Assembly (NCBI RefSeq): GCF_947623445.1
Contig: NC_135241.1
Span: forward strand, 24,678,501 to 24,742,500
Source of the DNA: Clavelina lepadiformis
Taxonomy: Eukaryota > Chordata > Ascidiacea > Aplousobranchia > Clavelinidae
Length of the DNA stretch: 64,000 bases
Reading direction: 5' to 3'
The notes beneath the pieces were generated by a model. It made no database searches, was not told the origin of the DNA, and saw only the letters and a program-made list of their open reading frames with translations. The number at the start of each line of letters is the position of its first letter. Within the stretch, counting starts at the first letter, position 1. A program made the position numbers and the translations under genes. Shown here piece after piece: positions 1 through 64,000 of the stretch.

Positions 1-1055
1 CACGCTTGTCTCAGCCGACTATTTTCAATGCTTTGCATTGCACGTGCACAGAGAAATACTGACACAGGCAGCGGAGGTAAAATATTTTAACTTATACAAC
101 AATCCGAATCCATGAATGATAGAACTTTTTAAAACGGTTATTTCAAATTTTCAGTGTTTTATAAAATGAATGTTCTATAAAACTTTTTAACTCTCAGGTT
201 TTTATAAAAGTTTTTGTTTCCTCGAGTCTTGGATAAAATGCAAAAACTTTTCTGTTGCGTTTTCTTGGTGCATTCCCTAATGTGGCCGATAAAAGCCGGA
301 TTAAATCTTCAAAGCTTTTTATTGAGCTGCGCAGTACTGAAACGGTTAGAGTTGAAAGGTGCTGAAACGGTCAGAAAATCCCAACGAAACTGGTTTAATG
401 GTTAATTCATCAAAAAATATTAGACAAAACTTCTAAGTCTTGTTTTTTTGCATCATCAAACGCTGACTACAGTAAAACGCTGTAGTTGTCAGCTTATTTC
501 TCATTTGAATTGCTTGAAATATGCCTAAAACAGCCGCGCTTCTGTCTCAAGTACAGACCACTTTTTTCTCACTTTTTGCCACGAATTTTGCGATCTGTTT
601 TGTCACTGAGGCATCTTTCTCGCATTATGAAGTTGCTTTGCTTTTGTTCATTCCTTTTTCCTTAAACACAAATGGATAACTAACTTATGAAAAGAAGATA
701 GTCTTGAAGAGTTTAGTATCCACAAAACTTTGTCATTTAACTTGCGAATCAAATGTTTTGCCTTTGCTTTATCAATATATACGGTTAATAAAAGGGTTAT
801 ATAAGAACCTTATATAAAAGAATAAGGTTATATAAGGCCTTTGCCATATAAGGTTAAATAAAAACTACAAACTTGATGCGACATTCCACAAATTTTTTTT
901 TTAATTTAGGCGTCTTTATCAAGAAAGTATTGTGATTAAAACATGAATTTCTACGCAGTCTAACAATGAATAAGCTAATATACAGCAAGTCAATGAAGAA
1001 GAAAAGTATATCAATATTCAGCTTTGAGAAACGGAAACGTAATAGGACAAATCGC
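1..1055. other. Intergenic, 3' flank of gene a
   Basis: No open frame here looks coding; the short ones lack domain similarity, splice signals or composition bias. The sequence is AT-rich. Positions 785-860 hold short imperfect direct repeats around TTATATAAGG and AATAAA-like motifs. The last ~100 bp are 3' flank of the minus-strand gene a and resemble the 3' flanks of its relatives near 8.46 kb and 29.7 kb. Confidence 0.5.
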
Positions 1056-2070
1056 TCAACAAGTGACGTATTCTATACGCATCGTGATATAATCGCTAAA
1101 ATTCCACACTACAAGTCTGACGTATCTTGCTGTGATTGGTTGGGGAAACAAATTAAGCACGTGGCTGTTTCGATCAGTATTTCCTTTAAAAATCTGTAAA
1201 ACAATAAAAGTTATATGAAGACTGATTGGAAATCCTACCAGATATACTTTACATAATGACGTCATAATACTCACCATATCGTTTCCGTCATCATTCTGAA
1301 TAAATTCCAATTCATCAGGGAAATTCCCGAAGGATATCTTGTATCTGGTCACCCATTGGTTGGCACTGGATCTACCTTGAGTGACGACACCAGTCAGAGT
1401 TGTGTTAACTTTCATGTCAACCTGGATCCAGGCTCCTCGTTTTTCTGTGAAGATGCAAAATTAAAAATAACGTTTTTATCGTTTCACCACATCACGTCAA
1501 ACCCCGTTTGTCTGTGAAACTTTTAAAGGAACAAAAGAGATTTTTTGCCAATAATTTAGAAAAATTTTAAATGTTTTTACTGTTTTCAGAGGAAACATGC
1601 CAGACTCCAGATCCATCCAATCGTCCTCGATGTGCTGCGTAAGACAACGACCACATAGACGATGACGTCATATCAGCATCCTGAACTTTTCCACTTTTAA
1701 TACCAAGTGGACAGACTTCAACTAAAAAGAGACACATAAAGTTGTTTGTAATGTTTTTTGCCTTAGATATAATTGACAAGCATAAAGCAATTTCCATACC
1801 TCTGTTAAGATTGATGAGAAGTTTCAAACGTCTTTGCTCGACTTCGCTCAGATCACAAACACATTGTCCTGGAGGACCGGGATTTCCCCTAGCTCCTTGC
1901 GCGCCAGTAGCACCTTGGGGTCCACGTCGGCCTGGAGGTCCTTGGTGGGTGGTAGACAAAGGACGTTCTGAGGGTTCACGTTGCAAGTTCAAACAGATTT
2001 GTTCACTTTGACCTTGAACGGAAGTGACGAAAACCAGAAAGAATAAAAAGGAAAGAAATTTTACAAACAT
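1056..2070 (-). CDS. Secreted collagen-like / F5/8 type C protein, gene a
   Basis: Four exons on the minus strand: 2070-1800, 1721-1581, 1444-1275, 1193-1056, giving 239 residues. Phases agree across all introns (1, 1, 0). Residues 1 to about 20 are a signal peptide. A short N-terminal segment with one Cys follows, then eight perfect Gly-X-Y triplets (about 44-67) and a Cys-Val-Cys motif. The rest is an F5/8 type C (discoidin) domain: CPLG near its start, an SS..AAH.GRLDG core, WIQVDM, TGVVTQGR, ArYVRL, and a final RIEYVTC. This suggests a secreted, possibly trimeric, glycan- or lipid-binding protein; the ligand is unknown. Unlike genes b, d, e and g it has no extra 57-nt linker exon; exon 1 reads straight into intron 1, ending in an LLINLNRG linker as in gene c. 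A pyrimidine-AG site at 2097-2096 precedes the ATG by 25 nt. Confidence 0.88.
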
Positions 2071-2439
2071 TTCTCTCTTAAACGGTTTCTTGAATCTAAG
2101 AAATATCAAGTCAATTTTGCACCAATGTACAAAAATGAAAACTTTATTTTGCATATTAAATAGATTATTTATCAATTTATAAAACCCACTAATACGTAAA
2201 TGAAAACAAATCAAACGATTAATTATCTGTCAAAAGCAATTTTTGTTCTAAAAATAAAGTTTTATTATAAAGTAAGTATAAATAAAGTTTTATTAAGTAT
2301 TCTGATATCTAGTCTATATGCATATAATTTCTATAAAGACTTGACTGCTTTAAAAACAAACTGCAACAACCAGTAGTTATCACTGACCAAACTGTACTAG
2401 TTTGGTTATTTTTCCAAAATCAGTTCCAACAATCTGAAT

Positions 2440-2660
2440 TTATATACTTAGTTTAGCAAATTTTGTGCCTATATTTGGTCAGGAATTTACCAACCAACTT
2501 TCAAAGGTGACAAAATGCGGAACAAAAATTTGATACGTCACTAACCGTAGTCGAGCAAGGTATGTGGCTTTATATGGTCAGGAATTCACGCAGTACTTCA
2601 AAAATTTAAAAAAAATGCAAATCAAACAAATAATACGTCACTGATGGTTGCTTTCGAAGT
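2440..2660 (-). promoter_or_regulatory. Two copies of recurring upstream module, gene a
   Basis: Read on the minus strand, two copies lie in tandem (about 2642-2560 and 2548-2445). Each starts with TGACGTAT, then a T-rich stretch, then TCCTGACCA(A)ATATA. The same order of blocks is seen upstream of every other gene of this family, which suggests a shared promoter or enhancer. The TGACGTA core resembles a CREB/ATF site. Function is inferred only from repetition and position. Confidence 0.5.
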
Positions 2661-4573
2661 CCAAATAAGTCTTAAAATTCTCGCCATTGCTTGAATGTTG
2701 CAGAGTTGTGGTTTCATGGCTGCAAAATAACTGAAGCTATTAATAGCGATTGCCGCTCTGCGCATGTTTGCTTTCTGTATGGTTTTAAACAATGGTTCTT
2801 AACCTGGGGGGAGTTCCCTCCCAGTGAGGGTGACAAGGGTGAGGATGGGGAATTTGTTATCACCCGAAATTATGAATAGCTTTTTATTTAAAGAAAAGTT
2901 CTGTGTGCATTAAGATTTTTAGCTTTTACAACTTGATTTCTTTTTCTTCTCACATTTTAAACTTTGGAAGTCCTTGTCGGCTTTAACCAAGGCAACGTTG
3001 ACTGCTACGAAAGCTACAGCAATGTCATGAAACAATGCCCATAGTAAAGCACATGATGGCCTGGTTCTCAAGCACTGCAAGTTGGTGATCCCTTTTGGTT
3101 ATCAAGTTTTTAGAGAAAAACCAAGATTGTTTGTTAAATAGCACAATGACTTATAAGATTACCCACTAAAACATTGGCGTCTCAGTGGCCATGTACTCAC
3201 AGCGCAGGAAGCGCCACGTCACGGCACTTATATCTGTCAAGTTTAAATAAATCTTGAGATTGTTATATGACATATAGTCATATAGCAAAGTTCTTATTAT
3301 AGAAAAGTTAGGTGCACTTACACGGTTGAAATTAAAGGAAAATTGATCGCTTTGCTGCATAACTTTCATGCAAATTAAATTCTTCAATTTCAATAAATAT
3401 AAAGCAAAGCAATCGACATCGCTAATCATGCGGACATTGGTCATGTCTGGGTATTAAAACGTTGTGGCTTAGTTTCTTATAAAAAGTTGTTTGTTGCCAG
3501 TTGCTTGCGAAATGCAGCTTAAAAACTATCTCACTATATTTAGTTAGGAATCTGTCCAGGAATTTCGAAGTAAAATCACAGCCCACACAGGTGCAACGTC
3601 ACGCATAGCGGCTTACCAGGTACTTTGCAATTGATTCGCAAAAAATGAAAGTAAAGTTTTCAGTTGCCGCGAAATCGCACGATAGTTTGGTTCCAAATAA
3701 GTATCGACATTCTTCAGAATGCCGGAACACTGATAACTTGTGGCTTGAGCTTCAAGCTAGCTGAGACAATTTACATCAACTTGCCGCTCTGCACAATTTG
3801 CTTTGCAATCTTTGTAGTGAAGCGTTGCGTTTTTAAGCTAATTCTGACTTTAGTTTGCCTGTAATGTCTTGCGATGTTCCTGTCTCGGCTACTTTGTGCG
3901 TTTTCTCTGTTCGTTACGCGGTGTGTGTAGTAACCAGTTCATTTTCTTTTAGCGTTGTAAGGTTGCTTTGATCTTTGTTTGTTCTTTATTTTACAAATGC
4001 GCAACTTTCGCTTAATAAAGCAAACATTTATACGTCATAAAGTAACTCAGTTTATTAAACGTGATTTTGACAATCGATAATTGGACCAAACAAATAACAT
4101 TGTCGAATATTCTTCCCATAATCTGAACTGAACTTATGGTTTCGTTAACCACATGGTTTTACAAATTTAGAAATTCAGATTGCAAGATATGCGTCCAAGT
4201 TCGAAATTAGTTGAATATAATCACAGAAATACCCATGTCTATTCATTATGATGGCGTTTAATTTCCAGCACTGTATTTGCTTTAATGGACACCTGCCATC
4301 TGCCGACTTCTCTTATAAGGCTTCGAGTTATATCGACACAAGAATTTAATGTAAATTAAAATGAAATCTTGCGTTTGCCTCCGCAAATATAACACCATGT
4401 AAGCTGTGGTTTATTAATTTTTGTTTACAATTGCTGGTAAGTTTCAAATACTCGTCATAAATGTAATTTTACCCAGTCTTCTTGTTTAGCAACAAATATA
4501 CAGTCAGGAAATTAAGCGATTAACAATAACACGTTTCAGATATGGATAGTTTCAAATTTTCACGTCACACATT
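2661..4573. other. Intergenic between genes b and a, built of duplicated pieces
   Basis: No gene is seen. Positions 3355-3650 match, inverted, the sequence at about 38690-38965 upstream of gene g, including another upstream module at 3620-3525. Positions 4230-4560 match, inverted, the 3' flank of gene e at about 33300-33560. So this spacer is a patchwork of 5' and 3' flanks of other family members. The short open frames here are chance. Confidence 0.6.
3525..3622 (-). promoter_or_regulatory. Recurring upstream module, distal copy
   Basis: Minus strand: GCGTGACGTTGCACCTGTG, a T-rich stretch, then GATTCCTAACTAAATATAG. It is nearly the same as the distal module of gene g at 38715-38805. Confidence 0.45.
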
Positions 4574-5745
4574 TTAACAAGTCACGTATTCTATACGCAT
4601 TGAAACAAAGTTTTCGAAATCCCACACAACAAGTCTGACGTATCTTGCTGTGATTGATTGAGAAAATATGTTGAGAACGTGACTGTTGTCGTCTGTATTT
4701 CCTTCAAAAATCTGTAAAACAAAAAAAAAACTTTAAAAAAAGTTATTGGAAAATTTATCAGACATACTGTACGTTACATAATGATGTCATAATACTCACC
4801 ATATCGTTTCCGTCATCATCCTGAATAAACTCCATATCATCAGGGAAGTTCCCAAATGATATCTTATATCTGGTCACCCATTGGTTGGTACTGGGTCTTC
4901 CTTGAGTGACGACACCAGTCAGAGTTGTGTTAACTTTCATGTCAACCTGGATCCAGGCTCCTCGTTTGTCTGTGAAAACACGACATAATTACTTTCCACT
5001 TTTTTGTTCTAAATTAGAAGTTTTCCTCGAGATATTCTTACTGTTTGACGATAAAGCAATCCAAACTCCAGATCCATCCAATCGTCCTCGATGAGCTGCA
5101 TAAGACGACGAATATATAGACGATGACGTCATGTCAGCATCCTGAACTTTTCCACTTTTGATTCCAAGAGGACAAATTTCAACTTCAACAAACGAAGGAG
5201 TTTAATTTATTGTTTGCTATGTAATCTTATAACTTTAATGATATGGTATATTCATAAATTTTAAATCTGAAAAACTCAATTCAACTTGTTGTGTTTACCT
5301 CTACCGATATGTTCGATGACATTCCTTATTATCCGTTCAACTCTTTCATACCGACCTTAAGAAGTAATTAAAATTAAAACTTTGTTGAACCAACATTGTT
5401 GAAAAAAAGAAAACGGAAACCACACACTTGTTGAGCGGAAAGTGGTATATTATGACGTCACTTACGAGATGCATCATTAAGGCTTTGGCGAAGTTGCTCG
5501 ACTTCACTCAGATCACAAACACATTGTCCTGGAGGACCGGGATTTCCCCTAGTTCCTTGCGGTCCAGTAGCACCTTGGGGTCCACGACGACCTGGTGGTC
5601 CTTGGTGGGTGACAGGCAAGGGACGTTCCAAGGGTTCACGTTGCAAGTTCAAACAAATTTGTTCACCTTGACCTTGAACGAAAGTGACGAAAACCAGAAA
5701 GGAAAAAACAGAATGAACTCGGATAAAAAGCGCCATCTTCAGCAT
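4574..5745 (-). CDS. Secreted collagen-like / F5/8 type C protein, gene b
   Basis: Five exons: 5745-5466, 5355-5299, 5182-5042, 4969-4800, 4711-4574; 261 residues with phases 1, 1, 1, 0. A second in-frame ATG lies at 5736. Signal peptide about 1-25; collagen triplets about 49-72 (GPPGRRGPQGATGPQGTR and on), Cys-Val-Cys at 75-77. A 57-nt linker exon encodes a charged helix (RYERVERIIRNVIEH), likely a short coiled coil that could set chain number. The F5/8C domain runs from about residue 120 to the C-terminus, ending RIEYVTC. The closest relative in the window is gene g: exon 1, its upstream region to about 6.35 kb and intron 1 match 38.98-39.9 kb in inverted orientation. Its 3' flank instead matches gene e. 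Confidence 0.88.
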
Positions 5746-6119
5746 AAACTAACTGGCTTATGTTGCTAAACATGAAAAGCATCAAGTTTTTTACTTTAAA
5801 ATACCACTATATTACAGGTCTGTTTTGCAAATTAACTGATCTATTTATAAAGTTGAGTTATTACATAAAAAGCTATGCTGATATGTACAACGTATAAATA
5901 TCACCTTTGTGACAATAAAGTTTTTATATTATAAGGCAAAATATAAAAGACTATAAAAACAACAACTCAAAGCGACCATCTGTTAAATAGATTCTATGCT
6001 AAAAACAGCAGATTTTTAAAACTTAGCCTAGATTTTAGCTTCAATATCGTTTTAGGATTTCTATAAAATAGTCAGCCTAGCTGTAATCGCTCTTTGTTCT
6101 GAACAATTTCTTTCAGTCC

Positions 6120-6245
6120 ACCTGGTTATAAAGACACTACTTAGCAAAGTATGTGTCTAAATTTGGTCATGAGTTTGCTGAAAGAGTTTTAAGATTAGAA
6201 AAAATGCAGCTTACATAACTGTTACGTCATTGACAAACGCCTTTT
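6120..6245 (-). promoter_or_regulatory. Recurring upstream module, gene b
   Basis: Minus strand: CAATGACGTAACAGTTATGT, a TTTTTTCTAA block, CTCATGACCAAATTTAGAC, then a TTTATAACCAG block. It lies about 400 bp before the gene b ATG, the same distance as in genes d, e and g. It may hold the core promoter of a short 5' leader exon. Confidence 0.5.
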
Positions 6246-6365
6246 AAGTCCGAATATGTCGAAGTTTCTGAAATTTATCGAATATCAAAGAGTTGTTGTT
6301 TGTCGTCTTAAAATTAACCTGATGCAGATTTGTTATTCTGCTTGAATTTAAAAATGATTTATAAG

Positions 6366-7233
6366 TAGGGCCCGCAAAAGTCAATAAAGTCAAAATTTTT
6401 TAAGGACCTCGTCTGACCACAAATCAAAGAATAAAGTTGTTTTCAGCACCTAGGGGATTGTTACTAAGAAGTTTATAGGTCAAAATAAAGTCAAAATTTT
6501 CAATAAAGTCAAAATTTTCAATAAAGTCAAAATTTGTCAAAATATGGCTTTTGATAAAGTTTTTGTGTTTCTTGAGAGTAATTTTTGTAAAAATCCTCGA
6601 GGAAGCATTGTGAATCAGGAACTGCGACACAATGAAACCATATTAACCCATATCAACAGGAAATAAGTCACAATGCCCACTTCGATCAGCAGTAACTTTT
6701 ATCGCAAATTTTCCATTGTTTATTCATTGTTGCGTATTTAAATAATTCTTATAAAACACTTCCTCTTCATAAACGTGGTCTTTTCGAAGATCAACAATTT
6801 GGATTTTAGGAATAGCCTACTGACATTCTGTAATAGGCTACAAAAATGCCTAAGCAAGCTAAATCGTCTTCAGCAAAAGTTAGACAGATTTGTCGAGATT
6901 TTTCTGATTAATTGTTTAATTTGCTGTTTTTTAGAATTTACCATGCGGAGAAAATCGAGGCAAAGTGCCCTTTTCACAAGGACAAAATAACACAAGCTAC
7001 CTAAATCTATCGCCAAAAAACACGACGCACTTTTTATAATCCATAAAACACCTTGACTTTTCGACAAAATATTACGTTTGGGTCTGAAATCGACAAAATA
7101 TTATGTTTGGGTAACTGGAGAGGGAACTGTGGCCTCTACAAATAAGCAATTTCGTTAGGTCAAAATAAAGTCAAAATTTGATAAAAATAAAGTCAAAAAA
7201 AAATTTTTTTAGGTCAAAATAAAAATGGCCCTA
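6366..7233 (+). mobile_element. Non-autonomous hAT element, copy 1
   Basis: The element is 868 bp, begins TAGGGCCCGC and ends GGCCCTA. A perfect 8-bp target duplication, TTTATAAG, flanks it at 6358-6365 and 7234-7241; 8 bp is the hAT hallmark. Both ends carry subterminal repeats of AATAAAGTCAAAATTTT type on opposite strands. An internal open frame at 6845 starts MPKQAKSS and is cut short because the zinc-finger part present in copy 2 is deleted. The matching gene g flank near 39.0 kb has no insert, so it serves as an empty site. Confidence 0.9.
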
Positions 7234-7241
7234 TTTATAAG

Positions 7242-8211
7242 ACATTTTAGGAAAAATATTAAACCATTTTTTTATTTAATAAGTATGAAGCTAAAAATAT
7301 GTACACTATGTAGTGATCTTGTCATAATTTACGATAAAACTAAACATTTTTTAAATGATGTTTATTTTCACAGCAGTTGAATGAAATTGTTTGCTGCTGA
7401 TTGTCGACTCGCACAAATTTGTTCCAACATTGCTCCTACTACTTGTAAATTTAGAAGAAATCAGTTCCTACGTCATTAATAATCGCATTTCCAACGAAAT
7501 AATGTTGAATATTTGTGGTTTTAAGTTGCTTCAGGCTGTTTGCAGCGAGTCTGTACGTTTTACAGAATATTCTATGATATTATGACTTGTTTATAATTCA
7601 AGAGAGCTTGTTTCATAAGCTGATGAAATGTAACTGGTATTTTCTCAAATAAGACAACAGCTTTAAAGCTTCTTAACGTTAAATACAGATCTTCTTGAAA
7701 TTGAAAATAAAATTTTTAAAATACCTCATTTGCATGCGCTTTGAAACATTATCGAGGAGCAATGGTAAGCAAGGAAACGTTGGTTAACCTGACGCTTGCG
7801 TGAGGCATATTAGCGTATCAAGTTGTTTGAACGTTAATTAAATAACAGCAAATGCATTGAAGGAAATTTATTGGTAATATCACGTCGAGTCAGGTCACAC
7901 AAAAAACGTTTTCGTTATCAAGAAATCTTCCAGTGTTCACAAAACTGTTCCATTTATAGCTACACCGTACCCTTATGTGGATAAACAAGGCTTGGTTTTC
8001 AATTGCATTTTATAAACCTTAACACGCCATATACGACAGTTGTAGAAGGAAAACACACACAGGAGGTTTCATCTCACGCTTGGGGACATTCCAAGCTATA
8101 TTGATATTGCCAATGTTCGCAGGACTTGCGGTTAATTGTTCGCTCAGCATGTTTGCTCAGGGAATTTCCGATCTGTAAAGTCTTGTGTTGCAAACGTAAA
8201 AACTATTTCAA
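7242..8211. other. Intergenic with an inverted copy of the upstream module
   Basis: No gene is seen. Positions 7384-7486 read on the minus strand as a distal upstream module: AATGACGTAGGAACTG, a TTCTTCTAAATTT block, GTTGGAACAAATTTG, then the GAGTCGACAATCAGCAGCAA tail shared with 9990-10025 and 31190-31215. The rest is AT-rich with no recognisable content. Confidence 0.45.
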
Positions 8212-8542
8212 GTCGATTCATTACATTGGTGCTATTTGATGATGCTATTTGCTTCGGTGAACATCTACCGTCTGCTGACACCTTATAATGGGACATTTGC
8301 GATATTTTTAGACAAGATCATAAACTCATAATGCAATGAAATGCTTACGTATACATGTCACTGTATGTGTATTACAAAGTGCATTAAATCTTGAACTTTT
8401 GCAAGTAATTGTAAATTTAAAATGTTTATCAGAATTGACAAGGACGTTATGTCAATAAGCTAATATACAACACGGAAAGGAAAGAACCAGTTGATAACAA
8501 ATTTAAGTTATGAACCATTGCAAATTTTTACATGATACGTTA

Positions 8543-8690
8543 TTACAAGTGATGTATTCCATGCGCTTGGAAATATGTGAGTTGCAACTTTACAACATAC
8601 GTCTGACGTATCTTGCTGTGATTGCGTAAGAAAAAACTTTGAGCACGTTACTGTTATTATTAGCATTTGCTCCAAAAATTTGTAAAATAA
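8543..8690 (-). pseudogene. Relic of a last F5/8C exon
   Basis: On the minus strand this matches exon 4 of the collagen/F5/8C genes: an AATTTTTGGAGCAAATGCT start, then AGTAACGTGCTCAA, AATCACAGCAAGATACGTCAG and GCATGGAATACATCACTTGT. The acceptor has become ACAA, the frame is disrupted, and the normal TGT-TAA end is altered. No other exons are nearby. A matching relic lies in the duplicated copy at 29788-29931. Confidence 0.7.
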
Positions 8691-9914
8691 TAAAAGTAAT
8701 GCTTAAAAATTTTTCTGCTTTATACATTTTGCAATGACGTCGTATGCACACACAGTACGTTGGTCCCTTCACACGTTTTAAACAAACTTCAGTTCGGCGG
8801 GAATGTCCGTGTTTGACCATTTGGCGAAAGACATTAACAAACAAATGTAATTTCGGGAATCGCTTTTTTCTTAACAAACTAAAATATGACGACGTGGCAA
8901 GATCCTGCTTCAGGCTCTTTGCTCATCACTACCATTAACGTTTTGGGACGAATTGAAACGCGAATACATTCATTTTCTTTACGTCAGATTAATATCCTGG
9001 GAATGAAACGACGAGTGCCAAATGCCAAGCAATGAGAAATATTATCATAAAGTTACGAATAAAAATACGGAATTCAAGAATACATTATATGAAAAAAAAT
9101 AATTAACGAAAGACTTTAAATTAAGCTGAAAAACGAAAACTAAAGGTAAAAATGTCCAATGGTTTTGAGCTTGCCAACACAAGGTTTATATAAAGTTAAA
9201 CATTATGTACGGCTGTACAGTAATAGAAGTCGTCTTGTTTAAACAATATTCAATTCTAATATTCAACAGTGTTAGAATTACGTCAACAATCGTGGTGTAA
9301 TTTTGCAAGTAACAGAACTTCATCCAAGAGAAAGGAAATACGCGCAGATCTACCCGAGGCAGGATCATAGCAGAACAGTAAGTTGCTGTAAAATGCCTGA
9401 CTTATTGTGTAACCACAAACTACGATAAACGAAATGAGCTTTTGAAATAGTCTTGAATAGTTACCATCCTAATTGGTCGCTTTGCATAGATAAGATGAGA
9501 GTAGCAACCTTGATATTGCACAGACGATATTTTGTTCTGATCTTGACGTATTGTTTGCTCATAATGCGAGTGTAACCTACACAGTATAACGCATGATTCC
9601 GAGAAACAGTAAAGATTTAGTTTCCAAATCAAGCAAAATTAACCTGATGCAAAATTCGATAGTTCAACCAAATTTGAAGAAGATTTACCTTTGAAGTTCT
9701 TATTGATATTGATGATATTGATATGATATTATTGATATTGATATTTTATTGTTGTAGATTTCACAATTAAAGAAGATCTTTCACTTCATAATATCATGGA
9801 ATCTTTGGTTGAGATTATAAAGCAAATTCTGCAAAGCATCAACTTGCTACAAACAGCCAAAAGTAGCTTAAAAGCACAAATGCTTAAAATGCTTTCGATA
9901 TAGAAACAAATTAT

Positions 9915-10020
9915 CGATGACGTAGGTAGCACCTGAGGTGTTTTTGTTCTAAGCTTACTAGTATTGGAGCAATATCTTGCCAAATTTGGCCGCATATTGT
10001 TGCGAGTCGACAATCAGCAG
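9915..10020 (+). promoter_or_regulatory. Recurring upstream module, distal copy of gene c
   Basis: Blocks in order: CGATGACGTAGGTAGCACC, TTTTTGTTCTAA, CTTGCCAAATTTGGCCGCAT, then the GAGTCGACAATCAGCAGCAA tail. Homologous to 31100-31210 and 16862-16965. Confidence 0.45.
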
Positions 10021-10394
10021 CAAACAATCTCATTCGACTGCCATGAAAATATAATCGCTTGACATTCACCAGCATTCCAATTGACACCTCACGTAACCAG
10101 TCACATTAAAAATAAAAAGAATGTATCAAAAAATACAAAAGAAAAACCTAGTTTGGCTTAACAACGCCATGTATTTTGTAATTTAAAACGATACCAGAAG
10201 TGGGTATCGTGTTTACAGCAGCATCGTGGGGGCATTTCCATATAAATGAAAAAGCTGATCTTAAAAGTCGCATAAACACTCAGTGCATAACAACACTTCA
10301 CTGCAGACTGAGCAAGGTATGTAAGACCACAAACCACAACTCATCACTATTTAAGTAATCTGAACAAATCTTTGACTTATTTGGACTTTTAAGA

Positions 10395-10530
10395 TGACCG
10401 TTAGTGACGTAGCACCTGTTTGTGCTGCTTTTTCTAATTTGAAAAGTCACTCAGCAAATTCCTGACCAAATTTAGCCACATAGTTTGCCAGCTTACGTCT
10501 TTATAACCAGCAAGGCTGTAGGATTTGTTC
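10395..10530 (+). promoter_or_regulatory. Recurring upstream module, proximal copy of gene c
   Basis: AGTGACGTAGCACCTG, CTTTTTCTAATTTG, TTCCTGACCAAATTTAGCC, then TCTTTATAACCAG. In genes d, e and g this block lies about 400 bp before the ATG. Here the hAT insertion at 10675 pushes it almost 3 kb away from the gene c ATG. Confidence 0.5.
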
Positions 10531-10952
10531 CAGATTAAAGATCTTATGCGACTATATAGGTCGGTGATTTTAGAGAAATCCTGTAGCTGCTGATAAGTTT
10601 ACTTACAAGCTAGACTTCAAGAGAAAGCTGTTTATGAAATAACTTTTCAGAAAAAGGTCGCTATGTGTTATCGCTAGGACCATTTTTATTTTGACCTAAA
10701 AAAATTTTTTTTTGACTTTATTTTTATCAAATTTTGACTTTATTTTGACCTAACGAAATTGCTTATTTGTAGAGGCCACAGTTCTTCCTCCAGTTACCCA
10801 AACATAATATTTTGTCGATTTCAGACCCAAACGTAATATTTTGTCGAAAAGTCAAGGTGTTTTATGGATTATAAAAAGTGTGTCGTGTTTTTTGGCGATA
10901 GATTTAGGTAGCTTGTGTTATTTTGTCCTTGTGAAAAGGGGGTTTGGTGACA

Positions 10953-11110
10953 GTTAATCACGCGACACTTAATCACGCGACACATAATCACCGACACATA
11001 ATCACTAGGACATTTAATCACGCGACATTTAATCACGCGACACATAATCACTAGGACATTTAATCACGCGACACATAATCACTAGGACATTTAATCACGC
11101 GACATTTAAT
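10953..11110 (+). repeat. Subterminal minisatellite, left end of the MULE
   Basis: Tandem units of roughly 14-19 bp built from TTAATCACGCGACA and ATAATCACTAGGACAT variants. An array of the same units in reverse complement fills 12335-12520, so the two ends can pair over more than 150 bp. Confidence 0.85.
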
Positions 11111-11468
11111 TGTCACGGACTTTGTTCCCACATGTTGTTACTTATCATCGTATTTTCGTTTGAAGCGAGCGTTTTTACCAATCAGCACCGTGTACGCGTT
11201 TGTTGAACTATTTTAATCACGTGTTTTGGCACCTTGGTTGTATATAAAGATTGTGCGATTTTAGTAGTGGAGAGTCTGAGTCGGCGTCTGGCTGAGACCA
11301 ATAAAATGTAGCTTTTCGAGGATCGTCGGTTTGGTTTATTAGCGTGATAACGCTACTCAGTTTCACAGTGGAAAGTGACTCACAGTTATTGGTGTCGCGG
11401 TTCACCGTAAGCGTGAAATTAAAACCTGGCTAACTGAGCGAGAAAATAATCGTTACATAATCACACAT

Positions 11469-11753
11469 TTACAATATTTTTTTACATTTACAATTTACAG
11501 CAATGTTATGCATAGGAAATGTAAGCAACTGCACTTCGGTTGTTATACGAGCCTGGCACCGACTTTTCTGGTAGAGTTTGCAACGCCACTGAATCGTTCC
11601 GTTTGCGTACTCACGGTGTTTGACAAACTCGTACTGTTTGTGCAGCACCGATTGATTCCCTTTCGATGTTAAGCTAAACTGCACTGTCTTATTAGTCATA
11701 GTAGCCCTAATGTCCGTTCGCCCCGACATTTCTGGTAGAGTTTGCCACGCCAC
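11469..11753 (-). CDS. FLYWCH-type zinc-finger fragment of the MULE
   Basis: A 94-codon open frame on the minus strand, internal to the MULE. The segment QFSLTSKGNQSVLHKQYEF, then WRCKLYQKSRCQARI, matches the FLYWCH pattern (F..S.KG...L...Y.F, WRC, C.ARI). The usual terminal His-X-His appears only as MHN, so the metal site may be imperfect. No DDE transposase is joined to it. The neighbouring frames at 11696-11974 come from two ~110-bp tandem repeats (starting about 11771 and 11882) and are not real genes. Confidence 0.5.
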   Translation of the reverse strand: MAWQTLPEMSGRTDIRATMTNKTVQFSLTSKGNQSVLHKQYEFVKHREYANGTIQWRCKLYQKSRCQARITTEVQLLTFPMHNIAVNCKCKKIL

Positions 11754-11770
11754 TGAATCGTTCCGTTTTT

Positions 11771-11968
11771 ATTAGTCATAGTAATGTCCGTTAAATTAAA
11801 ATAATCACGATTTACAACGGTAAGACAGCGGCAGGCTATAGTATAGACAAAGACACTGTATAAATGTCGTGTGATTAACTGTCTAGTCATAGTAATGTCC
11901 CCTGAATTGAAATAACCACGAGTTACAACGGTAAGACAGCGGCAAGCTATAGAGTATAGACCAAGGGT
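11771..11968 (+). repeat. Two ~110-bp tandem units inside the MULE
   Basis: AGTCATAGTAATGTCC, then a run ending ACGGTAAGACAGCGGCA and GTATAGAC, occurs at about 11774 and again at about 11885. A shorter pair, TCTGGTAGAGTTTGC.ACGCC, occurs at about 11567 and 11730. Confidence 0.7.
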
Positions 11969-12334
11969 CCGCAACCTAGGGCCCGCGGGCCGTATCCGGA
12001 ACGAGATTGTCTGTAGACTGGACTAGTCGTTATAGATACAAAGAGATGTGGCGGTCGTGATAGTAAATTGTAATAATTTATTCATTGGCATTGTTCCAGA
12101 GTTCCAAACCGACACAAAACAAGTAGCATTGTATTTTACGGTGTAACGTTTTGATGGTACTTTGGTCAAGAGCTTCGGTGACAATACAGTAGAATAATGT
12201 TAGATATTACATAGGTTATACTTTCGGACAATATAACAATTAGACTTTATGAAGCTGGTGTTGATTTAAAGAAACATTATAGAGAAAGCTGGCGCAACGG
12301 AGTCAAAACAATTGTCGGGGAGTCGCATCCAAGT

Positions 12335-12520
12335 GATTATGTGTCGCGTGATTAAATGTCGCGTGATTACGTATCGAAGTCGCGTGATTAAATGTCCTAG
12401 TGATTATGTGTCGCGTGATTAAATGTCCTAGTGATTATGTGTCGCGTGATTAAATGTCCTAGTGATTATGTGTCGGTGATTAAATGTCGCGTGATTATGT
12501 GTCGCGTGATTAAGTGTCGG
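12335..12520 (-). repeat. Subterminal minisatellite, right end of the MULE
   Basis: Reverse-complement array of the left-end units (GTGATTATGTGTCGCGTGAT, TAAATGTCCTA and variants). Confidence 0.85.
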
Positions 12521-12582
12521 TACACCGAAAAGGGCACTTTGCCTCGATTTTCTCCGCATGGTAAATTCTAATAAACAGCAAA

Positions 12583-12792
12583 TTAAACAGGGAATGCTTG
12601 TTGTTGCTCCAATCCAGCTTGATGGCGTTTACTTTTCCTGTGGCTTTCAACAAAATACTTTTTATCGCACTTCACTATAATCTCGCAAAAATTGCACCTT
12701 AAATCACCCCCGGGAGTTGCATTAAATTCATCAGAAAAATCTCGACAAATCTGTCTAACTTTTGCTGAAGACGATTTAGCTTGCTTAGGCAT
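12583..12792 (-). CDS. BED-like zinc-finger exon of the hAT element
   Basis: 69 residues starting MPKQAKSSSAKVRQ. The finger is C-N-F-C, then 15 residues, then H-x5-H (CNFCEII ... ESHRKSKRH), the spacing of BED/CGGBP1-like fingers at the N-terminus of hAT transposases. A possible intron follows (TTTATTAG acceptor near 12570). The dimerisation and catalytic parts are missing, so this is a transposase remnant, not a host gene. In copy 1 the same frame has lost the finger by internal deletion. Confidence 0.6.
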   Translation of the reverse strand: MPKQAKSSSAKVRQICRDFSDEFNATPGGDLRCNFCEIIVKCDKKYFVESHRKSKRHQAGLEQQQAFPV

Positions 12793-13500
12793 TTTTGTAC
12801 AGTATTACAGAATGTCAGTAGGCTATTCCTAAAATCCAAACTGTTGATCTTCGAAAAGACCACGTTTATGAAGAGGAAGTGTTTTATAAGAATTATTTAA
12901 ATACGTAACAATGAATAAACAATGGACAATTTGCGATAAAAGTTACTGCTGATCCAAGTGGGCATTGTGACTTATTTCCTGCTTTTATGGGTTAATATGG
13001 TTTAATTGTGTCGCAGTTCCTGATTTACAATGCTTCCACGAGGATTTTTACAAGAATTACTCTCAAGAAACACAAAAACTTTGTAAAAAGCCATATTTTG
13101 ACAAATTTTGACTTTATTGAAAATTTTGACTTTATTGTAAATTTTGACTTTATTTTGACCTATAAACTTCTTAGTAACAATCCCCTAGGTGCTGAAAACA
13201 ACTTTATTCTTTGATTCGTGGTCAGACGAGGTCCTTAAAAATTTTTGACTTTATTGACTTTATTGACTTTTGCGGGCCCTAGTTATCGCCATTGTTGTGG
13301 CCTATTCTGCTATCTTTGGTAACAATAGCCATGAAGGTAAAATCTATGTATCAGTTGAGCTTGTAGTACACTTGCACCATACATCAACTTTATAAGCAGA
13401 GAAATTTGTTTGAAAAACAGAGTTTTGTTTTTATGTGTATTAAAACAAACTTAACTAGATATTTTTCAGGTTTATCGAATTAAGCTCACTTGCATGTAAA

Positions 13501-14438
13501 ATGGCGGTGTTTGTCAAAATTAGTTCAGTTTTTTTCTTTCTGGTTTTCGTCACTTCCATTCAAGGTCAAAGTGAACAAATTTGTTTGAACTTGCAACGTG
13601 AACCCTCAGAACGTCCTTTGTCTACCACCCACCAAGGACCTCCAGGCCGACGTGGACCCCGAGGTGCTATTGGACGGCAAGGAACTAGGGGAAATCCCGG
13701 TCCTCCAGGACAATGTGTTTGTGATTTGACCGAAGACGAGCAAAAGAGGTTAAAACTCCTCATCAATCTTAACAGAGGCAAGTAAATTAATCTTGTGTAA
13801 TTTATTTAAAGAGACGAATATATAGGAAAAAATTGACTTTTTAATTTCAGTTGAGCTTTGTCCACTTGGCATCAAAAGTGGAAGAATTCGGGATGCTGAT
13901 ATGACGTCGTCGTCTGTGTATTCGTCAACATATGCAGCTCATCTAGGAAGATTGGATGGATCTGGAGTTTGGCTTGCCAAACCTTCAGAATGTAAGAACA
14001 TCTCGAAGAAGTTTTTTGACTTTGTAAAAAGTATTTTAGAATTGTTCATCACTTGTTTTCACAGACCACCGTGGGGCTTGGATCCAGGTTGACATGAAAA
14101 CTCCCACAACTCTGACTGGTGTCGTCACTCAAGGTAGAGAAGCGCATAGCCAATGGGTGACCAGTTACAAGATTTCTTTCGGGAGTTCCCCGGATGAATT
14201 AGAATTCATCCAGGATAATTACGGAAACGACATCGTGAGTATTGTGACGTCATTATGTAAGGTGTTCAAACTTTTAAAATACTTTTTTATTGTTTAACAG
14301 ATTTTTGAAGGAAATACAGAGCAAAGCAGTCACGTGCTCAATTTGTTTCCTCGCCCAATCACAACAAGATACGTCAGACTTGTGGCAAGAGAGTTTGTCG
14401 CACGTATTGCAATGCGTATAGAATACGTCACTTGTTAA
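13501..14438 (+). CDS. Secreted collagen-like / F5/8 type C protein, gene c
   Basis: Exons 13501-13777, 13851-13991, 14065-14234, 14301-14438; 241 residues, phases 1, 1, 0. Signal peptide about 1-22 (MAVFVKISSVFFFLVFVTS), identical to that of gene e. After it the protein follows gene a: SEQICLNL, EPSERPLSTT, and the LLINLNRG linker with no 57-nt linker exon. Collagen triplets about 46-69 include a GPRGAIGRQ variant. The first intron begins GC (AGAG|GCAAGT), a good GC-AG donor, where gene a has GT. The F5/8C domain is complete and ends RIEYVTC, but its sugar- or lipid-facing loops differ from gene a (REAHSQ for RSSANQ). A TTTTTCAG site 31 nt before the ATG could be a cis or spliced-leader acceptor. 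Confidence 0.88.
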
Positions 14439-16740
14439 ATATGCGTCATCAAATGTTTTATAACTGAGGCTTGTTGTTATTAATCACGTCCTTTGCATGT
14501 TGTTAACAGTGTATATTGATTTAAAGAGAAAATGTTTGAAACTTTAATTATCACAAGTATTTGAGATTTACAAGCGTTGATAACCAGAATTAAATGTTTA
14601 ATGCACATTATGATACAGTTGCAAAGACAAACGTAAGATTTTAATTTCAATTGATTTTCTTGTGTGAGTAAAACGTGAAGCAATAAAATCAGGGCTAGTT
14701 GATGGTAGGTGTCTTTTTAAACGAATAGCGGAACTAGAAAAGCAGTAAATATACAAATATATATTGTATATGTAAGCTTTTATTATTTAACACGGTGTAA
14801 AACTGGTTAACAGAAGATGTTTTAAATCTTATGTTGCCTAGTTACAAAGCAAAGTTTTCCAGAATACCATTTCGCTACACAATCATGCTGAGCTAATGAA
14901 TACCAACAATATCCCGGCAACATGCAAGCAAATTGTGTGTGGCCTTTTAAAGCTTTTTAGACAGCTTTCGCATTCAGATACATTCTTTGCGAGCTGAATC
15001 AGTCCAGCAATTAGCAACAAATTGTCTTGATGAAACAACAAATTTGAAACAACAAACTACAGGCTTTCATAGATGAGACATTCACAAGGTCAAGTTTTTC
15101 ATTTATGTTGTAATCTAAGCTCAAATGTTTGACGCTGGAAGTGGAGAGACTGCTTCCTTGGGAGTAGCTTGAAACATGCCCATGCCAAATGCTGCTGCTA
15201 ATAATTTGCATAGATATTTATCCTGGTATAAGAACATGGTGCCAACGATTAGATAAGGCCATGACACATAACATAAGTTCTTAATCATGATTGTGGTTAA
15301 TTTTTGTAATCTTGTTTTTCGTTACTTGGTTTTACTGGACATTTCATGTTTTATTACTATTCTTGTTTATTTACATGTGGCGTGAAAACTTAAAATTTCC
15401 CATACCAGCTACCAAAATGATTTATCTCCGTTTTGTTTTGCGAAAGCGTTTTCAGGAAAGACTTGATTAAACATCAATCAAACTTGTCAGCTTGCAAATG
15501 TTTATCATCGTTGACTACCATCTCATCCATGGACACATGCCCATGGCCACTCACAAGCAATTATGACGTCACACTGCCATTTTCTCAAAGCTCTTGGTTA
15601 CATAACCTTCAACATTTTGCGCTTCATCGTAGGCTTTAAGAATGTTTCTAGACAAAATGAACATGTCTGACGCAGGTATGTTTAGAAATAAGTAAACGTG
15701 GTAATTTTCCTAGACACTTGTGGGCACTTCTTACAGCTCAATGAAAGCCAGTGTGAGAGTTGTATAATTGTATAACTGTATAATGTGTGTATAATGTATA
15801 ACTAAAAAACATCTACAAATATCACAGTTAAATTAAGCTTTTAAATGTATTAACTGCTAAATTACTCCAAATCACAAATATGTCAGAAAAATTTTCCGAA
15901 AAGGTGGCGGTACTTTCTTAAAATAGGTATGATATTTTCTCCTTTGATGATTGACAGCTTGATGATTGACATCTTGATGATTGACAGTTATACCAAGAGT
16001 ACACTCATAGGATTAATATCAGCCACCGTTGTTAGCGCTAGTGTAGTGAGCGGCACAATAACCTGGAAACACTAATAGCAATAAATGGATGAACAACGAC
16101 CAGGTCTTATTTCTATAAAGATAATTATCTTGGTATGAAATGGCAATTTGATACAGAAAGCCAGAGGCGACCAACAAAAGCTACGTTTAATATTGATATT
16201 ACCAAGATTTTTGTGACATGTTTAAATTTAACAGACGATTATAAGTGAGACAAACCGGTTAAATAACCGTTACATCAATAAATATTGCAAGTTACAATTC
16301 TGTCTGGCGGCTTTGCATTGAATGGATTAAGTGCAGCTATGACGTAGCGCGTTCCATTATGAGCTTCACTTTCAATAGCAACCGTCTCTTATTGTAAAAC
16401 TTAAGTCGAAAGAATGATGTTCTGTTTTCCTAGGAGACACTTTTAGAATTTCACCATCATGACGATCTAGTCCAGGAACAAAATGGGCTTAAAATATTGT
16501 CGGAACAAGCAAATTAAATGGCGACGTATTGTTTGCACACAATGTGTATGTACAGCTATGCTCATGAAATATTTTATGCGGGTGATTTGGAGAAAGAATA
16601 AAAATTAAGTTAAACAAACAGGTTGCCAAATTCGTTGAAGTATTTAGTTGAAGTATAAAATATAGCTACGAAGTGCCGAATTCTAAGAAATACCAGTTAC
16701 ATTTCAATAACTAATAAAGCAAGGATCAAGTTATGACATC
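14439..16740. other. Intergenic between genes c and d
   Basis: No gene is recognised. AATAAA at about 14680 may end gene c. There is a low-complexity GTATAA stretch near 15760-15800 and a 15-bp tandem repeat at 15943-15987. The remaining short frames have no supporting features. Confidence 0.45.
15943..15987 (+). repeat. 15-bp tandem repeat, three units
   Basis: Three near-identical copies of (C/T)TTGATGATTGACA(G/T). Confidence 0.9.
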
Positions 16741-16859
16741 ATGGAAAGATCTTTCAACAACACGAAGTAAATTCAGCAAAACCTCGACTTGCTACAAACA
16801 GCCTGAAGCAACTTAAAACCACAAATATTCAACATCTATTATATTTGGAAAGCGGTTAT

Positions 16860-16965
16860 CAATGACGTAGCATCCAAAGGTGCTTTTTTCTAATTGTACA
16901 AGTTTTTGGAGCAATGTCCGACCAAATTTGGTCGTACATAGTTTGCGAGTCGACACTGAGCAGCA
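16860..16965 (+). promoter_or_regulatory. Recurring upstream module, distal copy of gene d
   Basis: AATGACGTAGCATCC, GCTTTTTTCTAATTG, CCGACCAAATTTGGTCG, then GAGTCGACACTGAGCAGCAA. Confidence 0.45.
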
Positions 16966-17344
16966 AACAATCTCATTCAACTGCTGTGAAAATATAATCG
17001 CTTGACATTCACATAAGTTGCGAAATAAGAAATTCAAACACAATTTATAGAGATAAAGTAAATGAACGGGATCTAAAAACAGAAAAGAAAAAATTGTCAA
17101 GTTTTAAAACGCCAAATCTATTTGTGATGAAAAACAATATCAATACAGTCCATCATATTTACGACTGAAGCGTGTTCGAAAATTTGAAAAATCTGTCTAA
17201 ATACCCAGCTTTCTACATTGACCTAAGAAATCAAAATATTTTAAAACAGCAATTTACTACAAATTGAGCCAGGTTTACAAAACCTCAACTCTTCAATGTT
17301 CGAAATAATTGAAAAATCTAGGGACTTATTTGGACTTGGATGGC

Positions 17345-17470
17345 GACTGTTGATAACGCGCATAACACTTGCTCTGTGTGAGAAACTTTTTCTAATTTTA
17401 CTCAGCAAAATCCTGACCAAATTTAGTCACATGAATTGTTATGTTGTGTCTTTATAACGAGATAGACTGA
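17345..17470 (+). promoter_or_regulatory. Recurring upstream module, proximal copy of gene d
   Basis: The TGACGTAG core is lost (TTGATAACGCG), but CTTTTTCTAATTTTAC, TCCTGACCAAATTTAGTC and GTCTTTATAACGAG are kept in order, about 400 bp before the ATG. Confidence 0.42.
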
Positions 17471-17858
17471 AAGTATATTTCAGAAGAAAAACTGCGCGTA
17501 TGCAGCTATACGGTAGGTTTGTGATTGCAGAGAAATTCTGCATAGCGGCATTAAAGTTTACATATAAACTAATATATACAGCATATAACTTTAATAAATG
17601 ACTGCTTTTGCAATAAATAAAACTTCGAGGTAAGGCAGTCTCGAGCAGTTGTTTTGTCGTCTCCTAATCTGCTTTTGTTATGTGTCAATTTCATAGCCAT
17701 GTACTGCGAATGATATGTAATTATAAGAATAGATTAAAGTGCCATCGGTCAAGCTTATAAATAAACCACTTAATTTACCAAACAGACCTTCAATTCGTGC
17801 GTATTAAATAAAAATTAACTTGATATTTTTCATGTTTAGTGAAATACTTTCGCCTAAC

Positions 17859-19081
17859 ATGGCGCTAGGACTTACTTCTGTTGTTTCTTTTCTGGTTTTC
17901 GTCACTTCCGTTCAAGGTCAAGGTGAACAAATTTGTTTGAGCTTGCAACGTGAACCCTTGGAACGTCCCTTGCCTGTCACCCACCAAGGACCCCCAGGTC
18001 GTCGTGGACCCCAAGGTGCTACTGGACGGCAAGGAACTAGGGGAAATCCCGGTCCTCCAGGACAATGTGTTTGTGATCTGAGCGAAGTCGAGCAACTTCG
18101 CGAAAGGCTTAATGACGTTTCAAGTATGTGACGTCATAAACTGCTTTTTCGCTCACTAAAATTTTGTTTTCAAGATATTACTGTTTGTATTTCTGTAGTA
18201 CTACTTTCACAAACACTTAAGTTTACTTATTTTATAAGGTCGGTACGAAAATGTTGAACGGATAATCAGAAATCTCATGGAACATAACAGAGGTGACCAC
18301 AACAAGTTGAATTGAAATTCTATTATATAAACATAATGCGCTATGATTTTATCATTGTATATATCAATAATCATTCATGCTTTGTATATCAATTTTAAAA
18401 ACTTATAAATTGCATTTTGCATTCTATAGCAATAAACATTAAAACATAATTTTGCTTTGTCAAAGCTGAGCTCTGTCCCCTTGGCATCAAAAGCAAAAAA
18501 GTTCAGGATGCTGACATGACGTCATCGTCTTTATATTCGTCAACCTACGCAGCTCATCGAGGAAGATTGGATGGTGCTGGAGTTTGGATTGCTTCTAACG
18601 CAGATAGTAAGAACTTCTCAAAGAAAGTCTTCAATCTTTTAACAAAAATTTTAGAATTTTTCATCTTGTGTCTTCACAGACAAACGAGGAGCCTGGATCC
18701 AAGTTGACATGAAAATTACCACAACTTTGACCGGTGTCGTCACTCAAGGAAGAGGCGCCCACAACCATTACGTGAGCGGATACAAGATATTGTTCGGGAA
18801 TTCCCACGATGCGTTAGAGTTCATTCAAGATGATGACAGAAATGATGTGGTCGGTATTATGACGTCATTATAAATGTTATTGTTGTAAATATTGTACAAA
18901 AATTGTCAATCAGGTTTAACATCACTTTTTGATGGCTCAACAGATTTTTGAAGGAAATACAGATCAAAACAGTCATGTGCTTAACTTGTTTCCACGCCCA
19001 ATCACAGCAAGATACGTCAGACTTGTAGTGTGGGATTTTATCACACATGTTGCCATGCGTATGGAATACGTCACCTGTTAA
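17859..19081 (+). CDS. Secreted collagen-like / F5/8 type C protein, gene d
   Basis: Exons 17859-18123, 18239-18292, 18466-18606, 18680-18849, 18944-19081; 255 residues. The start chosen is MALGLTSVV, because the upstream ATG at 17832 lies before a likely acceptor (CATGTTTAG, 17838-17839). Signal peptide about 1-20. Collagen triplets carry GRQ in place of GPQ. The linker exon is 54 nt, one codon shorter than in b, e and g (RYENVERIIRNLMEHNR). Exon 4 (18680-18849) ends GATGTG|GTCGGT, a GT donor with a poor consensus compared with GTGAGT in the relatives, so this intron may be weakly spliced. The F5/8C domain has GRGAHNHYVSGYKILF where relatives have QWVTRYKISF, so a surface loop differs. Confidence 0.86.
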
Positions 19082-19415
19082 AATATGTGACGTTAAATTT
19101 TAAAATTTTATACAACTGAAACTTGTTATTGTTAATCACAACCTTGGTAAGTTGTGTACATAGTGTTTGCTGATTCAAATATAACTTGTTTGAAATATAT
19201 CGATTATTACAAATCTTTAAGATTTACAAACGCTTGCAAACAAAAATAAATGTTTAAGATTTTAAGATTATTTGATGTCGTGTGTCAGTAAAACGTGAAG
19301 GAATAAAAGAGCGGTCAGTTGATGGCAGAGTTGATGGCACTGAACCAAACACCAAAGTCTAAATAATAAAAAAATGTAAAATAGGTTTATTCTGTTTAAA
19401 TCTCCGATGATAATA

Positions 19416-20029
19416 CAGTCAAATCCGCTTAATTCGGACACTTTGGTTCCGCTCACTTTTGGCCGAATTAAGCGGAGAAACGGCTTTGTCCGAATTAAGC
19501 GGAAAATCAATTGTTCGTTTCATGGTAATGCATAAAGGCAAAAAACGCATTTAAAATACTGTACTGTTGCGTAATAAATGAATTGCAGCTGCGCTATACT
19601 GCAGTAACTGGCACTGATCGCATAAAACGTCTTCGTTTACTTTAGTGAGCAATTTCACTTTTTGTCCTAAACTTTTCTGTACAATTTTGTCCTACAAGAT
19701 GGACGCGATTGTACCGAAGTAAAAGCGACTATGAAGCTGGCACGGCCTTATATGAGTTCATTGTCGATTGTTACTGCATCGATCGTCATTGTTTCACCAT
19801 AATCGCTCATAATGCAATTGCATCTTGTCTTAAAACGAAAGAAGTACTGTTTATTGTGTCATAACCTAACGATGGAATTGCGAACATGTGTCCGAATTAA
19901 GCGGAGAATTGTCCAAATTAACAGGAGTTTTTTACGTTCAATTTTTACTTTTGTTCCGTTCCCGAGCATTTTGGCCGAATAAAGCGGTTGTCCGGGTTAT
20001 CCGGTGTCCGAATTAAGCGGATTCGACTG
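19416..20029. mobile_element. Tigger/pogo-like MITE
   Basis: 614 bp with long terminal inverted repeats: CAGTCAAATCCGCTTAATTC at the left and, on the other strand at the right, CAGTCGAATCCGCTTAATTC. A TA dinucleotide flanks each side (19414-19415, 20030-20031), as expected for Tc1/mariner/pogo insertion. The AATTAAGCGG motif recurs internally several times. No transposase frame is present. CAGT(C/G)GAATCCGCTTA ends are typical of pogo-superfamily MITEs. Confidence 0.85.
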
Positions 20030-20031
20030 TA

Positions 20032-21120
20032 GTTCGCATAATCCTTCCCCGCCACATTTGGACGTTGCTTTTCCATTTAAACGATCATCGTCGCAGAAGG
20101 AAAATTTTAGAAACTTAAATGTACTCGCCAGTAGCAATCACTGACGTCAGCTGTGCTTGTGTAACAAACAGTGGAAGTTCTTTTGCGTAACCCCATATTT
20201 AATTCCTATGCTGCGTACAAATTTTTTTACCTTAAATAACAATTGTGACGTATCCATGACGTTGTCTTGTAACCGCGCACGTATAATGCTGAGTGATTCA
20301 CAGGTAATTATGATGTCACAGCTCTTTTCTCATTAAACTTTTTACCTTTTAATATTCTGCTGCGCCTTCTTACTGTTGTCAGCATTAAAAGTGGTGAAAA
20401 TGAAACAGCTGGTTCAACATTAATCGCGCTTGCACTGTCGTCCGAACACTTCTGAAGTAAAAAGGTAAAATGGTCGGAGGAAGCAGCAGAGCCCAAAAGG
20501 CTTAAAACGTGCAAAAATAACGTAACCAAATGATAAAAGTGAATAATGGTTAGGGCGGCCACTAAACCCAACATACAATGAATAAACAATCTCAACAAAC
20601 AAAAATATAATAACTTATATGGATTTGGACACTGAGGCAGTGCGGCAACTACAAACTAGCTGATAAAAAATGGACGTGTAAGTATTAATCTACTTTTGAA
20701 TCTTTAACAAATGATAAGCAAAGCTAAGTACAGATGTTTTGAATAACCGTAATTGTGTCCTACTTCAAATAAGAAAAAAGCGTTTTTCAAACAATATTAA
20801 AATCTTGTTTCGTCTTTTTTTTTTATAAATCAACCAACGATTACAAGGCGCGTTTTACAGGTGCGCAATCCCTAATACAAATATCCTGAGCTAACAAATA
20901 AATCGCCAATAACACATTCAATAACACACACTGGGGAGCCTAATTTGGAAAAAAGCAATCGAAACGCAAATTCCAGTCCTTCAAAATTCATGTCATACCA
21001 AGACTATGAAAACATCTTTTGGTGTTAAAAGTGATTGGTAGTGACGTAACAATCTAAACACTTTTCTGCAAATGCTGTATATAATTCAACGAAAACCACT
21101 TTGTAGAAGCGTTTTTTGTG
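20032..21120. other. Intergenic before the inverted duplication
   Basis: No gene is recognised. Two overlapping minus-strand frames near 20308-20602 have no domain or splice support. Homology to the right arm begins near 21125. Confidence 0.4.
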
Positions 21121-23690
21121 GTTGTTGCTACACACAAAAAAATTCTGCAAGCTCGCCTTAAAGTAACATTCGGAATTGAGGTTGATTTCATAACAATTGT
21201 CTGGTCGGCGAACGTTGCGTCATAATGCGGATCCGCTGCGATTAGCCTGACGTAATAATTTAATGGTCGCTTTGCACCAGTTTGTCCATGGAAATTTCCA
21301 TGACGTCATCGCCAGTAACAAAAAGAGTTTGCCAATCAAAGCAGGAACCTTGGAAGTGAAAAATAAAAATTCAATTTTTGATCAAAAAGTCTAAAATGAG
21401 AAAATTATTTCAAACCTTTTCTTTGTATTTTTCCAATCTCTTTTGTCATTGGTAGATCTTCTTGTGTGACGGCACAAAACCAGTCAAGTTTGATATTTCC
21501 CACATGTTCGTTAAAGTCAATTGAAGACTCAAATTTTAAAATATTTGTGTTCATTCCTGTGTATAGATATTAGGCATTTCAGGATAATATTTCTTGTAAC
21601 GGGAAACCGCACAACTTAAACATAGAAATCTAATATTATCGACTCACCAGCCTCAACCACATCTCCTCCCTTGATTAGAAAATTTAATTTTCTCTTGGGA
21701 ATTTCTACCAAGGTGTAGTCATCGCCCTTTTCAATTACGTTTAATCTTTCGTCAGAAGTGACGTTGACGTTGACCTTTATGACGTACATCCCGGGTAACA
21801 AGTCATCCGCTTTAATCATAAGTTCAGGTTCAACTAAGCTCGTGTTAAGTTGAACTCCATCGCCAGTTTTGGGATGTCTATTTTTGACGTCACTCGATAC
21901 GCTCGCCATTTGTAATCAACGGAGAATAACTCTCTAACGCATCTGAAGTTAAGGTCCACGCTTAAGACCAACTCTTCAACCACTTTCAAAGGTTCGTCGA
22001 GTCCACCGCCAATTTTCCCGTCGCGAATTCTCACGCTCTCCAAGCATGACAACGGTAAAGCTTTCGGGACATATCCAACGAAACGAAACGATTGTTTTTC
22101 GTTTCTGATAAGCACGACCACCTGCCGAGCTTCGTCGAAAAGACTTTCGTTTGTAATTAACATGTAAGGTTCGGCATCAAACGGTAGATTTGGCAAACCC
22201 ACATGTTTATATTCTGTCTTTGAAATCGTCAAAGTTAAGTTCTTTGCTGCCTTTTCATCGATTATTAAATTCATTTCGTACTTTCCCACGTCACCTCTGA
22301 TGAATATAAAAACCTCTCTACGAATTTCGTAATGAAATCCCCGTGACGTAATATATACGTCGTGGATCTGTGGCAACGCTTCAAAAGATGCGGATGATGT
22401 CATTTTAGAAATGTTATTTCTAGCTGTTGCCACAGCTTCGTAAATATCTGCTTGAGGCAAAGTTGCCTCTATCGCCATCATGTGGGCAGAATTTAGAACT
22501 TCTGAAGACCGACAGCTTGGTTCGAGTCGATATGATGTCGATTGCAAGATTTACCGGAGCTCCTGAACTAACTGTCACGTTTATGACGAAAACATTGGGT
22601 CGAAAACCGACGTATTGTTTCGTCATAACTTTAAGATTTTTGATCTTTTCGTAAAATATGACTGGTTTGAAATATGTCACGGAAGAAACATGATTAATTA
22701 TGATGTTAATTGTGCACAATTCGGATAACGTTTAAGAAACGGCCGTTTTTTCTTTGACGTAAGACATTTGTCAGAAGGTGAAAATGAGAGAGGGTTTATA
22801 CGATTGGTATAAATAGCCTATATGTGAAAATAGTGTTAAAAAATAGTGAAGAGCTTATACGCAAAAAGGAATATACACGATAAATAACAAGATCACATCC
22901 TAAAACAGGTTTTCAACGAACTCTTGCTATTGTATTTGACATTTGTATAAAGATTAATAAAATGCGCGCTAAAACTAAGTTTCACTGCGCAAACGTGAGC
23001 GTATCCGCGCAGCTGCGCGCCTCAGAGAGACCACCTTACTCATACTTCTTACACATTTTTACTCACCGATGTGATTGTAAACAAAAGAAATAATTGCTTC
23101 GCTGCATTTTGTTGTGAATCTTTCCATAGTAATCAAAACATTGTTTTGAAAGTAAAAGTTGGGGTAACCAAATGGTTTTTCAGTTATGCAAATATGATTC
23201 ACTTTTCCATCTCTGCTTTGGTTAACTTCAATTTTGCTTTTGCACAACTGTATGAAAAAAAATATAACGAAAATAAATGCAGTAACTTTCCATGGACTCT
23301 TAGCCCATCATCCAAAGCAAAATGACTAAAAATATATTTATAATAATGATATTGACAAATATACACAATGAAAACTTGTACCATGACATCAACAACGCCT
23401 TTTTATGTGCAAACTAATGGAACAATTTTTGGATGAGTCCTCATTCCTCAACCCTCATCTGAACAAAACTTCATCAAACTGCAAATATGCAACTTCTCCT
23501 TTTTTCAATGTAATTTCCCACGACTTGGCACCAGCCGACATGACGTCATTAACACACTCCTTTGCGGTTGGGAACTCAATCGTTCCACTCGCATTTGTTA
23601 AGATTACGCTGCATTCTGTAACGTAAGATATCAATTGTAAAAGTGGTAGAATTAGTAGCGTTGGTTTTCAGGGGAAAGAGATAAACAACT

Positions 23691-24920
23691 ATGTTGGAAA
23701 ATAAAAAAAGTATCATCAGAAGATGGTTTCTAGATTTGTTCTTCCTATTGTTGACGTTTGATTGGTGGCATTGTGATGCAGCGAATGACCAAGCCAGCAG
23801 ATTATTGCATCGAGTTCACAAAGTTAGTGAAAGTTTAAGTCAGGAAAAGGTAAAAAGATGGAACTTACGTAATCTCCAAGATTGCAACTACAAACAACAG
23901 ATGTACGCAAATGCCATAGATAAGGCAGAAACCGCTCAAGGGTTTGAAAACATGGCCAATTTTTTTAAAGGTAACAGAACAAGTTGTTCGTGAGAAAATA
24001 TTTGCGAGGGATTGGAACGAAATTCATATAAATTTGATGTAACGTTAGTCAGTTCCACAGTGACTTTAAGATTTATCACGTTTTTCGTAAAAACATGTTT
24101 TGTATTTTTGTTGATTTCTTGTAAATTTATAGCAGTTTAAAAGAAATAAACATATTATATTAATTGATATATAGCATAGGAAATGTTATTCAAATATTTT
24201 TTCCACAATTTCCCTTCAGAATGCACAAACATCTACGCAAGTGGTTCAACATCAAGCGGTATCTACCCGATATGGCTCAAGGAACGATTCCAGTTCACCT
24301 ACGTCTACTGTGATATGGAGCTCGTTTCAACTAAGAAGAGCTGGACAACAATCCAAAGAAGAATGAACGGAGAGGTCAACTTTAATAGGGGTTGGGACGA
24401 TTACGTCAGAGGGTTCGGGAATCCCCAGGGTGAATATTGGCTCGGGTTGGAAAATATTTATCGATTATCGAGGCTCACTATCTCACCTTCATCAATATTT
24501 CATTTACCAAAACCACCGGAAGTTGGGTTTGATCTTGAAGACTGGGATGGCGTCAAAACATTCGACGAATATAAAATGGTATTGATGGAGCCAAAAGAAT
24601 CTAACTATAAGTTATATGTTGCTGGACGAAATACTTCCAGTTGTTTTAAGACCTCTCCGATTTTTTTCGGCTATTTCAGCACTCCAGATGTTGACAACGA
24701 TAGAGACGACAACAGCAATTGTGCCCAAGAATTCAAGTCAGGTTGGTGGTTTAATACATACTGTGACAGATCAAACCTAAACCAACCATATCCAAAGTAC
24801 AAGCAGGATATGACCTATTACAACATCTTCTGGGAAAGCTGGTATTGTATTAATCCGGATGAAACCGCTTTGCGTTTCGTGTCTATGAATTTTTATCATT
24901 ACTACAACGAAAGAAATTAA
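23691..24920 (+). CDS. v-Themis: v-Themis-like fibrinogen-domain protein, left copy
   Basis: Two exons, 23691-23970 and 24220-24920; 326 residues, phase-1 intron, both splice sites canonical. N-terminus MLENKKSIIRRWF, then a hydrophobic stretch (LFFLLLTFDWWHCDA) that acts as signal peptide or anchor, then a charged helical region likely to form a coiled coil (about 30-93), then a fibrinogen C-terminal domain (about 94-326) with ECTNIYASGSTSSG, GWDDYVRGFG, GEYWLGLENIYRLS, DLEDWDGV and GWWFNTYCDRSNLN. In Ciona, v-Themis is the egg vitelline-coat ligand recognised by sperm s-Themis. This copy is open over its whole length although its partner receptor is a pseudogene, so it may be a free ligand gene. 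Compared with the right copy, it differs most at about residues 205-225. A TTTTCAG site lies 20 nt before the ATG. Confidence 0.85.
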
Positions 24921-25176
24921 CACGACTTTTACTCATGCAAAATTACTAAAATATTCCTGCAGCAATTCCTTGCTTTTCACCGTTTGTCGTATGTATGATG
25001 CGCAACTAAAATCTTCTTAGTTTTTTTGTTCATTTTCAGTAAAAACGTTTCAAGATTCAATTTCATGAAATTAATCAAAACTCTCGACAAACCTGTCTGA
25101 CATTTTGAATCGCGTTCAGCTCGGTAAATACAACTCACGCTCAGCATAAGTCGCTACTTCATATTAAGGTAAATAG

Positions 25177-25350
25177 TTGCGAACAAGTGTCAGAACACAT
25201 AGACCAGAAGATCGACCAAGAACCAGGTTGAATAATTACATCACTGACTTGGCCTGGTCACGACTTGGTATAACTTTAGCCAATTTGGCAGAAGTGGAAG
25301 AAGATCGCGAACTGTTCAAAGAGCCTCGACTTTCTAAAGTTGCTGCCTAC
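25177..25350 (+). mobile_element. Possible LINE C-terminal protein fragment
   Basis: The open frame includes DRPRTRLNNYITDLAWSRLG and a following EEDRELFK. This resembles the GRPRTRW...LAW.RLGI...DR..W tail found at the end of many LINE-encoded polymerases. No polymerase or endonuclease part is nearby. The diverged counterpart in the right arm (about 47020-47110) does not keep the frame. Confidence 0.35.
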
Positions 25351-25434
25351 ACGACTCTCCTACTGCATTTGGAAGTAGTGGGTTTGAACAAAGGAAAGAC
25401 AAAGAGAGAGAGAAATACAGACCAAACATAGTCA

Positions 25435-25540
25435 GTGGTAGCAACATGACGTCATTATTACACTCATTGGCGGTTGGGAACTCAATCGTTCCACTCACAT
25501 TTCTTAAGACTACGCTGCACTCTATAACATACAGGAGCCA
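25435..25540 (-). pseudogene. Extra partial copy of the first CUB-like s-Themis exon
   Basis: On the minus strand, ECSVVLRNVSGTIEFPTANE followed by NNDVM matches the start of the CUB exon at 23615 (ECSVILTNASGTIEFPTAKE). It breaks off after about 90 nt. It lies between the end of v-Themis and the MDGSC exon, with an AG before it as at the true exon. The right arm has no such copy, so this is a left-arm-specific partial duplication. Confidence 0.75.
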
Positions 25541-26329
25541 ATGCAAATAGTGGAGGCACAAGATTTTGAGAAAGCATTTTGACCACTATGCTCTAATATA
25601 AACGAAGTTTCATCAGTTTTCGCGTCTAACATTTGATGACGACCGGGAGAACGACCAAACTATGACGTCTGCATGAGCATTAACTATGTGCAGCTGTGCT
25701 ATACTCAGTCAATAGCTTGTCAACAACCGATAAATATGAGAATTCGCGCTCCGTTGGTATCTATCGCCTGCACGCGCAACACCATCATACGTGGTGTTGG
25801 AAGAACAGCATTGATATGTCGCCCCCGCATTAGGTGATTTCCCTACCCGGATTTCCCTGAACTTCTGCGCCACAGTGACGTTGAACCGCGACGTCAATTT
25901 AACTTTCGTGCAAGATCCATCCATGCTTTTGTTTTATCACCGTAGCACGCGGCCACAACCCAATTAAAAACCGAACCCTCAGCGCAAAGGACAAAACTCT
26001 GGTATAAAAGTGAGGGACAGACAAGCCTACATCAAAGATGCACGACGAAGCAATTAAAGATAAAATACAAACATGTAAAATGCCTAAGGTAGTGACGTAA
26101 GAACGATAAAAATGTTATGTTAAACAGGTGTTGAATAAATCAAAGTGACTAAATATTGTCACAAACTAATTTACGTCACAAGTGGATTTCTTTCACCTTT
26201 TTGTTTTGCATTAGACATTTAAAATGGCGTACATAGGTCAACATATAGGTTTTAAAGAAAGGCACAACGTTGAAATAATCTGTTAAAGCTAAAATATACA
26301 CAGAAACCTACTTTAAAGTACAGACTTTC

Positions 26330-26480
26330 CATATAGTAGTAATGGTAGATATAGTAGTAATGTTAGGTATAAATATAGTGGTAATGTTTACTATACCTAC
26401 TACTGTATCAATAATAACCATCCAATACTACACAGTAGGCTACATACTGTAATTATAGCTTAATATACCAACTATACTTG
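26330..26480 (+). repeat. TAGTA-rich short inverted repeat
   Basis: ATATAGTAGTAATGGTAGAT and its variants, followed by the complementary TACTACTGTATC type. The same block is kept in the right arm at about 45765-45900, so it predates the duplication. Confidence 0.55.
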
Positions 26481-28559
26481 ACATAGGCCAACATAAATTG
26501 TGTATCATTTGCACAGAAGAGAAAAAATAAAATAATGTAACAGTGAAGTGATTCGCTTGTCGCTACATACAGTCAATCTACATCAGTACCATATCGGCCT
26601 TTATACAGCAAAGCTTGCTAAGTCTGCTCAAGGTGTAGGTCGGCCTGTTTGGTTTATTTATAACCTCTTTGCTTTTGAAAAAGTTGGACCAAACCTGGGC
26701 AGAATCACTACTTCAGCTTAAAGCAAACAATCGATAGAACCTGGGACGCAAGTGTGAATGCTTGAGCACCCTTTCAATAGTCTGGATACTTTGTGATTAT
26801 GTTTTGACTTTGACGGCAAAGACTAAGTTTTTAGTAAACTTTCCATGGCCGCCTGACGTAGAAGAATGACAGTAGCTATAACGCTGTCGAATCGGTGAAA
26901 GAAATCAACTCCAATTATGTCGTTGATATTTTGTGTCTATTCTTATCGCCACGATTGCAAAATCGATTGTTTTGCAGTTTGCTGCTGAACGTCCTGGGTA
27001 TTTGGCTGTTCTTGGTATAAAGACATCAGGGTTGGGGCTCTTTGGGGAGGGGGAGGAGGCAGCTACAACCCAAACATGACCCACCGCCGACAGCTTACGT
27101 GTGTATTGTCTATGATTGTCTATAATTGTCCATTCTTATCCCTACGATTGCAAGCAATACCATAGACCTTTGCAAGTCGGTAACAATTGCAACTGCCGAC
27201 CATTATTGTGGCTTGTGAAACCTTCACCTGTAATTTTATACCGCTCCCTGCTCCTGGAAGCCAACTCCATGCAGCGATTTCACAGCGAACAGCTGCAGAA
27301 CCATTACTAGTCAGGCATATTAAGTAAGGTGCATACTACATAGCATAAGTTATCTACGGTAATATATCTAGCTAGTTTTTGAAAATGATATCAGCTTTAA
27401 ATGCATTTTTGTGAAGCGTTGGTTTAGTAAATGCTTAGAACATCTTATGAAGCATATTAAGTAAGGTACATAGCATAGGCTTTCTACGGTAATATATCTA
27501 GCTAACTATTAAAAACCATTTCAACTTCTAATGCATTTTTGTGAAACGTTGGTTTGATAAATACTTGCAAGTGCTTTGCCATGATGAAGCAATAATTGTC
27601 TATTGTGAATAGTGATAAACCTAATTCCAAACTGATACTAATGTCATAATTCCTTCTTTGGTACTAAACAATGTCATTCTCTGAGCTAACAATTGCTGAT
27701 GTATGGTGTCATTTTCCGGCTTTCTCTGTGTGTTGGAGATAGTTATTTCATATAACTTGCAAGCGGTACCGTATCAGTATGTCACTGAACATACTAAATT
27801 CAATTATCTTTCGCATTTTAATGTTACGAACGCGTATAATATTGTTATGTCAAGTTTTGCTGCGAATCATGCAAATATTTGAGCCCCAAAGAAAATGACT
27901 TGACAGGCGATAAGTGGCCGGCGAACCAGCAGCTGGACGACACTACTATGGTTAACAAAGTCACATTTTCTTATTTCATAACACAAGCTGATATCTACAA
28001 AGCATACCTGCGCATCCAACCATGAATGTAACAGCCAAACCAACTTGTAAAAACCTCATGATCCACATTTTCAATTCCTGATATTTTGTTTCTGGTTGAG
28101 CCTACCGGTATTTAAATATAACAATTTAACTCTAATCTCGAGTTACGTGACGTATACAACATAATAGCAATATACTGACAAAATATTACGTGGTGTTTGT
28201 ATGATGTCACGTTAGAGTAACCAAATATTTCTTCACCAAAATTGCCGCTAAATTTTCAATCAAAATCATCAAAATTGACCAAACTTACCTCAAGTGATCC
28301 GAAAAAAGTTTTATGTGATGCAACCATACATATAATATAAACAAGTATATACCACGTCTATCGATGCGATGCAAATAATCTAAACACAAAGATTTCTTTA
28401 AATACTGTATTTAGTTGTATATAGTATCATGTTGATAAATGGTATTCTTGTGAAGTAAAGATTTATCAAGTCTTATATGGGCAAGTGGCGATTGCAGCCA
28501 TAGCAAGGTAGCTATGTGCGAGCGGGCTACATAATATTGAGCGTTGGTGTCGAGCCCTA

Positions 28560-29448
28560 GATTGTTCAGCAAAAATGCACACCGATGATAATCTTTGAAT
28601 AAATGTGATGACGTTGCTGCTCGTTGCATTATTGAATCTTGTTTGGCATCTGTCGCTGATACATCGACAATGATGTACCAGCAAGACATGTCATCATGTT
28701 GTCGTTAGGTGGTGTTGTTGACAGGGAAAACCTTTATGTAGAGCCGATGGATCGAACGATGTTGGTGGATCATTTTTCAGCAGAGAAACCGGATCCGGAA
28801 TCAGTGCAACGACCACGATCTAATAAAATATATAAAAACACCAGTAATTACCACAACAAATTTATTCGGAGTCTGATTAAATTTCACTTTTTACACAATT
28901 TGATCATAGCAATAAATCTCTAAATACTAGTCAGGCAAAGTAATCATGCACATGCTGGATGCGTAGTGCTTTATGGTTAAACTTCGACAACTGCAAAACA
29001 AACACAAGAAGCGAAACTAAATGGTAACTAGTTGCTACTAACTTGTACATACTTGATCATTTGTCACTAGATGGATTGCATCCCTGAGTGTGTTGCAACA
29101 TCAGAAGATTGGAATGCTGTCTCCCATTCCACTGCAACCACGGTCTGCTGCTGCCTTCATGTTCAAGACAATAAGACAGAATTCGGGTCCTCGCAGACTG
29201 GCCTGTTTCACTTGCTGTCCGCTTCTTGGGCGAAGATTTGAAAACTTTTCTGAGAATTCAACTGAAGGCCACTTAGTAGGAGTCGATACGTAGTTTAGGA
29301 TTAGGGGTGTACACTTTAAATGAACTTGAATGCTTTAGAACCAAATCGTAATTCATTCAAGTTCAGTTTTTCTTTTTCCGATTTATGAAACCGGTTTTCT
29401 TTCATACTTAAACGCATTCATTCATTCATTCAAGGCAAACTTTTTTAT
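28560..29448. other. Spacer between the inverted arm and the gene e duplication
   Basis: No gene is recognised. Short frames at 28696 and 29090 have no domain support. A (CATT)n stretch lies at about 29412-29432. Confidence 0.4.
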
Positions 29449-29787
29449 GTCGATTCCATTACATTGTTGCAATTTGCTGATACTATTTGCTTCGGTGAAC
29501 ATCTACCGTTTGCTGACACCTTATAAGTTAATGGGACTTTTGTGATATTTTGAGACAGCATCATAAACTCATAATGCAATGAAATACTTACGTATACATG
29601 TCACTGTATGTGTATTGAAAAGTGCATTAAATCTTGAACTTTTTGCAAGTAATTTTAAATTTAAAATGTTTATCAGAATTGACAAGGACGTTACGTCAAT
29701 AAGTTAATATACAACACGGAAAGGAAAGAACCAGTTGATTACAAATTTATGTTATGAACCAATTGCAAATTTTTACATGACACGTTA

Positions 29788-29931
29788 TTACAAGTGGTGT
29801 ATTCCATGCGCTTGGAAATTTGTGAGTTGAAACTTTACAACATAGGTCTGACGTATCTTGCTGTGATTGGGTAAGAAAAAAATTAGAGCACGTTACTGTT
29901 ATTATTAGCATTTGCTCCAAATTTTGTAAAA
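29788..29931 (-). pseudogene. Relic of a last F5/8C exon, duplicate
   Basis: Same relic as 8543-8690 (AATCACAGCAAGATACGTCAG and GCATGGAATACACCACTTGT on the minus strand). Its acceptor is also lost, so it was already a relic before the segmental duplication. Confidence 0.7.
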
Positions 29932-31094
29932 TAATAAAAGCAATGCTTAAAAATTTTTCTGCTTTATACATTTTGCAATGACGTCATATGCACACACAGT
30001 ACGTTGGTCCCTTCACACGTTTTAAACAAACTTCAGTTCGGCGAGAATGTCTGCGTTTGACCTTTTGGCGAAAGACAAACAAACAAACAAATGTAATTTC
30101 GGGAATCGCTTTTTTCTGAACAAATTAAAATATGATGATTGATGACGTGGCAAGATCCTGCCTCAGGCTTTTTGCTCATCGCTGCCATTAACGTTTTGAA
30201 ACGTTTTACCATTAACGCTACGTTTAACGTTTTGGAACGATTGAAACGCGAATACATTCATTTTCTTTACGTCAGATTAATATCCTGGGAATGAAACGAC
30301 GAGTGCCAAATAAATAACGAAATAATTGCACAATGTCAAATAAAATAGTTAACGAAAGACTTTAAATCAAGCGGGAAAACGAAAACTAAAGGTAAAAATG
30401 TCCAAAGGTTTTGAGCCAACACATGGTTTATGTAATATTCACGGCTGTACAGTAATAGAAGTCGTCTTGTTTAAACAAAATTCATTTCTAATATTCAACA
30501 GTGTTAGAATTACGCCAACAATCGTGGTGTAATTTTGGAAGTAACAGAACTTCATCCAAGAGAAAGGAAATACGCGCAGATCTACCCGAGGCAGGATCAT
30601 AGCAGAACGGTAAGTTGCTGTAAAATGCCTGACTTATTGCGCAACCACGAACTACGATAAACGAAACGAGCTTTTGACATAATCTTGAATAGTTACCATC
30701 CTAACTGGTCGCTTTGCATAGATAAGATGAGAGTAGCAACCTTGATATTGCACTGACGATATTTTGCTCTAATCTTGACATATTGTTTGCGCATAATGTG
30801 AATGTAACCTACACATGCTTCCGAGAAACGGTAAAGATTTAGTTTCCAAATCAAGCAAAATTAACCTGATGCAAAATTCGATAATTCAACCAAATTTGAA
30901 GAAGATCAACCTTTGAAGTTTTTATTGACGTGCAGTTGTGGTAGACTTCACAATTAAAGAAGATCTCCCACGTCATAATGTCATGGAATCTTTGGTTGAG
31001 ATTATAAAGCAAATTCTGCAAAGCATCAACTTGCTACAAACAACCTACAGTAGCTTAAAGGCACAATTGCTTAAAATGCTTTCGATCTAGAAAC

Positions 31095-31212
31095 AAATTA
31101 TCGATGACGTAGGTAGCACCTGAGGTGTTTTTGTTCTAAGCTTACTAGTATTGGAGCAATATCTTGTCAAATTTGGCCCCATATTGTTGCAAGTCGACAA
31201 TCATCAGCAAAC
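31095..31212 (+). promoter_or_regulatory. Recurring upstream module, distal copy of gene e
   Basis: CGATGACGTAGGTAGCACC, TTTTTGTTCTAA, CTTGTCAAATTTGGCCCCAT, then AAGTCGACAATCATCAGCAA. Confidence 0.45.
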
Positions 31213-31584
31213 AACCTCGTTCGACTGCCATGAAAATATAATCGTTTAACATTCACCAGCATTCAAATTGACACCTCACGTAACCAACCAGTCACTTTAG
31301 AAATAAAAGGAATGTATTAAAAAATACAAAAAAGCTGGCTTTGCTTAACAACGCCATGTATTTTGTAATTTAAAACGATACCAGAAGTGGGTATCGTGTT
31401 TACAGCAGCATCGTGGGAGCGTTTCCATATAAATGAAAAAGCTGATCTTAAGAGCCGCATAAACACTTAGCGCATAAGGACGCTTCACTGCAGACTGAGC
31501 AAGGTGTGTAAGACCACAAACCACAACTCATCACTGTTTAAGTAATGTGAACAAATCTTTGACTTATTTGGACTTTTGAGACGA

Positions 31585-31705
31585 CCGTTAGTGACGTAGC
31601 ACCTGTTTGTGCTGCTTTTTCTAATTTGAAAAGTCACTCAGCAAATTCCTGACCAAATTTAGCCGCATAATTTGCCAGCTTACGTCTCTATAACCAGCAA
31701 GGCTG
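31585..31705 (+). promoter_or_regulatory. Recurring upstream module, proximal copy of gene e
   Basis: AGTGACGTAGCACCTG, CTTTTTCTAATTTG, TTCCTGACCAAATTTAGCCG, CTCTATAACCAG. About 400 bp before the ATG, the arrangement gene c would have without its hAT. Confidence 0.5.
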
Positions 31706-32065
31706 AAGGATTTGTTCCAGATTAAAGATCTTATGCGACTATATATAGGTCGGTGATTTTAGGGAAATCTTGTAGTTGCTGATAAGTCTACTTAAAAGCT
31801 AGACATTAAGAGAAGGCTGTTTATGAAATAACTTTTAAAAAAAGGTCGCTGTGTGTTATGGCCATTATTGTAGCCTACTTTGCTATCTTTGGTAACAATA
31901 GGTAAAATCTATGTATCAGTTGAGCTTGTGATACACTTGCACCATACATCAGCTTTATAAACAGCGAAATTTGTTAGAAAAACAGAGTTTTGTCTTTATG
32001 TGTATTAAAGCAAACTGAACTAGATATTTTTCAGGTTTGTCGAATTAAGCTTACTTGCACGTAAA

Positions 32066-33242
32066 ATGGCGGTGTTTGTCAAAATTAGTTCAGTTTTTTT
32101 CTTTCTGGTTTTCGTCACTTCCATTCAAGGTCAAGGTGAACAAATTTGTTTGAACTTGCAACGTGAACCCTTGGAACGTCCCTTGCCTGTCACCCACCAA
32201 GGACCTCCAGGTCGACGTGGACCCCAAGGTGCTATTGGACCGCAAGGAACTAGGGGAAATCGCGGTCCTCCAGGACAATGTGTTTGTGATATGAGCGACG
32301 TTGAGCAACTTGGCGAAAGGCTTAATGACGTTTCGGGTAAGTGACGTCATAATACACTGCTTTCTGCCCACTAAGTGTGCGTTTTATGACGTTGTAATTT
32401 TCATATTTTTCAATAATTTTTATTGCTGTAAATAAAATTTTTTAACTTTAATTACTTCATAAGGTCGGTATGAAAGGATTGAACATATAATAAGGAATGT
32501 CATGGAACATATCGGCAGAGGTAAACACAACAAGTTGAATTGAGATTTTCTGATTTAAAACTTATGAATATATCATATCATTCAGTTTATAAGATTATAT
32601 AACAAACAATAAATTTAACTTCTTCATTCGTTTGAAGCTGAAGTTTGTCCACTTGGAATCAAAAGCAAAAGAGTTCAGAATGCTGACATGACGTCATCGT
32701 CTGTTTATTCGTCAACCTATTCTGCTCATCGAGGACGATTGGATGGATCTAGAGCTTGGATTGCTTCTAATCCAAACAGTAAGAACAGTTCGAGGAAAAC
32801 TTCTAATTTAAAAACAAAAAACGTGGAAGTTGATTATCTCGTGTTTTCACAGACAAACGAGGAGCCTGGATCCAGGTTGACATGAAAGTTAACACAACAC
32901 TGACTGGTGTCGTCACTCAAGGAAATCCCAGTACCAACCAATGGGTGACCAGATACAAGATATCATTTGGGAATTTCCCTGATGAATTGGAGTTTGTTCA
33001 GGATGATGACGGAAATGATATGGTGAGTATTATGACGTCATTATGTAAAGTATATCTGGTAAGAATTTCCAATCAGTCTTCATATAACTTTTATTGTTTT
33101 ACAGATTTTTGAAGGAAATACTGATAAAAATAGTCACGTGCTCAACCTGTTTCCTCAACCAATCACAGCAAGATACGTCAAATTTGTGGTGTGGAATTTT
33201 AAATCACATATTTCCATGCGTATAGAATACGTGACTTGTTAA
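32066..33242 (+). CDS. Secreted collagen-like / F5/8 type C protein, gene e
   Basis: Exons 32066-32336, 32464-32520, 32638-32778, 32853-33022, 33105-33242; 258 residues, phases 1, 1, 1, 0. The signal peptide is identical to gene c. From GEQICLNL onward it follows b/d/g: EPLERPLPVTH, one-residue collagen variants (GPQGAIGPQ, GNRGPPGQC), and the 57-nt linker exon (RYERIEHIIRNVMEHIGR). The F5/8C domain (TGVVTQGN, NQWVTRYKISFGN, DDDGNDM) and intron before the last exon match gene a, and the 3' flank matches gene b. So this gene joins at least three family lineages. AATAAA near 33397 is a likely poly(A) signal. A TTTTTCAG site lies 31 nt before the ATG. Confidence 0.88.
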
Positions 33243-34048
33243 AATGTGTGACGTGAAAATTTGAAACTATCCATATCTGAAACGTGTGATTACTAATCGC
33301 TTTATTTCCTGGCTGTATATTTGTTGCTAAACAAGAAGACTGGGTAAAATTACATTAATGACGAGTATTTGAAACTTACCAGCAATTGTGAACAAAAATT
33401 AATAAACTACAGCTTACAAGGTGTTTTATTGGCGGAGGCAAACACAAGACTTCATTTCAATTTACATTAAATTCTTGTGTCAATATAACTCGAAGCCTTA
33501 TAAGAGCAGTCGGCAGTTGGCAGGTGTCAATTACAACAAATACAGCGCTGGAAATTAGACGCAATCATAATGAATATATAAACGATTTTCTGTGAACAAT
33601 CTAAACTATCATCGAACTAGGACGCATACTTTGAGACGCTTTTTGAAGAATAACCAGCCGGTATACAGCTTGGTCGGTAATACCTACTGGTTGTTGCAGC
33701 TTTTTCCACAGATAAGTCTTTACGGAAAGTCTATCCTTATACAACCTGTATGATTGGTTGCTCAAATTTATGGTGATAGATAACTTTACAGATGGGCTAG
33801 AGATGTTTACAAAGATAATGTTTACACGATATACAGAGTTTCAACATTTGGTTGCTTTAATGCATTCCGGATACTTTCTCTATTTTTTGTTTTTTTTTAT
33901 AATAATTTTATTACCGTAGAGGTTGTATTTGTATTTAGCTGATAGCGCTACTTCTGCTTCATCTATAACTTACATATTTTTCAAAATATGGTTTTTCTTG
34001 GCTCCGGACTATATCAAAATTAACACGATATTTCTCAAGTTTAGAAAC
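33243..34048. other. 3' flank of gene e
   Basis: 33300-33560 matches 4560-4230 (inverted), the 3' flank of gene b. The rest holds no recognised gene. Confidence 0.5.
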
Positions 34049-34063
34049 ATGTTTATACGGAAG

Positions 34064-35280
34064 ATGGCGTTGTTTTTTCTTGAAGGTTTCGTCACTTCCG
34101 TTCAAGGTCATGGTGAAGAAATTTGTTTAAACTTGCAACGTGAAACCTTGGGACGTCCCTTGCATATCACTTCAAGTATCACCAAATAACTTCAAGTCGA
34201 TTAGAACCCTCAGCGCTTAAGCTGAGGCTGAGTCTTTTCCTCATCTTATGTCTGGTCACATTTTCTCGTTTAAAATGAGTCGAGCTTCAACGGCAACTTC
34301 TAGAAATCTACTCAAGTCAACGTTGTGTTATTTTTGTTGACCCAGACAAACGGACCCCGCAATAGTTATTGCGTTGGTAACTTACTTAATTCTTACCGTA
34401 AGTTGGCGTGCTAAACCGTTAGTATAAACCATGAACAAGATTACTTCATGGCCGATTCGTATTTTGTTCCGTTGCTATTTCGTAATATTCTTCAAAACGC
34501 CAGCAAGGATCTCTTCAAAAAGATATACAGTGGAAGCCTACTTTATGCTATGCATTGCCTATGTTATACCATACCATACCATGGTAGATGATCTACCACA
34601 CCATCTACCGGATGGTAGATTTTAGGAAAAGTCATCGTAATCACGAAAAATCACAAATATTTGAAGTTCTTATTCACGTTTGCAAGTATTTTCCATTACA
34701 TTGCAATTACAAGTTTTTTAGCTTTTGGCTAATTCGAAGCCACATCAGAATATGGTTAAGAAACTTGGTTGTTGCTGGAGCGGTAGCCCTGTTCCATAGA
34801 CATCAGCGTACTTTGAACTCAAATTTAAGGTAGCGGTCAACGTTATAAAAGCTTCATAATCGAGTTTAGGTTCAAACATTTTTATTCTAGAATTCTATTT
34901 GTGCATGCTATGTAATGAACATGTTTGAGTCATAATATGTTTCAGTTATGTAACAAACGTCCATATCATATTTCCTCAAGTGGACAATTCTAGTTTTGAA
35001 CGTGTAGGTTTGCTTGAAAAATATGCAAAAGTTGGTTCAAGATGTCAACGGAAATGACGTGGTGAGTGTATTTTATGTCATAATATAAGGTATGCTGCAA
35101 AAATGTTTCAAAAATTGAAGAGTTGCTTTCATTGTTTTACAGGTTTTTGAAGGGAATACTGATGATAACAGTCACGTGCTCAACTTGTTCTCTCGTCCAA
35201 ACACAGTAAGATACGTCAGATTGGTGGTGTGGGATTTCAACGCACATATTTCACTGCGCATGGAATAGGTCACTTGTTAA
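34064..35280 (+). pseudogene. Decayed collagen / F5/8C gene f
   Basis: Three scraps in order. First, exon 1 start 34064 to about 34170: MALFFLEGFVTSVQGHGEEI and NLQRETLGRPLHIT, after which all collagen triplets are gone. Second, the end of the third F5/8C exon at about 35027-35061 (QDVNGNDV plus a GTGAGT donor). Third, the last exon 35153-35280, with acceptor kept (TTTTACAG), FEGNTDDNSHVLNLF, and a TAG replacing the Tyr codon of the terminal motif, so VTC is lost. The linker, second and most of the third exon are missing; about 850 bp of unrelated sequence separates the scraps. It is broken beyond function. Confidence 0.8.
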
Positions 35281-35547
35281 AATGAATGACGTGAAAATAT
35301 AAATCCATCAGAAATGAAGTTTATTAAAATTGTTCGCTTCATTTGCATCTTGATGTGTATCACTTACACTATATAACTAGCTCATATCATTTATTGGCTT
35401 TTGGAGGTTATAAAAATAAAATTTCTGACAAATATCTCAACTTACTTTGTCCTCAAAAATCTGAATAAAATGATGGTTTCTTTTAGTTCAAAGACCAACA
35501 CATTTAACGCTAATCCTTCGTGGTTTGGCGATGCCTATAATATAATA

Positions 35548-36485
35548 CAGTGGGACCTCGTTAATCCGTACCCCGATGAACCGGAATCCCCGCTATCCGA
35601 CACAAAACTGCCGGGAACGGATTTCTTCCTATGCATTTTACCCCTGTAATCCGGAAACCCCGCTGTCCGACTCCGACACAAAAGTTTTGGAACAAATGTG
35701 CTAAATCAATAGCAATAAAATCCGATAAACCGGATTATTATTAACAGTTAAGCGAAAATGATTCACGATTGTCCTAATGCAGTATGTTAGTTTGTTGACG
35801 AAACAATAGCCGATTATTATCTACGCATAATTGCGTTGCGTTGCATAATGACGTTGTAGCAACGGTGACGGTCCTATTCGTTGTGGCAAGACACTTTGTC
35901 AGTTACAGCTGAGTAAGCCGCACAGCTTTTTAGTCATACTATGAAATACTGTACAGTATTTTAGAAACGAAAAAATAAATTGTTTATCAACACTAACAAA
36001 CAACGCTTCCGCGGTCGCAAAAAAATACGTACATTACGTAGGTTGAGTGCGGCAATCTATTGAAGACATACTGCTGCGACTCTATCGTGCTATCAGCTTT
36101 TGATATCGCATTGCGCAAAAATTGGAAACAGGCCTAAGAAAGTTCAAGACTGCTGGTCTCGCCGGAATGTTTCGCCATGCAAGAGCGGTTGTCAAACCGA
36201 TTTGCGGCCGCATGATCGTCACTTCTGGCTTAGAGCATTCGTGTTTAATACGGTGGTTCTGGGGTTCGACACTGGGTCGGATCATACAAAAAATATAATT
36301 TTATTTTAGTTGCTGTCCAGCCTGAAACTCGGTACTTAGAATTGGAGTAAGGTGCATACTGCGTTTTGAACACGGTGCTGCATTTGCAAGATTGATTGAT
36401 TTTTTACTTTCCGATAATCTGGATACCCCGCTAAACCGACATTTTTTGACGAAACAAAGTGGTCCGGATTAACGAGGTCTCACTG
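35548..36485. mobile_element. Tigger/pogo-like element, non-autonomous
   Basis: 938 bp, ends CAGTGGGACCTCGTTAATCC and, on the other strand, CAGTGAGACCTCGTTAATCC; TA on both sides (35546-35547, 36486-36487). Internal CCGGATTA/AACCGGAA motifs resemble the terminal repeats. Short internal frames show no transposase motifs. A different subfamily from the MITE at 19.4 kb. Confidence 0.85.
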
Positions 36486-38709
36486 TATAATATCAATCAA
36501 TCTCTGACCTCGAGCCACGTCACTAGCTCGTGATTAGTTTTAGCCGACGTCATCAGTAAAATCCAAAAAACGTTCCTATAAAAACAAACTTAAAATTTCC
36601 TCGGCACTTCAAAATCGCGAAAAATACAGCGTAATCGATTTGGGTTGTTACGTCATACTCGAGGAAAAAATGCCAGTAATTGTCCAGTATGAACAATTTG
36701 GAAAATATAGATTTGGACCGCGGTCCGCCAGTACTGGGACTTTTGTTATCATTCTGTTGTGTTGTTATCATTTTGTTAAAATTTAAACTATAGTTATATA
36801 ATATAGAATATTTCATTAATTTTTATTTAGTTCTTTAATGAGATAAAATTTACTTGATAGCAAAGTGGCCATTAAGTTACATAAAAACTAATTAAGATAT
36901 AAAGTAGAAGCTATTATTAGTTGATTCCAAAAAAAATTCATTCATTCACCTCATCCCTATGGAACGTACAGTATCGCTGATCTCCATTCACCGAGTTGTC
37001 TCCATCATTGCTGAGTAAATACCCTGCGTAGGGTTTGATCTTACTAATTTTGCTATGTTAGCATAGTTAATACAGTATCTACTTTTAATTTATTGGTTTA
37101 AATGAATACGTATTTATGTATATTTTTAGATTACGTAGCCAGCTTCGTTCTAGGTAAAAAATCCTTAAGCATGTTGTCCGCCAACAATGTTATTTGTTAT
37201 TTTTCTTGCACTAAGGTAAAAAAAAATTTTTGAAATAACATTTAAGTCCTATTTGTAAAATTAAAATGAAAATTGCTGCCAAATTGTAAATTTCAATTAA
37301 TTTTAGAAATCTCTTTTGGAAACGTTTTGAATTTGACTTGAATTTTAAAGCAGATATCTATTAATGTTTCACACTTAAAATACATGAATTAGCAAAAATA
37401 CAGAAATACAGTCAAACCTTTCGAATAAAATCTGTAACAAAAGTTAAATAAAAATTACAGTATCGTAAACTGATTAGTTATACTTTGCAAAATTTCATGA
37501 AATATAACAAAAATCTAACGGTTATATAAATATTTCTCACAGACTAATTGTCAGATCAGAATAATACTATTTTAATAATAATGATATTTTTCACTAAATT
37601 ACTCTATAAGCTTGGTCGAGGTCATTTCAGTTATGTGACTTATGTCATAATTATGTCACCCCTTTTGTGACTTAAGAGTTGTCACAATGTCTGGAACAAT
37701 TAGAATTAATTTGGCGTGACATCGGTATCGACACCGAGAAAACACCGCGGTAGTGTTATGGGGTATTATTATTATTATTATTATTTGTTATCCGGTACCG
37801 CGGAACCGCCCAAATCTGACTGTTAAAAATGCAATGAAGGGTCTATTTAGAAATGCAGTACAGCCTAAACGAATTTACTGTTTCCAACACTCTTATATCT
37901 TGCATAGGTTACAATTTGTGCTGATATATTGGTATGTTTGACTGATCCAATATATGAAACCTGCCAGAAGTTTAATCCACGAATATCCCTACTCCATTGC
38001 TCAAAGGTAAAATTTGCAGTTTAAAATAAATTTTAAGTTTAACGCTTTTGAAACAATAAGTCTGAACGCACAATGTTTTGTTGCCATTAGTCTCCAACTC
38101 TAATTTTTAACAACGTAGATGGATTTCACCAGCTTTAGCGTTAGCTTGTCATTTTTAACTAATTTACGTTATTGTGGGAAATCGTCTTTACCAAGTTAAT
38201 GATATGACGTAACCCACAACGTGTATCGTCACGTTTTGTTTTATCTCATAAAAGTAAGTTGCTTTCATCAGTAAGTGCTGGTATGACAATAAATTCACCA
38301 AATATCAAATGAACCGATTACTCTAATTTGTGACAAAGTCTGATTATTAAGCAACAATGTTTAACCTGAAATAGCAAGTTCAAATCTGAGACGTCACTTG
38401 AGCAGAGAGACATGATACGAAGATGTATAAAATACCGCACATCTAAAGGAAAGTTCGGACGATGTTGTCTTACTTTAGCATTCTTTTAATCTTTTTTCTC
38501 TCATCCCAGTTGGTGGCAAATTCACGCTGCTCTTTCTCGTGTATGACGTCAAAAATTCCAGCATTACGTTTAATGATGAAACGTTGGCCACCAAGCTATT
38601 GGAGTGCGGATGTCTGTATAATTTGCTAAACAAATATCCTAAGCTATAAAAATTATGCTTTGAATATTACTGTAATATACTCTTTGATATTCAATTTCAA
38701 GAGTACTTG
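36486..38709. other. Intergenic before gene g
   Basis: No gene is recognised. AT-rich; an ATT microsatellite lies at about 37765-37786. From about 38.69 kb the sequence matches 3.65-3.36 kb inverted. Confidence 0.45.
37765..37786 (+). repeat. (ATT)n microsatellite
   Basis: Seven perfect ATT units. Confidence 0.9.
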
Positions 38710-38808
38710 GTAAACCGCTATGCGTGACGTTGCACCTGTGTGGGCTGTGATTTTACTTTGAAATTCTTGGACAGATTCCTAACCAAATATGGTCAGATAG
38801 TTTTTAAG
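38710..38808 (+). promoter_or_regulatory. Recurring upstream module, distal copy of gene g
   Basis: GCGTGACGTTGCACCTGTG, TGATTTTACTTTG, GATTCCTAACCAAATATGGTC. Confidence 0.45.
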
Positions 38809-39119
38809 CTGCATCCCGCAGCAATTGGCAACGAATCACTTTTTATGGAAAACTAAGCCACAACGTTTTAATTCCCAGACATGACCAATGTCCGCAAGAT
38901 TAATGATGTCGATCGTTTTGCTTTATATTTGTTGAAATTTGACAATTAAAATTACATAAAACTTATACAGTAAAGCGAATAAAAATGTCGTATAAATCAT
39001 CTTTAAATTCAAGCAGAATAACAAATCTGCATCAGGTTCATTTTAAGACAACAAACAACAACTCTTTGATATTCGAGAAATTTCAGAAATTTCGACTTAT
39101 TCGGACTTAAAAGGCGTTT

Positions 39120-39245
39120 GTCAATGACGTAACAGTTATGTAAGCTGCATTTTTTCTAATCTTAAAACTCTTTCAGCAAACTCATGACCAAATTTAGACA
39201 CATACTTTGCTAAGTAGTGTCTTTATAACCAGGTGGACTGAAAGA
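39120..39245 (+). promoter_or_regulatory. Recurring upstream module, proximal copy of gene g
   Basis: CAATGACGTAACAGTTATGT, TTTTTTCTAATC, CTCATGACCAAATTTAGAC, GTCTTTATAACCAG; almost the same as the gene b copy. Confidence 0.5.
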
Positions 39246-39608
39246 AATTGTTCAGAACAAAGAGCGATTACAGCTGGGCTGATCATTTTAGAGAAATGCT
39301 AAAACGATATTGAAGCTAAGATCTAGGCTAAGATTTAAAAAGCTGCTGTTTCTAGCATAAATTCTATTTAACAGATGGCCGCTTTGAGTTGCTGTTTTTA
39401 TGGTCTTTTATATTTTGCTTTTTAATATAACAACTTTATTGTCATAAAGGTGATGTTTATACGTTGTACATATCAGCATAGCTTTTTGTGTAATAACTCA
39501 ACTTTATAAATAGCTCACTTAATTTGCAAAACAGACCTTTAATATAGTTGTATTTTAAAGTAAAAAACTTGATATTTTTCATGTTTAGCAACATAAGCCA
39601 GTTAGTTT

Positions 39609-40858
39609 ATGCTGAAGATGGCGCTTTTTATCCGATATTTTTCTGTTTTTTCCTTTCTGGTTTTCATCACTTCCGTTCAAGGTCAAGGTGAACAAGTTTG
39701 TTTGAACTTGCAACGTGAACCCTTGGAACGTCCCTTGCCTGTCACCCACCAAGGACCACCAGGTCGTCGTGGACCCCAAGGTGCTACTGGACCGCAAGGA
39801 ACTAGGGGAAATCTCGGTCCTCCAGGACAATGTGTTTGTGATCTGAGTGAAGTCGAGCAACTTCGCCAAAGCCTTAATGATGCATCTCGTAAGTGACGTC
39901 ATAATATACATCTTTCCACCTTCTAATGTGTAAAATTATGTTGTGATATTTTTATATTTGCTACTTGTTTTTGCAAAAAAAGTTTTAACTTTGAATATTT
40001 TCTCAGGCCGCACTGAGAGACTCACTCAGATAGTTGTGAATCGCATCGAGCTTGTCGGGAGAGGTAAATCCAAAACAACTGGTTTTGTGTTTTCAACTTT
40101 GAACATTATGCAGTGCCTTATCCTATCGTTTTGTTTCTTTAAAGAAGAGTATTAAACAAGTTGAAATTGTAAAATTAACCTCATGGTTTGCTGCAGTTGA
40201 GTTTTGTCCTCTTGGCGTCAAAAGTGGAAGAGTTAAGGATGCTGATATGACGTCATCGTCTGCACATTCATCAGCATACGCAGCTCATCAAGGACGATTG
40301 GATAGTTCTACAGTCTGGCATGTTTCAGAGGGACCAAGTAAGAAATTATCAAAGTAATCTACGCAAGCGACGCTTCCCTTTGCAATAGCAAACATCACCT
40401 CTGATATAATTTGCTGGTTTTACAAGATAAAAAAATCCACTTGAAATTTTATTTTCACAGACAAGCGAGGAGCGTGGATCCAAGTTGACATGAAAACTCC
40501 AACAACACTAACCGGTGTCGTCACTCAAGGGAGACATAATAACAACCAATGGGTGACCAGATACAAAATGTCATTTGGGAGTTCCCTCGATGAATTAGAA
40601 TTTATTAAGAACGATGCCGGGAATGACGTGGTAAGTATTCTTGACGTCTATTTGGCAATTATGTCACGTTAATTATAAATATAAAGGTAAAATCAAGAAG
40701 GTAAAAAAATTATTTTACAGATATTTACGGGGAATTTCGATCGGAACAGTCACGTGCTCAACTTGTTTCCTCATCCAATCACAGTAAGATACGTCAGACT
40801 AGTAGTGTGGGATTACCAGGGGAATGTAGTCATGCGTATAGAATACGTCACTTGTTAA
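39609..40858 (+). CDS. Secreted collagen-like / F5/8 type C protein, gene g
   Basis: Exons 39609-39888, 40007-40063, 40197-40337, 40461-40630, 40721-40858; 261 residues. Sister of gene b over exon 1 and upstream sequence (MLKMALFIR, GEQVCLNL). Signal peptide about 1-25, collagen triplets about 49-72 with one unusual GNLGPP. The linker exon differs from all others (RRTERLTQIVVNRIELVGR) but keeps length and charge pattern. The F5/8C domain is distinct too: CPLGVKSGRVKDADM, TGVVTQGRHNNNQ, NDAGNDVV, YQGNVVMRIEYVTC. So exon 1 and the rest seem to have separate histories. AATAAA near 40979 is a likely poly(A) signal. A CATGTTTAG acceptor lies 10 nt before the first ATG. Confidence 0.88.
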
Positions 40859-41799
40859 AATATATGATGTAAAATTTTTAGATTCTCAATAATTAAGCTT
40901 TTATTGTTAATTGCATCATTCGCGTGCTTTTCATTTCCTGATTAAATATTGGGACTGCGTAAATTTGCAAATTATACCAATAAATTAGTGTTTTATTAAT
41001 ATTCTTGAAAGAAAAAAAACTAAACTTGTATGCCAAGTTTAAGACAAACAAAGGATTTCACTTAAACTTTGCCTAATTAAGTTGCAGTTAGGAAAGATTT
41101 ATCATTTGTAACGTTCATTCTTTCTTATGTTTGTTCACTCAAAATTCATGAACATCTGACGAAGCTCTTAGTTCAGTTCAGTAACGTTCGATGATGCAAA
41201 GAAAATAGCACTTGGATGTCCTTTTTGGGGGCATCTGGCCACTAAACCATTTTAGTTTGAACTTCTCACATCGCATAGGAAAGTCGCATATCTTCCGGTT
41301 TTCGTCTTAAACAGAGCCTGAAGGACAGTTGCACAGAAAAATTCCACCACTTCCTCCCGTGCATGTTTAGAAAGTGTCACATTCCGCTGTGTACTGACCA
41401 GGTTGTTTACTCTGGATTGTAAAAACATTTTGGCTCAAAATCTTTTCAAAGGTTATTTATTTGTAAACGAAGCTGCGTTTTCGTGCTATTATATACCGAA
41501 AAGCTAAAAAGTAAAGAAGAGGAGCCAAACTTTGAACAGAATATTATCCTAGCCTTCTTACTCTGCAAAAAGTTAAATCAGAAAAACATTATTTACGTCA
41601 CAAGATGGCTTGTCAAGAGGCGCCATGTTTGGGGCATCCCTATTGCGTAATCGGCACATCCTTAAAATTCCCCTTGGGGACCGCATCCAACACAACATGT
41701 GTTGTCACTTGTCAACACAGTTGCAAGTATTTCCTTCGTATAAAAGGCAAGTATTTGAAATTTTTATGAGATTTGAAAATATTTAGGCAAAAAATAAAC
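40859..41799. other. Intergenic or intron, gene g to LPMO exon
   Basis: Later exons of the minus-strand LPMO gene should fall here, but I see no frame that clearly continues it. A Cys/Gly-rich stretch near 41710-41660 (minus strand) is the only weak candidate. Confidence 0.35.
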
Positions 41800-41975
41800 C
41801 TGAAATCCTCCGCAGTACAACCGGTTGTCGTTCCAGTTTTCTTCGACAATATCCTTATATGGTATGATGGCAGGATCCTCATCTTTGACTCTCCACATGT
41901 AAGAGCGGTTGGGAGGTTCCATCAATGTTCCGTGGGAGCGGACGCTCTCCGCAAGCAAGAATCCGAAAAAAATCA
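41800..41975 (-). CDS. Exon of an AA15-type lytic polysaccharide monooxygenase
   Basis: A single exon, acceptor CATTGCAG at 41983-41976 and donor GTTTAT from 41799. It encodes the end of a signal peptide (IFFGFLLAESVRS) directly followed by HGTLMEPPNRSYMWR and then ENWNDNRLYCGGFQ. The His exposed after signal cleavage is the first copper ligand (histidine brace) of LPMOs. HG.L..PP.R..MWR and CGG match the metazoan AA15 family, which oxidises chitin or cellulose; tunicates make tunic cellulose. The first two bases (TG) need an A from an upstream exon to form ATG, which may be a leader exon. Downstream exons with the second His and the conserved Cys were not found, so the gene is partial or broken here. 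Confidence 0.65.
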
Positions 41976-41984
41976 CTGCAATGT

Positions 41985-43015
41985 AAAAACATAAAAAGGT
42001 TTTATTTACAATTACCGGCTTACCGAAAGTAATAATAATACGGTTACATTAATATTGAAGCCTAACTTAGAGCCTATATGTTATTTTTCATTAAATGCAC
42101 ATCCGTTGAATGAACATTTTCAAAAACAAACAAGTTCAGCTTTTTCAATCTCGGTAAGATTTTCTACAGCTTCTGTGAACAGCTAAATGAAAATAAAGTA
42201 GTATTTCTCATCATACACCTCCACCTTCCTTCTTATATACCACATCAATCCTATAACCATTCCCTATTTCATACGCACATTCCCCTAATCGCTGAAGCGG
42301 AAAACAGACATATGTGTCTTAGGACACGCTGAATTACTCATCACTGTTTGGCACCTGGCAGTTAAACTGTCTTGTTCCCAGGCTATCAGTCTAATGTAAA
42401 TAAAGTAAATGAATGCTCATCATTGCATGGCGTTCCTGGTTTTATTCCTAGGATTTTAATCTAACGTAAATAGAGTTGCCATTCCAGGAAGGTGTAGTCA
42501 ACTGGATAAATAAGTTCTAAGCTAACTGATAAAACAACATTCCAAAAAAGCTCGATTTGCATCAAAGGCAAAGTGCTTTGAAAGGCAAAGTCTGCGCTTC
42601 TTTTCCAAGATAGTGTTTCCCAAGACGACCAAACACGTAAAGAAACAGAGACCAATGCCATCGCACCTTTGCAACCTCGGTTTATATGGATTTAAAGTAT
42701 ATGATGTTTTTTTATCACGCGATGATTATTTCACGTGATGATTATTAAACACTGTTGATTGACATAAACGATCGTAAATGTCATTTGGCAAAAAATTACC
42801 GCGCCTGCCTAAACATAACAAGCAATAAGTAGCAGTTATTGTGTCATGTAACTTACTTACATGGAGTTCGATTGATTGAGTCAACGATTTATTGGAAAAT
42901 CTCGTGACAATCTGCAAGTGCCACCGGCTGACAGCATTGCTGCATGGACGCTCATAAATTCACTGTGTTTGGCTGCTGCTGAGCATTAAGTGGGTAAACA
43001 ATTGAGGCTTTGCAG
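41985..43015. other. Intergenic before the right inverted arm
   Basis: No gene recognised. A 67-codon minus-strand frame at 42461-42661 has no recognisable features. Confidence 0.4.
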
Positions 43016-44383
43016 CACCCGCTCGCACGTAGCTACCTTGCTGTGTCTGCAATCGCCACTTGCTCATATAAGACTTGATAGATTTCCACCTCACAAGAAT
43101 ACCATTCATCAACATGATGCTATGTACAACTAAATACAGTATTTATTTATTTTAGATATAAATATAAATTTAGGTATAAATCAGGAAACACTGCCATATT
43201 TATATCTAGCGCAACACAACTGGTTATTATTTGGTGGTGACAATTATAAAATTTACTAAAACTGGCATTTGTTGCACAAAAAAGAAAATGCAGATGACCT
43301 ATATTCAGTATAATGCAATAGACATCATATCAACCAAGTTGTGACAACGAAGCTCTTTAATATGGTCGTCGTGCTTTATGCATCGTTGTCATGACGCACT
43401 CCTCTAATCGCGACGTGGCGAGATCTAACTCATGAGTGTAGAATTCCATCTGTTACAATGTAACAACGTTACAATGTAACAACGACGTAATCATGCTGTT
43501 ACAACAAACGAACTATGAAATCTTCAGTAACTGTAGCGAAGCAGTGTGGTTGATGTATATAGCCTACTCCTAGTAATGTTATTGTAGTTGTAGTTCATTG
43601 ATAAATACATAATCCTATGTTGTGTGTTAAAATTTTGAGATGAGTTCATATTCGAATGGAAACTTGAAACTTAAAAGAACTATTTAATCTCTTACGTACT
43701 ATGGTACAGGGTTTACAAGGGCAAGGCATGAACGACACTTGCTTATGTTCTGTGGACATAGCGGATAGCTTTAAATTCGTGCAATGCTATGAAAATATCA
43801 TAAAAACCACACTAACCACAGGAACTGCATTTATTGGTGCAACTGGTGTGCAGAAGTATTACCAATAACCCATTTATTTTTGAAGAAATTAGATAACTGT
43901 TGAACAAAAATCAAAATCTTGAGACAAGCCAAGAAAATGACATAAATCTTTGTAACCTACCGGACTGGTGTGATGAAATAACATGAGTTATTCAACAATT
44001 AATGACTATAGACTTGTCCCTGTCGGCCCACACAAGTATATTCGGTAATAATCGCTTTGTTCCATAATTATGTTGTAATAAAACTACTATCTTGACGTCA
44101 CAACCGATTATACAATCCTTTTGTCAAACCCTAAATATGGCCTTAAAGTAATGAGGTAAAACATTTTGCAGATTCAATTTACAGACTTTACAGCTGTGTT
44201 GAAAATTTATCGGCAATTTTGCTGAAGAAATATTTGGTCACTCTAACGTGACATCATACAATCACCAGGTAATATTTTGTCAGTATATTGCTTATATGTT
44301 GTATACGTCGCATAACTCGAGATTAGAGTTAAAATGTTATATTTAAATACCGGTAGGCTCAACCAGAAACGAAATATCAGAAA

Positions 44384-44450
44384 ATGAAAATGTGGTTCAT
44401 GAAGTTTTTACAAGTTGGCTTGGCTGTTACATTCATGGTTGGATGCGCAG
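44384..44450 (+). CDS. s-Themis: Signal-peptide exon of s-Themis
   Basis: MKMWFMKFLQVGLAVTFMVG, then CA, followed by a GTATGC donor (phase 1). A TATTTAAATA motif lies about 45 bp upstream. The left arm has the same exon at 28068-28008 with the first ATG changed and the second kept. Hydrophobic core and position at the 5' side of the receptor gene argue that it supplies the signal peptide. The phase does not fit the next visible exon (46309), so at least one small exon remains unplaced. Confidence 0.65.
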
Positions 44451-47400
44451 GTATGCTTTGTAGATATCAGCTTGTGTTATGAAATAAGAAAATGCGACTT
44501 TGTTAACCATAGTAGCGTCTTCCAACTGCTGGCTCGCTGGCCACTTATCGCCTGCAAAGCCATTTTCTTTGAGCCACAAATATTTTCATATTTCGCAGCA
44601 AAACTTGACATAACAATATATACGCGTTCATAACAATAAAGTGCAAAATATAACTGATTTTAAGATGTTCATTGACATATTGATACGGTACCGCTGGCAA
44701 GGTATATGAAATAATTATTTCCAACACACAGATAAAGCCGGAAATTGACACCATACATCAACGATTGTTAGCTCAGACAAAGACATAGTTTACTAACGAT
44801 CAAGAGATTGTGACATTACTATCAGTTTTGAATTAGGTTTATCACTAGTCACAATAGACAATTATTACTTCATATTAACAAAGCATTTGTAAGCATTTAC
44901 TAAACCAACGCTTCACAAAAATGCATTTAAAGCTGATATCATTTTCAAAAACTAGCTAGATATATTACCGTAGATAGCCTATGCTATGTACCTTACTTAA
45001 TATGCCTGACTAGTAATGGTTCTGCAGCTGTTCGCTGTGAAATCGCTGCATGGAGTTGGCTTCCAGGAGCAGGGAGCGGTTTAAAATTATAGGTGCTGGT
45101 TTCACAAGCCACAATAATGGTCGACAGTAGCAGTTGTTACCGCCTTGCAAAGCTCGATGATATTGTTTGCAATCGTAGTGATAAAAATAGACAATTATAG
45201 ACAATACACACGTAAGCTGCCGACGGGGGGTCATGTCTGGGTTGTAGCTGCCTCCTCCCCCTCCCTAAAGAGCCCCAACCCTGATAAGAATAGACACAAA
45301 ATATCAACGACATAATTAGAGTTGATTTCTTTCACCGATTCGACAGCGTTATAGCTACTGTCATTCTTCTACGTCAGGCGGCCATGGAAAGTTTACTAAA
45401 AACTTAGCCTTTGCCGTCAAAGTCAAAACATAATCACAAAGTATCCAGACTACAGCAAGGGTGCTCCAGCATTCACACTTGCGTCCCAGGTTCTATCGAT
45501 TGTTTGCTTTAAGCTGAAGTAGTGATTCTGCCCAGATTTGGTCCAACTTTTTCAAAAGCAAAGAGGTTATAAATAAAACCAAACAGGCCGACTTACACCT
45601 TGAGCAGACTTAGCAAGCTTTGCTGTATAAAGGTCGATATGGAACTGATGTAGATTGACTGTTTGTAGCGACAAGCGAAGCACTTCACTGTTACATTATT
45701 TTATTTTTTATCTTCTGTGCAAATGATACATAATTTAGGTCGGCCTATGTCAAGTATAGTTACTATATTAAGCTACTATTACAGTATGTACTGTGTAGTA
45801 TTGGATGTTTATTATTGATACAGTAGTTGGTATAGTAAACATTACCACTATATTTATACCTAACATTACTACTATATCTACCATTACTACTATATGGAAA
45901 GTCTGTACTTTAAAGTAGGTTTCTGTGTATATTTTAGCTTTAACAGATTATTCCAACGTTGTGCCTTTCTCTAAAACTTATCTGTTGACCTATGTACGCC
46001 ATTTTAAATGTCTAATGCAAAACAAAAAGGTGAAAGAATTCCACTGGTGACTTAAATTAGTTGGTGACAATATTTGGTCACTTTGTTTTATTCAACACCT
46101 GTTTAACATATGACATTTTTATCGTTCTTACGTCACTAGGCCTACCTTAGGCATTTTATATGTTTGTGCTTTATCTTTAATTGCTTCGTCGCGCATCTTT
46201 GATGTAGGCTTGTTTGTCCTTCACTTTTATACCAGAGCTTTGTCGTTTGCGCTGAGGGTTCGGTTTTTAATTGGGTTGTGCTCGCGTGCTGCGGTGATAA
46301 AATAAAAGTATGGATGGATCTTGCTTGAAAGTTGAGTTAGTGCCGCGGTTCAACGTCACTGTGGCGCAGAATTTGACTGAAATTAGGGAAAGTTCAATTC
46401 GCGTTACACTTGTAAACGCATTTGACAAGGTAACCAACATCCTAAAGAGATCAAGTGATAAGATTGCTTAAAAAACTTCTACATTTGCAAGGCATTCTAA
46501 AATGACGTAGATTGCGTCAGTTTCTTTCTATTGTTAGAGAATTAATTTGCTGTAATTAGCAACCACTACATGCACCATATTTTACAACAACTTAACCATA
46601 GTTTTTAAGTGTATGATTTAAGATATTTTATGCATTTTCTACATTGTACTAGCTTTTTTATATTGTCAACGTTATAAACTATTCGGCGGTTGAATGACAC
46701 AAATAGTTTGAATGACAGCATAGTTTGATTGGCAGGCAGGCAGCAGAAGTATAATTTTGAGAAAAATATCCGGGTACAAAAGTGGTTGCTTGTTTCTGGA
46801 GTTTATTTCAAAAAACGTGTCATGGGGAAATCCCCTAATGCGGTGTCGACATATCAAAGCAGTTCTTGTCAACACCACATAAGATGGTGTTGTGCGTGCC
46901 GGTGATAGATACAAGCGGAGCGTGAATTCTCATATTTATCAGTTGTTGATGAGCTATTGACTGCAGCATATTTCTCTCTTTCTTCAAAACCCACTTCTTC
47001 CATACAGAGGGGTTGTGGAGGCAGCAGCTCTAAGAAGATGGAATCTCACTAAATTGTTCGCGAGCTTTTACCGCTTCCGCTTCTGTATTTACCTTAACAT
47101 GAAGTTGCGACTTATGCTGAGTGTGAGTTGTATTTGCCGAGCTGAACGCGATTCAAAATTTCAGACAGGTTTAATGAGAGTCTTTATTATTTTCCTGAAA
47201 CTGAGTCTTGCAAAGCTTTTACACAACGTAAGACGTGAGCGAAAAATGCTGAATATTTCAGTTTTTGTTGTACAAGTTGCAAAGCTGCAATATATGAGCG
47301 ACGGTGAAAAAGACGGAATTGCTGCAAAAATATTTTAGTAATTTGCAAGAGCGAAAGTCCTGTTAATTTATTTCGTTGTGGTGATGATACAAATGCATAG

Positions 47401-50400
47401 ACACAAAACGCAAAGCGGTATCTGTCCCACTAAAACAAAGCCAGCCTTCCCAGAACATGTTGTAATAAGTCATGTCTTGCTTGTATCTTGGATATGGTTG
47501 GTTTAGGTTTGAACCTTCGCACCGTCTGCTGGAATACCACCAACCTGACTTGAATTCTTGGGCACAATGACGGTTGTCGTCTTTATTGTTGTCAACGTCT
47601 GGAGTGCTGAAATAGCCGAAATAAATTGGAGGCCATTTGAAACAATCGGAAGCATTAAAAGGTCGGGCAATAGTTAAACGATAGTTAAATTCTTTTGGAC
47701 TGAACCGAATTATGTCATAATCAACAAATGCTTTGACACCGTCCCAGTCTTCAAGATCAAACCCAACTTCCGGTGCTTTTGGTAAATGAAATATTGATGA
47801 AGGCGAGATAGTCTGCCTCGACAAACGATAAATATTTTCCAATCCGAGCCAATATTCACCCCGGAAATTTCCGAACCCTATGACGTAATCGTCCCAACCC
47901 CTGTTAAAGTTGACCTCCCCGTTAATTCTTCTTTGTATTGTTGTCCAGCCCTTCTTAGTTGAAACGAGCTCCATATCACAGTAGACGTAGGTGAACTGGA
48001 ATCTTTCCTTGAGCCATATCGGGTAGGTACCACTTGATGTTGAACCGCTTGCGTAGATGCTCGTGCATTCTGAAGGGAAACAGTAACAGAAAAGTAATAC
48101 AGAAATATAGTTATATACATTTTTTTTAAATGCTGTCAACTTTACTACAAAAGATGTGATAAATCTTGAAGTCACTATGTAACTGAAAGCGTAACATAAA
48201 TTCATATGAATGTCGTTCCAACTCTTCACAACGTAATTGAAATCTGCTCTTTCACCTTTTAAGAAACCGACTAATTTTTCAATGTTTTGAGCGTTTTCTG
48301 CGCTATCGATGGAGTTAGCGTGCATCTGTTGTTGGTAGTGGAAATTTTGGAGATTACGTAAGTTCCAGCGTGTTAGATTTCCCTGACTTAAACTTTCCTT
48401 AACTTTGTGAACTCGATGCAATAATCTACTAAGTTTGTCAGTGACTGCATCACAATGCCACCAATCAAACGCCAACAATAGAAAAAGCAAATGTAGAAAC
48501 CATCTTCTGATGAAACTTCGTTTATAATCCAACATAGTCGATTATCATTTTTGCTGAAAATCAACGCTACTAATTCTACCACTTTTCACAATTGATATCT
48601 TAATGTTACAGAATGCAGCCTAATCTTAACAAATGCGAGTGGAAAGATTGAGTTCCCAACCGCAAAGCAGTGTGGTGTAAATGACGTCATGTCGGCTGGT
48701 GCCAAGTCGTGGGAAATTCAACTGAAAAAGGGAGAAGCTGCATATTTGCAATTTGATGAAGTTTTGTTCAGGTGAGAGCGATTACTCGTCTAAAAATGAC
48801 TCATCATTGTTCCGTTAGTCGGCAGACAAAAAGGCGTCGGTAATATCATAGAACAAGTTTTTGTAGTGTTTAGGCAATATCGATATTTTATTAAGATCCT
48901 TAAAATAAATGTATTTCTAGTCATTTTGCTTTGGTTGATGCGCTAAAAGTTCATATAAAGTTACTGCATTTACTTTCGTGACATTTTTTCATGCAGTTGT
49001 ACAAAAGCAGAATTGAATCTAATCCAAAAAAATGATATCCCGAGTCTTATTTGCAAAAATCAAAAACCATCTGGTTATCCCAACTTTGTGTTTCAAAACA
49101 ATGTTACCATTAATATGGAAAGATTCACAAAGAAATGCAGCGAGGCAAATATTTCTTTTGCCTACACCCGCATTGGTGAGTAAGAATGTGTAAGAAGTAT
49201 GAGTAAGGCTCTCACGTTCACGTTTACGCAGCAAGTCCCGAGTACCCACTGCTTTACGCTTAAACCCGACTTACCAATTCACGTTCTGATTCATACGACG
49301 AGTCTTACCAACGTAGGTAAATCTACGCGCCATTTATCGACCAGAGTAGCTGAACACACAGTTAAACAAAAAGTAGTTTAAGTCTTAAACCTTTAAAACT
49401 TAAATCGGCCAGGAAAGACTCAGTGCAATTGCTACAAACCCAGCAACATAACCATTAATTATTTTCAAATAGTTAAAACGTGCAAAACTGATTACGAGAG
49501 TAAAATCAGCGAAGCTATATCAATCAAACAGAATAACCAAATTAAACATCTCAATAAACAAGAGTTTGAAAATGATACATCGTTTTTACTAAAATTTTTA
49601 CATGACCCCATTAACTTAGTAACTGTTACTCAAATGGTTTAATTCATTGCATTGTAGCGCTGATACCTCTTGTGCTTCCTCTTGTCTTAGTAACATGTGC
49701 ACCAAATTGTTTTTTTGCTTTGCGTGACAATTATTGTCGCCCAGTATTCAGTTTTGAAGCCCATCGTTACTCTGAAACGAAGCTAACTGTTTTTCACCAT
49801 CGCTTCGTGTTACATAGCAATTCAGTTCTTTCATTTTACTCTGATAAGGGATTGAAGTTAGTCCGAAACAAGTTAGACAGTTTGTTACAAAGATGCCTAT
49901 TTTTGCACACGTTGTGCTTATTGCAATAATTTGATATTTACTTATCATTTTTGCAAATATCATTTTTGTCGCTTTAAATTGCGTAAGCAGGAAATTTGCA
50001 TAGACAAATAAATTTTTGTATCTGTCAATAATTTGTTGTTTGAATAAGCAAAACTATACACAATTTGCAGGTTACCTGAAGTGTTATAGCACAAGTTGTG
50101 TCATAAATACTGTAAGGTGACAGCCATTAACAAGATTAATGTTTGATACGTCTCGTATATGTTTTACTTTGCTTTTAATGACGCGAACATTTGTCACAGT
50201 TGCAAGTGTTTATGTTATTATTTATCCCATTATTCTCGCATTAGAATAGAAAATTGCACACCTGGCTCAGAAGTAAAATCGGTTTGTAGCTTAATGTAAC
50301 TCTATAGCTACGAGTTTTCTGCTCGAGCTCAGAAATTTTTACATTTTGTTACAAAAATCTGCTCACCTTGAATGTATCTTAGAAGGGACACTGTCTGCAG

Positions 50401-53400
50401 AATGCAGTGATGCATCAGCTGTACTGATATTGTAGAAAAGTGATTTACGTTTTAAATGTACTTTAAGGTTTCCGATTAATGACCGCCAGCACACACGTTC
50501 AAACCGGACAGAAAGTCCAGTTCGTTGCTACACTGACCGGAGCAAGCAAGTTCAACCTCCACTGTGAGATTTCGTACAATAGTTTCAAAACTGGATTTTC
50601 AACTAAAACTCTCACAGCTGAGCGGTCATTCGAGTATGCGGGAGAGTATTTGGTTTTTGCAAAATGCTTTATCGGTAGAATTGGCAGTATACGCTATTTT
50701 ACAACTCCAGACCTGTTTCTTTACGTGCAAGACTTTTTATCGGCATCAAAGTTACAAGTATCTCTCCAACAAAACGACTTCCAAACATATCCAGCCTCAA
50801 CTGAACTCATCTTCCACCACAAATATTACTTTCCCATCTCCTACGCTCTCATGTTGGATGACGTCATCATAACCGAGCTTCAGACGTCACAAACGTTTGA
50901 TAAAAAGAAAATTTTATCGAACGAAACGGTCAAGTTCGAACTGAACTCAACCATGCAACGATTGGTTGGACCGGGAAAACATGACGTCATATTATTGTTG
51001 CAAAATCATGTTTCATCCGTGACGTATTCTAAACCAGTCATATTCTACGAAGAGATTAAAAATCTTACAGTTATGACGGAACAATACGTCGGTCTTCGAC
51101 CCAATGTTTTCGTCATAAGCGTGACAGTTAGTTCAGGAGCTCCGGTAAATCTTGCAATCGACATCATATCGACTCGAACCAGACTGTCGGTCTTCAGAAG
51201 TACTAAAGTCTGCCCACGTGATTGCCACACGATGGCGATAGAGGCAACGTTGCCTCAAGCAGATATTTACGATGCTGTCGCAACAGCTACAAATAATATC
51301 TCTGAATTGACGTCATCGGCATCTTTTGAAGCGCTGCCACAGATCCACGACGTATATATTACGTCACGGGGATTTGAATACCAAACCCGTAGAGAGGTAT
51401 TTATATTCATCAGAGGTGACGTGAGAAAATGCGACATGAATTTAACAATCGGCGAAAATGCAGCCAAGAATTTGACTTTGACGATTTCAAAAACGAAATA
51501 TAAACATGTGGGTTTGCCAAATCTACCGTTTGACGCCGAACCTTACATGTTAATTACAAACGAAAGTCTTTTCGACGAAGCTCGGCAGGTCGTCGTGCTT
51601 ATCAGAAACGAAAAACAATCGTTTCGTTTCGTTGGATATGTCCCGAAAGCTTTACCGTTGTCATGCTTGGAGAGCGTGAGAATTCGCGACGGGAAAGTTG
51701 GCGGTGGACTCGACGAACCTTTGAAAGTGGTTGAAGAGTTGGTCTTAAGCGTGGACCTTAACTTCAGATGCGTTCGAGAGTTATTCTCCGTTGATTACAA
51801 ATGGCGAGCGTACCGAGTGACGTCAAAAATAGACATCCCAAAAATAGTCGATGGAGTTCAACTTAACACGAGCTCAGGTGCACCAGAACTTGTGATAAAA
51901 GCCGATGACTTGTTACCTGGGATGTACGTCATAAAGGTCAACGTTAACGTCACCTCTGACGAAAGATTAAATGTAATAGAAAAGGGCGATGACTACACCT
52001 TGGTAGAAATTCCCAAGAGAAAATTAAATTTTCTAATCAAGGGAGGAGATGTGGTCGAGGCTGGTGAGTCGATAATATTAGATTTCTATGTTTAAGTTGT
52101 GCGGTTTCCCGTCACAAGAAATATTATCCTGAAATGCCTAATCTTTATACATAGGAATGAACACAAATATTTTAAAATTTGAGTCTTCAATCGACTTTAA
52201 CAAACACGAGGAAAATATCTAACTTGACTGGTTTTGTGCCGTCGCACAAGAAGATCTACCAATGACAAAAGAGATTGGAAAAATACAAAGAAAAGGTTTG
52301 AAAAGATTTTCTCATTTTAGATTTTTTTGATCAAAAATTGAATTTTTATTTTTCACTTCCAAGGTTCCTGCTTTGGTTGGCAAACTCTTTATATTACTGG
52401 CGATGACGTCATGGAAATTTCCATGGACAAACTGGTGCGAAGCGACCATTATTACGTCAGGCTAATCGTATCGGGTCCACATTATGACGAAACGTTCGCC
52501 GACCAGATAATTGTTATGAAGTCAACCTCAATCCCGAATGTTACTTTAAGGCGAGTTTGCAGAAATTTTTTCTTCCTACTTCCATGAGCTTAAAATTTAT
52601 ATTCTTTAACCTAGAAATTCTTTTAATCAAGTTCCATTTAAATTTAACGTTTTTCTTTGAACTTCAGGTGCAGGTCAAATTGCGAGAAATTGTTTTCTCC
52701 ACACAAGCCAATGATTCTTCAATTAGATTGTGACGATTGTACACGTCACAGTTGGGTATTGTCAGTGAAATCTGGACAACAATTAAGTTTGTGCCAGAAC
52801 CGACGATTCTGTAAACTTAATAATTCACTACTCAACATAATTAGCACGTCATCAAACGTCACAGGAATAGGTGAATCCCCATTATATAAGTTTGTTGTCA
52901 TCAATAAATTAAAAGTAGACCATCATGAAATTGAACTTTGAACTTGACATCCAGGATACAATGTTGACGGTGACATGGCATCGGCAACCCTAATCCTTAA
53001 CCCGTTATCACCACCTAGCGGAGGTAGTTGCAGGGTTTCACCCAGATGTGGAATCGCTTTTGTCACAAAATTTAACGTCTCCTGTTCTGGCTACGCACAA
53101 GGCCAAGCCTCTTTGAAGTTCAAGTTCTCTGTCAAGGAAAAAGGTAAATCCTCATGTTGTAGCAAGTACAGAAATGCTAAGATTAAAATTATGTCGTAGT
53201 TATTAACTCACGGTAGACTAAACCTAAACTCAGGTAAATTAGGATGTGAATATTTTTGCTAATAACTTAACTTTCCACGGGCTCTAAAACCTGGCAATCG
53301 ACAACAAGAAACTTTGTGAAATGAAAATATATTTTGAGACATTTTTGTACAAGACATATTTTTTAAATTTTTATCAATAAAGTTTATAAGATTAAATATG

Positions 53401-56400
53401 AAATATCAAACGGCTTACAACTTTGATTTTAATAAAACAACGCTAATTTACGATTTAAAATACTTTAAATCAAATAACGCACGTGGTGTGTAAGACTACG
53501 ATGAGGAAATATTTCTCTAGTTTATTAATTTGCGCTTTTTTGTGCTTAAGCAAAAATGGCGATTTGCTTTCCCCTTAGTAACCTCAATACTTAATAATAC
53601 GATTATTTAATAATAATTTTTAATGTTTACTCTTAAGAAGACAACTGTCTGTGGCTACATCAGGTTGGCAAAACTTTTAACAAACATGACTCTTGCACTT
53701 ACAACACGACATGCGGTGTTTGTAGAAGGGAAGTTATGAATAGATTAAAATCTAATATAGAAATATTTTCAGACCACGATAATCTTCTGCAAAGTAGTTG
53801 CGATCCGAACCTCTATGACCTCACATTGTCGTCAGAGGACTTAGTTTCTGACGTCACGATTTCGATCGCAATATGCGGCCTTCGTCAGTCGTGCACTGAG
53901 AAAACCTTGACCGTGACTTTGAGGAAAACTTCCGACGTCAACAAACACCTGACAAGTGACGTATTTTACGCGATTTCGAGCCACAATCTGCAGAGGACGG
54001 CGCAGGTTATACCGCCATTGTCTTCAGCAAAGATTCTCAAACCGTTTCTGGTAGGTTTATGACGTCATAGTATCTATTTATGGATGGACCACTTCAAGTG
54101 CCTTCATTGTTCTTTCGTTTAACAGATAACGAAGATATTAGATCGAACCGCGGATTATCCGCTAAATACTCTGACTTCGGCCAAGCAAGTAGCTGATGTA
54201 CTACGCCACCTTACGGAAAGTTTTGGCGTTGCAAATGAGCATCACGTGGTAAGAGCAGAAGTATAAAAGTTAATGTGGTAGATTTAAAAACTAAACACAG
54301 CTAACTTGTTTGTTTTTTATAATTTCAGTACCAATTGGTGAGAACTTTGAACCGATTAGAGCGCATCGTTCATAAACACTCTAGCGAGGGCGATGATGAT
54401 GTCATAAGGTCAATTGCGGCTTCATGCGTTGTCGTTACGTCACATTTGATGGAATTTTCCGACGAAATTCGTTTCAAGGTAACAACTTGTATAATAATAC
54501 TGACGTAACACTTCAATTCTTCAATGACAATTATTGCAAAGATCAAAGAAAATTCGCGAATGACCCGGCTGGGCAAGCTGCTTATGACGTCATTGGTACC
54601 AGGAGAAGATACGATGACGTTTGAAACAAAATCCGTTCAAGGACGATTCCTTAAGTTAAACATTGACGTCATCAGTAAGTTTTATTGAGCAGGAATGTCG
54701 AACTCGCCATCCACTTTGAGCTCAAGTGCGACACCCGACGAGTTTTGTTTCATGATCTTTTCTGAAATCGTTGGCTGCGTTCAATTTTATTACTCTACAG
54801 TCTACATGGGCTTTATGCTTTTGCGTTCAAACTCTGACTCTGTGGCTTAAAAAAAGAATTTTAAACGCAGTTGCTAACACAATTATTGACCAGACCCGTT
54901 TCTGACAAGCGCTAAGCTGTAAGACGATGCCTAGAAAAGTTATTTTTTTAACGAAAATAAATTACAGTAAGAAACTAGAAGGTTGATTTTTGTCTTTTGT
55001 CGTGACGTTGAAAGCCCGACAACGACGATAATCATCATTTAGTTAATTTTTATCGTTTTTATGTTTTGCCATATTTAATCTTCAAACAATACACAACTAA
55101 TTATATTTCGCAAGTTTTTGGTGTAGGATAAATTTTGTGGAATCGGCTTCGCAATGTTTAAGCAATTTCGCTTCATTATTTGTCGTTTATTTTCCTCAGT
55201 AGGCCGCGTTTTGCAACGATTTTAACTCTTTGACGTTAATTAGTGGCTTAATTCGAGCGAAACGTAGAATAACGAAAAAAAACTTTTTAGATCCACTCAA
55301 TGACTCTTCACTTCGACTTCCAAATATACACGCACTGAGCAATGAAGTCATCAATGTCGAGGCATAATATATTTAATTTGCTTTATTTTGCGCGATTTAA
55401 CGTGATAATGAGACGATTTTATGATTTCCAGGTTTTCACCTACGATTCGTCCATCAACTTTAACACGAGGACCCACAAAGTCGATCAAGTCACGTCCGTC
55501 TCCATGACAACGGGATGGCAAAACGAGATCCCGGTCAATCGCAACGAGGCCAAAAATCAAACAATTGGCTTCCCCTTGCCAGCACAGCCTGGTAAAGGAA
55601 ACATAACAATGAGGGTTGAGAGTGAATGCGACGTGGCTGGTTGTCACAGCAAAGCCGCAGGTTGGGCTTTGTTTGATTGGATGCTCTACAAACGAGATGG
55701 AAACGACCTCTTTCTTACAATTCATGTCGAAAACATGGATCAGAAAATTGAAAATTGTACAATGAGCCTGGAAACTACCGACCAAAGCTCTTTCAAAATA
55801 AAGAAAGAGTTTCACGAAAAGGGTTTGTTTACAGAAAATAAGAGTCTCGGTTTTTATGTTTCTAAAGATCAGCACTTTTCTAATTATTTTTTTGCACTTT
55901 TGCAACTTTTTGTCGCGTTTATTCTCAGAGTCTTTGTACACCTGGTCGATTTCCGAAAATTCACTTCCGCACAGACAAGTCGAACTGAACGTCACAGTGT
56001 ATGTTGATCTCGGTGCGGGTTATTACCGCATTGGAAGTTTGATCAACGTGACATTTACGTCATTTATACTGAACTGCTTGCATTGGGAAGATCGAATGCG
56101 CGACTGGGGCGAGGGCTCTTGCAAGGTCATATATTTGATGTCGATGTTTGTATCATAAAACATTTTTGAAGCAGAGTTTAAACTAATTCTTAATCTAACT
56201 TTTATTTTTTTAATCATTCCAAGCATTATGAGCAAAGTAATGTTATTATCATCAGGTCCATCAAAACGCTGGGACAGTTAATTGTGAATGTGACGTAGAC
56301 CAGGTCACAGCAAACAGGTTTAAGAGGAGCGGAGAGGAGTCAATTCCTCAGATTATCTACGCTTCCCATCTTCTTGTGTTTCCCAACAAGATCAATTATG

Positions 56401-57837
56401 ACCAAGTAAAGATGTTTATGACATAGTAGACGTTTTTAGTTCTTATTGTCAATTATTGAATCGTTTTTAGCTTTCCTGGAATCTTTGGGAGCAATTCCAA
56501 CAAAATCCAGTGATCATCATCGTTTTATCTGCTCTTTACGTCATCTACGCTCTTCTCCTTATATGGGCGAGAAATAAAGATCAAAATGAGGAGAAAAAAG
56601 TACAAAGTTATCAAACTATTGTCAAATTCATGAAATGATTTATCAAATTTTAATATTAAAAATTTTGAAGGGACTCTTCATTGAAGTTGCGGACAACTCA
56701 CCAAACGACCAATACCGGTATTACGTCACAATTTATACCGGTAGTCGTCCAAACGCCGGTACCACCGCGGCTGTCAGCATGAGACTACTGGGCAAAAGAC
56801 AAAGAAGCAATGCTCACGTCATACAAGTACAATGATGACGTCTGCCATGATGTATGATAGTTGGTTCCGACGTCATAATGATTGATTGTTTGTTTAGCGA
56901 GAAAACGACAACGTGCTATCTGTGGGTAGCGTGCAATCGTTCCTTATTACCACACCACGTAGCTTGGGCGACATCAAAGCAGTCAGGATGTGGCGCAATG
57001 ACGGAGGGAGCAATCCTGAGTGGTATGAATTAGTGACAAGTTAACTGCAGTTGTATGAATTAGAGTTGAAAACGGTCCTTGTATTTTTAACTCAAAAAGT
57101 TAAATGAATCTCAAACTAGGCCATAAACTTAAGTTTATTAAATCAAAAAATTCATCTTTTAATGCTAATCTTAGACTGTTCATTTTTAAGTTGTGTTCTG
57201 CAGGAGGATTTTGGCACTTTACGCGCAAGTAAATTCGTGTAATGAAAGTGCCTGTATAGTGTGTAGTGAAAGCTTGGCCCGACTTAAAACTCTTGCATGA
57301 ATTAGTTATTTATTGCAAGTTATACGTCAGGTATCTGGAACGTATGATTGTACGAGATTTGGAAACAAACGAGTGTTGGTTCTTTCTGTGCGGTACCAGG
57401 TTCACCGACGTCCTGGAATATACATTCCGGGCCTCCACGTTAGAGGAACTACAAATATCTAATAAATTGTTCCTCTTAAAATGTGAAAACCACTTTAAAG
57501 ACAGGTATGTTGCTCATTGATTTCACCTCGCTGTGCTAGATTGTCATCTCGTAATCTTCTCATTTTCAGACACGTCTGGTATTCCTTATACGGTATGAGG
57601 CCTTGGCAGCAATACGTCATGACGAGGGTGGAAAGAGTGGCAACTTGCTTTCTCTTCATATTCATGGTCATGTTAACATCTATGATGTTTCATGGCCACA
57701 GTTATGCGGTAGTGATGGCTGGTGGCCGTACAGTTCCTTCGAGCCCTTGCTCACAATTTAGAAATAAACGTGGCTTGATTTTTATTGCAAGACTTTTGGT
57801 TGTTTCAAAGTCCCTTTTGGTTTCAATCTTTTTCTAG
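44384..57837 (+). CDS. s-Themis: s-Themis-like polycystin-1-family receptor
   Basis: Exons with agreeing phases from 48612: 48612-48771, 48997-49175, 50468-52063, 52364-52550, 52668-52870, 52955-53143, 53773-54050, 54126-54248, 54329-54478, 54542-54674, 55291-55361, 55432-55822, 55929-56125, 56256-56405, 56471-56599, 56671-56826, 56898-57022, 57331-57504, 57570-57837. Upstream: 44384-44450 and 46309-46429. Order: signal peptide; CUB-like region (CSLILTNASGKIEFPT ... SGYPNFVFQNNVTI); long REJ region (GGSCRVSPRCGIAF, CSGYAQGQASLKFKF); GPS (CLHWEDRMRDWGEGSCKV ... NCECD); helix 1 (IIIVLSALYVIYALLLIWA); PLAT (YYVTIYTGSRPNAGTTA ... SFLITTPRSLGDIKAVRMW); helix 2 (CFLFIFMVMLTSMMF) and a last hydrophobic stretch. 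In Ciona, s-Themis is the sperm self/non-self receptor. Polycystin-1 usually has 11 helices; here the frame ends early, with no channel part seen. Confidence 0.82.
47363..48535 (-). CDS. v-Themis: v-Themis-like fibrinogen-domain protein, right copy
   Basis: Two exons, 48535-48256 and 48069-47363; 328 residues. It lies antisense in a 5' intron of s-Themis, the published arrangement of s/v-Themis pairs. N-terminus MLDYKRSFIRRWF with hydrophobic LLFLLLAFDWWHCDA, a charged helical segment, then a fibrinogen C-terminal domain (ECTSIYASGSTSSG, GWTTIQRRINGEVNF, GEYWLGLENIYRLS, DLEDWDGV, GWWYSSRRCEGSNLN). Role by homology: vitelline-coat ligand. The segment after DLEDWDGVKAF (DYDIIRFSPKEFNYRLTIAR, then PFNASDCFKW) is strongly different from the left copy while its flanks are nearly constant. 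The ATG is 76 nt from the first CUB exon of s-Themis, so its promoter and leader must overlap that receptor exon on the other strand. Confidence 0.88.
   Translation of the reverse strand: MLDYKRSFIRRWFLHLLFLLLAFDWWHCDAVTDKLSRLLHRVHKVKESLSQGNLTRWNLRNLQNFHYQQQMHANSIDSAENAQNIEKLVGFLKGERADFNYVVKSWNDIHMNLCYAFSYIVTSRFITSFVVKLTAFKKNVYNYISVLLFCYCFPSECTSIYASGSTSSGTYPIWLKERFQFTYVYCDMELVSTKKGWTTIQRRINGEVNFNRGWDDYVIGFGNFRGEYWLGLENIYRLSRQTISPSSIFHLPKAPEVGFDLEDWDGVKAFVDYDIIRFSPKEFNYRLTIARPFNASDCFKWPPIYFGYFSTPDVDNNKDDNRHCAQEFKSGWWYSSRRCEGSNLNQPYPRYKQDMTYYNMFWEGWLCFSGTDTALRFVSMHLYHHHNEIN
49255..49645 (+). mobile_element. Penelope-like element 3' fragment
   Basis: In an s-Themis intron. One frame reads NVGKSTRHLSTRVAEH, close to the GIY-YIG endonuclease pattern of Penelope-like elements (iGkT.RhL..R..EH). 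A neighbouring frame reads CYKPSNI and then KISEAISIKQNNQIKHLNKQ, the usual C-terminal tail. Only this end is present, so it is an old fragment. The left arm has no clear counterpart in the matching intron. Confidence 0.6.
50468..52063 (+). other. s-Themis: Long REJ-region exon of s-Themis
   Basis: 532 codons in one exon, phase 1 to phase 1, donor GCTG|GTGAGT. It encodes the immunoglobulin/FN3-like N-terminal part of the REJ module. The homologous left-arm exon keeps only the part from about 50998 on. From about 51050 to the end the two copies are far more alike than in the CUB exons, which suggests recent conversion or constraint. Confidence 0.75.
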
Positions 57838-58750
57838 ACCCTGAATTTTATTGCAAGGCTTGATGACTTTCTGTTGTTTGGCTTGACTAGCCTATTTCTT
57901 TTTAAATCATGTGACTTCTATGGATAGTCCAAATAAAATGTTGTTTTAAAGTCCCTTTTGGTTTCAATCTTTCACTACGCAGTGTTTGCCTGTTTGTGCG
58001 TGCATACGTGTGTAGAGAGGTGTGGGGGATGGAAGGTATGTGTGGAGGGGGTGAAAGAGTGCGTGTGCGCGTAAGCCTTGGATTTAATAAAAGAAGTGAG
58101 GTCGCTGTTGTGGCAGTCGCTGTTTTTGATGAATCGCTGTCGTGTAGTCGCTCTATTGACAGTCGCTGTTTTAAATGAATCGCTGTCGTGTGGTCGCTCT
58201 ATTGACAGTCGCTGTTCTGACAGTCGCTATTTGGAACCCGAGCCAATCATTGGTACCATTTTTAACGCCTTCATTTGGAAAGTGTTTTAAATTAAACAAT
58301 TAGGAAACAATTTTTGCAATGTAATTGAAATCATGCAATTAATATTTCACTTTGCTATATTATAGTTGCAATATATCATGCCATTACCCAAATGATATCA
58401 CAAAATAATTTACATCAAGTTACATTATTTGGCGTGGCTTTCAGCATCACCAATTTTTATAAAATAATTATAACCATTTAAACAAAAATTAGATTTTGCA
58501 TTGGATATACAACACAATTTTAACATTAGGTACTGAGTGTTGGCTGCTACGCATCTAGTCATGAAAAAACAAAAGAAAACCGCACTGAGAGGAGATCAAA
58601 GTATGACATATGTCACATGCAACTTGGTGTATGATGATTTCTATCTAGCTTTGCATATGCAAATCTATTCATCAACAAGGCAACAAGTTTAACCATCTGC
58701 TGAAAATAAGCGTTTGCTTGTAATGCACTTTACTTAAAAATAATGGGCTA
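57838..58750. other. 3' flank of s-Themis
   Basis: AATAAA at about 57932. A 24-bp block, AGTCCCTTTTGGTTTCAATC and next bases, occurs both at the end of the last open frame (~57809) and again at ~57950, and a TTTTATTGCAAG block is also doubled, so the gene's end has been locally duplicated. No further receptor exons seen. Confidence 0.5.
58114..58225 (+). repeat. 46-bp minisatellite
   Basis: Two full units (58114-58159, 58160-58205) of CAGTCGCTGTTTTxxATGAAT...TCGCTCTATTGA, then two shorter partial units. Confidence 0.9.
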
Positions 58751-59363
58751 AGTTAGGGGTGTCGAAACCTGTGGGTAACAAGTACTACCCAGGTCTTCCA
58801 AGCGGCCCATGAGATAAACTTTTTCAAAAGTTACCTATACTACAATACCAAAATAAAATAGAGACAAATTGTTTTTCAGAGTGTTTTCAGTCCCCAAGTA
58901 TTAGAAAGCTTGTATGATGCAGCTGTAGAATTTTCATTATTTAAATATTTGGCGCACAGAACTTTCCAATAGGATAATGTAAATCAGTCAGAGTAAAAAT
59001 AGGATTAAAATGCCCTGTCATGTCACCAGCCATCATAAAGTATCAGCCATTAATTGAACAACTGCGATATTACAGAAGAACTAGTTTTGTGTTTTTGCAA
59101 ACTTTAAAATTTGTTTTTTCAACTTTGTGCATAACAACTTAAGACTTAGGGTAGCTTCACATGGTATGGCTGATGTGATTTGTCTTCACTTTTTTGCAGA
59201 TGCAGGGCAAAAAATATAGGTTTGGTTTACATTCAACTTAAGCTATTGGACAAAAGATGTTTTGCCAATGCCCATGCTGCTAAATTTTTGTTGCACGTTC
59301 AAATACAAGAGCACGACTATGTGTGAAAAGCACCACTGAATCCAATGTAATGGTTGTAATCAC

Positions 59364-59712
59364 CAGGGCCTCTCAAAAGTTTTTTTTCTGCAACCCCATA
59401 TTAAAAATAAAATTTCTATGCGATTTCTTGATGGGTAGTGTAGACGTTAATACTGTTGAAGCAATAAACGCTTCATCACAAATCTCAAGTGGTATTTTTG
59501 TCAATGGCGAAGTCATGCAAATGCACATAATCCACAAAAGTAACTGTACAGTAATAAAGGAACTACGTAATGGGAACAGTATAGTAAATAAAATTGGTAA
59601 AAAATTACCAAAAAAACAATTCAATTCATAAAAGTTGAATTTCTTTCAAAATCACAAAATTACATTTTGAGACTTCAAATGAGGTCGGGACCCATATATT
59701 GAGAAGTCCTAG
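59364..59712. mobile_element. Non-autonomous hAT element
   Basis: About 349 bp. Left end CAGGGCCTCTCAAAAG; right end, on the other strand, CTAGGACTTCTCAATA. Flanks TAATCAC and TAATAAC look like a decayed target duplication. The internal open frame is a chance frame within the element. Confidence 0.6.
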
Positions 59713-60360
59713 TAATAACGACATAACAACAGTGACTGTACGACCGAATTAGACCATTTGAAGCTAACCTTGAAGTTTAATTCAACCACGGACAGCTTCA
59801 CAAAAACGACCACAGTTGTATGGTTTCATTTTTCTGCAGACACACAGCCAAAATTAGGTTTGATTTACATGCGACTTCAGATTACACAGTTTCTTTATTT
59901 AACTGAACACACCTTGTTAAGTGGCTCTTTCTAATCAAAAAGTAATTCAATTGTGAAGCTCCCTGCTTGTTGATTCAGCTACAATTGGTACCACAAACAC
60001 TGACACATGACTGAAAAAACCTTTGAGATGTGAGTTGGCAGTATCTAGACAGCATTAAGCAAGGGCCATCTCTGCTTTATGGTCGTTCAATAGCTCGAGC
60101 AATTACAGCACTTTTTCGAATGGAACATATATGTTTCCATTAAATTCATTCATCCATCGTTATATGTTCATATAAGAATATATATATATACATGACATAT
60201 TTCATATATAACATATATACATCCATTCATTCATCCATTCCATTGTTATATGTTCACATAACATATGATATATTTGTTTGAAAAAGAAAGTTGTTTATGA
60301 GGTTAACTATATAGTATATATTCATTTTTTAGCTCCACCGAAGACATCCGATATATTAAT
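59713..60360. other. Intergenic with AT and CATT repeats
   Basis: No gene seen. 60160-60260 holds AT-rich TATATGTTCA/ATATACAT repeats and CATTCATTCATCCATT units, twice. Confidence 0.5.
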
Positions 60361-60372
60361 GATGATTCTTAC

Positions 60373-60533
60373 TTTCAAAAGTTCTGGCAATGTGTCCGGA
60401 TCAAAATAAATGTCACCTTCAAAAGTACCAGTGCTTCCACACTCACAACTTATTGCACATCCATCTTTATCTTCTTCTCGTCCAAATGGACAACTGTGGC
60501 TGCAAACTGTTGTATCAAATTTACAATCCAATT
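60373..60533 (-). CDS. Antistasin-like exon, possible astacin-type prodomain
   Basis: Minus-strand exon with TTTTTTTAG acceptor and GTAAGA donor. It encodes LDCKFDTTVCSHSCPFGREE, then DKDGCAISCEC, the six-cysteine antistasin pattern (C..C..C.G...D..GC..C.C), followed by GTFEGDIYFDPDTLPELLK. The FEGDI motif also occurs in astacin-family prodomains, so a secreted protease is one reading. A minus-strand frame at 60958-60860 (MAFDSVFERQLVTIALLLFL) could be a signal-peptide exon, but its phase does not match. Downstream exons were not found. Confidence 0.5.
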
Positions 60534-60591
60534 CTAAAAAAAAACTTCTTTTTGACTTTTGAGTAGAAACTATTTCGTGTAAAAAGAACAA

Positions 60592-61890
60592 TATATAGTA
60601 GCAGTGATATCAGCAAGACACATCTAAACGTTAGCAAGCTGCTTTTATACATGTCTTGAGGTTTGTTAGAGCAAGACTTTGTAACTTATGTGTCGTGACA
60701 CATTTCTGTGTTGCAGTGTAACCTGAACATACTTTTTTCTAAAAGAAATAGTAAAAAATACATTTTACACTTTCAGTGCAAAGCAGAGTGATCGTGAAAG
60801 CGAAACAAAACACAACTTGCAGTAAAAAGTTCTGTAAAGCATTCCAGCACAACCTGCATTTCCCATGCCGTTAACCCTTTTCCTGCAAATAAAATTACCA
60901 AAAATAGCAACAAAGCAATTGTTACAAGTTGTCTTTCAAAAACTGAGTCAAACGCCAAATGATTGGGCTCATTTTAATCAAAGCTGGCAGAAATAACTCA
61001 TTGAAAGAAATCATGTGATTTTTTTACTCTATATTTGTAGTTGAGTTGTGCTGACAAAGCTTGAAAGTTTATAAGTGCATGGCCAGTGAAAAAAAAAATA
61101 GGAAGGACTATTTAAAATTATATGCAATATTCTATTACATAGACAGTGGATGAAAGCAATATTTATCCAAGCAATAAAATAAAACTGACTTATAGCTAAC
61201 GCATTTTCGTTACAGTACCACCTTAACTTCCGTTAAAATCCCACTTTTTACCAATATGTCCTATTGACCTGGCATTACTGTTAACTATAGAATTTAGCAC
61301 TGAAACCACAAATAGAAGATGGGTCGGGCTCAGTTTCGGGCTTAAGTTAAAAAAATTGGTACAATTTTATTCCAGTATATATCATACTAACATTACACTA
61401 GACAACAAATTTTTGTTTATCAGAATTTTTTAGTGTTTTTATATGTCCTTGGGGTCGCTGATGCTGAATTTGGTGTTATTTTTTGTCTAGTATCAATGAT
61501 TTTTAAGATATTTGCAAAAATATATTTTCCCCAATTGAGAACGAATTTTATTGTACTGTACTGTGACGATGTTGGATGTTACCCTAACACTTTGAGGACC
61601 AGTGGTATACATATGTACCAAAGAAATATTGCACCTCAGTGCCTTTTCTTTACAAATATTTTTTCTGGACTTGTCCCCAAATTTTTTTAAACAGTTGAAG
61701 CAATAGGTTATAAGTGTTAGTGTGTACATAAGTTTATATTTTGCAAAAACCTTGTTGTCCTCAAATGTAAAGTCTGGTGTGTCCTTAGGTGAAATTTTTA
61801 TCTGAAAACATTACAGTACTAATAGAAGCATTGCACATGCTTGACAATAATTTTATTTTTCCAACCTAGGTTTTTAAATATTTTAAAGTT
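60592..61890. other. Intergenic or intron
   Basis: Apart from the possible signal-peptide frame at 60958-60860 (minus), nothing is recognised. A frame at 61433-61690 has no known features. Confidence 0.35.
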
Positions 61891-61904
61891 TATATACAAG
61901 TTAA

Positions 61905-62230
61905 ATGATGAGTACAAAAAGAGCTTGTCAACTTTCTCCGGACTCTTTTTGTTATGTCTGTGATTATCATATCAGACCACAACATATTAAGCACAAAATT
62001 ATAACCGAAACTAAATTTGTTATCGCATACGGGGCATATTTTGGCATGAAAATGGGTTACCAAGATAAACCTTGGGCACCACATTTTTGTTACGGAAGTA
62101 GTAGATCCACAGTAGAATGATGGTTGCGAGGCAGTCACAAAAGCCGATTGTTTGCCGATTGTTATTTCTGCATGGTGGATATTTTAAAGTATGGAAAACC
62201 AAAAGACAGAAAAAAGATTTTTTTATCCCA
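61905..62230 (+). pseudogene. Relic of a dispersed invertebrate repeat protein
   Basis: MMSTKRACQLSPDSFCYVCD, then AYGAYFGMKMGYQDKPWAPH and, after a gap, DCYFCMVDILKYGKPKDRK. From memory this resembles an uncharacterised protein present in many copies in cnidarian and arthropod genomes, in which SPDSFCYVCG, YFGMKIGDQDKPWAPH and DCYFC occur in this order with a longer stretch between. Here the stretch between is shortened and the frame ends early. Multi-copy behaviour suggests a mobile element. Confidence 0.5.
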
Positions 62231-62474
62231 ATATTCCCTCATTCCCTGCGCCTGTCCGCGAATAAGTTCTAAGTGGCCCGCGTGGTATTTTTCGAAATGA
62301 CTTATATTATCAACTGAATCGCCAACGTAATTTATGGCGAACTTACATTCCGAGAAATTGGCATTTATTGTTTGCTTTCTTTGTCTATTGCTCTAGTCTA
62401 TACTATAGAGCAATAGATAGTAGAGATAATTGATAATATAGCAATAGATAGATAATATACTATAGTCTCTAGCG

Positions 62475-62644
62475 CAGGGGTGCACAACTGTTCAAGTTAA
62501 TTTTATTGCATCACAATTTATTTCTAAGATTAGAATTTTGTTGTGAGGGTTTTAATTAGAAAGTAGCAGTAAACACTGAAGTGGCCCGCGCAATCATTCG
62601 TAAATCGCATGTGGCCCTTTGGCCAAAAAGGTTGGACACCCCTG
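62475..62644. mobile_element. Short hAT MITE
   Basis: 170 bp, left end CAGGGGTGCACAACTG, right end on the other strand CAGGGGTGTCCAACC; internal GTGGCCCGCG and GTGGCCC typical of hAT MITEs. The flanking 8-mers CTCTAGCG and ATCTAATG match at five positions, so the duplication is decayed. Confidence 0.75.
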
Positions 62645-62854
62645 ATCTAATGCATATTCCATTGCAGGAAAAATTTCGTTATTTTAAAAAGTCAGTAATC
62701 TGCAAATTACGTGAAAACGGTTGGCACTACGAAAAAACAGTCATTTTTGGGCTCAACACAGCAAAAATTATAAAGAAACATCAAAAAATCAAGATAAACC
62801 AAGCAAAACCAAAAATTTGTTGCCCAGTGTTGCCCATTTATTTACTATATAGGG

Positions 62855-63166
62855 CAGTGGTTCCCAACCTTTTTTGGTGTCTGGGCCAAATTTCAAACTT
62901 CAGAGTACGTATGAAGCCGCATGAAAACACTCAAGTAATTAGAACGACAATTTTAAAGCATGAAAGCATGTACCAACGAATAGCAACACTAACAAGAGAA
63001 ATAACACAAATCAATTTAATGTCCAACTTGACTCCAACTCCAACTGACAAGGCAAAATATAATCGCCCTAATTATTAAAAATAGATTTTTATATTTTTTG
63101 TGGGATCTTCAGGGGTCAATGAGAGCCACAAGAAGGCTAGCTTGGAGCCGCAGTTGGGAATCACTG
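62855..63166. mobile_element. hAT MITE with perfect target duplication
   Basis: 312 bp, left end CAGTGGTTCCCAACC, right end on the other strand CAGTGATTCCCAACT. Perfect 8-bp duplication ATATAGGG at 62847-62854 and 63167-63174. The CAGTGGTTCCCAACC terminus is common in hAT non-autonomous families. Confidence 0.93.
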
Positions 63167-63174
63167 ATATAGGG

Positions 63175-64000
63175 TATAAGGATTCATTTTCGTTCAGATC
63201 AGCCATCAATTAGTTTAAAATTCTAGTATTGTCATTATGATATCTTAAGTTACAATTATGTAAACAGTTCTTTATTAAATCATAAAACAACCCATGAAAT
63301 AGGAATTTTATGTTTAACTCTGGATATATAAAAATTTTAGAATTTTTACAAGATCATAGGGGAGTACCAAATGGGAAAGATTTGGATTCTTGAGAATACA
63401 AATCGAATCCAAAGGTGCTTATATTAGCTCATTTCACTTCAACAACCTATTTAACAACATAATCTTGATTAAACTATTTGTAAGTTATACAAAAATTAGA
63501 TTTCATGTATTTAGGTGTGTTATTTATGATGTCATGGTTGCCATTGGTGTTGCGTCATTAGAAAGTATTGGTAAAAAATGTCACTAATACAATATATGGG
63601 CTTGAATCGTTTGAAATAAAAGAACTTTATTGAAAAAAAAACAACTCAAATTAGTTGTTTGCAGTATGTACAACATAGGTAGATGTTGGCCTCTATATAC
63701 AAGAAAATCTAAATAAAGGCTTTGAGCAACATAAAAGAAAGTAATATAATCAAGGACAAAGATAAGTACAGTGCTTCCGCGATTATCCATACCTCGCTTA
63801 ACTTACATGACCTAACAATACAATAAAACAAACAAACTTTGTAGTCTTCTGCAGCTTTAGCTATACAGTGCGTCTGATATCATAGCCTATTCTCATTGAT
63901 GTTTTGTAGTTGCAATTGATCGTTAAAAATGAAATGTTATACTGTATTCAAACTTTTTGAGATGGTTTCACATACGAAAAGCACTGATAAACGTTAAATA
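63175..64000. other. Intergenic
   Basis: Nothing recognised; short frames only. Confidence 0.4.

Follow-up and report, generated by a model that had tools for sequence, protein, structure and literature searches.

The closest described system is the s/v-Themis genes of Ciona, for which the available excerpts of PMC7018956 and PMC9265791 describe a fibrinogen-like v gene lying antisense in intron 1 of a receptor gene. The excerpt of PMC7018956 gives the Ciona B and B2 pairs as near-identical outside the N-terminal variable region and mentions truncated copies in Ciona as well. At least four alleles of homologous pairs are given for Halocynthia roretzi in the excerpt of PMC9265791, and s/v-Themis homologues are mentioned for H. 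roretzi and Ciona savignyi in that of PMC8849226; the excerpted parts of these reviews give no copy number for either species comparable to that of Clavelina. Clavelina, the light-bulb sea squirt, is a colonial animal that broods its embryos (PMC10884593).

We analysed a 64-kb stretch of the Clavelina lepadiformis genome (the window) and detected at 44384-57837 (W2) a PKDREJ/polycystin-like receptor gene with an antisense two-exon fibrinogen-like gene in its intron 1. The features shared with Ciona are a receptor with REJ and PLAT/LH2 domains and a variable N-terminus, and a v gene antisense in intron 1. This anatomy had been proposed by a sequence-only reading and was confirmed in part; the assignment to the s/v-Themis family was supported, with nested antisense genes as in the excerpted Ciona descriptions and Ciona homologues as the closest named relatives outside Clavelina. 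The same reading had taken the window for a Ciona locus; the genome analysed is that of Clavelina lepadiformis. The locus probably belongs to an s/v-Themis-type family that has expanded in this species and that by analogy with Ciona would be used as a self-recognition lock.

Results

The window carries two broken nested pairs, W2 and an inverted copy, W1, each with an open v gene and neither with an intact receptor (Table 1).

Table 1. Positions of the receptor and v gene features in the 64-kb window
Feature	Position	Strand	Remarks
W2 receptor exon 1	44384..44450	+	start codon; signal-peptide-like stretch by eye; counterpart in inverted copy 28074-28009
W2 receptor intron 1	44451..48611	+	GT...AG borders; holds antisense v gene
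W2 v gene	47363..48535	-	exon 1 48535-48256, intron 48255-48070, fibrinogen exon 48069-47363; spliced 328 aa
W2 receptor exons 2-3	48612..49175	+	CUB-like, within variable block; model/matches from paralogue P0039, not W2
W2 receptor exon 4	50468..52063	+	532 aa; first part variable block, remainder better conserved among paralogues
W2 receptor exon 5	52155..52295	+	47 codons; in-frame TAA at 52220-52222
W2 later receptor exons	52364..56405	+	rest of REJ domain and pre-membrane region; two GC donors, after 52550 and 55361
W2 receptor exon with first membrane span	56471..56599	+	hydrophobic segment by eye
W2 PLAT/LH2 domain exons	56671-56826, 56898-57022, 57331-57504	+	
W2 receptor exon with second membrane span	57570..57710	+	span by eye
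W2 tail of open frame	57711..57837	+	unconserved
W1 receptor relic (inverted copy 1)	21136..28259	-	frame shifts between pieces; 564/2160 residues touched
W1 receptor exon 1	28074-28009	-	
W1 receptor exon 2	23616-23461	-	further exon-2-like piece 25522-25439
W1 receptor exon 3	about 23252-23065	-	
W1 receptor exon 4 pieces	22704-21646	-	
W1 receptor exon 5 and following	from 21557	-	last piece ending 21144
W1 v gene	23691..24920	+	exon 1 23691-23970, fibrinogen exon 24220-24920; open
Inverted-repeat arm	44199..52571	.	partner of 21136-28259

The W2 receptor is a broken copy, interrupted by an in-frame stop and truncated. It has REJ, PLAT/LH2 and membrane spans (the spans, like the label "late receptor exon" used below, are our own reading), and the exons beyond the second span are missing: homology to the nearest pair compared, 94.6% over 7.4 kb, breaks off sharply at 57710, and the later receptor exons, found in 10/10 copies first compared, had no match in the 64-kb window (best E 0.072). 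A search for an intact W2 frame with all membrane exons thus ended at the TAA at 52220-52222 and the break at 57710, and the working receptor/ligand pair that had been claimed for the window was not upheld. A GPS site before the first membrane span was not listed for W2 in profile matches at E<=1; GPS scores below the curated cut-off in the P0046, Styela and Ciona P0058 receptors.

It is unlikely that the W2 receptor is still useful as a decoy or dominant-negative protein ending after the second span, with exon 5 skipped. With 141 nt and phase 1 at both ends, exon 5 is frame-neutral, and all remaining exons in the model are open and joined in frame over 1650 aa, which would allow such a product; however, exon 5 has AG and GT borders (by eye), is present in 11 of 12 other receptor copies examined (L029 has none) and is open in all 11, the window has no match to the later receptor exons, and the sister copy W1 is a plain relic.

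The arms of the inverted repeat are 79% identical across the block of the v gene and exons 2-3 and 89-93% identical on both flanks. Since the W1 and W2 v genes are open and the receptors are not intact, the v genes would be at most egg-side ligands without a matching sperm partner, comparable to the reported "nonallorecognition" allele of Ciona.

The genome search detected at least 29 single-exon copies of v that are 59-100% identical, the next match falling to 32%, and the upstream v exon 1 was placed by script in 26 of them, with some borders uncertain. A late receptor exon lies antisense, 4.7-14.3 kb off, at 27 of the 29 v genes and on the same strand at none; the two v genes without one are those of the window. 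Together with one split v gene, this gives 28 pair positions on five chromosomes, a pair position being a v exon that faces a late receptor exon and not a count of complete receptors. Completeness was looked at in 11 of the 28, and 10 receptors are near complete, while C9:12988366 is without most of the receptor. Five more late receptor exons lack a v partner (C3:22499310, C3:22482288, C4:20500406, C4:20498746, C2:24651056). The family counts are lower bounds, because the genome searches score best candidates only.

The clean family formed by the 29 v copies, and the antisense position of 27 of them to one receptor type, with none on the receptor's strand, make it scarcely credible that they are ordinary ficolin/FREP-like immune lectins located in introns by chance, even though the fibrinogen domain by itself is common (170 exon matches in the C. 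lepadiformis genome), and v has its top solved-structure matches in angiopoietins, tenascin-R, FIBCD1 and ficolins. The search with v gave no match to a Ciona v-Themis sequence.

It is also very improbable that the assembly has inflated the copy number by leaving the haplotypes of a few loci uncollapsed. High heterozygosity is expected for such a locus type, and the fibrinogen exons of C9:12919141 and C9:12988366 are without any difference; against this, the copies stand in order along five chromosome-scale contigs, with distances of 17 kb to 2.3 Mb between neighbours, v pairs are mostly less than 80% identical (34/406 pairs above), and the assembly has BUSCO duplicates of 0.6%, QV 67.4 and 9 haplotypic duplications removed (PMC10884593). 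An apparent second assembly likewise gives 18 v representatives.

For the kinship of the receptors, the paralogue P0035 (chromosome 2) was compared with named homologues. It is 38-41% identical to Ciona s-Themis-A-type proteins, 46% to a channel-bearing Ciona homologue and 28% to vertebrate PKDREJ over the PLAT-TM region. The closest named non-Clavelina relatives among the matches listed are this channel-bearing homologue and the Ciona "self-incompatibility-linked polycystic kidney disease protein-1A", which by our own reading is s-Themis-A. Vertebrate PKDREJ shares the REJ, PLAT and polycystin layout (Pfam) and lies outside the tunicate clade, but was itself set as the outgroup; the Clavelina receptors are nearer Ciona s-Themis than PKDREJ, both by identity and in the tree rooted on the vertebrate rows. 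The Styela clava protein LOC120332856 (P0049) is 27% identical over 87% of the receptor model with an alignable N-terminus and has REJ, PLAT, polycystin and channel domains, a likeness at the level of the protein, apart from genomic context.

A PF08016 scan gave no match near any pair, and the resulting view that all copies are channel-less was rejected, since the family's own channel exon matched all nine chromosome-5 pairs. The other 19 pairs were without match, and the channel exon matches listed are those at the nine pairs and, in addition, a distant polycystin. At the six loci examined on chromosome 5, the channel exons are open, the single TAG triplets within matches falling in introns that were read through.

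The trees took in paralogues of W2, not W2 itself. A group of Ciona A and the Clavelina receptors without a channel was rejected with the whole alignment (AU p 2e-6; 20 proteins, long branches flagged) and in quick trees of 14 proteins for four regions (AU p 0.0039, 1.4e-6, 1.2e-4 and 0.044). Assignment of W2 to A, B or B2 could not be made accordingly: W2 has no channel, like A, yet its paralogues do not group with Ciona s-Themis-A, so that it was rejected as an s-Themis-A orthologue, and it was rejected as an s-Themis-B orthologue because it ends after the second span, without the C-terminal PKD channel. The tree rejects shared ancestry of the channel/channel-less split with that of Ciona, and the two splits seem to have separate origins (AU p 2e-6, 4e-5).

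We detected that ligand and receptor N-terminus diverge jointly, independently of the more uniform receptor body. On chromosome 5 (six loci, 15 pairs), identity is 61-90% for v, 49-83% for receptor residues 1-300 and 90-94% for residues 451-1200. Divergence of v follows that of the receptor N-terminus (r=0.955; 4 of 720 permutations), a value from six loci only that is driven by two close pairs, and not that of the receptor body (r=-0.16, same loci). DNA identity in the v-domain kilobase is 72-78% in 13/15 pairs, compared with 91-97% in kilobases 7-9 of the same loci; the receptor body is not uniform all through, and some kilobases go down to 74-83%. This resembles the Ciona B/B2 pattern.

In the second assembly, whose v entries possibly belong to a cryptic clade, 10/18 v representatives are less than 87% identical to every one of the 29 reference v copies; shared alleles are hidden here because the protein set was clustered at 90%. 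Receptor N-termini matched poorly between the assemblies, but the matches are understated because the comparison was with 13 reference cluster representatives only, several standing for many members, and this result is kept out of the main evidence.

Diversifying selection on v was considered and is not demonstrated, because overall dN/dS does not reach 1 (0.15-0.75 in pairs more than 80% identical); values of 1.1-1.3 in v columns 100-180 were found for only four listed pairs. The windowed receptor dN/dS took in introns, the repetitive linker and the P0064 tail (in another frame than its relatives), and its usable part is the contrast of residues 1-300 with 451-1200.

Discussion

In the intact copies, a secreted fibrinogen-like ligand is nested on the opposite strand to a receptor with a CUB-like N-terminus, REJ, PLAT and membrane spans, and through this nesting the receptor N-terminus and the ligand are inherited as one cassette. 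By analogy with Ciona, a haploid sperm with receptor X that meets an egg coat with ligand X of the same cassette would bind it as self, take up calcium and then detach. About 28 such cassettes could act in Clavelina, compared with three in Ciona. From the same analogy, we infer gonad expression, receptor-ligand binding and self-sterility in Clavelina; the literature searched gave nothing on its self-fertility.

The family could have another task in Clavelina, colony/zooid allorecognition or gamete species recognition, with self-sterility lost or never present, and we regard this as rather doubtful. The colonial and brooding habit (PMC10884593) and the seemingly large number of 28 loci for a pure self-sterility lock are in its favour, and Clavelinidae are given as unstudied for fusion or allorecognition in the excerpt of PMC7344649. 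On the other hand, the closest named non-Clavelina homologues include the Ciona self-incompatibility receptor, and a mating lock would require just such a nested, linked and variable layout.

Compared with Ciona and its three pairs, Clavelina has about 28 pair positions, channel and channel-less classes seemingly of separate origin, and the life of a colonial brooder. For the self-recognition lock, we tentatively suggest, as a possible model, that ligand and receptor tip of the about 28 cassettes move together when exchanged between loci, the receptor body being kept uniform by conversion, so that each locus would be a slot in a shared specificity pool. The channel and channel-less classes would have arisen independently in Ciona and Clavelina, and v genes without a receptor, like the two of the window, would form the end of the pool that is retired or serves the egg only.

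About 28 pair positions would make a simple self-recognition lock a many-part one. If the two receptor classes did evolve twice, the lock would need two subunit kinds, for recognition and for calcium entry. Ciona self-sterility is explained by three gene pairs, and the 28 of Clavelina make open questions testable: whether rejection takes all matches or few, how new specificities originate, and why receptors with and without a channel exist side by side. The cassette pattern provides a concrete model of how matched pairs may multiply with the match kept, which is a standing puzzle also for plant self-incompatibility loci.

Genome-wide distribution and kinship of the v/receptor pairs

The window lies at C2:24678501-24742500 of the Clavelina lepadiformis assembly (209,060,895 bases, 95 contigs). 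Using its v-Themis-like (v) domain as query against this assembly, we detected 29 copies contained in a single exon (59-100% identity) and a further copy that is split; the family boundary is sharp, identity falling to 32% past these. A late exon of the s-Themis-like receptor matched 33 genome places and was found antisense, 4.7-14.3 kb away, at 27/29 v copies, the other two both lying in the window; none of the 29 has it on its own strand at up to 20 kb. With the split copy this gives 28 pair positions on chromosomes 2 (5), 3 (5), 4 (1), 5 (9) and 9 (8), every one within the final 18% of its contig as oriented (0.82-0.97 of the contig, window included). Counted against the RefSeq relative used, ten of the 11 receptors checked among these positions keep 97-100% of residues and are stop-free, and the eleventh, at C9:12988366, has 780/2127.

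The sequence-only reading had taken the locus for one of the Ciona s/v-Themis loci; the Clavelina chromosome-2 receptor paralogue P0035 supports kinship to that family. With its PLAT-TM region as query, the top named non-Clavelina protein was a channel-bearing Ciona homologue (46%), the Ciona 'self-incompatibility-linked polycystic kidney disease protein-1A' and related Ciona entries matched at 38-41%, and vertebrate PKDREJ ranked after them (28%). In the available text of the cited papers, Ciona has three published s/v-Themis pairs (PMC7018956), Halocynthia roretzi at least four alleles of such pairs (PMC9265791), and C. savignyi is also said to have homologues (PMC8849226). The available part of a review describes Clavelinidae as unstudied for fusion or allorecognition (PMC7344649), and we found no Clavelina study of s-/v-Themis or self-incompatibility-linked genes in the open-access literature.

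The family channel exon was matched at 9/9 chromosome-5 pairs, the only other match being one distant polycystin (25%), and the channel exons are open in the six of these nine loci that were examined, so Clavelina, like Ciona, has both channel and channel-less receptors. In a 20-protein tree, in which the program flagged long branches including the Ciona channel protein, 11/11 Clavelina receptors formed one clade (support 100/99.7), and grouping with Ciona was rejected for the channel-less classes (AU p 2e-6) and the channel classes (AU p 3.8e-5). Quick trees of four regions (14 proteins) rejected the channel-less grouping in 4/4 (p 0.0039, 1.4e-6, 1.2e-4, 0.044) and the channel grouping in 3/4 (p 0.066, 4e-4, 0.002, 0.041); the pre-membrane region did not recover the Clavelina clade, yet did not reject it (p 0.379). 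Because the trees reject the cross-species groupings, the split appears to have two separate origins, provided that conversion has not blurred an older kinship.

Divergence of the v gene and receptor N-terminus

Among six chromosome-5 copies, the kilobase holding the v domain shows 72-78% DNA identity in 13/15 pairs and the adjoining sequence is poorly alignable in most pairs; kilobases 7-9 are 91-97% identical, and further on identity is mostly >90%, with some kilobases at 74-83%. Synonymous divergence is ~0.6 for the first 300 receptor residues and 0.55 for the v domain, against 0.09-0.23 in residues 451-1200 (the receptor body). The v distance follows the receptor N-terminus distance (r=0.955, 4/720 permutations, resting on six loci and two close pairs), and over these loci the body is uncorrelated with the v domain (r=-0.16) or the N-terminus (r=-0.05). 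The inverted repeat of the window has the same pattern (v block 79%, flanks 89-93%). Two chromosome-3 copies compared are 89-98% alike along their full extent, with no variable block between them. The cassette pattern resembles Ciona B and B2, near-identical save for the N-terminal variable region according to the available text of PMC7018956.

The protein set looks to include a second Clavelina assembly ('unnamed protein product' entries, on contigs that differ in length from the reference ones). Best matches of its 18 v representatives to the 29 reference copies were at >=99% for three, 90-93% for five and <87% for ten, counts from which 90% clustering drops shared alleles. Its receptors, compared with 13 reference representatives only, match at 97-99% in the PLAT-TM part in 8/10 having it (93 and 66% in the other two) and at 60, 67, 72, 78, 90 and 97% in the variable part (n=6), which may match unseen sequences better. 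The v protein P0029 (91%) and receptor P0060 (87-90%) both point to C5:23784746, one linked case.

Broken receptors beside the two v genes of the window

Coordinates of features in the window (no prefix) and on other chromosome contigs (C2, C3, C4, C9)
Feature	Position	Strand	Observation
Receptor copy W2	44384-57837	+	antisense v gene in intron 1
W2 receptor exon	52155-52295	+	beyond the first gene model, shown by RefSeq relatives
In-frame TAA	52220-52222	+	inside this exon
W2 homology to nearest fetched pair, C2:24610476	50316-57710		94.6% identity, then homology stops
Inverted copy W1	21136-28259	-	v gene of two exons, open; receptor remnant 564/2160 residues
Second exon-2-like (CUB-like) piece in W1	25522-25439		opposite side of the v gene
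Repeated unit, both orientations	1058-2069; related 4188-6310, 13384-14681, 17749-19137, 31509-33628, 38991-40920
215-aa frame in one repeat copy	1567-2214	-	short stretch resembling collagen (Pfam Collagen, E 7.7e-5, under the cut-off)
Cysteine-rich stretch	60300-60530	-	EGF-type exon lookalike, read by eye
Locus L029	C9:12985531-13005530		receptor without about residues 67-1400 of relative; fibrinogen exon with zero differences from C9:12919141
Late receptor exons without nearby v gene (n=5)	C3:22482288, C3:22499310, C4:20498746, C4:20500406, C2:24651056	-, -, +, +, +

The sequence-only reading had proposed a receptor/ligand pair at W2; its v gene is present, and its receptor is broken. The exon interrupted by TAA is open in 11/11 other examined copies having it (L029 is without the exon), and a scan in 50-residue steps over 13 loci gave this stop as the single in-frame one with good flanks. 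The downstream receptor exons, present in 10/10 first-fetched loci, have no match anywhere in the 64-kb window.

Neither of the two v genes in the window has an intact receptor, a state likened here to the Ciona nonallorecognition allele discussed in the available text of PMC12562240. Both v domains look to be under constraint, judging by pairwise dN/dS of 0.36-0.50 in the five listed pairs including them. The second exon-2-like piece in W1 may represent a receptor tip, either an alternative one or a remnant; the nearest fetched pair, L031, likewise matches exon-2-like sequence at two places. The v-like protein P0008 (2004-base contig, source ena) starts like the chromosome-9 copy L029 and continues like W1 (95%), readable as a chimera or as exchange.

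The linkage, layout, number of positions, kinship and cassette divergence of the pairs are shown in Clavelina. By analogy with Ciona, the receptor would be displayed on haploid sperm and the v protein located on the egg coat, and a match between them may lead to calcium influx and then sperm detachment.
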